From Cladocopium goreaui (taxonomy: Eukaryota; Sar; Dinophyceae; Suessiales; Symbiodiniaceae), in assembly GCA_947184155.2 (NCBI GenBank), contig CAMXCT020001700.1, forward strand, positions 62,001-126,000: DNA of 64,000 bases. Direction: 5' to 3'. The position numbers and the translations under genes are program-made. Positions 1 through 64,000 of this stretch are shown piece after piece (positions within the stretch are counted from its first letter, which is position 1; every line of letters begins with the position of its first letter). The notes under the pieces are model-generated. The model ran no database searches. It was not told where the DNA came from and worked only from the letters and a program-made list of their open reading frames with translations.

Positions 1-32
1 AATCTAATATAATAAATCTAATATAATACATC

Positions 33-110
33 TAATCTATCTATCTCTCTATCTCTCTATCTCTCTATCTCTCTATCTCTCCATCTCTCTGTCTCGATCT
101 GAATGTGTAT
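33..110. repeat. TCTA/TCTC microsatellite
   Basis: Simple pyrimidine-rich tetranucleotide/dinucleotide repeat at the left edge of the window. Short open frames across it are low-complexity. Confidence 0.9.
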
Positions 111-1177
111 GTGCAGTCACATCCATGCAGCTGAGCAGCATGCATCTCACTATGCCTTCCAAATGGCCAGCCTTCGCCATGAGCCTCGAGCCAGCACCTC
201 GCCGATGCACCTGCTGCGTAACGATGAGTGAACGATCTTCTACAATGCCACAAGAATGTAAGTTGTTCATCCATGAATCTATGAGAGGTATCTGCCCCAA
301 ATGCGATATGTCTGATGAGTATTCATATTTCAACACAAGCTCACACACTCTAATTCGTTGCAGCTCTGGAGAACACATGGAGGAATGCTAAGTGGTGAAT
401 GCGCCGCCTCATCGAGCGGACATCCGCAATTGATGTCCACGAAATCACAGTCAACATTCTCATCAATAAATTGTGCCGCCTGAGATTGGATTTGAGGCAC
501 CTCCCTGTTCCAAAAAAACTGGTCCATGTACAAAAATAGGCAGCTGCTCATGATTGGGCGGTTCTCAAACTGTTGGACACAGCAAGGTTTGCAAGGTTTC
601 TAAATGCCATGCCGCTTCATTGGATAAGAGATCGGAGAAAAAGGCGGGTCCCTTGCAAGTCCAGGAACTGTCCCAGCTAAAGCCCAAGCCAAGATCAAGT
701 CATCCATAAGTGAATTTTGAGATGCACAGGGTGCCCATGTCAGCCAAAGCGCTTTGGACATCATGGCCACATCGCCACCTGCGATTTGGACCCCAAAGAT
801 CTTTTCGGACTCGTGCCGTCGCAGGAGCGCCAGTTCACTCTGATAACCTCGGATGGGCCAAGTGGCCAAAGTGAGACACATCGAAAGTTGCTGAGTCCCT
901 GGCCATCAACAATTGACATGGATAAGGCCATTTCACCAACAGTCACCTGCAGGCACGATTCGAACGAAATCTTCCCACCCAGCTGTGACTCAGCCGGACT
1001 TAAAAAATATGCTCCTAGAAATGAAACCTCGGTGTTTTATCGTTTGTCCAAAACAGGTGATTTTACACCGACACGAAGCTATCTGTTTTTGAATCTACCA
1101 TCAAATCAAAATCCATTGGATCATGGCCAAGGGGGTTCTCATCATCATAGATTTGATTTGTACATTATGTGTGTTTT
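111..1177. other. Stretch without a supportable gene
   Basis: Open frames on both strands here are short or run on into the neighbouring microsatellite. I see no domain, motif or splice pattern that supports a gene. Confidence 0.6.
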
Positions 1178-1197
1178 TCGACATATATATATATATG

Positions 1198-1228
<31 letters not shown>

Positions 1229-1262
1229 GTATATATATATATGTATATATATATATGTATAT
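1178..1262. repeat. (TA)n / GTATATAT microsatellite
   Basis: Alternating TA with periodic GT interruptions. It inflates long Tyr/Ile-rich open frames that should not be called genes. Confidence 0.95.
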
Positions 1263-1424
1263 GGCTCAGCGTCGGCCAGCCCCCCCACCAATGGGGATGG
1301 CTTATGGTTCCCCCCCACTGTGGCCTGTGGTGGTGTGGTGTTTGGGATGTTAGTGATGGATGTCCAGTCTTGCTTCTTATGGTTCCCCCCTCCCCCCCTG
1401 TGGCCTGTGGTGGTGGGGTGTTTG

Positions 1425-1427
1425 GTA

Positions 1428-1459
<32 letters not shown>

Positions 1460-1611
1460 AGTATGTATGTATGTATGTATGTATGTATGTATGTATGTAT
1501 GTATGTATCTATGTATGTATGTATGTATGTACGTCTGTATGTCTGTCTGTCTGTCTGTCTGTCTGTATGTATGTATGCATGTATATAGGTAGGTAGGTAG
1601 GTAGGTAGGTA
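1425..1611. repeat. Compound tetranucleotide array (TGTC, TGTA, GTAG)
   Basis: Successive blocks of TGTC, TGTA, TGTC and finally GTAG units. The same unit types recur in the much larger array at 7.58-8.75 kb. Confidence 0.95.
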
Positions 1612-2509
1612 CACATTTCTTTGGTTGCAACCCCAGTGTGGCTGAATATTTTTCCATGGGACACACCCCCTGAACTTTGAAAATACCAAAGTTGGGCCCG
1701 AATGAATTTCCTAGAGGGAAAATATCTTCGGGCACATGGTCAGGAAAAAAATCTTGCCAGCACGAACCCGGTTCCTTTTACGTACGATGCCTACCTCAGT
1801 CTCGGGGTCTTCCTACCTCGTTTTACAATTTAACTATATCCGTCCACCCACCCATCCATCCGTCCGCGCGGGTTTGCGGCGGCACAGTCATCTGCACCGT
1901 GTCCTCCTCCTGCCGGATTGGTTGGTAATGTCAGCATATGTCAGCATTGAACTGTCACTGCAGAGATCAGGGCTCCTGTGGCGGAGGAGGAGCCACAGGC
2001 GCAGATGACGAGGATGCCGACGAAGGAGGTGGTGGCAGTTTCTCCTCCAACAGATTTAAGAGCGAGGAAGTGACATGACCCGACAAAGGCTAGGAGTATA
2101 CTAGGAGTAGGAGTTGAAGTGCGCCTGCCTTCCCGCTAACCACGCGTTCCGCGAAGAGACACTGGCTAAAGAAGCTCTTGTCCTGCGCTATATGCAATGG
2201 CAAAGTGGGCGGGTGATCGGTTCTAAAAAGGTTTCTACCATTTTCCACACAATTTTGATTACACGCGTCCTTCACGCATGGGTGGTTAAGAGCTGCTTTG
2301 CGGAGCTCTCAATCCGCTTGTTGCTTGGCCTTCGCCTCCAAATCCATTCAGATCCATGGGAATTTCAGGATCCTAAAATGGAGGTACTGTGTCATATAAG
2401 GCCACATTTTGTGGGTTCCTTCTGCCTGCCTTGGCCTTTTTCTCGGCTACTCTGACATTGCCCGACCTCCAACCAGGACAACGCGTTATATAGTGTCTGT
2501 GGCCACTGT
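1612..2509. other. Non-repetitive stretch without a gene
   Basis: Small open frames only, with no recognisable protein and no consistent coding frame. Confidence 0.55.
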
Positions 2510-2511
2510 TG

Positions 2512-2720
2512 GAAGTTGCGATGTCGAAAAAGTGCACGCCGTTGTGGCGCGAAGCACATTTCCAAGTCAAAATGTACAAAGCACACCATGGTCGGACCTC
2601 TTTTAGAAGTTGAGATGTCGAAAAAGTGCACGCCGTTGTGGCGCGAAGATACGCGAAGCACATTTCGCAGTCAAAATGTTAAAAACACCAGGGGTTCGGA
2701 CCACTTTTTGACGTTCAGAT
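2512..2720. repeat. Two tandem copies of a dispersed ~110-bp repeat
   Basis: Each copy contains the block GATGTCGAAAAAGTGCACGC followed by CCGTTGTGGCGCGAAG and then GTCAAAATGT. Copies start near 2520 and 2622. A third diverged copy lies at about 5640-5735 with its blocks in rotated order, so this is an interspersed family rather than a gene. Confidence 0.75.
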
Positions 2721-3039
2721 GTCGTTTTGCGTGGCAGGCGCAAGGGATTGCGCACCTTCTCAAAAGTGAGCAAAACGTGATGGTTTTGTGATGGCAGGCG
2801 TGGGACTTTTGAAGCAAGCCTTTGGATACCCGCAGCTTCCGGACCCCCTAAGCCTTAGCGCCCGGCCGCAAACTCGCGAACTGACCTGCCAACCACCGTC
2901 AGAATCTAAGATTTGAGCGTTATCTTCTCTCTTGGGCTTTCCTCTTCTCTCTGACTCTTCCCATCTCTGCTTGTCATCTGTCCATATTGTCGGAAGTTTG
3001 ACTTCAAAACTTCTGTCGACTACAGCACATACATTACCT
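2721..3039. other. Spacer without a gene
   Basis: No supportable open frame. The sequence leads into the ATC-rich microsatellite that follows. Confidence 0.5.
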
Positions 3040-3190
3040 ACATCATCAACATCATCATCATCATCAACATCACTACATCCTCTACATCACCCACATCACC
3101 TACATATTCTGCACCATCTTCACTACATCATCATTATCATCATCATCGCCACCACGGTCGTCATCATCATCATCATCATCAATCTCACCT
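3040..3190. repeat. CAT/ATC trinucleotide-rich tract
   Basis: Imperfect CATCAT/CTACAT repeats. A similar ATC/GAT tract occurs in intron 2 of the actin gene. Confidence 0.85.
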
Positions 3191-3364
3191 GCACCATCTA
3201 CATTGCCGACACAATCTTTTTCCATCTGTGTGCACCTGCGTCTTGCCTGCTCTGTTACCGGCTCGCGCCATCCCTTCTCCTACTCTGCTACCCGCACGGC
3301 TATCCCTCCACCAAGTCTTGCACCAGGTCACTTCAGTGGATTCCTTGTTTCAATTGCAACGGGC

Positions 3365-3945
3365 CGCCTGCCACGCAAAAGCGGCGGAGACCAAGGGACA
3401 CCAGAGGGACGCCAGAGGGACGCCAGGGCGTACATCCGACCCCTTAGCAATGGACATTGTCCCACGCCTGCCACGCAAAAGCGGCAGAGACCAAGGGACA
3501 CCAGAGGGACGCCAGAGGGACGCCAGGGCGTACATCCGACCCCTTGGCAATGGACATTGCCCCACGCCTGCCACGCAAAAGCGGCGGAGACCAAGGGACA
3601 CCAGAGGGACGCCAGAGGGACGCCAGGGCGTGACCCCTTGGCAATGGACATTGCCCCACGCCTGCCACGCAAAAGCGGCGGAGACCAAGGGACAGCAGAG
3701 GGACGCCAGAGGGACGCCAGGGCGTACATCCGACCCCTTAGCAATGGACATTGTCCCACGCCTGCCACGCAAAAGCGGCGGAGACCAAGGGACACCAGAG
3801 GGACGCCAGAGGGACGCCAGGGCGTACATCCGACCCCTTGGCAATGGACATTGCCCCACGCCTGCCACGCAAAAGCGGCGGAGACCAAGCGACACCAGAG
3901 GGACGCCAGAGGGACGCCAGGGCGCAAGCCTGGGGCAGAAGTGTC
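3365..3945. repeat. Six-copy 100-bp GC-rich tandem repeat
   Basis: The anchor CCACGCAAAAGCGG recurs at 3371, 3471, 3571, 3665, 3765 and 3865, giving a period of 100 bp with one 94-bp unit. Units also share a doubled GAGGGACGCCA and a GGACATTG[T/C]CCCACG segment. Because 100 is not a multiple of 3, each unit shifts frame, and several frames on both strands stay open across the array (up to 373 codons). Those frames are probably by-products of the repeat, not genes. Confidence 0.95.
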
Positions 3946-4900
3946 CGATGTGTTTCAACCTCTATGTTTGAGACAGAATCTACCCAAAGGATGCCACGCA
4001 ACCCCCAGGCACGAATGGAAAAACACAACTGTTCGACGCCTTATTCATCTGACGCCTCTTCCTCTTCTGAGATCTGTTCGATTATTATCGTCAGTCCCCA
4101 TGCCCTTCATTGTCTGTTCGGAAACAAGTGCCGCACTAGGTCATGCCAGACTTTGGTACCGCTGCGAAGGAAATACAAGATCCAGACAGAAACGTGAGGA
4201 GCGAAGCAGACGTCAAGTGGTACGAACCCGCTACCTACGCGAACACAACAACGCAGTGTTAATGCAGAAAACAGCGCCAATGAAAGCGTGTAGCAAGGGC
4301 TGCCAAGTAATGCACATCAACTGACATCCCGGCATCTTTCTGATCCGAAAAAAACATCAAACAGATTGTCTTCTTCTGATGGAAAACAGCCAAGAAATTC
4401 GGACTTTGCAACTTTTTAGCAGCGTCGTAGCATCCATGAAGCAAGCTGCATCCCTGCCAAATCAACATCAGCAGACGGCCGGGAGATGTACCAAGGAAGC
4501 AAATGTTAAAAACCATCCGGAAATATCCTATTTAAACTTAACACAAAATATATAGTGCTTGCGCACCAAATCAAACTATACCGGATTATGGCAATTAGCT
4601 CCTGAGTCTGCTGTCTAATTGCTCGGCCTCCTGATGGCTCGCTGTCTCTGAATCTTCCAAGATCCGCAAGCGTTCGATCAGCTCCTTTGGTGGGGCAACA
4701 GGTGGGTCCCGTCAACGAAACATGATACCAGTAGTACCGCACAAGGCGGCGGCGGAAGTTTCAAAAATAGGAAACCTATAGGAGAGATTGGTTGTTGTGA
4801 GTCAGAGATGGCAGAGCGAAGCCACTGCTGGACTGAAAGGCGATTGATCTCTCTCACCCTTGTCTACCTGTCTATCTATCTATGTCTATCTGTCTGCTCT

Positions 4901-5012
4901 TCAACATGATGTGTCAACAACTTGGTTTGGGACAGCCGGACGGGAGGTCATCTTCGTGTCCAAACCTCATATGAAGGATCAAAGGAGATGCAGTGCACCT
5001 CTAAAAACTATT
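4901..5012 (+). repeat. Left arm of a long inverted repeat
   Basis: This arm is the reverse complement of 6237-6372. The core 4908-4974 versus 6300-6365 is essentially perfect. The right arm carries an extra ~22 bp between 6278 and 6299. The arms enclose about 1.2 kb. Confidence 0.85.
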
Positions 5013-5636
5013 CAGTTTCTCCGAGCGGAATTTGTTGGAGACTTGCAAAGAGATAAACAGGACCTTGGCCACTGGAACTTTATCCAAGGAGATGTTTGCC
5101 CCCATGGTCCCAAAATTGATTCTGGATATGTTTCATGTGTACCGTGTACGCCTGGAGGTTGTGCTCTTTTTTGGGAACGAACGTTTATTCCGAAAAAAGC
5201 TTGGCCCCAAGAAATTAATCCGGGATAAATTTGAGTTCCTTCGGCGGCTCCTGATGCAGGAGCTGAAGCAGCTTGTTGCGGGTCGGGTGGAGCCTCACCA
5301 GAAGAAGAGCCCGTGGTGGGGGCATCAAAACTTCATGGTGAGGCTCCACCCGAAGGGGTCTTGGATGCTTGCGAAGTTTTTTTTAAAGAAAGAGAGCTGT
5401 GCGCTTCCGAAAGGAAGCAAGCACTGGGGTCCAGTCACTTGGATGGACCCTAAGGTGGGCAAGCCCGGCATTGGTTTCTATAAAATAGAAACCATTGCAT
5501 GCCCGGCTTGCTGAACGGAGTGCGAAAATCCGAGGCACTAACTACGATATCTATGAATCCACTTCTGTCATATTATTTTGACATACAAGAGCTGACGTCA
5601 CCTTTGCGTGACAGGCGCAGTACTTTAGACAAGTGG
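5013..5636 (+). other. Interior of the inverted-repeat unit; unrecognised 160-codon frame
   Basis: A plus-strand frame at 5032-5514 (160 aa, Lys/Trp-rich) begins near the left inverted arm. I do not recognise it and see no domain. It could be a remnant of a small transposon gene or chance coding. Confidence 0.25.
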
Positions 5637-5639
5637 AAT

Positions 5640-5735
5640 GGAAAAAACGCAAAAGTCAAAATGTACAAAACACCTGAGCTTCGGAGCGCTTTTTGAAGTT
5701 GCGATGTCGAAAAAAATGCACGCCGTTGCGGCCCG
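5640..5735. repeat. Dispersed copy of the 2.5-kb repeat family
   Basis: Shares GTCAAAATGTACAAAACACC, then GAAGTTGCGATGTCGAAAAA, then a TGCACGCCGTTG block with 2512-2720. It ends exactly where the 94-bp direct repeat begins. Confidence 0.7.
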
Positions 5736-5824
5736 AACCCAAAATCCGAAAATAAGAGGCCCCAAAAAAAAGGCCAAAAAACGGCCAAAATTGCTTATAA
5801 ATCGGGGGGCCCCATACTTAAAGG
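5731..5824. repeat. 94-bp direct repeat, left copy
   Basis: Matches 7494-7587 with about two mismatches. The pair brackets a 1.67-kb field of GGGGCCCC modules. The right copy abuts the tetranucleotide array. Confidence 0.9.
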
Positions 5825-5912
5825 ATTAGGGCGCACACGCCCTATAGAGAGAAACAGTCTTCAAGTTCTGTCATTCGTAAAGTTTGACCAGGACGACAAC
5901 CTGTGTTGTCGA

Positions 5913-5934
5913 ACCCTAAACCCTAAACCCTAAA
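5913..5934 (-). repeat. Interstitial telomere-like repeat
   Basis: Three consecutive CCCTAAA units (TTTAGGG on the minus strand), the telomere unit reported for plants and dinoflagellates. It is internal to the repeat field, not a chromosome end. Confidence 0.85.
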
Positions 5935-5989
5935 TTCTTGGGTCAAATTCTGACCAGAAACCTTTTTGGAGCTCTCCGGGCCACTATTA

Positions 5990-6960
5990 AAAGTAAAAAA
6001 ATTCTTCCAGAAATGCATGGAAACGGCAATTTTGGGCCAAATCCTGTCCAGGAACCCTTTTGAAGCTCGGTTTTAGCATTTTGACAGCCCTCCAGGTCCC
6101 TATTAAAAGTTCCTTTGGAAGTCACTGGAAACGGCCATTTTGGGTCAAATCCTGGGCAGGACCTTTTTTGGAGCTCGATTTTGGCATTTTGACAGCTTTC
6201 CACATGGCAATTTTAGTCTATGTTGGGGGTCTGGACTGAGTATTTCTTAGAGGTTCATTGCATCTCCTTTGATCCTTCATGTTGGGCCCCGGCTGTGGCC
6301 ATATGAGGTTTGGACACGAAGATGACCTCCCGTCCGGCTGTCCCAAACCAAGTTGTTGACACATCATTTTGAAAGGCTTTCTTGGACCCTCCTCCCAAAT
6401 TACTGTTTAAAGGCAAGTTTAGTCTATGTTGGGGGTCTGGACTGAGTATTTCTTAGAGGGGACCAAATTCTGGCCGGGAGCCCTTTCGACGCTCGATTTT
6501 GGCATTTTGACATCCCTCCGGGCCCCCATTAAAATTTCCTTTTGGGATCAATGGGAAACGGCCATTTTGGGCCAATTCCTGGCCAGGAGCCCTTTTGGAG
6601 CTCGATTTTGGCACTTTGGCAGCCGTCCGGGCCCCCATTAAAATTTCCTTTTGGGATCAATGGGAAACGGCCATTTTGGGCCAAATCCTGGCCAGGAACC
6701 CTTTTGGAGCTTGATGTTGCAATTTTGACAGCCATCCACATCACTATTTAAAGAGGGGCCCCATTCTGGAAAGGGGCCAAGAGCCCTTTTGGAGCTCGAT
6801 TTTGGCATTTTGACAGCCCTCCGGGCCCCCATTAAAATTTCCTTTTGGGATCAATGGGAAACGGCCATTTTGGACCAAATCCTGGCCAGGACCTCTTTTG
6901 GAGCTGGATGTTAGCATTTTGACACCTTTCCACGTCGCTATTTAGAAAGGGGCCCCAAGT
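5990..6960. repeat. ~109-bp repeat family (CGGCCATTTTGGGCC units)
   Basis: Units contain GGAAACGGCCATTTTGGG, a CCTGGCCAGGA palindrome, TTTTGGAGCTCGATTTTGGC and CCCCCATTAAAATTTCC. Phase points at 6556 and 6665 give a 109-bp period. Further copies lie near 6020, 6128 and 6859. Open frames on both strands are repeat artefacts. Confidence 0.85.
6237..6372 (-). repeat. Right arm of the long inverted repeat
   Basis: Reverse complement of 4901-5012 with a 22-bp insertion. Its inner part (TAGTCTATGTTGGGGGTCTG...) is repeated directly again at about 6418-6460. Confidence 0.85.
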
Positions 6961-6979
6961 CTGGAAAGGCAAGACTCTT

Positions 6980-7365
6980 CAAGAATGTATGTAAAAAAAG
7001 GGAGGCCCCATGAATCGAGGTTTAGGGCACGGGCGCCCTACTGAACCAAAACAAACATCCTCAAAACAAAGGACCAAAAAGGGGTGCCCCAACATAAAAA
7101 GACATAAATCACAAAAACTGCTTTTAGGAAAGGGGGGCCCCATAGTTTAAGGTTTAGGGCGCGCACGCCCTACAGAATACAGAACCAACACACTCCAAAA
7201 CAAAGGAACAAAAGGAGGCCCCGATATAGAAATAGAAAGGCGAAATTCTTCAAACATACCTTTTAAGAAAGGGGCCCCAAGATAGAAAGGCCAAATTCTT
7301 CAAACACACCTTTTAGGAAAGGGGCCCCCGAAGTTTAAGGCTTAGGGCGCGCACGCCCTACCCAC
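6980..7365. repeat. GGGGCCCC plus hairpin modules
   Basis: Modules of GGGGCCCC, ~10 bp, TTTAGG, and then a short hairpin (AGGGCG, 4-nt loop, CGCCCT). Versions occur near 5801-5850, 7009-7042, 7134-7172 and 7320-7362. Stem sequences are kept while loops vary (CACA, CGCA). Confidence 0.8.
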
Positions 7366-7493
7366 TGAACCAAAACTGAACCAAAACTGAACCAAAACCC
7401 ACTGAACCAAAACAAAGGGGTACAACGAAAGGGGGCCCCAAACCAAAGCACATTCTCAAAACAAAGAGGTAAAAAAGGGGGGCCCAACAGGGG

Positions 7494-7587
7494 GCCCGAA
7501 CCCAAAATCCGAAAATAAGGGGCCCCAAAAAAAATGCCAAAAAACGGCCAAAATTGCTTATAAATCGGGGGGCCCCATACTTAAAGG
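7494..7587. repeat. 94-bp direct repeat, right copy
   Basis: Partner of 5731-5824. It runs directly into the TAGG/TATC microsatellite at its 3' end. Confidence 0.9.
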
Positions 7588-8573
7588 TAGGTAGGTAGGT
7601 AGGTATCTAGGTATCTAGGTATCTAGGTATCTAGGTATCTAGGTATCTAGGTATCTAGGTATCTAGGTATCTAGGTATCTAGGTATCTAGGTATCTAGGT
7701 ATCTAGGTATCTAGGTATCTAGGTATCTAGGTATCTAGGTATCTAGGTATCTAGGTATCTATGTATCTATGTATCTATGTATCTATGTATCTATGTATCT
7801 ATGTATCTGTGTATCTATGTATCTATGTATCTATGTATCTATGTATCTATGTATCTATGTATCTATGTATCTATGTATCTATGTGTGTATGTCTGTCTGT
7901 CTGTCTGTATGTATGTAGGTAGTTATGTACGTACGCACGTACGTATGTATGTATGTAGGTACGTATGTATGTATGTATGCATGTGTGTATGTCTGTGTGT
8001 CTGTATGTCTGTATGTCTGTATGTCTATATGTCTGTATGTCTGTCTGTCTGTCTATTTGTCAGTCAGTCAGTCAGTCCGTCAGTCAGTCTGTCTGTCTCT
8101 ATGTATGTATGTATGTATGTATGTCTGTCTGTCTGTATGTATGTCTGTCTGTCTGTCCGTCTGTCCGTCTGTCCGTCCGTCCGTCCGTCCGTCTGTCCGT
8201 CTGTCCGTCTGTCCGTCTGTCCGTCTGTCCGTCTGTCAGTGTGTCAGTGTGTCAGTGTGTCAGTGTGTCAGTGTGTCAGTGTGTCAGTGTGTCAGTGTGT
8301 CTGTGTGTCTGTGTGTCAGTGTGTCAGTGTGTCAGTGTGTCTGTGTGTCTGTGTGTCTGTGTGTCTGTGTGTCTGTGTGTCTGTGTGTCTGTGTGTCTGT
8401 GTATGTGTGTATGTGTGTATGTGTGTATGTATGTATGTATGTATGTACGTACGTACGTACGTATGTATGTATGTATGTAATGTAATGTAATGTAATGTAA
8501 TCTAATGTAATGTAATCTAATGTAATCTAATGTAATCTAATGTAATCTAATGTATGTATATATATGATATATG

Positions 8574-8607
<34 letters not shown>

Positions 8608-8755
8608 TGTAGGTAGGTAGGTAGGTAGGTAGGTAGGTATGTAGGTATGTATGTATGTATGTGTGTAGGTAGGTAGGTATGTGTCTGTCTGTCTGTCTGT
8701 ATGTATGTATGTATGTATGCAGGTAGGTAGGTAGGTATGTATGTATGTATGGCCG
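7583..8755. repeat. Giant compound tetranucleotide array
   Basis: About 1.17 kb of ordered blocks: TAGG, TATCTAGG, TATCTATG, TGTC/TGTA, TCAG, TCCG, GTGTCAG, GTGTCTG, GTAC, then pentanucleotide TAATG/TAATC, then GTAT and GTAG. Open frames of about 240 codons in all plus frames encode only Tyr/Val/Cys/Ser strings and are artefacts. Confidence 0.97.
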
Positions 8756-11700
8756 GTAGTCAGAAATGCTGCAAAGACCTAGCAAATACGAGGCTTGACT
8801 TCAGAAATAGCTTGCAAATAGAAGGGAAGGGGATGCTACCTGGGGACCCATCCCATTGGGGGGTTGGAACATTGGACACGGGACCATATATATATACATA
8901 TATATATATTATACACTGTTTTTTTTGTTGTGTGTGTAGTTCCAAGCAGGTCTGGTAGTATGAAGTCAGATAACTACACCAAAGATCAATATATTCGAAT
9001 CAGTGCTGATCAGACCCCCATCACCCTTGGTGCACGACAACCAAGTCCCAGGTCCGTCCATTGCGCCAAGACACTTCGCAGCCCAAATCCACACAGAGCC
9101 GTCGGAAAGGCAGGTTGCCCACCGTGGTCAACGGAGCCAAGATCCTGGCGGACGTTGGGGAAACATTGGGGATGCCTCCAAGAGAAAATATCATTTCAAT
9201 GGGGAAATGATCAGGTTTTACACAGTTTGGGATTTTTGAGGTGTCCCATCTTTTGGAGCAACAAAAATGGGACATCGCCAGCAAAATTTTCTGATATCTA
9301 GCCCACCAACACCAACTAGGATAATTATGAACTTGAAATAAAACTGCAACCAACATAAATATAACATATCTGCAACATTACATGGTTTGCATCCCCACAA
9401 GAGACACCAGTATGAGCTTTGCCAAATGATGGTAACAAAAACATCCCACAGACTGGTTGATTTTCTGGCTCTGAATCTTCTCCAATGGCAGGACCCTACC
9501 TCTTGTTGGTGAGATCAATGCGACGTCGCTCTTTCTCGACCAGTGGGCCAAGGAATCTGGCGGCATCCGTAGGCCTAAGAGCTTAAAGGTAGGCTCTAGG
9601 CTTGTCTCAAATTCGGGCCCAAAAAACAAGGCATTCCTGCTTTCTTGCTTCCTTATTTTCTTGGCAACTGAGCAGCTCAGGAGAATCTTGCAGAGTTTTT
9701 CAAGTGTGTAACATAGATCCCTGAAATCAGTAGGAAACCAATGATATCTCCAGCTGATCTCTAAGCATGCTAAATGAGCCGAATGAGTGAGTTGGACCTG
9801 AGGCACCAGCGCAGAGTAGCGCTCGTCATCCGGCTCCGCATCTTTGGGCCGCTGAGAATACCAACAATTCCAAGCCTGTTATGGCCGCTGAGGGATCTCC
9901 ACCCCAGACCTTAGGTCACCCCTGATACCAACAATACAGAGGATTGAACCAATCAAAAGCCATAATGGCTATGTCACCTACAAAAACATAGGTATTGTTT
10001 GGTATTGGTAAAATTCTTCGGCCCCAAAAAATGGATAGTTTGATTCCAAACTTGAGAATTCTTTGGCTCTTCATTTGTACCCCAATTTTCAACCATACCT
10101 TTGTGGGATCAGACCAGATTTCTTCAATTTCCTGCATATAAATTCTGATATCTTCCAATAAAATTTGCGTAAATCTCATTGAATCCCACTCGCGAATTTT
10201 GCTGGGTTAATCCCTATTGAATGTTTTGTTCTACCTATGTTTCCTCGCTTGTCACCTTGGCCAGCTCCTCAGCACGCGAGAAATCGTAGCTCTTCTTCCG
10301 CAGGGAGATACGTAGCTCCTGGGAAAATCTCTGAGCTCGGGATCTCCAGAATTGACATGAAAAATGGAGGGGGTTTTGGGAAAAATATGGGATCATCGGA
10401 TCATCTATAAATGGCGGTCAAAACCCTATCCCCCTGTAGTTCACATCAAAATAGCTGGGTTAAAATGGATGTGAATAACCCCCTAAAAATGGTATTAATA
10501 GGTATTGATCCATACCCAAATGGATGCATTTGATGATGGAATAGCCTCTGGTATTCCATCAAAACGCTGTGCGAACTGGAAAATCACCATGTTTCATCGG
10601 GAATTCATCATGTTCATCATCCATAAATGGGTCATTTTCCATAGCTATGTTAAATAGCCAGAGGCTAATATAGCGTGGGAAACCCAATACTGTAAACCTA
10701 CCATTTGCAGACAGTGTACACAAACCGTTTATGGTGATTTTTGGGATGGCTTATTATTGGATTTACCACATTAGAGCTTTGAATAATTGATTTTCACAGT
10801 TCGTGATAAATATATATATACTTGGATTATCGATATCCATGATTTGGAGTTACGCATATCCATAATCTGGATTAGATTAGATAGGTAGATAGACTGCTAG
10901 ATCAAGATTATATATGCCAATTATATCCTAATCATATCTTAATCTCTGGGTTGGATCCCAATTTCAATTGAATTAAATATGTTGATTGGGTGATTCTGTC
11001 TCAACCCAATGGATATTTATCAACCCGATTGGTTTGTTCATGGTTTTTTTAATTGGATGGATTTATAAATATCCAAAACTGGCTGATGTAATTGGATATA
11101 ATCGATTTTGATATTTTGCAACTTTGGGCCAGGATACAATTGGATGATACTTGGACGACTTGGATTGATATAATTCCGATAAACGAACAGCTTGACCCTG
11201 CCAAATTTTTGTCGAGGGTTGGAAGATTCGTTTGCAACCCAAGACCTGGCTATGTGAAGGGATGAAAATTCGCTGGCTGATGATATCAAGGGGTTGATAA
11301 ACATGGCTTTCACTATATGGATGATTTTTAAAATCGTCAAATGGATTGATCCATTGGCGGCCTGATCAAATCATCATCTCCAAGCCCCAAGCGAAACCGG
11401 TGCTTTTTGATGGGAAGCAAATGGAACCTATTTAAGTGTGAATCTTGATCAAAATCGGGTATTTAGCCAATAAATCTGTGCAGGTTTTAGAGATATCTAA
11501 AACGTAGTTGTTTTGTTTCAGAATGTCTGCAATCAACAGGCGACCACTGACAGAAAATGAGTCAAACAAGCAACAAAGATGGGTCAAAGAACCAAAACTA
11601 GTTCAGATATACCCGTCATTAGAAGTGGGAATGATGCCAACCAAGGCCAACCTTCAAACATGAAGACTGTACCTGGAAGCATGTACCCTGCTAAAGATTT

Positions 11701-12365
11701 CCACCCGGACTCAGACCCCACCTCGCCAAAGATGTTCTTTTCACCGGGAATCACGCCAATATGCGGAATTTTCTCATGCCAGGAGCAGTTCTTGGAGAGA
11801 GGCACCCCATCTTTGTCCACATTTTTTCCCTCAGTGCTATGACCTGCTGAGAATCTGCAGTTCAATCCCGCAGGGCAAACACCAAGGGCCTGTGCGGCGC
11901 GGACCCAATGGCCCAATGGTCCAATACTAAACCGGGGCGTTGAGAACTTCATATGGGGACGGAGTGCTTCATGTGTGTCGAAGGAAGCTGCCAATCTGTG
12001 ACATCCATCATCATCCATCTCCACACTGAAAGCAAAACCCATTGGTTTCTGCGAATTTCTTTCCAAAACAGCCATTGGTTTCCATCCATTCACTCTTGAC
12101 TTATGTGCATTTTCATTAAAAGACAAAGCACCCAAGAGGAAAATGGTTGGACACAAACCCAGCCGCACCAAGTCATGCCTTCAGCACAGGACACTCTTCT
12201 GCGATATCAGGGAGCTTAGTCTCCATGAAAGTTTCACGGTCATGATGTTTGGAACACCTGCCAGAAGGTGTTTGCACGTTTTCATGCCAAAAAAAATGAC
12301 AGATTCAAGAAATGTTCGTACATGCATGTACGTCATGCACTACAGATGTATGTGTAAAAATATTA
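8756..12365. other. 3.6-kb stretch without a supportable gene
   Basis: AT-rich sequence with scattered short open frames. The longest, 11584-12171 on the minus strand (195 codons), starts with a hydrophobic segment, but I recognise no domain and see no splice context. The frame at 9021-9356 is equally unsupported. Gene fragments or exons of an unrecognised gene cannot be excluded. Confidence 0.5.
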
Positions 12366-12387
12366 TAGGTATGTAACAGGTATGTGT

Positions 12388-12425
12388 ATATATATATAGA
12401 GAGAGAGAGAGGGAGAGACAGGGAG
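12388..12425. repeat. TA/GA microsatellite
   Basis: TATATATA followed by GAGAGAGAGAGAGG. Confidence 0.9.
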
Positions 12426-12840
12426 AGATGTATACACACATGTGCCTAGAGTGGGCCGCAAGGGCCGCAATATATATGTATATACTTACGTATGTTTCTT
12501 TGTTTACGTATTTAATTCATGTGTTCCTTTATCATCCTTTATCTACTTATTTACTGATTGATTCATTTATTGAATAAATGTTCAGTGATTTATATTCCCT
12601 GACCTCTGTCTACCTTGCTCTACCTTGTCATATTCTCTGCGGCCAAGCCAGCTCGCCACACAGCTGACCTGGGCTCCCCATCAGATCCATCACATTCGTT
12701 GAGATATGCCAGGCGCGGGCAGAGCTGTTGAGATGCCACCTCTAAGCACAACGGTTCTTTTTCGGACGTTGGAAATTCATCATCACCATCATCATAATTA
12801 ATCATTACTATTGTTTTTCATTCTTACCACATATGTTTAG
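12426..12840. other. Spacer without a gene
   Basis: No open frame of note; AT-rich lead-in to the TA array. Confidence 0.6.
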
Positions 12841-13114
12841 ATCAACATTTCAGTATCGTTGTCTCTGTCTATGTATGTATCTCTATTTCTGTATGTGTAC
12901 ATATTTGCATATGCAAGATTTATATATATATATATAGTGTATATACATATATATATATATGTATATATACATATATATATGTATACATATAGTATTATAT
13001 ATATATTATTATATATATATATATATATTATTATATATATTATTATATATATTATTGTATATATTATTATATATATGATATTCATATGTATATGTATGTA
13101 TGTATATATATATA
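12841..13114. repeat. TA-rich microsatellite flanking element A (left)
   Basis: TATATA with ATT and GTAT interruptions. It ends abruptly at the outer terminal repeat of element A. A matching ATT/TA array resumes at 20093 on the other side of the element, so the element appears to lie inside one microsatellite. Confidence 0.9.
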
Positions 13115-13281
13115 TCACACAGCTGCTGCAATCTTTTCCCGCTTGTGGCAAGTTGTCCCAAGCGCTGATACATCAGCGGTGACAATCGAAAAAGAGGTTG
13201 CGACACTCCAGGTACCAGTCGTCCAACGCAGCTGCAACTCACACCAGAATATGTAATGCCTGGAAAAAATGGCAACCTCCA
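13115..13281 (-). repeat. Element A terminal repeat B2
   Basis: Outer 3' copy of the 167-bp B repeat, six mismatches from B1 (13361-13527). It is separated from A2 by 20 bp. Confidence 0.93.
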
Positions 13282-13301
13282 AGGGCGAGGAGGGTTATGG
13301 G

Positions 13302-13361
13302 GCCAAAGGAACTGAGCTGTAGGCCACAGCTATGATTCCACCTGACAAGTGATGAGCACAT
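13302..13361 (-). repeat. Element A internal repeat A2
   Basis: 60-bp sequence identical to A1 at 20033-20092. It directly adjoins B1; the shared AT dinucleotide at 13360-13361 may be the recombination core. Confidence 0.95.
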
Positions 13362-13527
13362 CACATAGCTGCTGCAATCTTTTCCCGCTTGTGGCAAATT
13401 GTCCCAAGCGCTGATACATCAGCGGTGACAATAGAAAAAGAGATTGCGACACTCCAGGTACCAGTCGTCCAATGCAGCTGCAACTCACACCAGAATATGT
13501 AATGCCTGGAAAAAATGACAACCTCCA
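13361..13527 (-). repeat. Element A repeat B1
   Basis: Inner copy of the B repeat, starting 6 bp after the recombinase stop codon. Confidence 0.93.
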
Positions 13528-13532
13528 TCTCT

Positions 13533-14363
13533 TCATTGCTTTGACTTGTCAACCAAAAAAGAGTGCAACAGCGGCCCAGCAGCATCTGCAAATAGCTTGA
13601 CTACCGCACGGTCTTCGGGCGGCATTTGAGCTAGGAGTGATTGAGCAGCTACCTCTTGGATGTAATGCTCAACTGTCTTCAATTGGGCCCATCTGCCCCT
13701 CCATTGAATCAAGCTAAGGTCCTCACTTTCAAGGTACAACGCTGTTGCACCACTTCCGCGCAACACGGCAGGGGTGGCCCCGCGAGAAGGCATAGAAACT
13801 GAAATTCCAAGTCTGCCGAGGATGTGATCCCAACGCCGTCGATAAGCCGACGTGCCACCAGCAAATAAGGACGCATTAGGAGCAAGAGCACCAAACACCT
13901 TAGCCACGTAAGCAAGGACGCAGGGATCGTCGATCTTGCAGTGTTGCTTCCTGGCAAAACGAGCCGTCTTAGGGTTCCTGATATGCACATAGAATGCAGC
14001 GGTCTCATTCAAAGTGTCACCTGGCAGTAAAAGGTCAGACCTGAGAAGGGACATGAACTCGGCTGGATGTAACATCCCAGGGAAGCCAATTAAGGTGATC
14101 CCCAACCATCTGTACCACTTCCAAATCAGGCATAGGCAGCTAACTGCTCGCATGATTGGAGCAGAAAGAACCGGCCTGCAATGGCCCGGTTCGTACTGCT
14201 GCCACTTTCTGTCAACCTGCCAGGCAGAACGGCCGCAAATGTGGAAATGTGTCCTGCATGGCTGTAATGGTATATACAAATTTGTACCGAGGAAAACCTC
14301 CAGCAAAAAGGTGCAATCCATAAGCTCGCAAGGCGAGCGGACCAGCTGTGTAATCCCATCCAA
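13533..14363 (-). CDS. Element A tyrosine recombinase, C-terminal catalytic part
   Basis: Recombinase that would insert the circular DNA intermediate of element A. The frame holds the core binding region (VDRKWQQ...EPGHCRPVL), a box I-like segment GFPGMLHPAEF, and a box II-like segment TPAVLRGSGATALY followed by the tyrosine motif VEHYIQEVAA near residues 228-237. The usual box I arginine appears as His (MLHP rather than LLRP) and box II begins with Thr rather than His. The box II form could be a family trait; the box I change may be inactivating. The true N-terminus lies upstream in the neighbouring frame after the 2A site, with a frameshift near 14215, so this copy is probably broken. The frame ends 6 bp before B1. 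Confidence 0.8.
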   Translation of the reverse strand: MDGITQLVRSPCELMDCTFLLEVFLGTNLYIPLQPCRTHFHICGRSAWQVDRKWQQYEPGHCRPVLSAPIMRAVSCLCLIWKWYRWLGITLIGFPGMLHPAEFMSLLRSDLLLPGDTLNETAAFYVHIRNPKTARFARKQHCKIDDPCVLAYVAKVFGALAPNASLFAGGTSAYRRRWDHILGRLGISVSMPSRGATPAVLRGSGATALYLESEDLSLIQWRGRWAQLKTVEHYIQEVAAQSLLAQMPPEDRAVVKLFADAAGPLLHSFLVDKSKQ

Positions 14364-15609
14364 TGCTTTGCAAGGTCAGTGCAAACTCGGCAAATAACCA
14401 GTTGGCAAACTCATCCAAACATAGCTGCATGCGCTTGGACGTCGCCGTAGCAAAACCCACATCCATGGACAGCTGGCCTCGAGGGGTCCGAGGCCTTGGT
14501 TGAAAACCAGGTCCGGGATTGCGCTCAATATCCCCAGCCAAAAGCAAAAGGAAACGCAACCATCTGGCTGCCAGCTTCGTGCACTTTGCAGACTCCAGGA
14601 TTCTGTCAAATCGATCAAAACCGCCGGAGCGTAGGTCAGAAAGCCAGGTTGGAATTTTCTTGGTTGGTGCAGGCACAGGACGGTTACGCGACGGTGCGTC
14701 GCTTCTGTTCTTACCGGATGCAATGTGAAATCCCCCAGAATAAAGGCACCCGCCCAAAACATAACCTAAGGAACCTTGCAAAACTCTGCAGATAGCCCGG
14801 CTACTGGACCTGCCTTTTGAAGTAGCTCCTAGTGTGACACGGGAATCAAGTAAACTTAGGATTCTGCTATTGGGGTGGTATTTAGCACAATGCTTTAGGA
14901 GGGTTTTATGAACCCGGCATTCAAGAACATTTATATGGTTTCGTTTCTTGAAACGGTACCTCAGCAACTCTTTAAACGGCAAGGAATCCGCAAGTTCTTC
15001 GATCCATTCAGGATCCTCATGAAAAGGTCTGGGATCTGCTGCCGGAAGGTTGGAAAGGTTTCTAGGCAGATCGGGACGAATGCCAATTCTGCGAAAGGAC
15101 AAAACTTTGGCTGCAATTGGAACAATCGGGGCGGAATCATGACGAGCAGCAATAGCTCCCGATGCAATTCGAGCGCACAGCAGCTTCGGGTACGAGGCTG
15201 AGAATGCAGAGACATGTTCGCCAACTTTTGGCCAGCGGCCGTAAACCTCATCCGGAGAGGGGCGGCATCGCGCCGCAAAATCAGCAACTGAAGCATGAGT
15301 GAAAGTGCCCTCAATTACAAAATGATCCGCCGAAGAACCGCACCTACAGGATTGTTCAAGTCCAAGCATCCAAGGTTTATTATGTAGCCATTTAGATGGC
15401 TTTTTGAAAGGGGAACCATAAGCACAAAAACACAAGTGGGTTATGATGCATCCACGAAACACCATCCGTTGAAACACATCCAGGTAAAACATGACAGACC
15501 AGCCAGGCTGTTCTACGCTGAAGAAACCACCAGCCAGCAGCACTAGGTTCATCAGGAAGGCGGTCCTGAGGGCCAGCAGGGTGTGCTCACGTGTCAACCG
15601 ATCCCACAT
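14212..15609 (-). CDS. Element A Pol 3' part: methyltransferase C-half, RNase H C-half, 2A peptide, YR N-terminus
   Basis: Same frame as the upstream Pol frame, from which a single TAG (15691) separates it. Domains in order: residues ~25-150, the second half of a C5-methyltransferase-like fold with VEQPGW (ENP-type motif) at 32-37; ~220-310, the second half of RNase H with Glu230 (NHINVLECRV), Asp255 (LSLLDSRVTLG) and Asp304 (RSDAPSR); residues 355-367 LLLLAGDIERNPGP, a canonical 2A-like motif; then the N-terminal domain of the recombinase (RMQLCLDEFANWL...LRAYGLHLFAGGFPRYKFVY). The recombinase continues in another frame after ~14215. The first codon of this frame is not a real start; translation would have to come through from Pol. 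Confidence 0.82.
   Translation of the reverse strand: MWDRLTREHTLLALRTAFLMNLVLLAGGFFSVEQPGWSVMFYLDVFQRMVFRGCIITHLCFCAYGSPFKKPSKWLHNKPWMLGLEQSCRCGSSADHFVIEGTFTHASVADFAARCRPSPDEVYGRWPKVGEHVSAFSASYPKLLCARIASGAIAARHDSAPIVPIAAKVLSFRRIGIRPDLPRNLSNLPAADPRPFHEDPEWIEELADSLPFKELLRYRFKKRNHINVLECRVHKTLLKHCAKYHPNSRILSLLDSRVTLGATSKGRSSSRAICRVLQGSLGYVLGGCLYSGGFHIASGKNRSDAPSRNRPVPAPTKKIPTWLSDLRSGGFDRFDRILESAKCTKLAARWLRFLLLLAGDIERNPGPGFQPRPRTPRGQLSMDVGFATATSKRMQLCLDEFANWLFAEFALTLQSIGWDYTAGPLALRAYGLHLFAGGFPRYKFVYTITAMQDTFPHLRPFCLAG
14509..14535 (-). other. 2A-like ribosome-skipping peptide GDIERNPGP
   Basis: Codons GGG GAT ATT GAG CGC AAT CCC GGA CCT encode G-D-I-E-R-N-P-G-P, preceded by a Leu-rich helix-like segment. 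This fits the consensus D(V/I)ExNPGP exactly. In known 2A systems the ribosome skips the last Gly-Pro bond. Here the break would separate RNase H from the recombinase. Confidence 0.9.
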
Positions 15610-15690
15610 GTTGAAACCAGCAGGTTGCTGCTTTGATCTTAATGTCGGTTTTCTAAGAGTCCCATATGTTTTACAAGGTGTTCCTGCATG

Positions 15691-18198
15691 CTAGTCTGAA
15701 ATGACACCCCACGCAGCCAAGCTGGCTGCTTGATGAAAAGTGCTATCATCCAACAAGTCACCAAACTGCATTCTGCGACCATCCACATCAAAGCCATCGT
15801 GAACGCGAAAACCAGCGGCTTCGTGAGCCAATGACCAGTTGCCCTCGCTTCGGAACAACTCAATGCAGTCGAACAGGATGCCTTCCGAAAGTGAACAAGG
15901 TATCTTAAGGACAACATCCCGGTCGGAAGGCTGAATGGAAGGGATGGGTTCCTCAAACGATTCACCTAAGGATGATAACACACTGGCAGCTGGAGCAAGC
16001 AACTGGGTATAGTAACCCCGCTGTTCACTGTGACGCCACAACTCTTGAACTACTGACTCACTTTCGGGTGACTGGCATATGCCTGCTCCGTCAGGGCTGG
16101 CATCCGTGCAAAAAATGAAGGGTGCATAACCAACACACAAATCACTCATGCAAACCGGTCCCAAACAACTGAGAGCCAACAGTTCATTCCGAGTCTCTCT
16201 ACTCAGGGAGAAAATTTGGTTCTGCGGCCGCTCAATGCCGTCGGTGAAGGCGTGAGAGACCACCGCCAAAACAGCTCTACGAAACATCAGCACATGAATC
16301 CAGCAGCCGAGCGAACTCGCAAGAAGCCGGCGGCTGGCTGTTCCTCGTCTGGCGACAAGGACTGTGCACATCATCAAAACTGAAATACGGTGGCGTGGTG
16401 CCGAAACAAACCCTATTTTCCCATCAACTTCAGCCCCGAGAAAAACACCCTGAGATACTTCCCGCTGCTTCTTTTTGGGGTGTTGCACAAGCTTAACAGT
16501 TTGGTAAGCCCTTTCAGCTCCTAGAAATACAGCAGTATCACGCAGGGGGACCCGGTTACGAAATTGATTCTCGGTTACGACCTGAATGCCAATATGATCG
16601 TCAATTGAAAGCCATTCCATGAAATCAGATCTGGGAAAAGGGTGGCGGTAACACACCCGCTCGCTGTCCAGCATGCTGCCGGCTAAGAATCTCAGCACGT
16701 TGCAGTGCGCTTGTTGCGCTATCTCAACTGCCCAGCTGTCGCCCATTGCCAGGGCGCTCAACGCAAGGACGCATGGTCCATAGTGCTTTGAAGAGTCAAA
16801 ACAAGACAAATGTCTCAACTCAGCTGCATCAAACAACTTACCAATGCAGTTCCTTTTTGCTCTGGCTGTTGGAACCCTGACAGTGTAATACATCTCTGCA
16901 AGATCATCTGCGGATATCCGAAGCCTACACCCTGGTTTGAGGTGTATGAGAGAAAACATGGACCCTGGCGCAAGTTGTTTTGTGTAATGCGAAAAGGACT
17001 GCATCCGGCTATTCACAGTTTGGGGATTGAGGATCAGCCGATCGTACTGATCATCTTTTGGCACTGCAAACAAACCAACGGCTTCATCCCAATTAATTTC
17101 ATCCAACCGAAAAATACGACAAGCCCCCTTAGTGTCCCATTTGCATGCGAGACCCAAAAGCTCCTGTTTGGAACAATGCACTCTACCCCAAGGTTGTTCA
17201 GGCCACAGGTGAGAGGGCAATCTGACTCTAGCGGGGTCAACAAACGCATCTTTGACTATGGGATCAACCAAGTACGGAGTGGGATCAAAATTGGGGCTAT
17301 GTTCCCATTTAATTCTGCTGGAAATGACAGGCTTCGCAACAGACTTTGGCATACGCGTCTCACCAAGTGAACGCCCTGCATCCGGGGGACTACAAGGGGA
17401 AGGACTAGGCGGATTAAGATCACAACTGGAGGCCATATTATGCTGATCCACGGAAGTGGGCTTGGAAGAATATGGATCCAACTTACTTGCAAGGTCAAAA
17501 ACTAATTCATCGAGGTCCACTTCCTGGTTACCAGGCAATTCCTGACAAGCACGCAGCAAGTTGCTGAATTTTTCACAACTGCGTCCCAAGCTTTGTGACG
17601 AGATCGGACCCGCCTGTACAAAGTGGTCAACAAGCCGTTCGAGCCTATTAATCATCGCACACTGCTCTTCAGTTAAGTCAAACCCAGTGCATTCCTGCGG
17701 TGGGGGACTAATGGGGTGCCCAAGGGTCTCCCAGTTGAGGGTGGCAACAACCAGCTGGAGCAATGAGTGACGAAGCTTCAAACGTTTCCTAAGCTTGCGC
17801 CTTCGGGGCGACAGTCGTGTTGAGCCCGTCCACTCCCAGGTTGGTAAGGGACATGGCCACAAATCGGAGCATGCTGGAGCTCCGTGCACGGTGCGGGAGT
17901 GCGGCTGCAGTGAAAGCGTGAAGAATCTACCCAGGCCTACATGCACCGCTTCTGCACTGAAAACAAAACGTTCCAAAAAACTTAAAAAACTTACGGGTGA
18001 GTCAGAAGGGCTGAACTGCGGCATTTCTTCATTCAGCTTAGACTGTACATTCGAGGCCTGACAAAAGTGAGATTGGGCTGCTGCAGGGCTGGAGCTCCTA
18101 GGCCTATAAACATTCCCCCGGGGGCTATCAACCAATTCAGCAGCTTCACAAAGAGGCGACGAGGAAAATTCAGTCTCTCCTGACTTCAGTTCCGGCAT
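15691..18198 (-). CDS. Element A Pol 5' part: reverse transcriptase, RNase H N-half, methyltransferase N-half
   Basis: The probable start is ATG at 18196-18198, overlapping the Gag stop (TGA 18186-18188). After a linker come RT motifs: RISADDLAEMYYTV (motif A region), AMGDSWAVEIAQQAH (motif B region) and LSIDDHIGIQV (motif C, IDD in place of YxDD). The first RNase H catalytic Asp lies in FCTDASPDGAG (codon 16102-16104). About 80 residues later begins a methyltransferase-like Rossmann segment (ELFRSEGNWSLAHEAAGF, then GFDVDG and GDLLDD). The frame stops at TAG 15691, and the in-frame sequence just past it reads HAGTPCKTYG, the PPC-type catalytic loop. The stop therefore cuts the methyltransferase and is most likely a mutation. 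Confidence 0.85.
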   Translation of the reverse strand: MPELKSGETEFSSSPLCEAAELVDSPRGNVYRPRSSSPAAAQSHFCQASNVQSKLNEEMPQFSPSDSPVSFLSFLERFVFSAEAVHVGLGRFFTLSLQPHSRTVHGAPACSDLWPCPLPTWEWTGSTRLSPRRRKLRKRLKLRHSLLQLVVATLNWETLGHPISPPPQECTGFDLTEEQCAMINRLERLVDHFVQAGPISSQSLGRSCEKFSNLLRACQELPGNQEVDLDELVFDLASKLDPYSSKPTSVDQHNMASSCDLNPPSPSPCSPPDAGRSLGETRMPKSVAKPVISSRIKWEHSPNFDPTPYLVDPIVKDAFVDPARVRLPSHLWPEQPWGRVHCSKQELLGLACKWDTKGACRIFRLDEINWDEAVGLFAVPKDDQYDRLILNPQTVNSRMQSFSHYTKQLAPGSMFSLIHLKPGCRLRISADDLAEMYYTVRVPTARAKRNCIGKLFDAAELRHLSCFDSSKHYGPCVLALSALAMGDSWAVEIAQQAHCNVLRFLAGSMLDSERVCYRHPFPRSDFMEWLSIDDHIGIQVVTENQFRNRVPLRDTAVFLGAERAYQTVKLVQHPKKKQREVSQGVFLGAEVDGKIGFVSAPRHRISVLMMCTVLVARRGTASRRLLASSLGCWIHVLMFRRAVLAVVSHAFTDGIERPQNQIFSLSRETRNELLALSCLGPVCMSDLCVGYAPFIFCTDASPDGAGICQSPESESVVQELWRHSEQRGYYTQLLAPAASVLSSLGESFEEPIPSIQPSDRDVVLKIPCSLSEGILFDCIELFRSEGNWSLAHEAAGFRVHDGFDVDGRRMQFGDLLDDSTFHQAASLAAWGVISD

Positions 18199-18930
18199 CC
18201 TGACGGGGCTGCAGAGTCGCTCGTCTCGTCCTTCGCTTTGCCTCGGCCTTTCTTTGGCTTCCACGGCTTGCGAGGACCTTTTGGAAATTCTTCGTCTGCA
18301 GGGTCGTCCTTGGACGGCTTGTCGGCGGACTTGGTGTTCTTCAGTCTGCCCTCCAGATAGTCCAAATCCTTCAGGTAAGCTATGTTGCCTGTGACCCACG
18401 GAGCCGAGGCGAGCTTGGCATAGGGGGTCAGCCCTACGCGACGGCGGTTCATAGTGATTGTTTGCAAATTGGGGTCCGGCATGGCAGCTAGGAGCCAGCC
18501 GAATTGGCATCGGCCCTGGTCCAAGGCGATCTGCTCCACCATCATCAAACCAAGTGCAAACAAGCCCATTGAGAACTCGTTCTTTGCTTCGCAACTCATC
18601 TGCCAAGCCACGGCCATGTACTGAGCCAAGTTGGTCAGCTGTCGTTGATCTCCCAAAGGCATCCGCTTCTCCACGTAGCTTCGCATCAAGCAGCTGTTCA
18701 CCTGATCGGCCGGGAGGCCCAGATCTACGGCAGCATTGGAAGCTATGGATCTTCCGGTGCCCTTCACATCTTCCATAGTCCGCAGGTAGGCATCCCTGGC
18801 AACGCAGCCCTTGAGTCCGCTTCGCGAGCTGCCTCCTTCGCTGCCCAAGGCGGCGGTGACCAGATCTCTGGTTGGCGGCGCCAACTTCTGCATCAACGCC
18901 GCGGTTTGCTTCATCTGCATGGAGTGCCAA
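18186..18930 (-). CDS. Element A Gag, C-terminal part
   Basis: Well-formed protein-like frame with helical segments (YVEKRMPLGDQRQLTNLAQY, FSMGLFALGLMMVEQIALDQG) and a Lys/Pro-rich basic tail suited to nucleic-acid binding. It ends in TGA ten bases after the Pol ATG, so Gag and Pol overlap out of frame. Upstream of ~18920 the sensible coding moves to the next frame, which suggests a frameshift mutation there. The other long frame across this interval is GC-driven noise. No zinc knuckle is visible. Confidence 0.65.
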
Positions 18931-19752
18931 CAGTTGGTGCAGAGGATCCGACGAGGCATTGAGGACCTGAGATACCTCGTCCTCGGCTTCGACCTCCGCC
19001 TCCGCATGAGCGAAGGCTTGCTGAGGGGCAGGATTCTCCTCTGCCAACCCCTCTGTGCGGGCAAACCGACCCCGAGGAGGTCCGGCTAAGGAGCGAAGGC
19101 GCTCCAAAGTTCCTGGTGGAACTGCCCCAGCGACAGTGCCAGGGGCAAACAGCACTGACCTTCCGGCCACAAGAGGTCATGGCTCCAGGTCTACCACTGG
19201 AGCTAGGCCACCAGAGGGCGCCGCTTGCTGCGTCTCCAGTTGGGCAATGCGCGCCTGCAACTGCTGAACAACTTCTGGGCTGACATTGGACTGAACGGGC
19301 GAAGCTGCCTCTCCTTCTTCGGCAGTGAAATGCTCCAGCAAAACTTCGTCCGCGGCCAGCTCGCTGATCCAGAATTCTGCCGCTTGGTGAGCTCCTCGCA
19401 TGGAGGGGCGAGCAATTGAGTTCTGGGCCATCATCCGCAACAAACCGGCAGCGGCGTTGCCGCGCAAGGCCGGAGTGCGCACGAAATGAGCCGCACACTC
19501 GGCGGGCATGTCCACCAACACCATCCGTCCTGAACCAAGCCTTCTTCCTCGAGCATCTTCCAGAGGAACATCTACTTCCTTTTGAACCACCAAACTGTCT
19601 CCATCGCCATCCACTAACTGCTCCAGAAGAGCGAAGACTTCTTCCAAAGCAGGTAGCAAAACCATGAAACCTGAAACACGACATCGAACTAGGTGAGCCA
19701 GGAGACGCACTCCGGCGCCTTCCAAACTTCCTACCAAAACTGTAGTGGGCAC
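18915..19752 (-). CDS. Element A Gag, N-terminal part (interrupted by TGA at 19177)
   Basis: Starts at ATG 19752. Residues 1-60 are hydrophobic/leucine-rich; residues ~100-190 include a coiled coil (EVVQQLQARIAQLETQQ). A single TGA (19177-19179) interrupts the frame, which then continues through PLVAGRSVLF and an acidic stretch to ~18915, where coding changes frame. Function inferred from position between A1 and Pol. Confidence 0.6.
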
Positions 19753-20032
19753 TGTGATATTCCCTGAACCTAGAGCGGAGTTCCACTCGCCCCCTGGCAG
19801 CTGGCAGTTCGTACCAAATAGCGAAGGCTGAAGTTACACAATGCCAAATCCAGATGCGGCACTTGGAGGACAGCAGGCAAGCTGACACAAGTGCCCCGCA
19901 GCAAAAAGGCACCGATAAATATGGCTCCAAGCAAAATGCCAGACAGAGAACAACTAGACTGACTAGGGGGAAACCACCAGCGGAGCTCTCTAATAGCTTC
20001 GAGTGCCGAGGCCCAAGGGACCGCACTCATGA

Positions 20033-20092
20033 GCCAAAGGAACTGAGCTGTAGGCCACAGCTATGATTCCACCTGACAAGTGATGAGCACAT
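20033..20092 (-). repeat. Element A terminal repeat A1
   Basis: 60-bp 5' terminal repeat, identical to 13302-13361. Its outer end (GAGCACAT) passes straight into TATATAT microsatellite. Confidence 0.95.
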
Positions 20093-20395
20093 ATATATAT
20101 TATTATATTATATTATATTATATTATATTGTATTATATTATATTATATTATATTGTATTATATTATATTATATTATAGTATATTAAATTATATTATATTA
20201 GATTAGATTACATTACATTACATTATATTATATTATATTGTATTATATTATATATATATGTATAGTATATATATGTATATTAGATTATATTATATTATAT
20301 TATATTATATATATGTATATTGTATTATGTATATATGTATATTATATTCTATATAATTATGTAACTGCATATAACTTCATATGTATTTATAATGT
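20093..20395. repeat. TATTA/TA microsatellite flanking element A (right)
   Basis: (TATTA)n and TA repeats, the probable continuation of the array at 12841-13114 interrupted by element A. Confidence 0.92.
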
Positions 20396-22929
20396 TGAAT
20401 ACCCCAATTCAGGGAAGCTGCCTTGGGAACTCATACCGGTTTGCAACCAACAAGCTCAAAACTTAGGGATCTTGGGATTTGCCAACCTGGCTGAGTTTAC
20501 TCTGCGGATTCCGGAATTTTATCGACATGGACATGGGTCAAAGTCATCAACCCACAAAACAAAAAACACTTCTGGGTCAATCTTTTCGCCGATAACTTGG
20601 CCCTCATATTGTTGAGGAATCCCCAGTGACAATTGTGGCCTTTTTCATGGCCGCAACATTCTCTCGCCGCTCCTGGAGAATCGGACAAATTGCTACCATG
20701 AGTCATGATTGGTTCTAATCTCGCTTACCAGAAGTTGTCGGTTCTATTTGGTTCCATGACATACTATGAGTTCTATATCCCCAAGTGTTGGGGAAACTCA
20801 CTCTGAAGCTGCGCAATCTGAACAAAGAATCTGAAGGAACTGCATGTTAAGACCACAGAATTTCGCTTGACGTGACAAATATGATAGCCAGATGCCAAAT
20901 AAAGAGTTGTCACACCAGGTACCTTACAACGGTGCGTTTCCGATCTGCCATACAACTGCCAACCAAAAATATCCATGATGGTTCCCTGTACCCTTTCTTT
21001 TGCCGCAAGAATGGACTCAAAGCATGTCATCTCCGTCCTTGTTCTTGTTCATACCTCTGTTGGGTTTTTGTTTCTTGGAGGGTGGCTCAGAACCAGGCTC
21101 CACATCTGCCACTGGTTTTGGCACCAAGAAATCTGGATGGATTGGGGCCTGGCCAGCGGAGGAATGTGACCAAGTACTACCAAGTGAAGATGCAGATTGT
21201 GCAACCACCATGACCTACCAAGTGACTCATATTTCTGAAAATGGCTTTGGTTCCAACGGCGAAGGGATTCCCCCATTCCGCTTGAAGTCCATAAGGGACT
21301 TTGGCACCTCACAACGTGCTATGGCATCATCAATCCGACGTTTCTTTGCTTCGTCTTTTTCCTGCAGCGAGGTCTCTGATCATCGGTGCTTGAACAAAAT
21401 AAACCGCACGTTCCTCCGCAAGAGGTGTGTTACCACCTTCCGACATGGCGACAAATTTGGAGAACAAAAGTTTCTGTCGGCACTCGCTGAGTTAATTTAT
21501 GTTAGCATTAAAAAAAACTTGTTTGCCCATTGACAACGAGGGAAAAAAAACTGGCCATGTGCAAGTCAAATGAATTTGAAGATCTGTTCAAATTGGGTTG
21601 CTAGAGTTCAAGATTTTGAACCAACGCATGCGGCAAATGCATGCAAATGCTTGGTGAGCATGATGCATTCAGTTCTACATACTCAAGACCACATTTGGCA
21701 AGTAAATCTGATGCCAAACGCAGTCACGATGTTGAACGGTCACGCTTGCCTCATCCCTGTTTCCACTGGACAACAAACTCAATCCCAGGCAATGACTGGC
21801 TGATTGGCCATTTGAGTGGTTGACTCACATAGTTTGACAGGACACAATTTGATGCCAATAATATCCAATCATCAAGACGCAATTTTTCTAAGGCGGTGTG
21901 CGACTCGCAACTGACACTGGCAGGACCGAAACCGCAACAGCCAGAGACATTTAACGTGTGGGTTGTCAAAGGGTTTCAGCTCACAACGTTCAATCATACG
22001 AACATAACACCCACTTGGCACAGTCATGAGGTCCTTGTTTCCAGATTTGCCCCGGAAAATTGAATGGCACTTTGGATTGCAAGTAGAATCAGAACGGAAC
22101 GCTGTGAACCCATGTGTTTCCATGTGTTTTGGCGCCCTATTCACATTCCATTCAATTTTAAGATCAGAAATGATCGAAACATGTACAACATCCCTTCAAC
22201 ACATGTTACGATCCAATTTACCCCCACAAATCTCTTTCTCCAACTTGATTGAACATGCTACCCGCGCTGCGCATGGTGATGGCCCACCCGCAACATGCTG
22301 AATCTCCAGCTCCAAAGCAGCTCAGCGCATCAACTCAAGGGGGGGCAGGAGCGAATGCTTTCGATTGCCTCAGGCGCCGCTGCATCCACAAGTCCCATGC
22401 CATGAATTCTGTAGAAAATACCCAGGTGCTCCCAGGTGCTGGAAAGTTCGATTGTTCTAAAATTCCTTGCACTAAGGTGGATAGCACGATAGCACCCTGG
22501 ACGAAACATGCCACCAAACCACAGGCTCTGATTTGGGGGAGAAGTGTTGGTTTGGGGGATACCGGGATACCCCAATAAAACACACGCTCTTGTAATCAAA
22601 CATAGCTGGCTGGAAAATCCACAATTTCTAGGTGATGTCCCAGCCAACTATGTTAGATTACCGGAGGGTATCTCATGACTAACAGTTAGAATATGTTTTT
22701 GAATGAACAACTATTAACCATGATTAATCATTCATTTATCAATAGTTTAACCATTAAACAGCCCTGATTGGTTGCATTTTTAGCCCTGATTCACATCATC
22801 GGACCTCCGATGAGTGAGTTCCCACGACGGCCTGACGGCCTGACAGTCATGAGCATTGTTTGTGACCATGCTGCATGGCTTTCCTGGAGTGTTTCTGGCG
22901 ATTGGGATGAAACCATACTGAGAAAAGAA
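20396..22929. other. 2.5-kb spacer between elements A and B
   Basis: No recognised gene. A minus-strand frame at 21017-21211 followed by another at 20773-21030 reads protein-like (PPSKKQKPNRGMNKNKDGDD, a basic nuclear-localisation-like stretch). They could be exons or a relic, but I cannot connect them with confidence. TTAATCA-rich sequence occurs near 22690-22760. Confidence 0.45.
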
Positions 22930-22948
22930 TATATATATATATATATAT
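22930..22948. repeat. (TA)n microsatellite at left edge of element B
   Basis: TA repeats 31 bp outside the left terminal repeat of element B. The right end of the element also runs into ATATATATG. Confidence 0.9.
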
Positions 22949-22979
22949 TTAAGAAGGGCTGGGAGGGGTGCGCAGCTGG

Positions 22980-23075
22980 GAACAAAAACATAAAGGCGGT
23001 CATGACAAGACATGTCCAAGGCTCTTCAGATTCCATTCACTGAAATTTAAACCACGCAGTTGGAAACAGGCCCAT
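22980..23075 (-). repeat. Element B terminal repeat (3' copy)
   Basis: 96 bp, no difference from 29118-29213. Confidence 0.95.
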
Positions 23076-23260
23076 TTAAGATTTCGGCGTTGCTGTCATC
23101 CTCATCGGACCCTTCCGGGCACTGGCAGCTCTTTTCAAATCAGATTGGAGATGGATGTATGTACTCACCTACCTTCAGTGAGTCAAAGGCATGTTTCACC
23201 AAAACATCTTAAATGTGGTGGAATTGAAAGATCAAGCGCGCAGAGCTTTCCCATGCTTCC

Positions 23261-24289
23261 TTATGACTGGAAAGTGCCCAACAAAGAAAAGATCGACTGC
23301 TCACACGTGTGAAAGCGCTCCTTTGTCAAGTGACGGGTTGGGATAACCAAGCCACTATGTTTTGTAAGCAAGTCTAAAAAAGACCAGGAAAAACTCAAGG
23401 ATAAAGCCCATTTGTGGATCCGTTCGCGGGTGTCACCACGCTGGGCTTGGCGACTGCGGTGAACCGCAACTTCCCCCTGACGTATATACTCTCTAGCAGC
23501 CCGTTCAGAGGACCAACGACCGTATAGAAGTATATCTTGCAGTGGCATCCCCAAACGACACAGTTCCGAAGCTCCAGATCGACGGAAGGTATGGGTGCTA
23601 ACCACCATATCATCACCTCCTAGCAACCATGACAACTTCTTGACCCATCGCAGAAAAGAGGCATAGGATACAGTGAAAACCAAATCATCCGCCTTTCCAG
23701 GAAAACGCTTAAGAAACTGCATGACGAAATGCACCACAGATATGTTCCGCATGACAACCTTTTGTTCCATGCCACGTTTCGTTTCGCCCAAGCATAATGT
23801 GACCGAATCAGCCTGCAGGATGATATCGCGGTATCGCAAGGACATAGCTTCGCGAACCCTAAGCAGACCAGCATAGCAGAAGACCATGACACAGGAAACA
23901 TGGGGTTTGCCCAAAAAAAGAGCCATAGCCATCATCCCATGCAGAAACTCCGGCGTAGCTGCTGGTGCCTGTCTAGTTGGTTGCTGACGCCCCCAAATAT
24001 CAAATACTCGCCAGGCTGTTTTCAGCCTCAGCCTAGGATGCACCTTCTGCACCGCTGACAATGCCCAACCGTACGCAGCTTTGCTAGCCCCTGCCTCGCA
24101 CCCATCAATCAACCATTCTGCTATAAAACTGTCTTGTTGTTCCTCGCTCATATCCTGCCACTGATAGCCATGAGCTCTCAACTCACTGTTGAGGTCTTCG
24201 AGGGCAGCTGTGTATTTCTGAATGGTTGATGGTTTCAAGGACTGAAGCAAGAAAACTTGGATTCGGTTCGGGCCACTGCCAGCCCACAT
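23261..24289 (-). CDS. Element B tyrosine recombinase
   Basis: 342-aa YR from ATG 24287-24289, overlapping the 3' end of Pol by 107 bp in another frame. An N-terminal SAM-like core-binding domain (LKPSTIQKYTAALEDLN) is followed by the catalytic domain. Box I is CYAGLLRVREAMSL with the conserved Arg. Box II is HTFRRSGASEL (H-x-x-R intact). The loop GRWSSERAAREYI supplies the probable nucleophilic Tyr. Expected role: strand exchange integrating circular element DNA without target duplication. All key residues are present, so it may be active. A ~65-residue tail follows the Tyr motif. Confidence 0.88.
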   Translation of the reverse strand: MWAGSGPNRIQVFLLQSLKPSTIQKYTAALEDLNSELRAHGYQWQDMSEEQQDSFIAEWLIDGCEAGASKAAYGWALSAVQKVHPRLRLKTAWRVFDIWGRQQPTRQAPAATPEFLHGMMAMALFLGKPHVSCVMVFCYAGLLRVREAMSLRYRDIILQADSVTLCLGETKRGMEQKVVMRNISVVHFVMQFLKRFPGKADDLVFTVSYASFLRWVKKLSWLLGGDDMVVSTHTFRRSGASELCRLGMPLQDILLYGRWSSERAAREYIRQGEVAVHRSRQAQRGDTRERIHKWALSLSFSWSFLDLLTKHSGLVIPTRHLTKERFHTCEQSIFSLLGTFQS

Positions 24290-27200
24290 CTACGCCAGCC
24301 CCCCACGGGTCTGTGCCAGCCGCAGCAGACTTCCTAGGTGCAAATGGCATCACATAGTGCCTGGAGTGAGCCAAAACTAAACGCAACACAAAGCTTTCTG
24401 CCAGACGATGAGAGAAACCGAGAGGGTATTTGGCTGTGAGTGTGGCCCGAAATTTTCCATGCAAATCAAAACCTAGGTGCAACCGGTGTGGTTCTTTCTG
24501 GTCGCACACGCTGCTGATAGAAGAACATGCACATGGAATCAGTAAGCCGGTCGGTTTTCTACTAAGCTGATCCACCACTTGGTACTTGAGCTTGAACTTT
24601 CGCATGAAATATTTTACCTCCTCAGTGCAGAAGAAGGACGGGTAAGGGTCCCGACCCCGGTCAGCGGGGTGCGCAAGGCCAACCCAGCCACCGCCAATAG
24701 CTATCTCACCCAAGAGTCCCACCGTGATGAGAAACAGCGCGCTGCCCACATTGACAGCAGCTTGTTCTTGTTTACCACAATAGCTTAGTGGAACCCAAGG
24801 ACTGCTTCTAGCCCGCAGCGGCCGTGGAGCCTTTCGCCCCGGCCTGTTCAACGGCTGATGTCTAGCCGCTGAGATAGTACCGCAAGGGGGAGATCCAAAT
24901 CCGCCAACCACACGTTTGTGGTGAATAAAATTGAGGATCCAACCACCAAATTGTTGATTCAACAAATCACTTGCAACCTCACATGAGCCCCCTTCAATCG
25001 CTGAACTGCAAAACGATGCCAATGGGTCTACGGCCAAGCCCTGAATATCAAAACCATGCTCTCGTCCAACCCTTTCCACAGCATCTAACAAATCATCTGA
25101 ACGACGGGGACCACTGCAAAAATGAATGAAAAACCATTGGTGGGATGGCCACAACCCCAACTCCGCGATCTCAATGATCGGCTCAGCGGAAGCCAGCTCA
25201 GAGCTCTCAGCCTTCCGCGGTGAAGACTCAAACCTGCGCGAGGGCTCATCAGCAGGGTTGTCACCACTGGGCAACCATGGGTAAAAAACCTCGTGGCCAC
25301 CTGCAATGTTAATACTGGCAATACGGCGACACCGCAAATTGAGCAGATGAGAACTGGACCTCCCCTTTGTGAATGCCCCCGTGCAAGCAGCTGAATCTAA
25401 ACCATGTACAAAACGCCCTCCGTCATCCAGTGGGCGCCTGAGACGATCTTCTGCTGTCCAGCAAGCCGCATCACCTTCACCTAAGGTGATGTGAGAGCAT
25501 TGCCATGGGATACCAATCTTGGTCCACTTGATGCGCTCATTAGGGATTCGCACTTTTCGCATTGGACATTGGTGAGGCTGTTTCAAACCAATACCCCATG
25601 GAAGTGACAAATTGGTGTAGATCTTATGATGGTCTGTATATCTGGCCAGGGTCCGCACCACCACCTCTGGGACAATGCCAAAGGCCCGGCCAATACCTGT
25701 CATGGAGGCATCTGAGCACTCAATACGAGTAGACCACGTGCTGGAGAGATCAAATTGTGCAAATGGAAGCAACAATGCCGATGACAGAAGCTCTAACCAT
25801 ACATCATCAGGTAGTTCAACCATTGCACGTTTCTTACCCCTAACTGACGTGATCCACAAATAAGTGCGTTCGAAAATTGATCTCAAGCAAGGACGACCAG
25901 AATGAACAAAACTATGTTTCCCTATCAGCCGGTCAATCACTGCTACCACCACTGTACGCCGTAGCAAAATGTTGATGGTTGCCTGAAACAAATGCCTCCT
26001 CTTATCCATAGATACTCCAACCCAATGATCATGTGGATGCACAAAGTAACCCTGAATCTCTTCGCCTTCTGCAGCATTCACTGACTTCTTGGAGTTCGGC
26101 TCAACGCCGCGCAAACACCAGCTGTCCTCCGCACGTTGCAGCCACGAGGGCCCAATCGGTTGACAACCAGCGGTTTCCTTGTGATCCAAAGCCCAAATAT
26201 CATCAATAATTGAACCCCAAATTGGTAACTCACCTGGAACCACAACGTCAGGGTGAAGGCGCTGATCTTGGGGAAGCTGCGCATCTATAGCTACTACATC
26301 AGTCAGACCCTGAGCCCACCCAGCCGATGGCCCAAATCCCATGGGGGTAGATTGACATGCGGGAAACATACTGCGAACTCCTCCACGCCGCGATGGAAGG
26401 TGTACAGCTGGCCCACACAGCCAACGGGCCCATCTGCGACCTATTCGTAGCCGGCGAAAATAATGCCTCGCATCCCTCTTTGATACTACTACAGTGCCAG
26501 TCTTGGGAACAGTCACCCCCCTCAAAGAAGGAATGAAAGCAAACCTTGGACGAGGCAAAAGCTCGGGGTCCAACAACTGATTAACCTGTGGATCTGTTAT
26601 AACCCTGTCTTCCTTGTCATCCTTCATAACCGCAAACGCACCAGCCAAGACCAGTTTGCCCCGATGCTGTGCAACTTGATGGGGATGTTTGAGTTTATGA
26701 AGACCTGCCTTGACATTCTTGCGAACTAGCTCGGGGTAGGAAGGTGCCAACCATGTATAGCCACGTTTGACCAACTTGGGGCGTTTTCGGGATGCAAACA
26801 ACAATCTAGTCGGATTACGAATCTGTTGGCTCATCTCCGGAAAATGAGGTTCCAAATGATCCGCCAAAAGAACATCGGCGGCCCGGTCCGGTACCCCGCC
26901 TCGCACACCCAAAGCTAAAACAACTCCACTGCCATTGTAGAGCTGTGAATGCCGCAAATAAGCGTCAACTCCCTGAGAGCTGAGAACAGGCTCGTCGGTC
27001 AGCACCTGAGCCTGGAGAATGCTGGCTATTCTGCCATGCACTCTCTTGTGAGCTGCGCTAAGGACTTCATCATGATGCCCCTCACGCCCTCCATGCAACC
27101 AATTCAGCACGGACACAATGAGATTCCCACCATAGTAAAGGCACTGCCGTGCCACGTCATTCCCACAATCAGCCAGAGACAGAAGCTGCCCCTTCATGCT

Positions 27201-27470
27201 CATGGGTGGCAACGGGAAAACATGCGCCGGCGACTCTGCAGCGAGAACCTTCTTCGAAATTCCCTCTGTCTTAAATTCCGCCATGCACCAAGGCTTCCCA
27301 AGAATTCTAAAGGTTCTGCGCACCTGAGCTGGCAATCCACCATCGCTTCCAGGCCAGTTCAGAGCCGCAACAAGTGCCTGCCCAACCTTGGCATAAAAAG
27401 CATCATAACCAAATGACCCAACTGATGCACCACCCAAAGCAAACCAGGAGCGCCTAAACCTCCTTCTCAT
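24183..27470 (-). CDS. Element B Pol: RT, RNase H, C5-methyltransferase-like
   Basis: 1095 aa from ATG 27468-27470, which overlaps the Gag stop as ATGA. RT: motif A around Asp333 (VVSKRDARHYF), motif B PMGFGPS at 376-382, motif C SIIDDIW with Asp423-Asp424. RNase H: Asp587 (IECSDAS), Glu665 (ITLGEGDA), Asp692 (HGLDSAACTG), Asp741 (DNPADEPSR), all present and contiguous. Methyltransferase-like: FFIHFCSGPRR at ~780-790, an acidic SAM-pocket stretch near 814 (LAVDP), catalytic-type GSPPCGTIS with Cys863, and LAHP at 932-935 in place of ENP. Open sequence upstream of 27470 in the same frame is Gag read out of frame. No lesion seen. Confidence 0.9.
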   Translation of the reverse strand: MRRRFRRSWFALGGASVGSFGYDAFYAKVGQALVAALNWPGSDGGLPAQVRRTFRILGKPWCMAEFKTEGISKKVLAAESPAHVFPLPPMSMKGQLLSLADCGNDVARQCLYYGGNLIVSVLNWLHGGREGHHDEVLSAAHKRVHGRIASILQAQVLTDEPVLSSQGVDAYLRHSQLYNGSGVVLALGVRGGVPDRAADVLLADHLEPHFPEMSQQIRNPTRLLFASRKRPKLVKRGYTWLAPSYPELVRKNVKAGLHKLKHPHQVAQHRGKLVLAGAFAVMKDDKEDRVITDPQVNQLLDPELLPRPRFAFIPSLRGVTVPKTGTVVVSKRDARHYFRRLRIGRRWARWLCGPAVHLPSRRGGVRSMFPACQSTPMGFGPSAGWAQGLTDVVAIDAQLPQDQRLHPDVVVPGELPIWGSIIDDIWALDHKETAGCQPIGPSWLQRAEDSWCLRGVEPNSKKSVNAAEGEEIQGYFVHPHDHWVGVSMDKRRHLFQATINILLRRTVVVAVIDRLIGKHSFVHSGRPCLRSIFERTYLWITSVRGKKRAMVELPDDVWLELLSSALLLPFAQFDLSSTWSTRIECSDASMTGIGRAFGIVPEVVVRTLARYTDHHKIYTNLSLPWGIGLKQPHQCPMRKVRIPNERIKWTKIGIPWQCSHITLGEGDAACWTAEDRLRRPLDDGGRFVHGLDSAACTGAFTKGRSSSHLLNLRCRRIASINIAGGHEVFYPWLPSGDNPADEPSRRFESSPRKAESSELASAEPIIEIAELGLWPSHQWFFIHFCSGPRRSDDLLDAVERVGREHGFDIQGLAVDPLASFCSSAIEGGSCEVASDLLNQQFGGWILNFIHHKRVVGGFGSPPCGTISAARHQPLNRPGRKAPRPLRARSSPWVPLSYCGKQEQAAVNVGSALFLITVGLLGEIAIGGGWVGLAHPADRGRDPYPSFFCTEEVKYFMRKFKLKYQVVDQLSRKPTGLLIPCACSSISSVCDQKEPHRLHLGFDLHGKFRATLTAKYPLGFSHRLAESFVLRLVLAHSRHYVMPFAPRKSAAAGTDPWGAGVDVGWQWPEPNPSFLASVLETINHSEIHSCPRRPQQ
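27467..27470 (-). promoter_or_regulatory. AUGA stop-restart overlap between Gag and Pol
   Basis: Gag ends ...ACA AAC CAA TGA; the Pol ATG shares the last bases (ATGA). Such overlaps support termination-coupled reinitiation in some RNA viruses and non-LTR retrotransposons. It would give a low Pol:Gag ratio here. Confidence 0.65.
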
Positions 27471-29104
27471 TGGTTTGTCAAAGCCAGCATGCTCGTGCTG
27501 GCCAATGCCTTTCTGTTGTCCACCAATTCGATGGCTTCTGCTCTTTCCCATGTGCCTCCTTTCTGCTTTGCTGCTTGTATGGCCAGAATGCGCTGGCAGA
27601 GGACGTCCAACGCCTGCGCAATCTCCTTGCGATTGACCATGTCCAGTATCTCTGCCAAAGTCGCCACCTCCTTCATGTCTCGAATCTCTGTGAGGCCCGA
27701 GAATTGATGAGCCCAGGATGTGACTGACACTTGTCGCAACTGGGAAGACCTTGTCAGGGATCCTTTGGAAAGCCTTGTGAACACACTCGCCAGAAAATGG
27801 GCAGTCAGGGCTCCAGGGTGACGAGCTGCAAAGGCTACTAAATCCCCTCGCTTCTTCAGTTTCAACTGATCCACGTGAGTCAGGCTGGACAAAGGGACCT
27901 TGCGGTCCTTGCCATCCTCCCTCAATCGGAGAGGCCTCTTCTTGCCCCCTGAGGATCCACTGCTCGCGCTTGCACTTCGGGAACGGCTGGATGAGCTCGA
28001 AGAGCTTGAGGACCGGGACTTCTTCTTCTTGGAACGTTTCTTCTTCTTTTTCTTTTCCTTGTCTTTCTTCTGGGATCGGCCCCGGCCATGGCGAGCAGAG
28101 CTTGGGCTGAGGGCCATGGCTTGGAGTTGCGTTACCGCATCTTCTAATGCTTTCAAGTCTGGGAGCTGGGTCTGGCCCCCTAGTGGCGCGCCAACACCCA
28201 GCGCGGGAGCCCCTCCTGGCCCCCCACCCAAAGCACCGCCTCCTGCTCCGCCGGGACCGATTGGGCCAGGAAGCTGCATAGCCATAGGTTGGAGATCGCC
28301 TGAAACCCCAGGCTGATTGACAATCCACTGGCCCGGGTTCATACGGTATTGAGTTAGGATCATGTTGCCCTCCACAGTGCGGTTGGCCATTTCGGGAGCA
28401 CCAGGACGCCAAGGCTGTGCCCCCGCTGGTGGAATGCAAATCCAATTCACATGGTTCTCGTCTACCCCAGGGGGAGCACGGTGGGATCCATCCGCCGCCA
28501 CATGGACCAACCGCAAGTGGAGACCATTCATATGAACCAACACCCAAGCCCAATCCGTCCCATCTGTGACAGTTGTACGGCATAATGCTATGGTTTGGTC
28601 TTCTGAGAAGCCTATGACCAGCACCTCGTCCCATTCAGGGGGTCTACTCACCAACACAAATGTGCCAAGTGGCAAAGGAGCTGCCCCTGCCACCACTGCC
28701 ATCACCTGCCAGGTAAAGACGCCTTCCTGTTCTGTTGCAGTGCAAGGCCCTGGTGGCTGTCTTCCACCAAGCCGAGATGTGAGAACCTGCTGCCAGCAAC
28801 GAGTGAATGCCTCCAAGCTGGAGCCCACTAAACACAGCAACCAATAGAGAATCCCCAGAATAGCTTGTACCACCCAGATTACCTCACGCCACGAATGCCA
28901 AAGTATGAATGCGCCTCCCAATGTCCACACTGACTGATACCAGTGCTGCCCGGGTAGGAGCTCTTCCAACACCAATGGCCACAAAGGTCTGCTCAAATGA
29001 ATCAGGGTGTTTGCAGCTAACCTGGGGCCCTCCGCCTGCAACCAACTCCAGCCAAGTAGTGAAACTCCAGCTATAGCCCCACAGGGTAGAACAGCACGGT
29101 CCAT
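27467..29104 (-). CDS. Element B Gag-like protein
   Basis: 545 aa, starting 14 bp inside the 5' terminal repeat. Residues 1-100 hold two to three strongly hydrophobic segments (e.g. VVQAILGILYWLLCLVGSSL), which suggests membrane association, unusual for Gag. Residues ~130-225 look like a compact beta-rich domain (FVLVSRPPEWDEVLVIGF...). A Gly/Pro-rich linker precedes a Lys-rich block and an Arg/Ser-rich block (residues ~345-385), then a helical C-terminal domain. No zinc knuckle. Identified as Gag by position and basic tract only. Confidence 0.75.
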   Translation of the reverse strand: MDRAVLPCGAIAGVSLLGWSWLQAEGPRLAANTLIHLSRPLWPLVLEELLPGQHWYQSVWTLGGAFILWHSWREVIWVVQAILGILYWLLCLVGSSLEAFTRCWQQVLTSRLGGRQPPGPCTATEQEGVFTWQVMAVVAGAAPLPLGTFVLVSRPPEWDEVLVIGFSEDQTIALCRTTVTDGTDWAWVLVHMNGLHLRLVHVAADGSHRAPPGVDENHVNWICIPPAGAQPWRPGAPEMANRTVEGNMILTQYRMNPGQWIVNQPGVSGDLQPMAMQLPGPIGPGGAGGGALGGGPGGAPALGVGAPLGGQTQLPDLKALEDAVTQLQAMALSPSSARHGRGRSQKKDKEKKKKKKRSKKKKSRSSSSSSSSSRSRSASASSGSSGGKKRPLRLREDGKDRKVPLSSLTHVDQLKLKKRGDLVAFAARHPGALTAHFLASVFTRLSKGSLTRSSQLRQVSVTSWAHQFSGLTEIRDMKEVATLAEILDMVNRKEIAQALDVLCQRILAIQAAKQKGGTWERAEAIELVDNRKALASTSMLALTNQ

Positions 29105-29117
29105 GGAAGGAGATCTT

Positions 29118-29213
29118 GAACAAAAACATAAAGGCGGTCATGACAAGACATGTCCAAGGCTCTTCAGATTCCATTCACTGAAATTTAAACCACGCAGTTG
29201 GAAACAGGCCCAT
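29118..29213 (-). repeat. Element B terminal repeat (5' copy)
   Basis: 96 bp, identical to 22980-23075. Outer end GGCCCAT then ATATATATG. Confidence 0.95.
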
Positions 29214-29783
29214 ATATATGTAATTATATAGATATCTTATTATTAGTAAAAATACCTAGATAAACAGAAGAACTTTAATCAACCAACTACTCAAGTGCTT
29301 GGCAGGGGCCATAGGGAGCCAGCGGAGTTGAAATACACGGTTTTGGAGGTCAGATCGCCATGATTAATCATGGTGTAATAATGGTGGATACGAATACTAA
29401 CCAACAATATTCATGGTTGCAAATAATAAATAACAGGCAACAATAGAGGATTACACAGGATTACAATAGTTGGGTTAGTCAGTGATTGATGTTTAGTGAG
29501 GGTAGAATAGGCGAAATAGCCAAGAATATCCCAGTGATTATTTTTGACGGCCTCTCTTTTAAAAGATCAGCATGATAACTGTAGGCCCTGTAGGCAGCAC
29601 GTTGGGTACAACCACCATGGCGATCACGGATGAATCTTTTCACTCGCCGAGCCGCCCGCAAGCTGTGAACCTGGGCACCCTTTGCGACACAGCCAAGGCT
29701 GCCAATGCATGAATCGATTAAAAGCACGTGCATTTAAGTTTGCACATTGGGAAACTCACAGCACCGCAAAGCCGGAAACCCGA
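29214..29783. other. Spacer between element B and actin; actin 3' flank
   Basis: AT-rich for 260 bp. A minus-strand frame at 29479-29733 has a basic segment (RAARRVKRFIRDRHGG) that reads like an exon, but I cannot identify it. Confidence 0.4.
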
Positions 29784-31014
29784 CTAGGACGGGTTTGCTC
29801 CGTAGCATTTTCCGTGGACAATGGCAGGACCAGACTCATCATACTCGCTCTGCGAGATCCACATCTCCTCAAAAGAAGTCAGGGAGCACATGACGGAACC
29901 ACCGAGCCAGGCAGTGTACTTACGCTCCGGGGGAGCAATCACCTTGATGTCCATGTCAGGTGCCAAAGCAGCCAGCTCCTTGCTCATGCGCTTGTCAATG
30001 CCCGGGAACATGCTGCTGCCACCAGAAAGTACCACATTTGCAAACAAATCCCTCTGGATTTCCACATCACACTTCATAATGGATTGGAAGGTAGTGTCAT
30101 GAATGCCGCTGCCCTCCTTGCCCATCAGCTTTGGTTGGAACAAGGCTTCTGGACAGCGAAAACGCTGGGTACCCACGGTGATGGTGTCTCCGTCCTCCAA
30201 TTCATAGTGGTTCTCAAGCTCCCTGACTTCAGATGCAGTGTCCATCTCCTTGCCAAAATTCAAGGCGATGTAACAAAGTTTCTCCTGACTACCGTGGCCA
30301 GGTTGTGAAAGGAAAACCATTGATCAACAATCAATCAACGGTGATCAAGTTGCACAACTACCACCCTTCAAAAAAAAAACATTCCCCAAATGAGTCGTAA
30401 CTTGTTCGCTACTCAGCTCCTTGAGGTCCCCCACCATCTCGCGATCAGGGCTGGTGCCATAGGAGTAACCGCGCTCAGTCAGGAGCTTCATCATGTACTC
30501 CGTGAGCTGGCGACCTCCCAAGGCCAAAGCCAGAATGGCATGTGGCACAGGATAGCCCTCGTAAACGGGCACAGCTTCACTCACCGTTTCGCCACTGTTC
30601 ATCACCAATCCGGTAAGCCGGCCAGATGCATACAAAACCAAACAAGCCTGGCTTATGACATAGATGGCTGGCACATTGAAGGTCTCAAACATGATTTGGG
30701 TCATCTTCTCGCGGTTAGCCCTTGGGTTCAAAGCTGCTTCGGTCAGTAAGACTGGATGTTCTTCTGGAGCCACTCGAAGCTCATTGTAGAAGATGTGATG
30801 CCAAATTTTCTCCTTTTTGGTGACGGTTGCCCGAAAAATATGCAGGGCACTGTTGCAACAAACATGTTCGGTGCAACCCTGACGTTGCTCCGCGCTAGAA
30901 TTGCGGAAGGGTTGTGTATTTTTGAAATGCCATGTCGGTGGACTTTCAAAATGTAGATGTATATGTGATCCATAATGATCATCATCATCATCATCATCAT
31001 CCTCATCCTCATCC

Positions 31015-31054
<40 letters not shown>

Positions 31055-31482
31055 CATCCTCATCCTCATCCTCATCATCATCATCATCATCATCATCCTT
31101 ATCATCATCATCATTATCATCATCTTCATCATCATCCCTTATGAAGATAAGTTGATGCTATTATCAGTTTCAGCATATTTGCCACGGGGGTTGAGGATTG
31201 TTTGATCCCTTATGAAGATATGTTGATGCTATTTTCAGATTCAGCATATTTGTCAAAGGGTGTGGTGGATTTTTTGATCCCTTATGAAGATAAGTTGACA
31301 TTATTCCTTATTCAACATATTTGCCAGAGGGGGTGGTGGATTTATGATCCCTTATGAAGATAAGTTGATGTGATTACACCATTCAACATATTTGTCATAG
31401 GGGGTGGCAGATTTAGATCATAAGACATATAAGTTGATGGTATTACCCCATTCCACATGAGTTGACACTGGTGGTGATGATG

Positions 31483-31514
<32 letters not shown>

Positions 31515-32237
31515 GATGATGATGGTGGTGATGATGATGATTGAAAGTGTGGAGCAACGTCCGGGTTGGACGGAACATGTTTTATCTGGTTGATCAACAT
31601 AAATATGACTGAAACCAGCCCTAGTCTCCATTTCATCCCAATTGGTGACGATGCCATCGTGGATGGGGTAGTGCAATTTCAGCGCGCGGCTTTTTTTCTG
31701 TGCTTCATTTCCAATATAGCCTGGTTGGCTGGTGCATCTCCCTATCCAACTGTAACTGGAATGGTCCATGATTGCTAATGGTAGAGAAAACTGGGATGTA
31801 CCGTGATATGATTGAGCTGTTGCTGGTTTCAAACAGCAACCATCCAACAGTTGTCTGGGTGATCAACATCATCAACTTGAGGACTGGTGGAAAGGTACGA
31901 AAGCTGCCTGGCAGGGTTAGGGCGGAGATGAATAGAAGCTATCACTAGGTTGATGCTGACTCACTATGAAGTTGCCAGTTTTCAGAAAGCATTCACCATT
32001 GCGGGCCAAACTACCCCAACATGTCTCGGGTTGAACCCCTCAGCTCAAAAGAGCTAGTTTTCGTCATAAGGCTGAAATCACGACCTAGTAGCTGTCCTTG
32101 TCCATGTCCACGATTCCAGGTTTTGGCCACCCAACGATGGATGGGAAAACCGCTCGTGGACAATCGTCACCCGCAAAGCCGGCCTTGCACATTCCACTGC
32201 CATTGTCCACCACAATTGCTACAACGTCATCATCCAT
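29784..32237 (-). CDS. Actin, four exons
   Basis: Conventional actin with three inferred introns. Exons: 32237-32093, 31720-31629, 30812-30420, 30284-29784. Joined, they are 1131 nt, i.e. 376 aa, the normal actin length, in one frame. Exon 1 carries the phosphate loop ([17 protein letters not shown]); exon 2 IVTNWDEM; exon 3 [19 protein letters not shown] and [10 protein letters not shown]; exon 4 [26 protein letters not shown] and [12 protein letters not shown]. Divergent points: a shortened, altered DNase-loop region ([14 protein letters not shown]) and a C-terminus ending [10 protein letters not shown] rather than HRKCF. Intron 1 fits GC-AG. Introns 2 and 3 each have GAG at both exon ends, so exact cuts are ambiguous by 3 nt. 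Likely functional. Confidence 0.9.
30974..31135. repeat. ATC/CTC trinucleotide repeat in actin intron 2
   Basis: Long CATCAT/CATCCT run; simple repeat frames (poly-His, poly-Met, poly-Ile) are artefacts. Confidence 0.95.
31132..31455. repeat. ~71-bp tandem repeat in actin intron 2
   Basis: Units begin GATCCCTTATGAAGATAAGT at about 31133, 31204, 31276 and 31346, with a diverged fifth at 31416. Each contains TTCAGCATATTTG(C/T)CA and a G-rich segment. Confidence 0.9.
31470..31545. repeat. GAT/AAT trinucleotide repeat in actin intron 2
   Basis: GATGATGATAATAATAAT-type run, inverse in sense to the tract at 30974. Confidence 0.9.
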
Positions 32238-33512
32238 GGCTGCAAGACTGGGATGAGGCTGCAAGAGTGGGATAATCAAATCAAACGCATTTGTTCTCGT
32301 TTTTGAGTTGGGCACATGTGCCAACCAACTCTCTGAGAGGCAGTCGGGCGGGTAAGGCTGATCCACTCTAAAGTTTGCCATGATGAACTATTAACAATTA
32401 CATAACCATTAGTTAAATAAGTTATATAGCCATTCATCAACCAAAGAAACACAGATCCGCACGAATGAAGTGTTGTTGGCACAAGAACTATCACAGACGA
32501 ATCACTAAACAAGAGAACATCACTCCAGCGCCATCCCGAAAAATTCCCATCAACCGCCCTTCGTGTTAAATAAGTATTAGTGATTAACCATGTTTGCGCA
32601 CTCTGTGCAGCATCTCACTTTCACCTGCTGGTCCCCCACAATGCTTGGATACTCTCAACATCCCTCAACTAGCATCAGAAACAAAAACTGGATAAAGTCA
32701 TCATAAAGTGCAAATCGTTTTCAGCAGGCCAAAAGGCGTGGTGTTGATGCATTTTTCATGTTACATTTGGTCGCTTGGATGAAACAGACTGTAAACAGCT
32801 GTAGTAAAGTTTCCAACTTTTTTGGGGGGGGGCTACACTACACCCTTGGTGCCACCTTGTAACTGCAGAATCACATCAGTGTCACGATGAAAAATTCCGT
32901 TGCCCCACCTGCATCAGCAGATCAGTAAATCCCAACCGGACATCACTTCGAGGTCTCGCAGCTACCATCTGAAGACATACAACTGTAGCAGGGAAACCTC
33001 CTCCGTATGTCATGACCCAAAAAAATGGTACGGTTGAAAAAATTGAAAATCACAACTTGCAAAAACAACGCTGAAAATGCACACTACGTTTTAGTTCACG
33101 CAATGGTTTCCGTTGCTTCAGTTTCCCAAATGTTACGATCCTACAATTAAACATTCAACACCGAAGGCTGCCGCAAGAGTGCATGTTTTTTTTAAAGCGT
33201 GGTGCAAAGACCAGGTCAAACCCTGTCATACTACAATGAACCAGCGGGTCCCTTTTGCACAGAAAGACCTAGAGAGATGTACCCCAAACCAAACCGATCA
33301 AACAACCCAGAAGGCGGGGTATATTAAGATCGATATAAAGAGGTGGGGAGTTCCCAAAGCGCCAAACTTTATCGAAAATCAACCAGCCGGAGTATGAACT
33401 CCCCAAAACTAATCGATTGACGCACCCAGTCAGCGGACTGCAACAACCTTTTTGGTCACGCGGTTGAATGTTAAATTGAGGTGGCCACTTTCAACCTCTC
33501 TGGGTCACTTGA
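32238..33512. other. Actin 5' flank and spacer
   Basis: No gene recognised. It presumably contains actin 5' control sequences, but no dinoflagellate spliced-leader relic or clear promoter motif could be identified. Confidence 0.5.
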
Positions 33513-33872
33513 TTAAGTTACACGCTAAGACGCCAAGTGTAGAAGTCATCCTTCCAAGTTACAAATCGAAACAAGTTCGAAAAAGAAACATAAAAACCCT
33601 AAACAAAAAAACAACATGTGCACATGCGGAAAATGACAGCACTGTTGGATTCAGAATGCAAACACTCGCTCATCCTTTTTTGACACAGCGTGGGGAGAAT
33701 CTCAAACTGTTCCATGCTGGATTTCTCATCCACCGTGACGACCTTTCGCCACATCTTCCACATTTCGTTTTCATTTGCAAACATCAAACGACCTGCATCG
33801 GTCACATGGCCAAAGTGGCTAATTGCAAAAAAAACATATCCAGCAGCTTCCACAGGCATGTCACCCGCACTC
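33513..33872 (-). repeat. Element C repeat B2
   Basis: ~360 bp, nearly identical to B1 (35031-35392), with only a few substitutions and single-base length changes in A-runs. Confidence 0.93.
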
Positions 33873-34550
33873 TGTCACTTGTATTCCGTCAGGTCGATGT
33901 CCAGGGATCAGCAAGTGTGACAGTGTCGGGTAATGCAAAGGGCGCGATGACGACAGTAGGGGCGGTATCGGGGCCCCCTGTGTCAGGTGCAGCATGAGCA
34001 GCAGCTGTAGCGTCTGGCCGTAGCTGCAAAATTTGGTAAATGCTTTGGAAAAGTAACATAGCGTCGTCCAAAGTGCAGCCATTTCTTTGTGAAGGTTCTT
34101 ATCGTACTTCTCATGGAACCAGTCTGTGTGTTCAGCAAGGCTTTGGATAGCCAAGGGTATGAGCGGTGCCCACTGCTGGAACCGGTCGTCCATAATAGAG
34201 GACAGTGGAAGGTTCTCCCTTGGCAAAGCGAGCTGAGAACTGGTCTGAACTGGCTGCTCAGGAAAAAGGAGGGCCTCCATCAAAATCAACGAATGGGTCA
34301 GTCCGCTCCATAATTGGAACAGGGAATCGAGGAAGCGAGGCCTTCCAAGAAATTGCAGCACGGCTGCGCATGCTGCAACAATTTGCTCGAATTGTCGCAC
34401 GCGGCTTGCAGTGTCATCACCGAGTTGTTGTTGAAGAAAGGCGACTCCAACCGTAGCCATAACTGTGAAGTTGACGATTTTTGGCGTCTGCATCAAAACC
34501 CAACGTATGCAAAGGGCGGGAATCGAAGATTGGGTGGGACAAAAACCCAC
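33861..34550 (-). CDS. Unrecognised 229-codon frame between A2 and B2 of element C
   Basis: Runs from the edge of A2 to the edge of B2. A credible internal start is MATVGVAFLQQQL near 34461. The sequence is helical and amphipathic (FEQIVAACAAVLQFLG, LIPLAIQSLAEHTDWFHEKY). No domain recognised. It may be a passenger gene, part of a deleted sister element, or chance. Its end runs into B2 just as the RT-RNase H frame ends at the edge of B1. Confidence 0.4.
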   Translation of the reverse strand: MGFCPTQSSIPALCIRWVLMQTPKIVNFTVMATVGVAFLQQQLGDDTASRVRQFEQIVAACAAVLQFLGRPRFLDSLFQLWSGLTHSLILMEALLFPEQPVQTSSQLALPRENLPLSSIMDDRFQQWAPLIPLAIQSLAEHTDWFHEKYDKNLHKEMAALWTTLCYFSKAFTKFCSYGQTLQLLLMLHLTQGAPIPPLLSSSRPLHYPTLSHLLIPGHRPDGIQVTECG

Positions 34551-35030
34551 TTGGAACCAAACGTCACTTGTGAAAAAAGAGTGAATGACAGATCGACCAC
34601 TGAACAGAATAAACAGACATCACTGGAATCGTTTCACGTTTGTTTGGATACAAGAGACATCACAAAAACATGTTGCGTTCAAATTGTGGTACATCCCATG
34701 ATCCCATGAGGTTGGAACATCTCCAACATTTAATTTCAAACACATGAAATAAACAAGAAAATAAAACGCAGAGTTCGATCATCCGAACGCGCTTGCACAC
34801 ATGGAACAAGAGACATGAACGGGTCGCTTAAGATAGATTTAAAACCAACTACAGGTGCACGAAGGTTCAAAAAACATCGAAGGGTTTTCACTGGGCATGT
34901 AATACCCAGGTATATGAGATTTGGTACACGTGTGTTTTTCAAGGCGGTGTAATTTTTCTTGGCTCAAAAATTTTCATAAAATTTTTGCACGCTGTTTAAC
35001 TTAAGGCGCTATCAGTTCCTGACAGTTTGC
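34539..35030 (-). repeat. Element C repeat A2
   Basis: ~490 bp, matching A1 (42748-43231) closely apart from an 8-bp duplication (CATGATCC region near 34690) and scattered substitutions. It directly adjoins B1. Confidence 0.94.
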
Positions 35031-35392
35031 TTAAGTTACACCCTAAGACGCCAAGTGTAGAAGTCATCCTTCCAAGTTACAAATCGAAACAAGTTCGAAA
35101 AAGAAAACATAAAAACCCTAAACAAAAAAAACAACATGTGCACATGCGGAAAATGACAGCGCTGTTGGATTCAGAATGCAAACACTCGCTCATCCTTTTT
35201 TGACACAGCGTGGGGAGAATCTCAAACTGTTCCATGCTGGATTTCTCATCCACCGTGACGACCTTTCGCCACATCTTCCACATTTCATTTTCATTTGCAA
35301 ACATCAAACGACCTGCATCGGTCACATGGCCAAAGTGGCTAATTGCAAAGAAAACATATCCAGCAGCTTCCACAGGCATGTCACCCGCACTC
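35031..35392 (-). repeat. Element C repeat B1
   Basis: ~362 bp, lying 6 bp beyond the RT-RNase H stop codon. Confidence 0.94.
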
Positions 35393-35398
35393 CCCACT

Positions 35399-36898
35399 TT
35401 AACCGTTGTGCTCAAGATTTCCTATCAGCTTATTTAGGTGAGGCCTCACCAAATCAGCTGAGAGGAACTTAACAAGGATACCTTGGGAGGAATTCCTAGA
35501 AGGGGCATCAGCTATATTACTAGAGGAAGGAACCCTTGCATGCCAAGCTGTTAGGCAGGCAGCATCCTCCTGTTTGAGCAGGGCAGAGACTAGCGCTGAC
35601 CCTGGCCAAGTCCTCGCGCTGCCACTGATCGCCACGTCCCTGGCACCATTGTTGTCAACATACATGACACAAGGGCGATTTCGGAGCATCTTCCTCCAGA
35701 GTTTCACACAAAGCACCAACGCAAGTAGTTCCGCTTCAAAGATGACTGTGGATTTCAAGGGGTACCCAAGAGTTTTTAGGTCAGACCCAGTCAGAGAGAT
35801 GGAGATTGCTGCCAACTGTCTACCCGTCTCATCGCAAAGTACACCACCGAGGCCGCAAGGCCAGTGGGACCCATCAGGGTTGAAACTTGCATCCGTGAAC
35901 AAAAGCATTGGCTTGTCCCAGGTGGCTGTTATTTCCCTGGGTCTTGCGGCAACAAGGCTATCTACAAACGCTTGCAAACAGGCAATGGCATGATCCGTCA
36001 ACGACTCGCCTCTGTCACTGTAAGCATGGGCAGTGATAGCGGATAGGCAGAGTTTTGCGGATCTGCCCCATATTTGACTCTTAGCAAACTGCACCCTACC
36101 TCTCAGCCCTAGCGCGCTCTTAGGGCCCAACTTCCCGGTTTTCATTGCTTGCTCTATCGTGGTCTTTAGCTCATCAATTCTTTTCCTAGTGTTGCGGAAG
36201 AGGACCAGGCCGGACCTCCATTGTGAGCAATCAATTTCGACCCCTAGCGCTTTGAAGGTGCTAGCAAAGGGGAGGTTTTTGTCACCCTCCGAGACCAGCC
36301 AACCTAACAAGCGGAAAAACTGCTTTGTCGCAATCTCCATGGTGGGCACTTCGCTCTTTCTGCAGAGGGTTATGAAGTCGTCGAAGAAGCTACTCCAAGG
36401 GAACTTAAGAGAAACACAACCAAGCCACCACAGGGAGTGAGCTACTCTAAGGAATGAATACACAGACCTACTGGCACCAAAAGGCAACGCCCTCATGGAG
36501 TATATTTTTGCAGATTTTGTGGAGGGGTCGTAGACAGCAATGTATGAAACCCATCGGGAGCGTGGGGAAACACCAAGCTGACGGTAGGCTGAAGACAGGT
36601 CGATGGTCTTGCCCATCCATTCAGTGTCCCCATGCTGACGAAGCAACTCCATGCACAAAGCGGCTACGATGTCAAGAGTGTGAAGCTTCGGGGCGTTCTC
36701 AACTTGGACCGTTTGGTTCACATTGGACGCCGTAAAGTCATCGATCAAGCGGATCTTGACCACCTCGCCTGAAGATTGGCGTATCCCCAAACGCCTGCTA
36801 ACAACAGCGCTCTGTTCAAGAGTGCTCACGTCGATAGGGCCCTCCAGCCAGCCACATGCAACTTCATCCTGCGTTTTGTTGAAGACCTCAGGTCGATC
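35399..36898 (-). CDS. Element C reverse transcriptase and RNase H
   Basis: Sensible coding enters from another frame near 36895 and runs to 35399. Numbering from the GTG at 36829: RT motif A Asp77 (TIDLSSAYRQ), motif B LPFGASRS at 115-122, motif C FFDDF with Asp150-Asp151, then thumb/connection (GPKSALGLRGRVQFAKSQ). RNase H: Asp313 (FTDASFNPDG), Glu365 (FEAELLAL), Asp392 (YVDNNGA), Asp441 (NIADAPSR). All catalytic residues are intact and RNase H is contiguous, unlike element A. The domain ends right at B1, so nothing (no YR) follows it. Confidence 0.85.
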   Translation of the reverse strand, partial: DRPEVFNKTQDEVACGWLEGPIDVSTLEQSAVVSRRLGIRQSSGEVVKIRLIDDFTASNVNQTVQVENAPKLHTLDIVAALCMELLRQHGDTEWMGKTIDLSSAYRQLGVSPRSRWVSYIAVYDPSTKSAKIYSMRALPFGASRSVYSFLRVAHSLWWLGCVSLKFPWSSFFDDFITLCRKSEVPTMEIATKQFFRLLGWLVSEGDKNLPFASTFKALGVEIDCSQWRSGLVLFRNTRKRIDELKTTIEQAMKTGKLGPKSALGLRGRVQFAKSQIWGRSAKLCLSAITAHAYSDRGESLTDHAIACLQAFVDSLVAARPREITATWDKPMLLFTDASFNPDGSHWPCGLGGVLCDETGRQLAAISISLTGSDLKTLGYPLKSTVIFEAELLALVLCVKLWRKMLRNRPCVMYVDNNGARDVAISGSARTWPGSALVSALLKQEDAACLTAWHARVPSSSNIADAPSRNSSQGILVKFLSADLVRPHLNKLIGNLEHNG

Positions 36899-36935
36899 TC
36901 ATCATCACCCGATGATCGCACTGATGCAAGCAAGG

Positions 36936-38696
36936 CTACACGCGACGCCCTAGCCGAGGACGCCAACTCATCTTCGGTGATCTTGGCTGGTTTGAAACCT
37001 GGTTCAAGAATGGCACGTCAGGTGCCGCTCCGGACAAAGTTATGCCTGAGATTACCTCATCAAACACTGCCACATCAGGATATTGGTAGTACTCAAGCAT
37101 CTCTTTCCACAACAGCAAACGTTTTGGTGCAAGAATGCCCTTCAATGAAGGGTGCAGAGACTCATGCAATGTCCTTTCTTCGTCACGCAATTCTCGACCA
37201 CGGTTTAGCCATAAATTCAAGGTGTCTGACCTGTGTCTGGCTACTTCTTTAGGGGACTTCAAGGACAAAAAGTTCAAGACATTCTTCAAGGCACAAGGTA
37301 ACCTAGTCTCGCTTCCTGCAGGGTGCCCAGCCCAAGAAGCTGCGGAAATGAACTGGTCACACGACCTATAAATCCCAAAGTGTAGCTTGTTCGAGACTTT
37401 CTCAACGCAGGCATTGGGTGAATTCACAGGGTTTACCTGGGCGAGACTATGGGATTGGTTACCAGTATTAAGGGTATGGGGTTGGTTATTACCGTCACCT
37501 GAATTACCCCCATTACCATTACATGAATTTCCCCCATTTAACCGGAGTGGAGGTTTCTTGAGGAGACATGAGCCGGCTGGGATATTGAACCAGGACGATT
37601 GTAACTTGTCCCCAGGTTGGATGGGTACTGCACAGTCAGCTGGCACTTGCACGCTGACGCTTGTGTGAAATTCGGACACCAATGGTGCAATTTTACTGGC
37701 TTTTGGCTGCACACCTACTACCGAGCGTAGATACTGATAAGACACGTCATCAGGGGGGCAAAAGGCAACTGGTGGTGGCTGCCAGCCCCTTAAAATGAGT
37801 TCTTGGGCCAAGGAATATGCAATGCGATACGCAAGTGGCAAGGGATATGCAGTTTCTTTGGCAGTGGAAAATTTCCGGCCGGCTGGTCCATGAACAACAC
37901 CCCATGGCTTGTGTTTATGTGAGGCACTGATCCCAGGGCAAACTTGGTTGAGGTGAAGCAAAGTAGAGGTGTTGTGTGCAAGTGCTGTCCATTTTGGTCG
38001 GCTGGACCCATAGGCGCAAGCTTGGTGTGCCGTGAATTGCAAACGGCTGGCCAACAGTTGGAAGAAAGTGGTCTTCCAATACAATGACAATCTTGGATTT
38101 TCAATGCAAACAAGCTTACCGTTATCAAGGCAAAATTCCGCAGCTGCAGTAATGAAATGATATATGGCATTGGCTTGTGACACACGGAGACGATTGATGT
38201 ATGACATCTTGGAAACACCATTGGGCTGCACATCCGTTCGCAAAGGCTGGGGGCCAGCAATGAGAAAACCATTGGGAAGCTTAATGGGGATACCTCTAGC
38301 TCTGCTACAAGTCCCGCAAGGAGGAGCTGCGAACATACCAACGCAATTTGGGGACTTAAGCCAAGTCCAGCAAAGGTCTCGACCAGCTTTGGTTGTGAGA
38401 TCGGCGATGAGCACACGCCCAGCATTCTTCTGCTTGATGTGGTCGACGCCAAATGAAGCAGATAGACCTAACTGTTGGAGGCATGCTGTGACTCGTGCGG
38501 AGCCAGCACAAAGCTCAATGATGAATGGGTCTTTGGCATTAAGGCTTTGATCGGTGCCTGAGTTTATGTTCGTGGTCTCAGGCTCATGGTGATCAGAGAA
38601 ATCAGGCTTATTGGAACAATTATTGTCAACTTGTGCAGAATTATGTTGCAAAAGGGGGCTGTAGTGAAACGGACTTGCATCAGCTCGGTCAAACAC
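36936..38696 (-). CDS. Element C C5-methyltransferase-like domain and linker
   Basis: 586-codon frame continuing, after one TGA (38751), from the CCCH finger frame. Methyltransferase-like region: motif I IIELCAGSARVTACLQQLG at ~59-77, acidic residue in FGVDHIK, LIADLTT at 96-102, catalytic-type AAPPCGTCSRARG at 124-135 (Cys127), and LVCIENPRLSLYW with ENP at 199-201. These match cytosine-C5 methyltransferase motifs I, IV and VI. A long linker with an Asn/Gly-rich stretch follows, then a helical segment leading to RT. Coding changes frame near 37010 (FEPGFKP-type sequence continues in the next frame), so this copy is broken. Such domains in dinoflagellate retroelements have precedent; enzymatic activity is unproven. 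Confidence 0.75.
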   Translation of the reverse strand: MFDRADASPFHYSPLLQHNSAQVDNNCSNKPDFSDHHEPETTNINSGTDQSLNAKDPFIIELCAGSARVTACLQQLGLSASFGVDHIKQKNAGRVLIADLTTKAGRDLCWTWLKSPNCVGMFAAPPCGTCSRARGIPIKLPNGFLIAGPQPLRTDVQPNGVSKMSYINRLRVSQANAIYHFITAAAEFCLDNGKLVCIENPRLSLYWKTTFFQLLASRLQFTAHQACAYGSSRPKWTALAHNTSTLLHLNQVCPGISASHKHKPWGVVHGPAGRKFSTAKETAYPLPLAYRIAYSLAQELILRGWQPPPVAFCPPDDVSYQYLRSVVGVQPKASKIAPLVSEFHTSVSVQVPADCAVPIQPGDKLQSSWFNIPAGSCLLKKPPLRLNGGNSCNGNGGNSGDGNNQPHTLNTGNQSHSLAQVNPVNSPNACVEKVSNKLHFGIYRSCDQFISAASWAGHPAGSETRLPCALKNVLNFLSLKSPKEVARHRSDTLNLWLNRGRELRDEERTLHESLHPSLKGILAPKRLLLWKEMLEYYQYPDVAVFDEVISGITLSGAAPDVPFLNQVSNQPRSPKMSWRPRLGRRV

Positions 38697-38750
38697 AGGG
38701 TCTGTACATGAGGAAAATTTGTGTTTGCGAGATGTTTCATGGCAAGGGAG

Positions 38751-39000
38751 TCAATGCTTCTTATGGTCGGCCATCGAATGCGGCCCATAGCAAATGCAGC
38801 ATAAATGGTACCCCTTTTTGCAACGGGAGCCCTCAGCCACAGATTCGCGACAACGCTTGAAAGCAAAGTCAAAACAGATTGGTGCACCATCAGGAGTGGT
38901 TGCGGTACCTCCTGCCTCTCTGATTTCTTTCGGAATTCTCTGATCCGATTTCTTGCCTTTGCCCTTACCCTTTGATGGTATATGGTTTAGGTCGGAAGCC
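38751..39000 (-). CDS. Element C Gag CCCH-type zinc finger region
   Basis: In the frame one base on from Gag: a Lys/Gly-rich segment (SKGKGKGKKSDQR), then ICFDFAFKRCRESVAEGSRC followed by KKGYH, a C-x7-C-...-C-x3-H (CCCH) finger, and a second Cys/His cluster (CCICYGPHSMADH). CCCH fingers bind RNA and could act as a nucleocapsid. TGA at 38751-38753 separates it from the methyltransferase frame. Reaching it needs a +1 shift near the Gag stop (38965), either programmed or mutational. Confidence 0.65.
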
Positions 39001-39993
39001 CCCCTTCTTGCCTCCTTTGGCAGCTCCATAGGATGGGTGGCTCTTGGGTGCAGCATGTGAATCACTTGCAGCACTTGATGATTTCGGTTGAGCCTTTGAC
39101 ACCAAAGGAAGAAGGGCAAAACTCACTTCGTATGTTTTCAATGATGCCTCCAGCTCAGTGTCCATTGCCAAAGCTCCTGCAAGGTCTGGTCGTGGCTTCA
39201 CATTCCGTTCAATCAATGAGGTCCAAGCTGCTTTGTCTGCAGAGATGAGCTGGGAAACACTGCACCGATTGTAGCCTGTGGGCGGCTCTCGATTCAAGTG
39301 TGAAAATAGAAGTTGCACATATTTGTCGTGTCGTGTATACGACATCACACCTGCAAAGTCAAGAGCAAGTCCACGTCGCTTCAAAGCTTCCAAAAGTTGA
39401 TACGAGGACTGCACATTGGTTTCGATTTCTGCATCCTTGTCTTTCACTATGATCTTTGATGATTCTACTTCAAGTAGTTTCGTCTGAGTCTTGCTGGTTG
39501 CTGCAAGCTCTGTGAGTCGGCTGTAGCACTTCTCCAAGGGGATGCAGCGCAGCACATTCTGGTCATATAACTGGGTAGCTAAATCCAATAGTGCATGACT
39601 CGGTTCTGCATGGCCTTCAATCAAGACTCCATTCAATCGGTTTCTGAGATTTGCCAATCTGGCCTCCCTTTCGGCTTGAGGCACCTTTCTGGCTGCAGTA
39701 GGCTCTGGGTTCGTGACTTTTTCCTTCAACATGGCAAGGAGTTGCGTTTGGCTTTCGAACAAAAGGCGTTTCAATGATGATACTGCTCCAATGGTTGCAC
39801 CAGGCTCCAATTGCCTGACCCATGTTGTAAAATCATCAGCAACTATTGGTTGGCCAGGCTGGCCATGTGCATATGCCAACGATGATATGGTTGTGATACC
39901 TGAGTTTCTCAATGCAATCCTGAGAGCTTGAGGGACTCGCACCTGTTCCAAACGCAAATTGAATTGTGCTTCGGAATCAACCAGAGAGGTCAT
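38965..39993 (-). CDS. Element C Gag-like protein
   Basis: 342 aa from ATG 39993. Mostly helical, with a heptad-like stretch (SLKRLLFESQTQLLAMLKEK) near residues 70-95 and a segment SAWTSLIERNVKPRPDLAGA-type late region, ending in a basic, Gly/Lys-rich tail (AAKGGKKGGFRPKPYTIKG). The basic tail and position before the CCCH finger, methyltransferase and RT suggest Gag. It starts 384 bp after the recombinase stop. Confidence 0.65.
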   Translation of the reverse strand: MTSLVDSEAQFNLRLEQVRVPQALRIALRNSGITTISSLAYAHGQPGQPIVADDFTTWVRQLEPGATIGAVSSLKRLLFESQTQLLAMLKEKVTNPEPTAARKVPQAEREARLANLRNRLNGVLIEGHAEPSHALLDLATQLYDQNVLRCIPLEKCYSRLTELAATSKTQTKLLEVESSKIIVKDKDAEIETNVQSSYQLLEALKRRGLALDFAGVMSYTRHDKYVQLLFSHLNREPPTGYNRCSVSQLISADKAAWTSLIERNVKPRPDLAGALAMDTELEASLKTYEVSFALLPLVSKAQPKSSSAASDSHAAPKSHPSYGAAKGGKKGGFRPKPYTIKG

Positions 39994-40376
39994 GGCTCCT
40001 ACCTGACACGCGAGTGACTACTATAGGTTCAAAAGGAAAGCAATTGATTAAACACAGATGTCACCAAATTGGGTGGGTTTACAATGGTGTTCGAGCAAAA
40101 CAAGTTTTAACTCTTGCTTAACAAGCATGTTGACGTGGCGTGCATGCAACAAATTCCTTGAACCACATCCAGTTGATGGAATCATCTCCATGCCATACAT
40201 GTGGCATCATTTTTCTGACATATGTTTGTCTTATCAAGAAAGCAACATCATACGCAGTGACTGGTTTAGCACCGCACAGAAAGCTTCACAGTGAAATGAA
40301 AATTAAACACGCTGGAAAGAGATTCCATGAATACGCAGCTCAAGCACTGGATTTCTTTTCAACCAGCGGGCACAAG

Positions 40377-41372
40377 TCAGAGTGCCACGTTCCGTAGTAG
40401 CATAAAGGTTTCATCACCTTCTGTTGCATGACTTGCAAGAACATTCCATGCCGTGGCTTCCGTGCATGGCTCATAAGCTTGCGTCAGCCTCTTTCCGCAT
40501 ACCAAAATTTGTATTCCATCATGGCTGTCGTTCTCATATCGATGCACAAGACGAGATTTTGCATGGACATACCATTTTTCTTCCACAGGGATCTTTGCCC
40601 GAAACCGTTTGACTCTTGGAGGGGGAAGGTCAGGCACATCTGAGTCCTCTGACGATAGCTGCCCCTCGTCATCTGATGAGGAGTCATCTGATTCACACTC
40701 AGGGTTGTCCCCTGTTGCAAGTTGGGCACCTCCATCATTGCATGGTTCTTCAGGGGAAACTTCAGCCTCCATTTCACAGCACTGTTGCGACTTGACTGAA
40801 TCCACATCAATGCATTTGTCACCATCGGTGGCGTCTGGGTTTGCTTGGACATCATCAACGTTCACTGCACCAAAAAAGCGAGATCGCTGTTCATCAGGAG
40901 AAAAATTTCCACTGGCAATGCCATCAATAACCCGTTGCAATTCAACCACAGGTGACACCATCAAGTCACGTGAGTATACAGAGAAAGTCTCATTCAAGCA
41001 TGATGTGTGACGGCCCAGCAATGACCTCGTGGCTGGACTCAAGCCATACCTGGCTGCCCATGCTAATGTTGTTGCCTTCAAGCTATGGCTCGAGAAGAGG
41101 GGGGCATTCTCGTCAGGACCAATGCTCGACACTCCAAGAAAGCTCCTTAACATGGCTGATACTTCAGAAGACATCATGCTGCGACCCAAAAAGGCTCCTG
41201 ACTCGCCAGCTGGTGCCGGCAACAACGGGCCATCGATCGGGTTCTGCAGATTGACACCTGCCTCACAAAAGACTTGCAATGCATCAGCAACCCAAACCTC
41301 TCCATTGACGCCACGTGCTGGAATCAAAATGGGTAGCAAACGAGTCTTCAAAGCAGCAAGACGACCAGCCAA
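40377..41372 (-). CDS. Element C tyrosine recombinase, C-terminal part with acidic/Cys-His tail
   Basis: Continues the recombinase from the frame at 41348-41929 after a frameshift near 41370. Box II reads SSHSLKATTLAWAARYG: H-x-x-K, Lys in place of the usual Arg. It is followed by LLGRHTS and the nucleophile motif SVYSRD. After the catalytic domain comes a long acidic tail (SDDSSSDDEGQLSSEDSD) and a small module KWYVHAKSRLVHRYE...LVCGKRLTQAYEPC, with spaced His/Cys that could bind metal. The tail is not part of classical YR proteins. Confidence 0.78.
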   Translation of the reverse strand: MAGRLAALKTRLLPILIPARGVNGEVWVADALQVFCEAGVNLQNPIDGPLLPAPAGESGAFLGRSMMSSEVSAMLRSFLGVSSIGPDENAPLFSSHSLKATTLAWAARYGLSPATRSLLGRHTSCLNETFSVYSRDLMVSPVVELQRVIDGIASGNFSPDEQRSRFFGAVNVDDVQANPDATDGDKCIDVDSVKSQQCCEMEAEVSPEEPCNDGGAQLATGDNPECESDDSSSDDEGQLSSEDSDVPDLPPPRVKRFRAKIPVEEKWYVHAKSRLVHRYENDSHDGIQILVCGKRLTQAYEPCTEATAWNVLASHATEGDETFMLLRNVAL

Positions 41373-41929
41373 GTCTCAATGATTACGAACCCACCATTGG
41401 GTCCAAAGTCAGTCTCAATGGAATGGATTGACTGAAAATCACTGTTCCGGCATCGTCCATAAAGGCTAAAAAGGATGTATCCAACGACAGCCCTGTCCAT
41501 GACATGTAGGTTTCTGTTTTTCAAAGTCGAATGCAAGCCAAGCACTTGTGCCACTGTTAGCACTGCAGCCTGCTTCAACAAACGCTTGCCTGAGAGCATG
41601 ATCTCAGAGATCCCGACCAAACGCCTGCTTGACACCGCCGTTGCAAGCCCATCAAAACCTAGCACAAAATGAGCAAAACGCATTGCGGACAAAGTGGAGT
41701 CTGCTCTGGTAGCAGGTGCACTGGTATCCTTCAAGAAGGTGAAAAACCGCCACAACACCTCCTCACAAAAAGGGTCAATGCTATCACCACAGGCATGCGC
41801 AACCCATCGAAGAAAGGAAAGCAGTGAGTTCGCTCTTTTCACCAACGTGGCTGGAGACCTAACCCCAACAACGGCATCTACGATACTCCTGGCACCATCA
41901 GCTTGCAATGTTTCATCACCAAGTGCCAA
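41348..41929 (-). CDS. Element C tyrosine recombinase, N-terminal part
   Basis: Core-binding domain (TLVKRANSLLSFLRWVAHAC) and start of the catalytic domain with box I Arg in YILFSLYGRCRNSDFQSI. It is preceded in the same frame by a single TGA at 41936. The end of this frame (WLVVLLL) is junk after the frameshift; the real continuation (AGRLAALKTRLL) is in the next frame. Confidence 0.78.
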   Translation of the reverse strand: MALGDETLQADGARSIVDAVVGVRSPATLVKRANSLLSFLRWVAHACGDSIDPFCEEVLWRFFTFLKDTSAPATRADSTLSAMRFAHFVLGFDGLATAVSSRRLVGISEIMLSGKRLLKQAAVLTVAQVLGLHSTLKNRNLHVMDRAVVGYILFSLYGRCRNSDFQSIHSIETDFGPNGGFVIIETWLVVLLL

Positions 41930-41935
41930 AATGTG

Positions 41936-42700
41936 TCAACCGGTGACACTGGCTGACAAACGGTGTCTCAATACAATAATCAGTTTGCTGATGGCTGCAT
42001 CTCTGAGGCTTGCACGTCGCTCTGCATAGAGTTTGCCATTGGCACACGAAACACAAGATGCAAAAACTGGGTAAGCAGAAGTGGAGCTGGCGGCTTCTGC
42101 AACTTTCTCAGCAACTGCTTGCGGCTCCACGCCAAGTCCAAAAGAGCAATCTGCACTGATCTCCATCACTGGTACCAGCTGCTGAGGCACCGGCTCATCA
42201 GAAAATATGTCTCTGAAAATTCCAACTTCCCAGGGCATTTTCAAACGACTGAAATCACAATTTGAAAGCAAACATCTTGCAAAAATTGCATCATGTTGTT
42301 CACGCGCAAGGGTCGGTGACATGTCTGTCCTTCCAAGATCTGAGGTCCCAGAGCTCTGCACCTGTTGTGGGGCCTCTGCAAGCTCGTCCAAGCGGCATGG
42401 GGCGTGATCACCTGACAGCAAAGATCTATCATCTGCACAATCATGACTGAAATCACAACCAGGGCCACCAAAAAGGTCACTAGTATCAACTCCATCAATG
42501 AAATGCGGCTGCAACGTCTCATCAAGGCTTGTATCCCGGTGTAAAACAGCACCATCAGATGCATGAGGGTGGAGCACGTCATCGCAATTTGAGTGCAGCT
42601 GTAAATCATCTTGACTGTCTGTCATACCCCAGATTAACCGAAGAGAAGCCAAGCAAAGCAAGAAGACCATCCAAGACAGAAGCCAATTGCTCCTACACAT
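41936..42700 (-). CDS. Element C recombinase N-terminal extension
   Basis: 255-codon frame starting ~48 bp inside A1, with a hydrophobic N-terminal segment (WLLSWMVFLLCLASLRL), then acidic, His/Asp-rich low-complexity sequence, then a segment with CVSCANGKLYAERRASLRDA. In frame with the recombinase apart from TGA 41936-41938. No domain recognised. Confidence 0.55.
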   Translation of the reverse strand: MCRSNWLLSWMVFLLCLASLRLIWGMTDSQDDLQLHSNCDDVLHPHASDGAVLHRDTSLDETLQPHFIDGVDTSDLFGGPGCDFSHDCADDRSLLSGDHAPCRLDELAEAPQQVQSSGTSDLGRTDMSPTLAREQHDAIFARCLLSNCDFSRLKMPWEVGIFRDIFSDEPVPQQLVPVMEISADCSFGLGVEPQAVAEKVAEAASSTSAYPVFASCVSCANGKLYAERRASLRDAAISKLIIVLRHRLSASVTG

Positions 42701-42747
42701 ATAGGCCAGAGAAGCTGGATTGCATCAAGTTGATGCCGACCCATTGC

Positions 42748-43231
42748 ACAAAAACCCACTTGGAACCAAACGTCACTTGTGAAAAAAGAGTGAATGACAG
42801 ATCGACCACTGAACAGAATAAACAGACATCACTGGAATCGTTTCACGTTTGTTTGGATACAAGAGACATCACAAAAACATGTTGCGTTCAAACTGTGGTA
42901 CATCCCATGAGGTTGGAACATCTCCAACATTTAATTTCAAACACATGAAATAAACAAGAAAATAAAACCCAGAGTTCGATCATCCGAGCGCGCTTGCACA
43001 CATGGAACAAGAGACATGAACGGGTCGCTTAAGATAGATTTAAAACCAACTACAGGTGTACGAAGGTTCCAAAAACATCGAAGGGTTTTCACTGGGCATG
43101 TAATACCCAGGTATATGAGATTTGGTACACGTGTGTTTTTCAAGGCGGTGTAATTTTTCTTGGCTCAAAAATTTTCATATTTTTTTTGCACGCTGTTTAA
43201 CTTAAGGCGCTATCAGTTCCTGACAGCTTGC
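42748..43231 (-). repeat. Element C terminal repeat A1
   Basis: ~484 bp partner of 34539-35030; divergence begins at 43232. Confidence 0.94.
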
Positions 43232-43285
43232 ATGCCTGAAGATCAAAGCAGTTGACGCCAAGGAATGGTGTATCTGCCTGCAGGA

Positions 43286-43878
43286 TCAAGAGCTGTAGCC
43301 AAAGGCTGCTTGAAGCGGCTCAAGCAGCCAACACATTGAGACGTCCAGGAATATGCGAGATGTGCGGAAAGAATTGGAATGTGAAGTATGGTGCAAGAAT
43401 TTGGTCATCGAAAGGCCCTTGGCAGAGGCCGCATCAGCTGCACTGTTGTCTGTTGCCTGATGGCAAGCCACAGGCCCCCTTGTCTTGGGCAGGGACGCTT
43501 CGATACAAAAGGACAATGCAAATTGGGCAAGTAATTCCCATGGCGCGATATGCTTTTGCATGTCGTCCCCAATCCAAGGCCAAACAGTCTGAGCCTCCTC
43601 CAAGTGTATTTGAAATTGAAACCACACTGCTGAGCCATCATTGAAAAAGGCTGCACCCCCCATGCCTGCAACATTTTTGGAGGCCATAGCGCCCGCCGTA
43701 GCTTGCAATGGAACCGGAGTTGGAGGGCACATTGACGGTGAAAAGTCGAGACCAGCAATTGGGACCAGGCATCAAACGCATCATCATCAAGCTTTCGATG
43801 TGGTGTGGTGGAATCAGATAGCCCGACCCACACCCGGCGAGATTTAAGGTGCATAGAGCCCACTTTTTCCAATGTCAT
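43286..43878 (-). pseudogene. Element D: RNase H remnant
   Basis: RNase H-like sequence split over two frames (shift near 43700). VAGMGGAAFFND, HIAPWELLAQFALSF and CHQATDNSAADAASAKG correspond to the strand-helix regions with Glu and Asp catalytic positions. Decayed; lies 55 bp outside element C. Confidence 0.65.
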
Positions 43879-43933
43879 GAGTCGGCAACGCGCACCAGTG
43901 TGATGCCTGGCAGCAGAGATTGATGAAAATGGG

Positions 43934-44440
43934 CTAATGTGGATGGTAACCGCAAGCGATTGTCAAGAGCATTGACCAGCGATTGAAAGGTGACATGGTC
44001 ATACCCACCATGGTTGCAGGATTTTTTTGTAGTGCTATGTAAAGTGGAATGAGCAGGGGCCGCAAATAGTGCCACGCAGAGGTCAACCACAACAGCCTTC
44101 CTATCAACGATTGCAGATCCCGAACTGAGGGTTGCTTGGATATACGAAGCACTTGGATCTGTTCAAAGATTCTCTGCAACTTGTCGGGGGGTACTGAAAC
44201 TGTCCAAACTGAGACTGAGATACGCCACCCAATCCAGTCCACTGTGTCCGACAGCGCTGCTTTGTGCCATGACATAGGCACGCTCAAGATGAGCAAGAGC
44301 ACCACAGCGAGTGATGCCCAGATTTGCGATGATACCCTATCCAGCCACGCTAACAAGTCGCCAACGTACTGCCACAGCGCCCATGGGCCAGGAGAGCGTG
44401 GTGCCAGAGGGCGCTGGCTCGAAGAGCGACCACCTTGTCC
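43934..44440 (-). pseudogene. Element D: reverse transcriptase 3' part
   Basis: Contains LWQYVGDLLAWLDR, a YVDD-type motif C with the first catalytic Asp changed to Gly, followed by the thumb region (SVPMSWHKAAL, DTVDWIGWRIS, SLIGRLLWLTSAWHYLRP). RT motifs A and B are absent: only ~200-350 bp separate this from the methyltransferase remnant, so the RT palm has been deleted. Confidence 0.7.
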
Positions 44441-44631
44441 TGTAGCTTGGGGACCACGTGCAGCGGGAGCTCGGGAGTCCTCCCCCATCTTCAACACGTC
44501 CAGGAGGCGACGGCCACTGCAGCTTGGACGGCAAAATGGGGGTTGCCCGATGTGACAAACGGTCTGATGATTGAAGCCAGTGCCTGGGCAAGTTGAGGAG
44601 GATACTCCGCTGTCGGCTCTTGCAGGTACCA

Positions 44632-45045
44632 TCAGGAAGCCGACGCCAACCAACTCGTGAGTCCCAGGAGGGTGAGGGCAGATGTCCGGGCGGTTGGCGA
44701 CAAACATCCAGGACTTTGCCCAATCTTGCCAAACATGCATGCACAGGCTTGGGCTGCAAAGGGGGCAATGGAGTGGACCCAATCGTGCATCATCTTGTCA
44801 TCCGAAGTCATCGCAGTCGATGGATTCTCCAGAATCACGAGTCCGGCATGGTGGTCCACTGCCGACAAGAGGATGGGCCCTGTCATGGATGATGGCGCTC
44901 TCTTGAACAGCCAGTCAGGTGCTGGTCCCGGGGAGCGAAGAGTGGCCCTGCTATGTTTACTGCAGTATGGTGCTGCCAATGCAGCTCCGATTCTGGCCGA
45001 TGACGCCAGGCGGAGCACGGTATCAAAGAGGTCGTCATCCAACAA
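44632..45045 (-). pseudogene. Element D: C5-methyltransferase-like remnant
   Basis: Reads RIGAALAAPYCSKHSRA (PPC-type loop, here APYCS) and AGLVILENPSTAM (ENP motif), matching the arrangement in element C. It precedes the RT, so the order Gag-MTase-RT-RNase H resembles element C. Confidence 0.65.
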
Positions 45046-45191
45046 GTCTAAGCCATGAATGAGGGTGATACAGGCTCTACGCGGTCACCAAACAAGCGCT
45101 GACTGCTGTGCTCACGGGCATCGTGGCCCTTGCGAAAACTGCGGATGGTTATAGATCACCCTTGTGGATATGTGCTGCCTACGATGGAAGG

Positions 45192-45964
45192 TCAGTCTGG
45201 TGCCTCCTTGCACTTGGTCCGCCGCAAGCATCTCTGTTGGACTTCAGCACCGGACACTGGTGTGCATAGCGGCAATTCTGACCTGACTTGCGCTTCCCGA
45301 GATGAAAGCAAATACAGACACCTTTTGCCATTGTTGAACTTCTTCACCCATGACTCGTTCGACTTGGGTTTTTTTGCCAGTGGTTGTGATGGTTTTCCAT
45401 CCCCCTTGAGTCTTGGGATCCTGCTTCGGCTTCTTGGGAATGGGCTTCGGAAGGTCTGGCTTTCGTTTCGGTTGGTCAGGGCGTGGACCTTGGGACGTGG
45501 TGCCAATGAACTGTGGAACACCTGCCAGCAGAACGCTACAGTCGACAGTACTCATTCAGCACGTCACTGAGTGACCGTGTTGAGTCTGCCAAGAGCTGTA
45601 CGACTGCTTCCATGCCACACGATCCGCATCCAAAATCTCCGTGAGAGATGGTGAGCGAAGGTGTTGGTCACGGGGTTTGGACAGCAATCTCCAAGAACTT
45701 GGTGTGGAATCGCCTTATGAGATGGGCTTGTCCAAACATGGCAAGGGCTGCAGTCAAGAGGCGCTGAAACCGAGTCACGACCACCTCCGCGGACAGCTGA
45801 TGATTGATGAAGGCTTCCGGTTGGCCTTGTAACACAGCATCACCTTCGGATAACAATGATCGAAGCAGCTGTCTTTCATTGCGAGGTCGGCGATGCTCTA
45901 AGAAGACCTCTTCATCAGCTTCAGAAATCCTGCCTTTCCGGTACACAAGCAAAACTATTGCCAC
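45192..45964 (-). pseudogene. Element D: Gag-like remnants
   Basis: Two fragments: a helical, charged piece (45668-45964; ISEADEEVFLEHRRPRNERQ) and a Pro/Lys-rich piece (45244-45555; KPDLPKPIPKKPKQDPK). Assigned by position upstream of the methyltransferase remnant. Confidence 0.4.
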
Positions 45965-46033
45965 CGATCGCCTCCTTCAGGATGCTCAAAAACGACAGCG
46001 ATGGGCATTGTGGTTGGGGTGAAGGCGATCTCG

Positions 46034-46096
46034 TCGCGTAGTGGTATGATGCCCGTCTCAGGACCGTGCATGGACAGATAGCCGCGGATCGATTCC
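46034..46096 (+). ncRNA. tRNA-like sequence with A- and B-box (SINE head candidate)
   Basis: A-box-like TCGCGTAGTGGTA (46034-46046) and B-box-like GGATCGATTCC (46086-46096), 52 bp apart. No full cloverleaf can be folded by eye, so a tRNA-derived SINE head or chance is more likely than a tRNA gene. Confidence 0.3.
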
Positions 46097-46100
46097 CCCC

Positions 46101-47040
46101 GGGTACGGGGCCGCGATCGTGACGTGGTAGACGAGTAAGTCTCAAGTACCGTAGACCCGCCGAAAGGCAACGGGCTCGGGCACAAAAAAAAGGCATTGTG
46201 GTTGGGGTGAGAAGTTCACCTGGGTAGTTTTGGCAAACTCAGCACGGAAGGCTTTCACTTCAACCATCGACAGCTTGGACTTCGCTATGGGGGTGTGTAG
46301 AACTTCTGCACTGGACGTGCGCCCTGATTGAACACATCGAGCAATACATTCCTTGGGAACTCGTCGGACCAATGCTGATTAGGGCGAAAAAGTTTGGATC
46401 AAGCTGAGATCTCCACTAATTCCTCCATCCCGGTTCCACCGACACGTGGCCACGCACTAAAGAACCGAGGTGAAATACCCAAACGAAATTGAGATGCCCA
46501 ACCGTATGATGTGTGGGATCAATAGGACCAAGTGGGTCAAGCAGATGTTGAGAAATAGGTACAACGAACCCATCATAACTGGGACAATGACCACATGATG
46601 TGAAGAAAATGCAATTTGAGCCTCATGGCTGTCACAGCGGGATATCCATTAAGCTTGAACGAATCCGTGGGCCAATCAGGCGTGACCAAACCAATGGTAT
46701 CAAGCTGGCTGCGACAGGATGCTTGTGCTGGCTCAGTCGGGGCATCTGCGTGGAGGTTGGCAAGCAATGATGCTGCTGCCTGCCCGCCCGCAGCAAGCTG
46801 AACCGGTGCCACAGAGGAGGCCCGCACATGCGAAGCCTGATTTCAATGGACTTCCCTGCAGATTTCCATTCCTTCATTTTCCATTTGTGCATCAATGAAA
46901 CATGCAGTTTTTCACCTGTGCATTCATTTCCAATTTCAGGCTGGAACATAAGCCGATCCATATAGCTACTTTTTTAGCTCAAACAGATCGCCAGTCCGAG
47001 ACGGAAAACAAGGCGTGAAGTGAGGAGTTCAAGGTGCCTG
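46101..47040. other. Spacer without a supported gene
   Basis: A short repeat of CATTGTGGTTGGGGTGA (46008 and 46195 regions) is present. Frames at 46142-46372 and 46573-46827 (minus) are unrecognised. Confidence 0.4.
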
Positions 47041-47073
47041 CGTGACAGCAGGTTATGAGCCCAAGGGCTTGCC

Positions 47074-47973
47074 ATGCAAATGCAACGAAGGAGAGCAACT
47101 AATCAGGAGTTGCAACAAGGTATGGAAGAGATGAAAAAGGCGCAAGAAAGGCTTGAAAGGGAAGCAAAAGAAAGTCAGGAGTTGCCCCTGGAAGATGCCA
47201 AAGGTGAGGAAACGGAGGACAAGGGTCAAAAGGCGTCCCTGTGGAGTAGTTGGTAGGGCGACGTTCTTGACGTCGCGGACAGACTACCGGTGGCGGTTCG
47301 ATTCCCCGCTGGTCCTCAGGTAAGCCTCAAAGTGTGGTGACCAGGCGAAAGCCGATTGGCGCCGTCCACAAAAAAAGTAGCAGGAACTGTGAGAACTCCG
47401 GCGACGATAGAAGGACGTCGGAAAGAAGAGACTAACAGGCGTTCAGTTGGTGATACAGGGGGGAGGAAGAGAAAGTGGTGTTTGGACTGCTGTTCAGACT
47501 CCTCACAGTCAACCAGTAGGATCTCCAGAAGTTTTTCAACCATTGTTCTCAGAGGAACAAGTGAAACAGATGGAGCTCCTTCACAGTAGGGCACCGTGGT
47601 TGTATCCGCACAAAGAACGTTTTTTCCAACGAGGCCTTCTTTTTTGGAGCAGGAAGAAGCTAGGGTGACCAGAGAATCCACTGAGCTTGCAACTCTCCGG
47701 TCTTACATGAAAGAGTTAGTAGATCGAAATGAAGAGTTGACGAAAAGGGTTCAGATGTTGGAGGCTGGCCATATGATACAGCTCAACCGAGTGAACTGGC
47801 ATGCCTGCCTCAAGAACCCCAGAGTCACAATGAGGCGCAAGATCTCCTCCTCTTACAAGACTATGTTTGCAAACTGTTGCATCCCAACGGACACTGGAAG
47901 ACACTTATGCCTTATTGCAGCAAACAGAACTCCTTGCTTTTTTTTTCCTCGAGTTTGGCCGATGTCGCGCTAA
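47074..47973 (+). pseudogene. Coiled-coil, Gag-like remnant on the plus strand
   Basis: Two coiled-coil segments: 47074-47256 (QELQQGMEEMKKAQERLERE) and, across a frameshift near 47600, PEVFQPLFSEEQVKQMELLH, then a RAPWLYP motif, RPSFLEQEEARVTRESTE and MKELVDRNEELTKRVQMLE. A tRNA-like sequence lies between them. The layout resembles the start of an LTR-retrotransposon Gag, but no capsid or zinc knuckle is recognisable. Confidence 0.35.
47242..47316 (+). ncRNA. tRNA-like sequence (Lys-CTT-like anticodon arm) with pol III boxes
   Basis: A-box-like TGGAGTAGTTGG (47242-47253); a perfect 6-bp hairpin GCGACG-TTCTTGA-CGTCGC (47258-47276) whose 7-nt loop would give anticodon CTT; and an exact B-box GGTTCGATTCC (47295-47305). 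The D arm is two bases too short and no acceptor stem pairs, so this is more likely a tRNA-derived SINE or degraded tRNA than a working gene. Confidence 0.4.
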
Positions 47974-47989
47974 AGGCTCGGTCCTTACA

Positions 47990-50560
47990 TGAGAGTAAGC
48001 AGGAAATACAAATTGCAAGGACAAAAGGTCCTTGGAGTCGGCAAATCGATTGAATCAACAAAAACAAAAACCACAACCAAACCAAAAACGACGACCTGCA
48101 AATCCCCCAGCCAGACTTGCGTTTCGCCAGCGGAAACAGCGAAGCAAACAGCAGAAACAAAACAAAACCCACAAAACGGGGCCGGAGCCCAAACAAAAAC
48201 ACCCACTGAATCGATTTGCCATTGGACGCAGTGGCTTATCCACTGCATCACTATCAAAAACATGCCACATGAATTAGGGATCACGGCTGTCCAGGCAGAC
48301 ATGAAGGCCTCAGCTTGGGAGTTAACCCTAGCATGAGCCAAGCTGTACACGAAAGCAGGGCTACGATAACACCTCTCTCAGAGTCCTCTCAGATCAACTC
48401 GTCAATGGGCCTTCATGGACATAGTAGTCATCATCTTATCTGTCAGCCGCGATCACGAAGCCGTGATGTTGAGAACTCAGAACCCCCCCTCAAAAGGGGG
48501 GGGACAGAGATGGCAAAGGGGAAGCATCGTAGGCCAGGGACAAGCTTCCAAACATGCCATCGCCAACCAAAAAAGGGGGGCACGCCCCTAGTTTCATAGG
48601 GGAAAATGCAGCCATCCATTGGATTGGTCTCAGCCAGCGACTTTCTTGGCAGTATTCGCAGAGCTGAGCAACATGCAGAAAACCTTTGTATATGTAAAAT
48701 TGTCTTCGCTAGTGCCACCGTACATGTGCTGTCGTAGGCAGTGTAGCGTTCAAGAGCAGGTTCGCAAGGAATACAAACTACAGAACTGTTCAGGACATTT
48801 CAGGATGTCATCGTCCCTGAAGGACCTGCAGTGCATTGCAGTACGCATCGGCGAAGGTCGTAGCGAAACTACGGCTGTAGTGCCACTCACCCATAGAGTA
48901 GACAGGCTGCAGAATTACCACATCTTTCAATCAATTGACGAACCATGCTGGCAGTCTTGTGCTGCTCGCGGGCGCCCCAGGCTGTCCTACAGGGAGGAGC
49001 ACCGGAATGCACCGGTGAAGCTCACTGCAGCACAGTCTGGTCCACGGCATCGGCCGGCTAACTACCGCCCCTCTTGGTTGGATTCAGCTACCCAAGTAGA
49101 GTACCCAGACAGAGGACATACCAAGGAAACCCAGAGAAAACAAACGAATTAAAGTCAAGTAAAGAAGGCAGCCCCTTAACGAGAAATAAAAAATCCAGCC
49201 AGCAAGAAAGGCAGAGCAAAGAGACGGCCTTTACGGGCACCAGGCAATACGGCTGTCCTGAGTCACCTTAGTGGGTCACAAGAATGCTGTGTCAGTGTCT
49301 CTCCAGTCAGTACAAACAAATAAACCAGACAAGAATCAACCAGATCACCGATGTTCGTACATTCAAACGAAGCTCCATTCATTCGTTCCTAAGTGAGAGA
49401 AGGGGAGAGTAAATAAGCAGAGGAATGCACGCAAGGTCCACCATAGACGCAAACAGGCAAAAAGGAGACCCTGCAAAAGCACAACCGGACAACCAGACCA
49501 AGCGGCAACCAGACAGGAGAGAGGTGCCGGGGAGGCAGAGGAGGACAGGGGCGGAGAAGGCTGCACCAATCACATTAGAATAGTAATAGTGCAGCTTAGC
49601 GGAGTCCAATATGGGAACTGGATCATCATCATGATGAATACCTCAGTATGGCCAAACTAAGCTCCCTGACGTCACCAGTGACATGGTGTAGAGGGTGAAG
49701 ACCCCACACAGGGCCGTAGCCTTTGTTGCCATGAAACGAATGACGGAAGGATAGCAAAGCTCACCCACACTCCCAGCATGAAGGCAGGGCAACTAAGCCG
49801 TCACAGCTGCAACCAGATACCCAGAGGGAGGTACCAGCACGCCAAGGTACAAGCTGGACCAGAGCACCAAACGAGACAACCCGCGGGGGAGGGAAGGCAA
49901 AGAGGACAGATAAAGGAACCACCACAAAGGAGGGCAGACACCAAAGGAAGCAACAGGGCCCACACAAGCACAGCGAGGAGCGCAACAAAACCAGGAAGAC
50001 AACGAGGCGCACCAACAGGAGCACAAAAACAACACAAACCCACGAGCCCCGGAGGGCAACTCATGCAAGGAACCACAAGACCACCAAAGAGACAGAGGGC
50101 AGCACAGACAAAATTGGTGCAGAGCATAGTGCGCTTGACCAAGGGAAGGCAAGAAGCAAACCGAAGAGAAAAAAAGGAAAAGGGGCGTGCACAAAACAAG
50201 AAGGAAAGAAACCAAGAGATGAATTAAAGGAGTACGAGTGCACCTGTCACGTCTACGGACAAACACGCAAGTACAGAGAAAACTAAGCCCAAACACCAAA
50301 CACTTGGGAGGATAAGGCACCAGTGCACCTGTCACGTCTATGGACAGATACGCCAGTGGAAATGAAGAACCCAAATGATCAAAACAGGTGAGGGACTTAC
50401 CGGACACGGAGGGGCCAAGACTAGGTCCCTACCGGAGCAAAAAGGGCCCAACCCAACCGCAGCAAGGGGGGGCCAAAAGAGAAAACTGCATCAGGCCGGA
50501 AGGACAATGAGACGATGCAGGAGGTGCGACCCAGGAGCCAGTGGGGGAGGAGGAAGAAAG
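47990..50560. other. Gene-poor, strand-skewed DNA
   Basis: 48.0-48.2 kb is A/C-rich on the plus strand. 49.78-50.54 kb is almost free of T on the plus strand (A, G, C only), leaving both strands open in long frames (149 and 204 codons) with biased composition. A 24-bp unit AGTGCACCTGTCACGTCTA(C/T)GGACA is repeated at ~50237 and ~50320. No gene is supported. Confidence 0.6.
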
Positions 50561-50564
50561 GAGG

Positions 50565-51452
50565 CTATGTCTGACTTCGTGTAGTGTATTCGAGGTGGTG
50601 TTGCTTGTCTGCTCGGAGAGTATCATTCCAGCTATTCCCAATGGCAAAGGAGACAGGGTTCTCCGTTTCATTCATTGCAGCCGAGCGACGTAGTTCGTTG
50701 CATTTAGTTTCAAAAGTAGCCACGTCATTATCTGGTGCTCTTCTGCGTAGTTTCCGATCAGGGAAGACGCGCTCTCGCACGTGCTGTTGCAAAATCGTTT
50801 CCGGTAGGTAATGAGATGGTCGTTGGAACAGCACTCTGCTTGCTAACTTATCGCGGTTGACTTCCCAGTGAGTGAACATATGTTGATGCTGTACTTGTTG
50901 CTTGAGTTGTGCAGCATATTGGTGGAAACTTTTGGGCGTGTGCCACAATCTCAGAAGGCTATAGTTGGACGGCCACTCAAGTGGGCACAAAGTAGCTGTC
51001 TGCTTCCACATTTCAGGCGTGAGTCCTTTGGGGGATGGTACAATTGCTTCCAGGTTGACTCTGGTGGGTCCAGTGGGTTGCAGGCCCATCATGATATAGG
51101 GGGCCACTACCCCTTGTATGTATCCTCGGGTGAGTTCTGAAAAGCAGTCAGCTGCTTGGAATTCCTCATCCAATGCCAGGCTCAATCCTGGAGCGTTTTT
51201 GTCAGTAAATTTAACTGCCTGCAATACTTGATCAGCCGCTTCTCTCTGTAACCCCTCAAATACTCGATGGGGACAGGAGAAGAAAACCTCCTGTGGGGCT
51301 TGGGTGGCCCCGCCTGCCTCTCCTAAGAAGCATGGCGCAATCTTGCTGGCCCAACTCGCCGGAAACCACGCCAGTAAGGCCGTAGTCCCACTAACCAGGT
51401 CGACCCCAGTGTGACGCCGAGAGTGAGGCTGATTCGTGACGACAACTTTCAC
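50565..51452 (-). CDS. Downstream part of the helicase-associated gene, unrecognised domain
   Basis: 295-codon frame of good protein quality (e.g. REAADQVLQAVKFTDKNAPG, WKQTATLCPLEWPSNYSLLR). It overlaps the end of the preceding frame by 4 bp (GTGA), so it is either reached by frameshift/splicing or the gene is broken here. No domain recognised. Position suggests the C-terminal region of the same large gene as the helicase. Confidence 0.5.
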   Translation of the reverse strand: MKVVVTNQPHSRRHTGVDLVSGTTALLAWFPASWASKIAPCFLGEAGGATQAPQEVFFSCPHRVFEGLQREAADQVLQAVKFTDKNAPGLSLALDEEFQAADCFSELTRGYIQGVVAPYIMMGLQPTGPTRVNLEAIVPSPKGLTPEMWKQTATLCPLEWPSNYSLLRLWHTPKSFHQYAAQLKQQVQHQHMFTHWEVNRDKLASRVLFQRPSHYLPETILQQHVRERVFPDRKLRRRAPDNDVATFETKCNELRRSAAMNETENPVSFAIGNSWNDTLRADKQHHLEYTTRSQT

Positions 51453-52440
51453 AGGGCACTGGGGGCACGTTTTCCGTTCATCTCTGCACTCTCTTTGGCT
51501 GCCACAATGAGCTCAGAGAGGATTGGACGAAACCAAAACGTGGCATACAGCAGGCATTCCGTCTCTGGGGTAGCCAGGGACTCTGCTCGTCGAGTGAGCG
51601 AGCATATGTACTGCGAAAGTGTTTCAGCCAGCCGGAGGGTAAAGCTACAGGCAGCATGTGCAAAGACCTCCTCAACAGTCTCAATCACGCTCCGCAGCCA
51701 CAGTTCTGACGCGATTGACATGAAAAGGCGGGCAAACTTTTCCTGCATAGACGTCAGGGAGATAGTGAGCTTAGCTTGCAGCCACAGGTGTGGAAGAGCA
51801 CCTAGGTTGTCAGGCTGATAGAAAACACTGGCGTGAGGCTGTGAACTGTTCATCATAGTCGCCAACTTGTCCGCAGCACCTTTGATTTCCAGTTCCGTAG
51901 GATCATCCAGTGCATCCTCGTCATCATCTTCACTCTCTGCCTCAGTTTCACTTGCAGTGGTGGCTTGTTCTTCTTCCGATAAGGGATCATCCACTGTCTC
52001 ACCAGCCCCTTCAGGGCCTACCAGAGGGCTTTCTCTCATATGCACTTGCAGTGCAGAAGCTTGCAATAGCAGTGGTTGCAGTCGATGCGCATCAAAATAG
52101 TGAATACCTGGGATGAGCAATATTCGCCAATACATCTTGCTTCCTCTGAGCCTGTGTACCAGAACAGGGGAGCCATTGTGGGAAGCACACAACCACAGTG
52201 GAGAGCGATATCCATCGCCGGCATAGCCATACAGGTATTCCCTATCTATAGAGCACGGAAAGAAACTGCTCGCCGTGAGGCGGTGGTCCCGACTGTGGGA
52301 GGCTAGCGCTGCAATGACTTCCTGCGTAAGCCGCAGCTTTGACTTCTGTGCAATGACCAATCGATTTCTTTTTAGGGATCGCACGCCATTCACGGTCACT
52401 ACCATAGCAATGGCAAGAGGCGGTTTGTCTTGGGAATTAA
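51449..52440 (-). CDS. Middle part of the helicase-associated gene, unrecognised
   Basis: 318-codon frame from ATG 52405, with coding-like sequence (QDKPPLAIAMVV) extending slightly upstream, which suggests an exon rather than a gene start. Features: LYGYAGDGYRSPLWLCASHN, an acidic block (ETEAESEDDDEDALDD) at ~150-168, then a helical region (LTSMQEKFARLFMSIASEL). Separated from helicase motif VI upstream by ~400 bp containing a G/T-rich tract, possibly an intron. Function unknown. Confidence 0.5.
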
Positions 52441-52559
52441 ACGGTGTATTGAGTCTCCACTCAAGGACCGCTTCTGCTTGTTTTTTGTTTCTTGTTGAGG
52501 GCCAGCGTCATCATGGCACACAAGATGTCATTATGCATGCACCGAGATGATACTAAGCT

Positions 52560-52780
52560 ATCACCTCTTGCTTTACTCGATCTTTTTCACCCATAAACTG
52601 GTACTTGTCACGTCACTGCTCATTGGTGTGTGTTGTTTTTGGTTGTTTGTTTCTGGTTTTGTGTGTTTGTGTTCTTTTTGTGTTTGGTGTTTTTGTTTGT
52701 TTGGTTTTTGTTTCTTTGGTTTTTGGTGTTTTTTTGTTTTTGTTTCCTGGATGAGCGTGACAGTGCATAGGGCTATGTAT
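52560..52780. repeat. G/T-rich low-complexity tract (A/C-rich on minus strand)
   Basis: TTTGTTTGGTTTTTG-like sequence between two minus-strand coding pieces. It may be intronic. Confidence 0.6.
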
Positions 52781-52846
52781 CGGTCCTCCACCAGTTTACT
52801 TTTGCGGCCACTACAGCAACGGCCTTTGCGAGACTTAATTAATCAA

Positions 52847-53200
52847 TTAATTCCAACTGCAACATGCTCTTAAACATGTTGAACGACCTGGCGGAAGCCA
52901 CGAAGGCGTCGGACGGAAAAAATCAAGGACCGCTTCTGCGTCCGACGGCACGTGCTTGGGCTCATGAAACTGGACAGTTCGATCTTTAAGGGTATAGTAC
53001 CCGTAATGACAGACCGCAAGCGTCTGCGCCATCCCAATCAGCCCAGCCATATCAATGGGGGAGACAATGTATGTATGCTGAATGGCTCTGGTGAGCGCGA
53101 CAGTGGCTCGCCCAAAGCAGTCCTCTTTGTCTTCTACCGTTGCCCCTCGACGGCCCCCGCTGAGGAAACCACTTTCTGTCTGGACCACAACTGCTATTCG
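52847..53200 (-). CDS. SF1 helicase, C-terminal motif VI region (split gene)
   Basis: Reads ATVEDKEDCFGRATVALTRAIQHTYI: the RATVALTRA segment is superfamily-1 (UPF1/DNA2-like) motif VI, with the arginine finger. Upstream residues (RIAVVVQTESG) run exactly to the edge of the LTR at 53201. The matching N-terminal half with motifs II-III lies at 62848-63505. The gene is therefore interrupted by the 9.6-kb element. Confidence 0.75.
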   Translation of the reverse strand, partial: RIAVVVQTESGFLSGGRRGATVEDKEDCFGRATVALTRAIQHTYIVSPIDMAGLIGMAQTLAVCHYGYYTLKDRTVQFHEPKHVPSDAEAVLDFFRPTPSWLPPGRSTCLRACCSWN

Positions 53201-54665
53201 TGTGAAAAACGCAAACCCAAGTACACCTCGTGTGTACCCAAATCAACGCTTTCGTTAAATCACTACGCCAGACGCAAACACCTACTGTGGTTGCGGCTCC
53301 GCAGTTACTTACTTCTCTGCAATGTCAAGTAAAGGAACTTGTTCCACCCCGACTCCTAAGTGCACGTCAGACTCCTTCTTTTCTCTCCAGACGCCACACA
53401 CAACGGAACAGGTCAACAAGAACCAGGGCAGGCACACGGCCACAGCCCACAAACAAAGAAGGGAAGCAAGAAAGTTCCAGTGTGGCTACTGTTTCAAGTG
53501 CCCTAGGTGACACTGCAGTTCAGTTCTCTTCGGAACACTCGACACCACTCCCTTGAGCCGATGTCTCAACTGGGAAACTCGATTCCAGGTTTCCAATACA
53601 CAACCTTCCTTCAAAGGTTGTTGAAACAATTCCAAACTGCTATGATATACAAATCACCTAGTCACAAAAACGTCAGAAACATTTCCAAAAGTTCTCAAGT
53701 CAAACTGGTTCTCGTCCAAACGCAAGTAACCAGCTAGCCGGTGTTACTAGTGTCTACCAAATGTCTATACTAGTCACACGGCTAGTCAAGAACGAAATGA
53801 TTCACTCAAATTCCTTTACAAAATCCTCTTGCAATACAGAACAACATGGGAACCTCATGTTCCATCTCCAAAACAGTTCTTCGCACAGAGATGTCTTCTC
53901 ATAGTTCCAAACCGTCGAGGAGAGTAGAATGTTCTGCTCGACTTCTCAACCAATATCCAGTCATAAACAGTCATAGCGCTAAAGTAGTTCGCTCACTGTC
54001 ATAACCAAAAGTCAGCAATAAGTCACAGGCATCAAGATCATAATGCAGCTCTCCAGATCAAGTATCCGGAGGTTGAACAAGATACGTAGGCATTGTCCTC
54101 ACACTGCCGAAGTATCTCACATACTCAAAAGATCTGCTTGACTTCTCAGCTAATGTCCAGTCATAAACAGTCATAGCGCTAAAGTAGTTCGCTCACTGTC
54201 ATAACCAAAAGTCAGCAATAAGTCACAGATATAAAGATCACCAAGTGTATCTCCAGATCAAATACCCAGAGGTTAAAGAAGATACGTAGGCATTGTCCTC
54301 ACAATGCCGGAGTATCTCGCATACTCGCAAGAACACCTCTTGACTACCTCTTGCAAAAAGGCTTCACAAACATCATCAGATGTACGAAGCAACGTCGAGA
54401 ATTGAAACGAATGATCCACAACCATCTCAGTGAGATTCATACTCCTCCAAGAGGTCAAAGAACTTCCGAGATCGATGGAATCATAGAATCCCGACTCAAC
54501 TGCATAGCGAATGCTTCTGGAAGCATTCGCTCAGTATCATAAAGCTAAATAAAGCTCCAAACTGTATTCAAAGGAGAGTCAAGCTCCAAGTAGATCCACT
54601 TAGACTCACTGGTCGGTATCTCAAATCAGCTCATGCAGCTTCTCATACCACAAAGCAAGATTGAA
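53201..54665 (-). repeat. 3' LTR-like direct repeat
   Basis: 1465 bp, differing from the other copy by only a handful of substitutions and one short indel near 54604. Contains two ~190-bp tandem units (about 53940-54130 and 54131-54325) sharing CAGTCATAGCGCTAAAGTAG and GATACGTAGGCATTGTCCTC. Confidence 0.95.
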
Positions 54666-55904
54666 ACTACTTATGTCTGATGCAGACACCTTCCCTTAGT
54701 CCAGTCTCACCACTGAAGGCTCAATGAAAGTCAGGTCGCACCAATGCCAAGTTGCACCCACAAGGGTCCAAACTTCCACACCCCCTTTCGACATGACATT
54801 CATTTCTCTCTCTATACATACTCAGATGCATATCCAGTATGAACTTCGCCATACCTTCAAAGTCAAACTCATAGAATACGTCGTATTCGCCAGGAGACTT
54901 CGATGCTCCAAGTACCTCAACCGGAAAATGAAGTATAAACTCTTCTGAAGCATTCGAAGTTTCCAAAAAAATATCACTGTCTCCGAAAAATCAACTGATC
55001 CTCAAGGAGATAGACGGTTGTTCCTCCAACACTTCGCTCATCTTAAATAAACAGTCCATCCATATCCACAACCATCGCCAACGCTGATGTCAGCAATACT
55101 CCATAGACGTCTCCATGGGCACAGCTCCCATCTATCCTCAACCAGTCAACATCATCAGCTCAGAATCCATCGACTGATCAAAGAGACCATGGCGTCAATT
55201 CACGATCAACTACAGTGCTGTTTGTTGGTCCCTAAAACAAACGAGAACCAAAAAACAAAACACCAACAACACACACGAGATCCCAGACGAAGACAGACGA
55301 AGCACTGTCGGAGTCAACACAAAAACAAAGGCCGACTGTTTCAGCTAATCCGCATCCTCCAATGGAGGATAAGCGTGTCAGACAAGCGAAACTGTCGTCA
55401 GTTCAAAATACTCCGACAAAACTCCACATTCGTGATGTCACTAATCTTGAACGTGATTACATTGTTGCACCACGCAAACTCAGCTTCAGACAAGCTATAT
55501 ACTAGATGTGCTGAGCTTCGGACACGCTCGATACCAAGCGCTTCAAGGTTCAGGCACGCAGGGTACTAGATGCACTAAGCTCAGGGCAAATCTCCAAGGC
55601 TGGACCTCGTCCCCCTTTTGAGATAAGGTCCATCAACCTTCAAAAAAATGAATTCTGGCCATCATAAAAGCTGATCTATTACATAGTTGAACAAAGAAAA
55701 TCAAAAACAAATAAAAAACTTACAAACACATATATTAACAAGTGTTTCCATCAGACATGTAGCCTGGATCCTTACTGATTCTTCTTTAATTCAAGAATCG
55801 GATCTGGCCATGTCATCATCTGGAAAAATGGCGGCAGACAAACACAAGTCAAAAACCAAACCACCATCAACAATAAAACAATTACAATGCACAAACGCAC
55901 AACG

Positions 55905-56055
55905 AATCCACAAACGTGTTCATGTGCAGCATACACATGAGACCTTTCCTACCAAGAGTTGACCCTTCCAGGATACAACTCACAGCCATGTTCATGTGCA
56001 ATACATGCATGATACCCCTCCTACCAAGAGTTGATCCTCCCGGGATACAACTCAA
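55905..56055. repeat. Two-copy ~72-bp tandem repeat
   Basis: GTTCATGTGCA...CCTACCAAGAGTTGA...GGATACAACTCA occurs twice in tandem inside the LTR element. Confidence 0.85.
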
Positions 56056-56375
56056 CTCCACAATGCAGGCTTCTCACCCCCTTTCAAGATCTGCTTGCCT
56101 TCTCTCCTTTTTGCAGCGCAAAAGATCCAGAGTGACCAAAGCAAACACGTGCAAACTAGAGTGAACCTCGAGCTGGATAGCGGTTGACAAACCAATTATC
56201 AACTATTCTCTCTACTGCACGAACTGCCAGGAATTGACAAGATATACAGCCCCTGGACTCCATCCAAAGGACAGGAAACGGATCCCTTTCACAGCACTCA
56301 ATAGAGGACCTCTGAGAATGCTCCAGCCATTCTTGTCCTTCTAATAGATACGGCGGTACTGCTGCTTGCCGTCTC

Positions 56376-57300
56376 TCAGCATGCCGAGTCCATTCGGGGC
56401 CCACAGAGCCGTGATGGCTGAAACTTGGTCGCCACGATAAGGAGTGGGTGAAAGCGTTCGTAAAAGGCACTGCCTGGGTCCTTCGTGACTACCCCAGTCC
56501 TCTGACTGGGAGTTGCAATACCCATCGGTACAGAGGGACGCTGTTCACCTGGACGCTCTGGACAATAAGCCCAGAACAAAGACTCCGGTACCGTTGGCGG
56601 CGGGGGCATTGCATGTCCACTGGCAGGTGCTGCAGGCATTGGGTATCCACTGGCAGGTGCCGCAGGCAATGTCACAGATGGTGGAGTGCCTCCAGGCAAC
56701 CCCGCTCCTGGCACGCCAGCTGTCTCTGTCGGCCCAACCATACCAGGGGGATGGACAGGTGGGTTCGGTGGAGGGAATGCACCCATATCCGGCGTCTCAG
56801 GTGTGTCTCGATGGATCCCTTCCTGTGTCCCCATCAGACGGACAAGCTCCTTGAGGTGTCGGTTGACTTCCTCAAAACTGCTCTGAAGACACTGCCCAAG
56901 CTTTTCACCCTGAGTCTTGATCTCCTCCCGAACGGCTTTGACATTGTTCTCGACCGTGTCATTCCCCGACAGGGCCCACTTCCCAGCATGGGCGAATTTG
57001 TCGAATGCTTTCAACAATTTCACAATCTCGGCACTCTGGTGTGACACCGCTCCAGTCACGGCAGTAGTACCATATATCTGGGCCTTGAACTGCTCTTTCA
57101 GCTCGCTGAATCCTTTCAAGAGCTCTGCGCGGGCGTCACTAACATTGGTCACAGCCAAACCCAAGTCCTCTGTCAAGGAGGCGATCTTGAAAGCACAGTC
57201 ACGGATGTTCCTTGCCAGAGCATTGCTTACCACCAAGACTGATGTCTCAGCTTCTTCCGGCAATGGCTCCACTGCCGGTACCTCTACTCCTGGACTTCGG
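56376..57300 (-). CDS. LTR-element ORF: coiled-coil/proline-rich protein
   Basis: About 300 aa. The N-terminal half is helical with long heptad-like stretches (ARAELLKGFSELKEQFKAQ, NNVKAVREEIKTQGEKLGQ, FEEVNRHLKELVRLMGTQEG). The second half is Pro-rich with two copies of LPAAPASG/PMPAAPASG and PPPPTVPE. Sensible sequence extends upstream of the first Met (SPGVEVPAVEPLPEE), so it is probably spliced or frameshifted to the Arg/Ser-rich frame just upstream. Could be Gag-like (coiled coil plus proline linker), but no capsid or zinc finger is recognised. Confidence 0.55.
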
Positions 57301-57481
57301 TTGCGGCACGGCCACGCGACCGTGACCGCCCACGGCGCTCCTCACCTTCTTCCCCATGAGCTCCATGGCCATGGGCACGGGCATCTCCATCGGCCGACAT
57401 TCCTAGCAGTACCCGCTCGAGGCGATTGCGGAGAGCTGACACTACCCTGTTCGACAGGCCCGGCTGGTGATAGAGCCGCAT
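57284..57481 (-). CDS. LTR-element ORF: short Arg/Ser/Gly-rich protein
   Basis: About 65 aa from ATG near 57481 (MRLYHQPGLSNRVVSALRNR), with a helix then a basic, His/Gly/Arg-rich tail (GEEGEERRGRSRSRGRAA). Likely the N-terminal piece of the neighbouring coiled-coil protein. Confidence 0.45.
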   Translation of the reverse strand: MRLYHQPGLSNRVVSALRNRLERVLLGMSADGDARAHGHGAHGEEGEERRGRSRSRGRAATEVQE

Positions 57482-58219
57482 TCCCTGCACTCTTCAGGTC
57501 TCAAACATAAAACCATCAAAGCAATCAAGCAACCAACCAACATGAGATGCATGCTCAACAATACCAATACCTAACAAAACTGTTTCCCAAAATTCCAGAT
57601 GTTACCAACATACCGGAATTTTGCGAACCAGTAGCACATGTTCCAACATGCAACCAAAGTCTGGATTCGTTTCCAAAGCAGCAAAACAGGGAAAAAACTG
57701 ACTGTCCTTCTCTACAAAACACCAAAAACAGTCACCATCCCTAAAACCAAAAACGAGTTCTCATGAGTTCACTGTGCAATCCCTGTTATATGCAGCCCAA
57801 ACTCAAAAACAAATCGATTGACAGACATGCAAATGTCCTGGAAATGAAGCTGTCTCCGTGGTTTGGCCAGAACCCTTCAACAAGTCATTTCACAAAAAAA
57901 CGCTCGCCAACTGACAAACATACAAATAAAAACCTAACTGCAAAAACAAGGAGCATTGCACAAAACGTTCAAAAATTGTTTGTGTTTCATTTGTTTGTTT
58001 CGTTTCGTTTGTTTCGTTTCGTCTAAAAGTGAGATTCCACATGACTGCATTCCACACTCTTGCAACATGACCGCATCAAAACACTGAAATGTGCCAATCA
58101 CCGATTGCACGCACTCAGGCCGCACTTTCCACCTATTTCTCTCACGCTTACCACTACTGCCAGGAACCCTATCGCCTACATCTGCCAAATCTGTCACACA
58201 GCAATGGGTCACAGGTATT

Positions 58220-58510
58220 TCAACCTTGCAATGACCTCTGATATCTGCCTAAGATATGCTCACGCATCTCAAAAATCTGCCTTTGCATCTCGATCTCCAA
58301 TTCCAAGAGATGATCGCGGAACATTGTCATGATGTCTCGTTGGTTCGCATTCAAACGAACATCTTCAAGCAAAGGTAGAAGCCATTCCATGAGAACAAGC
58401 ATAGTCTGTACTATCCGAAAGATACTCGTCACCTTCTCCAATCCGACAATCCACTCAATGTACCGTTCCTCCATTGCTTCACGTAATGGTCGGTTGTCGC
58501 GATTGTCCAT
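58220..58510 (-). CDS. LTR-element ORF: small helical protein
   Basis: 96 aa from ATG 58510, context AAGAATGG. Charged, all-helical (REAMEERYIEWIVGLEKVTS, LELEIEMQRQIFEMREHILG) with a hydrophobic centre (TMLVLMEWLLPLL). Unrecognised. Could be one exon of a larger transcript including the neighbouring ORFs. Confidence 0.45.
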   Translation of the reverse strand: MDNRDNRPLREAMEERYIEWIVGLEKVTSIFRIVQTMLVLMEWLLPLLEDVRLNANQRDIMTMFRDHLLELEIEMQRQIFEMREHILGRYQRSLQG

Positions 58511-59024
58511 TCTTGGTATAGACTATGTGGCGATACTTTCCTTGAGCTTAAATGCTTCAGTTCCACTCACACTCCAGTGATTTCTCAACTCTTACCTCCA
58601 AAGATTTCCAGGCCAGTTGTCGGAGTCTCTACTGTCCAAACACTCCAGTTGTGTCTCCAGGACCTACTCCCAACCTCAGCCTACAGCCAACATGTCACAA
58701 AAGAGTGAAACAAAAAACACACATCACTGCAAATCTCAGTGCAGGCTGATCTCTTGACTGTAATCCTTGCCGCATACAGTCCCTCTGAACCAACGACCCT
58801 TGACCCTACAGTCAAGCTCCAACTCTGCATGACAACTTCACATGTCTAAATTCCAAGTTTCCCCACAGCAATGCAAACTGTCCGTTCATCACATGAGCAA
58901 CGCAGACCTTCCAGGCTGCCGAAGGAACTCTTTCTTCTTTCCCTTCCGCATTTCAAACTGTGATTCAAAAACTATTCCTAATACTCCATGGTCTGCCCGA
59001 TTGCTATACTTGGACCCTGACCAG

Positions 59025-59402
59025 TTAAATGAACTTAGCAGCCAACTCACTAATGCGGTACAACAAGCGCCCGTTGCTGTCCCACTCTTCACATTTCACA
59101 GGCCCATGCCAACGATACTCAGTGGGCTTAGTCTTCTCCAAGATTCCACTCTCAACCTTCAGAAGGTACCCGAGCGCAAAGATTTCCATTTCCATCACCG
59201 CATAGTCTTTCTGATGGTGTTCACCCTTCAAACCTTCAGGCGTCCAATCCATAAAGTACTGGGCACGATCCACAGCCTCCTTAGGTCCCAAACGTAGACC
59301 AAAACGGCCGGAGTATTCATCTGGATACACTTCATTGCCCTTGTTCAACTCTTCCAACTGCTCAGGCGTCAAAGCAATCCAGAGTTTGAGAGGCTCCATG
59401 TT
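59025..59402 (-). CDS. LTR-element ORF: 125-aa soluble protein, unrecognised
   Basis: ATG 59402 (context AAACATGG). Reads MEPLKLWIALTPEQLEELNK, then GRFGLRLGPKEAVDRAQYFM, AVMEMEIFALGYLLKVESGI and YRWHGPVKCEEW. The mixed alpha/beta composition is that of a folded domain, not a repeat artefact. No family assigned. Confidence 0.5.
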   Translation of the reverse strand, partial: NMEPLKLWIALTPEQLEELNKGNEVYPDEYSGRFGLRLGPKEAVDRAQYFMDWTPEGLKGEHHQKDYAVMEMEIFALGYLLKVESGILEKTKPTEYRWHGPVKCEEWDSNGRLLYRISELAAKFI

Positions 59403-59758
59403 TGAAACGCACACACACACACAGCCACGGTCTCAGAACTCTTGACACAAAACAGTCACAAACAGCTGCGGAAACATGAGTAGAGGTTCATCCAAAGCTC
59501 ATACTCTTGGAAACCAAAAACTCCCACACTTCTCATGTGCAAACATCACAAGACTGACCCAACGGCTTTCTCTGTCGCTTCCAGCTTTACCTCTCCAAGC
59601 CAACGACCTTATACACCTCTAGGTCACAAACAGTTCAACGTTTCAAGCTCCAGCATCAACAAAACTGAGCTAAACGGGTCATTTCTTTCCAGGCAGCCAG
59701 CCGCAGAGCACAAAAGCTACTTCTACTGACGTCTCCTCCTAAACCAGCAAACTATGGC

Positions 59759-60298
59759 CTAACTAGGATCACTCAGCCCAACCTCTCTGAGCAGGTCTTC
59801 CTCCGCTGTCCTTTCTGGGACGTCACTCACACTCGTCAGCTCATCGTCCGAGTTGGCACGTGTATCACAGTGACCTTCCTTCCCAGACGTCGACACTGCC
59901 GCAGCATCCATCAACGGTGGCTCCCTTCTGATGCCCGCCATACCTTCTTCCGCATCAATGACAACGGGTGCGGCACAAGTAGCCGCGTCAATGGGATATT
60001 CTCGACGCCGCCGATCCACATCAATGACAACAGGTGCGGCACAAGTAGCCGCGTCAATGGGATATTCTCGACGCCTCTGATCCACATCAATGACACCAGA
60101 TGCGGTACAGGTAGCCGCATCAATGGGATATGCTAGACGCCTCACAGCTTTGAGAGACTGGCCCTTCTTGTCGAAGCTCTCCTTGATCACTGATGGCTTA
60201 GCGCTAGACGTCACGGATGTTGGCTCCTGTTTAGACATGGCAGCCAGATCTACCTCTGACTTTCTTGAACCATACTTGGCGTCATCAGTGACAAGCAT
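59759..60298 (-). CDS. LTR-element ORF with three YPIDAATC repeats
   Basis: 179 aa from ATG 60296-60298 (MLVTDDAKYGSRKSEVDLAA). Three tandem ~21-residue repeats of the form YPIDAATCxAxxVIDVDxRRRE (57-63-bp DNA repeat, 59961-60135), each with one Cys. Acidic C-terminus (TAEEDLLREVGLSDPS). Probably disordered; function unknown. Confidence 0.5.
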   Translation of the reverse strand: MLVTDDAKYGSRKSEVDLAAMSKQEPTSVTSSAKPSVIKESFDKKGQSLKAVRRLAYPIDAATCTASGVIDVDQRRREYPIDAATCAAPVVIDVDRRRREYPIDAATCAAPVVIDAEEGMAGIRREPPLMDAAAVSTSGKEGHCDTRANSDDELTSVSDVPERTAEEDLLREVGLSDPS

Positions 60299-61372
60299 GA
60301 CTTCCACCTTCAATCATCCACAGTGTACTCCAAAAACAAAGTTTCATGCGTATTGGGCTCCAAAAATAAAATCAAATCCTCAGATTGAGTAACACTGCCA
60401 TGACAACTCAGAAAGCGCTCTTCACATGCTCATCTCAGTCACCTGATACACCTTCTCTTATCACTCTTCTAAATACCAACTGAGTTCAAGACCCAAGACG
60501 TGCCTTAGTTGTACGCAAGAACCACATACCTGACACCATCAGTTCCCAACCTTTGCACCTTGGTCCAATACCTCAGTGTCCGAGGATGTCAAACCTGGCA
60601 ATCTGCTGCCCCACCCTCAGGGAGTTCCAAGTTACAATCTTGCAGCAAGTTACCTACCGTCACTTTCTACTGCCGAAACGAAATTCCTACTTCTAGGAAC
60701 GCTCCATCCATGCAAACATCTTCAGATACTCCAGCGTAGCCTTGCACTAGTGACCCTACGCTAGCAATACGTCACACCATGACACAGACCCCTACCAGAA
60801 TACTGCCAAGACCACATGGACGCCTTCCACAGACTACGCACCTACACAAGGTAAATTAAAAAACTTGCTCTGACAGAATCCACTGCCAACCCAAATCCAA
60901 ACAAAAAACTCAACTCCTCCGTCCAAGTCACAAGTGTCCTGCCCAGGGCTGACTAATCTTGTATGCTCTTCTACAGGTACCACTGTCGACAGTTCACACG
61001 GGCCCACTTCTGTCCAGCCTACCAAGCATACACCCTGCCAATACTTGCCCAACTTGCAAACGGATAGTCGTCCAACACAACAGGTCCACGATCCTCATGA
61101 TCCGTAGAAAATCTATACAAAAACTAAAACATGATCCCAAAGTCACCTGAAACCAAACAGACTCCAACCAACTTCACACTCCCTAGTGACCTTATACTTT
61201 CAGACCATCACCTCCTGTGAAACAGGTGCACCTTAGTACGAGCTCATCTCTGCCTCTGCGCATAGAACACGGAGCTCCAATACCCAAGATCCCAATCTCA
61301 CCTTAGATGACGTCCTTAGCATCTTGTCACACACAAGGGTCAGCGGAAGATGGTGTGGGTAGCCCTTTTCAG

Positions 61373-61385
61373 GGCTCCGCTACCA
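61373..61385 (-). other. Primer-binding-site-like sequence
   Basis: Minus strand TGGTAGCGGAGCC directly after the 5' LTR; differs at one position from TGGTAGCAGAGC-type complements of initiator tRNA-Met. Followed by a small hairpin (AGCCCT/AGGGCT). Confidence 0.55.
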
Positions 61386-62847
61386 TGTGAAAAACGCAAA
61401 CCCAAGTACACCTCGTGTGTACCCAAATCAACGCTTTCGTTAAATCACTACGCCAGACGCAAACACCTACTGTGGTTGCGGCTCCGCAGTTACTTACTTC
61501 TCTGCAATGTCAAGTAAAGGAACTTGTTCCACCCCGACTCCTAAGTGCACGTCAGACTCCTTCTTTTCTCTCCAGGCGCCACACACAACGGAACAGGTCA
61601 ACAAGAACCAGGGCAGGCACACGGCCACAGCCCACAAACAAAGAAGGGAAGCAAGAAAGTTCCAGTGTGGCTACTGTTTCAAGTGCCCTAGGTGACACTG
61701 CAGTTCAGTTCTCTTCGGAACACTCGACACCACTCCCTTGAGCCGATGTCTCAACTGGGAAACGCGATTCCAGGTTTCCAATACACAACCTTCCTTCAAA
61801 GGTTGTTAAAACAATTCCAAACTGCTATGATATACAAATCACCTAGTCACAAAAACGTCAGAAACATTTCCAAAAGTTCTCAAGTCAAACTGGTTCTCGT
61901 CCAAACGCAAGTAACCAGCTAGCCGGTGTTACTAGTGTCTACCAAATGTCTATACTAGTCACATGGCTAGTCAAGAACGAAATGATTCACTCAAATTCCT
62001 TTACAAAATCCTCTTGCAATACAGAACAACATGGGAACCTCATGTTCCATCTCCAAAACAGTTCTTCGCACAGAGATGTCTTCTCATAGTTCCAAACCGT
62101 CGAGGAGAGTAGAATGTTCTGCTCGACTTCTCAACCAATATCCAGTCATAAACAGTCATAGCGCTAAAGTAGTTCGCTCACTGTCATAACCAAAAGTCAG
62201 CAATAAGTCACAGGCATCAAGATCATAATGCAGCTCTCCAGATCAAGTATCCGGAGGTTGAACAAGATACGTAGGCATTGTCCTCACACTGCCGAAGTAT
62301 CTCACATACTCAAAAGATCTGCTTGACTTCTCAGCTAATGTCCAGCCATAAACAGTCATAGCGCTAAAGTAGTTCGCTCACTGTCATAACCAAAAGTCAG
62401 CAATAAGTCACAGATATAAAGATCACCAAGTGTATCTCCAGATCAAATACCCAGAGGTTAAAGAAGATACGTAGGCATTGTCCTCACAATGCCGGAGTAT
62501 CTCGCATACTCGCAAGAACACCTCTTGACTACCTCTTGCAAAAAGGCTTCACAAACATCATCAGATGTACGAAGCAACGTCGAGAATTGAAACGAATGAT
62601 CCACAACCATCTCAGTGAGATTCATACTCCTCCAAGAGGTCAAAGAACTTCCGAGATCGATGGAATCATAGAATCCCGACTCAACTGCATAGCGAATGCT
62701 TCTGGAAGCATTCGCTCAGTATCATAAAGCTAAATAAAGCTCCAAACTGTATTCAAAGGAGAGTCAAGCTCCAAGTAGATCCACTTGGAACTGGTCGGTA
62801 TCTCAAATCAGCTCATGCAGCTTCTCATACCACAAAGCAAGATTGAA
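61386..62847 (-). repeat. 5' LTR-like direct repeat
   Basis: 1462 bp partner of 53201-54665. Its outer edge cuts the helicase coding sequence. Confidence 0.95.
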
Positions 62848-63505
62848 GCAGCCAGGAGGTTTCTGGAATCTCTGGGTACTTCCCACAACACAGTACGAAA
62901 GCCTCCCTGCCCAACTGTGTGATCGTGGGAGAAAAAATGGCCTATTTGGATGGGATCCTTCATGTAGCACCAATTCCGGGTATCTGACTGCGACGATAGC
63001 TTTATACGTCAGGAACACTCTGGAGCTGTTGGGCAGTATGATGCCGTGCTTGGTTGAGTGGCCGCGCCACTTCAGAGTCGTTGTCCTGGCTCGCATCCGG
63101 CCATGGGAGTGCAATTAACTTGGTAAGCCGGGCAGGGGGCAGATAGTCGCCAGGGCAAAGCTCGTAGCCCCAAGGGTGAAGAAGCTTCTGTCTATTTGCT
63201 GCAGCCCTCCTCTTGGATAGGCCTCCAGGTGTTTGCCTGTGGTCACCGACAAAAACAAGCAATGCTGGTTGCTGGATTGCAGCAAGAGCGGCAATTTCAT
63301 GGTAGTTGCCGTGCTGTTGACTTTCATCCATAAATGCAAGCCAGACCTTGGAGAGCCAGAGGCTAAAAGACGAGTATTTCATGGCCATTTCTGCCGTAGC
63401 GGAGCCTCCAGTCGCAATCAATATGCGTTTCTCAGCAATAACTCTATTGCGATAGCAAACAGAACTCCTTGCAGGCGTAATCAATGAGCAGGATTGCAGA
63501 GCCAT
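62848..63505 (-). CDS. SF1 helicase, motif Ia-III region (split gene)
   Basis: Reads VIAEKRILIATGGSATAEMA (motif Ia-like), LSKVWLAFMDESQQHGN (motif II, DESQ), and ALLVFVGDHRQTPGGLSKRR (motif III, GDxxQ), then PGDYLPPARLTKLI. This is the superfamily-1 UPF1/DNA2-like pattern. After ~63000 the sensible frame shifts and runs as a short stretch (TQRFQKPPG) up to the LTR border at 62847; motif VI resumes at 53200. Motif I (Walker A) would lie further upstream and is not recognised in the window. Confidence 0.72.
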
Positions 63506-63559
63506 ACGCGGCTTGCTGTTGCCTAAAGAGTCTGCGCATCCGTGCAGAAGCCCGAGCCA

Positions 63560-63790
63560 ATGTAACAGAACGTGCAGTTTTAAGCCGACAGCTACAGCTT
63601 ATGCAAGCGAGTGTCCAACCCACTATACAGAGAACCTTGACACAGCTGACACAAGTTGTCCGTCCAGAACTTCTGCTGAACATTTCGCTGATTAAAACTG
63701 GTCCCTGTCCAATGAATTGAACCCTACAGATCCTTGCACTGCTGACACAAACTGCCTTTCTGAACTTCTGCTGAATATTTTAAGCTGACA
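63560..63790. repeat. Two-copy ~100-bp duplication
   Basis: GAACTTCTGCTGAA(C/T)ATTT and CTTG-CAC-GCTGACACAA segments appear twice (around 63633-63690 and 63735-63790). Minus-strand frames share FSRSS-type residues. Confidence 0.7.
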
Positions 63791-64000
63791 ACTCTGACGA
63801 ATATGCCAGACGAATAGGAGTACCTTCGGCAACATACGTCCCAGACAATCGAGACAGCACTCCAGACGGTCCAGAAAATCCTCCCAAAGCTTGAGGCAAG
63901 GATGATCGAATTTTTGGCGGAATGGCCAGTCACCTTCCTGATACGAGCAACGCACGGATTGGAAGTGAGGGCACCTCAGTCTCTCCGCCCCACCTGGTTC
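63791..64000. other. Right edge, presumptive 5' part of the helicase gene
   Basis: Minus-strand coding-like sequence (PCLKLWEDFLDRLECCLDCL) lies upstream of the helicase fragment, but no domain is identified. Confidence 0.3.

Follow-up and report, generated by a model that had tools for sequence, protein, structure and literature searches.

How a large family of retrotransposons with a tyrosine recombinase (YR) makes this enzyme apart from its Pol protein is the question raised by the locus described here, and a 2A joint between the two would answer it. The locus lies in the window, that is, the whole 64-kb stretch of DNA that was analysed, and its dinoflagellate origin, supposed in the first-pass annotation, holds.

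A 2A/StopGo-like motif in a broken DIRS-like element

We have searched the window with a degenerate DNA pattern for D-x-E-x-N-P-G-P, allowing at most one mismatch, and have obtained a single match (14510–14532), on the minus strand and with 0 mismatches. It encodes the core octapeptide DIERNPGP (14509–14532, minus strand; WLRFLLLLAGDIERNPGP), which conforms to the 2A/StopGo core (D/G/C/N)(V/I)ExNPGP. In the shuffle control for this pattern, the mean was 0.01 matches, and only 1 of 100 shuffles contained a match. In a six-frame scan of the 64 kb with the core positions relaxed, no other such motif was found. The full match to D(V/I)ExNPGP that the first-pass annotation had claimed with no mention of the strand is therefore confirmed, on the minus strand.

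The open reading frame (ORF) 14212–15690 (minus strand; P0001, 492 aa) reads across the motif as ...LAARWLRFLLLLAGDIERNPGPGFQPRPRTPRG..., and the 2A/StopGo-like peptide LAARWLRFLLLLAGDIERNPGP covers 14509–14574 (minus strand), as judged by pattern match, translation and family conservation. Its skip site is expected between G and the final P. The upstream context is also of the 2A/StopGo type, being L-rich with a G before p12. This ORF comprises the end of a methyltransferase-like domain, and in the frame of the motif it encodes the C-terminal part of RNase H upstream and the N-terminal part of YR downstream; the order RNase H–2A–YR proposed earlier holds here. According to sequences and folds, a 2A in frame between two protein domains is found in the relatives of this ORF as well. 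At E ≤ 0.001 the ORF has 141 homologous proteins, and its domain reading comes also from the folds of a relative, P0007, in whose predicted model the core is a coil with pLDDT below 50, following a helix and lying between folded domains.

The element that carries the motif extends over 13114–20092 (minus strand) and has split direct repeats instead of plain LTRs, in the order A1-ORFs-B1-A2-B2, which together with the tyrosine recombinase are features of the DIRS order. The terminal repeat A1 (20033–20092, 60 nt) is 100% identical to the internal repeat A2 (13302–13361), and the internal repeat B1 (13360–13527, 168 nt) is 96% identical to the terminal repeat B2 (13114–13281), all on the minus strand. 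Beside the A1 end of the element, ATATT runs occupy 20104–20377. Elsewhere in the window, a long simple repeat (7747–8490, plus strand) has a VC-rich reading frame.

Within the element and on the same strand, an ORF in the gag position (18186–19085) is without a Pfam match and corresponds in position to the ORF that precedes pol in two other genomic copies, L086 and L088. It is followed, with approximate limits read off the six-frame scan, by the reverse transcriptase (RT, 16140–17334), a first part of RNase H (16029–16135; strands 408–418 and 422–429 in the L088 model) and a second part of RNase H (14680–15010). Full-length Pol gave no useful match in Pfam, and when solved structures were searched by profile, the matches did not exceed chance level; folds were therefore needed for the Pol domains, and RT and RNase H of these proteins have been recognised by fold only. 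A DNMT-like methyltransferase domain apparently lies inside RNase H (approximately 15100–15873, with one premature stop); this arrangement is seen at 15100–16135 (minus strand) of the window and at 3168–5981 of L088, with a borderline fold match.

The rest of Pol is found in ORF 15691–19176, in the same frame as ORF 14212–15690 with one premature stop between them, while the catalytic part of the tyrosine recombinase (13533–14177, minus strand, within ORF 13533–14375) lies in another frame. The window copy is thus broken, by this stop and by the frame change, and is unable to make the full product.

Conservation of the core in the family

We have collected three protein searches (the best 120 of 141, of 159 and of 137 matches), which gave 289 distinct proteins, namely P0001 of the window and 288 homologs among the matches listed. 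Two flank HMMs, one for the end of RNase H and one for the start of YR, were built with the motif and the linkers excluded, although their seeds were 65 full-length proteins that bear NPGP, and they are biased to that extent. Both flanks were found in 202 of the 289 proteins; the other 87 were dropped, and 4 of the first 75 dropped carry NPGP. Relatives with both flanks but without NPGP had been named at the outset as evidence against the proposal, and at the protein level the outcome is mostly favourable to it. Actually, 175 of the 202 rows have strict D(V/I)ExNPGP, and 20 have G at p12, H at p14 or H at p16 (19 with a single change and 1 with a double one: p16=H in 14, p14=H in 3, p14=H with p16=H in 1, p12=G in 2). 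The remaining 7 depart in ways without known activity: two RPGP, one NRGP, one NLGP, one p13=N, one p14=K, and one gene model that lacks this stretch. The RPGP, NRGP, NLGP, p13=N and p14=K rows have thus not been accepted as 2A forms. The broader core (D/G/C/N)(V/I)ExNPGP is present in 177 of the 202 rows (175 with D, 2 with G), and among the first 238 proteins 148 core matches were observed while 0.001 was predicted from composition. Predicted proteins favour intact ORFs and copies, which biases such counts. Overall, the motif is a trait of the family.

The accessible sections of Li et al. 2026 (PMC12846837) give a measure for these departures. There, H at p14 and H at p16 are reported to reach more than 95% activity in vitro in natural viral contexts, and D12G to be functional, while N16H is only modestly active when placed in a foreign 2A context. 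For p14=H combined with p16=H, activity would be putative. An LLLLSG-like upstream class is also defined there, and R is absent from the residues that these sections list as favoured at p15.

For conservation at individual columns, 106 representatives below 80% identity were taken from 142 rows that had been selected with a relaxed motif. The mean column entropy amounts to 0.42 bits for the core and 0.56 bits for the 20-residue motif, against 2.19 bits in the linker before, 2.65 bits in the linker after, 1.20 bits in RNase H and 1.73 bits in YR. The core value is partly forced, since in the regular expression the G before D and the final GP are obligatory and the other core columns restricted; the linkers and the L-rich stretch are mostly unforced, and the unbiased measure is the 202-row flank count. 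Within rows picked in this way, the core is almost constant and the linkers around it diverge; whether NPGP is conserved with drifting flanks was a check proposed in the first-pass annotation. Leucine occupies positions −13, −12, −11 and −10 in 105, 105, 98 and 90 of the 106 representatives, respectively. The G before D, required in this set, is also present in 53 of 53 genome matches, where the pattern does not require it. At p15 the residue is mostly R or P.

We further built a tree of 143 rows (from 163 flank-selected rows) with the motif excluded and 2 rows unscored. On this tree p16 has changed 12 times (FastTree; IQ-TREE quick), with 129 N, 10 H and 2 R, and p14 has changed once. Histidine is one of seven residues that lie one base from AAY, yet it is the main replacement at p16 (10 H versus 2 R). 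That is, the change from N to H at p16 has occurred repeatedly.

In the 1.17-Gb genome of the same organism, the degenerate core pattern is matched at least 86 times and the reversed pattern 0 times. P0290, a protein of Cladocopium goreaui, has 371 of its 1475 30-mers in common with L034 of this genome, and the host is probably this species. RNase H and YR accompany 53 of them, YR only accompanies 1, and neither is present in 32; 84 read D(V/I)E, and the 2 with DLE are among these 32. By our own reading of the table, 33 of the 54 YR-bearing matches have an open frame of 400 codons or more ahead of the core and of 300 or more behind it. The constancy of NPGP in the 86 matches was rejected as evidence, for it is circular: the genome sets require NPGP, so only synonymous variety and the unpatterned residues count, and the NPGP codons do vary synonymously among the 53 matches with RNase H and YR. 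We have read four 9-kb loci (L086, L087, L088 and L089). After the gag-position ORF, L088 has an uninterrupted frame of 1581 codons from RT through 2A to YR, and L086 likewise has an uninterrupted pol-2A-YR frame; L087 and L089 have shorter 2A-bearing frames of 1340 and 875 codons, respectively.

Probable release of the recombinase and rival readings

The presence of the core throughout the family, the types of departure from it, its place within the frame and the drift of the linkers are most readily explained by a working StopGo/2A, which very probably frees YR from Pol during translation in this dinoflagellate family of DIRS-like retrotransposons. With pol and recombinase sharing one reading frame, the ribosome would skip the last Gly-Pro bond at the 2A/StopGo of the Pol-YR joint. 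An RT-RNase H-methyltransferase protein with a C-terminal 2A tail would be released first, and the recombinase would then be made as a separate protein beginning with proline. Such skipping on dinoflagellate ribosomes and its efficiency are inferred, and free YR would be what selection keeps. We have also counted in favour of a working 2A that a second element in the window, with a homologous YR, has this YR in a separate overlapping ORF. Counted against it are the broken window copy, R at p15 in 58 of the 106 representatives, the 7 departing rows of 202, the putative status of the double p14=H/p16=H form, the biases of predicted proteins and of the HMM seeds, and the modest activity of N16H in a foreign context.

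The last point bears on a variant in which skipping is only partial, so that fused Pol-YR and free YR are made in a proportion set by a leaky 2A, much as other elements make use of frameshifting. This would refine the release of YR rather than deny it, and we regard it as possible but rather unlikely. The rows with H at p14 or p16 and the mixed residues at p15 could tune the efficiency, and a leaky natural 2A is described for sea-urchin proteins in the accessible part of PMC4981915; however, the high activity of both histidine forms in their natural viral contexts does not favour leakiness.

Quite improbable, on the other hand, is that the motif persists because the linker between RNase H and YR has a function in structure or binding, and not because of skipping. 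Conservation extends to the helix and to a W-L...F-D stretch ahead of the core, and the region could be a small domain. However, it is the 2A core whose residues are conserved, departures from it mostly correspond to forms with reported activity, and the same core recurs in unrelated LINE-type elements with other upstream sequence. A chance match or a functionless fossil, as the premature stop and the frame change of the window copy might suggest, can practically be dismissed at the level of the family, for the core lies far above chance and is found across the family in both the 289-protein and the genome counts.

Known systems and other 2A-like cores

The original reports on 2A in non-LTR retrotransposons are those of Heras 2006 and Odon 2013. 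According to the accessible parts of two further papers (PMC4981915, PMC11512398), 2A is known there in L1Tc of Trypanosoma cruzi and in APE-type elements. The present family resembles these in having a 2A within a retrotransposon polyprotein, but here it separates Pol from a tyrosine recombinase. The first-pass annotation had regarded a YR retrotransposon with a 2A as a distinct use. 2A in retrotransposons was known already; 2A in YR elements or in dinoflagellate retrotransposons was not found in the literature searched (titles and the starts of abstracts, among the matches listed), though entries of this kind may be present in Rao 2025 and Odon 2013. Compared with the 2A/StopGo of picornaviruses and others, as far as PMC12846837 is accessible, the D(V/I)ExNPGP core, the L-rich stretch that closes with a G ahead of D, and the in-frame position between two enzymes are alike, whereas the preference for R or P at p15 and the dinoflagellate host differ, and the present motif is a putative 2A. 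If it works, the 2A joint would add a second retrotransposon order to the viruses and non-LTR elements that use 2A.

Described relatives are DIRS-like elements of Symbiodinium, SymbioDIRS-Dnmt3, which in the accessible text of de Mendoza et al. 2018 (PMC5890265) share the A-coding-B-A-B repeat arrangement and, putatively, a DNA methyltransferase domain within Pol. This domain is a DNMT3 domain, while the methyltransferase match here is borderline. Their YR is a separate ORF, but in the present family it lies in frame behind the 2A; since YR shares one frame with pol in L086 and L088, the family is a relative of SymbioDIRS-Dnmt3 and not a member as described. In a text search, the words "ribosom" and "skipping" were absent from the main text of that paper.

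The second element of the window, element B (23261–29137, minus strand), is also DIRS-like, with long open, overlapping gag-position, pol and YR ORFs, a homologous YR and, by eye, a methyltransferase-like stretch. It differs in that its YR has its own overlapping ORF with no 2A motif, and the methyltransferase-like stretch follows RNase H instead of lying apparently inside it. A further element seen by eye (35399–41375, minus strand) has RT/RNase H-like and PPCGTCS methyltransferase-like ORFs together with ORFs of other kinds, and the order of these is different.

Among the 32 genome matches without RNase H or YR, 28 have by our own reading another upstream type, approximately W.RDL..DG before D(V/I)E. 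For ten proteins of this group of 32, a Pfam search matched Exo_endo_phos in 8 at E < 0.1 (2 below the Pfam cut-off) and OTU in 3 (1 below the cut-off). In six LINE-type loci (L042, L049, L051, L072, L031 and L039), the 2A-like core (approximately W.RDL..DGDVExNPGP) stands shortly before the Exo_endo_phos match. L031 has an OTU-like protease match upstream as well; L015 also has one upstream, and no endonuclease match was seen there.

It is reasonably probable, then, that StopGo is wide in the retroelements of Symbiodiniaceae, with an in-frame Pol-2A-YR in DIRS-like elements and, independently, a 2A of another upstream class before the endonuclease in unrelated LINE-type elements. StopGo is rare in cellular genes according to the accessible sections of Li et al. 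2026 (PMC12846837); if the above is true, a major cellular reservoir of natural 2A sequences, perhaps the richest one, would exist in dinoflagellates, and the recurring exchange of N for H at p16 would document in nature which 2A variants work in living cells. The present sets supply well over 100 natural algal 2A sequences for mechanism work and for co-expression tools in algae. One further match, DVERNPGP, is encoded close to the beginning of an ORF (L001:1381–2430, plus strand) for which Pfam gave TPR matches; this ORF may be a host gene whose N-terminus is 2A-like.
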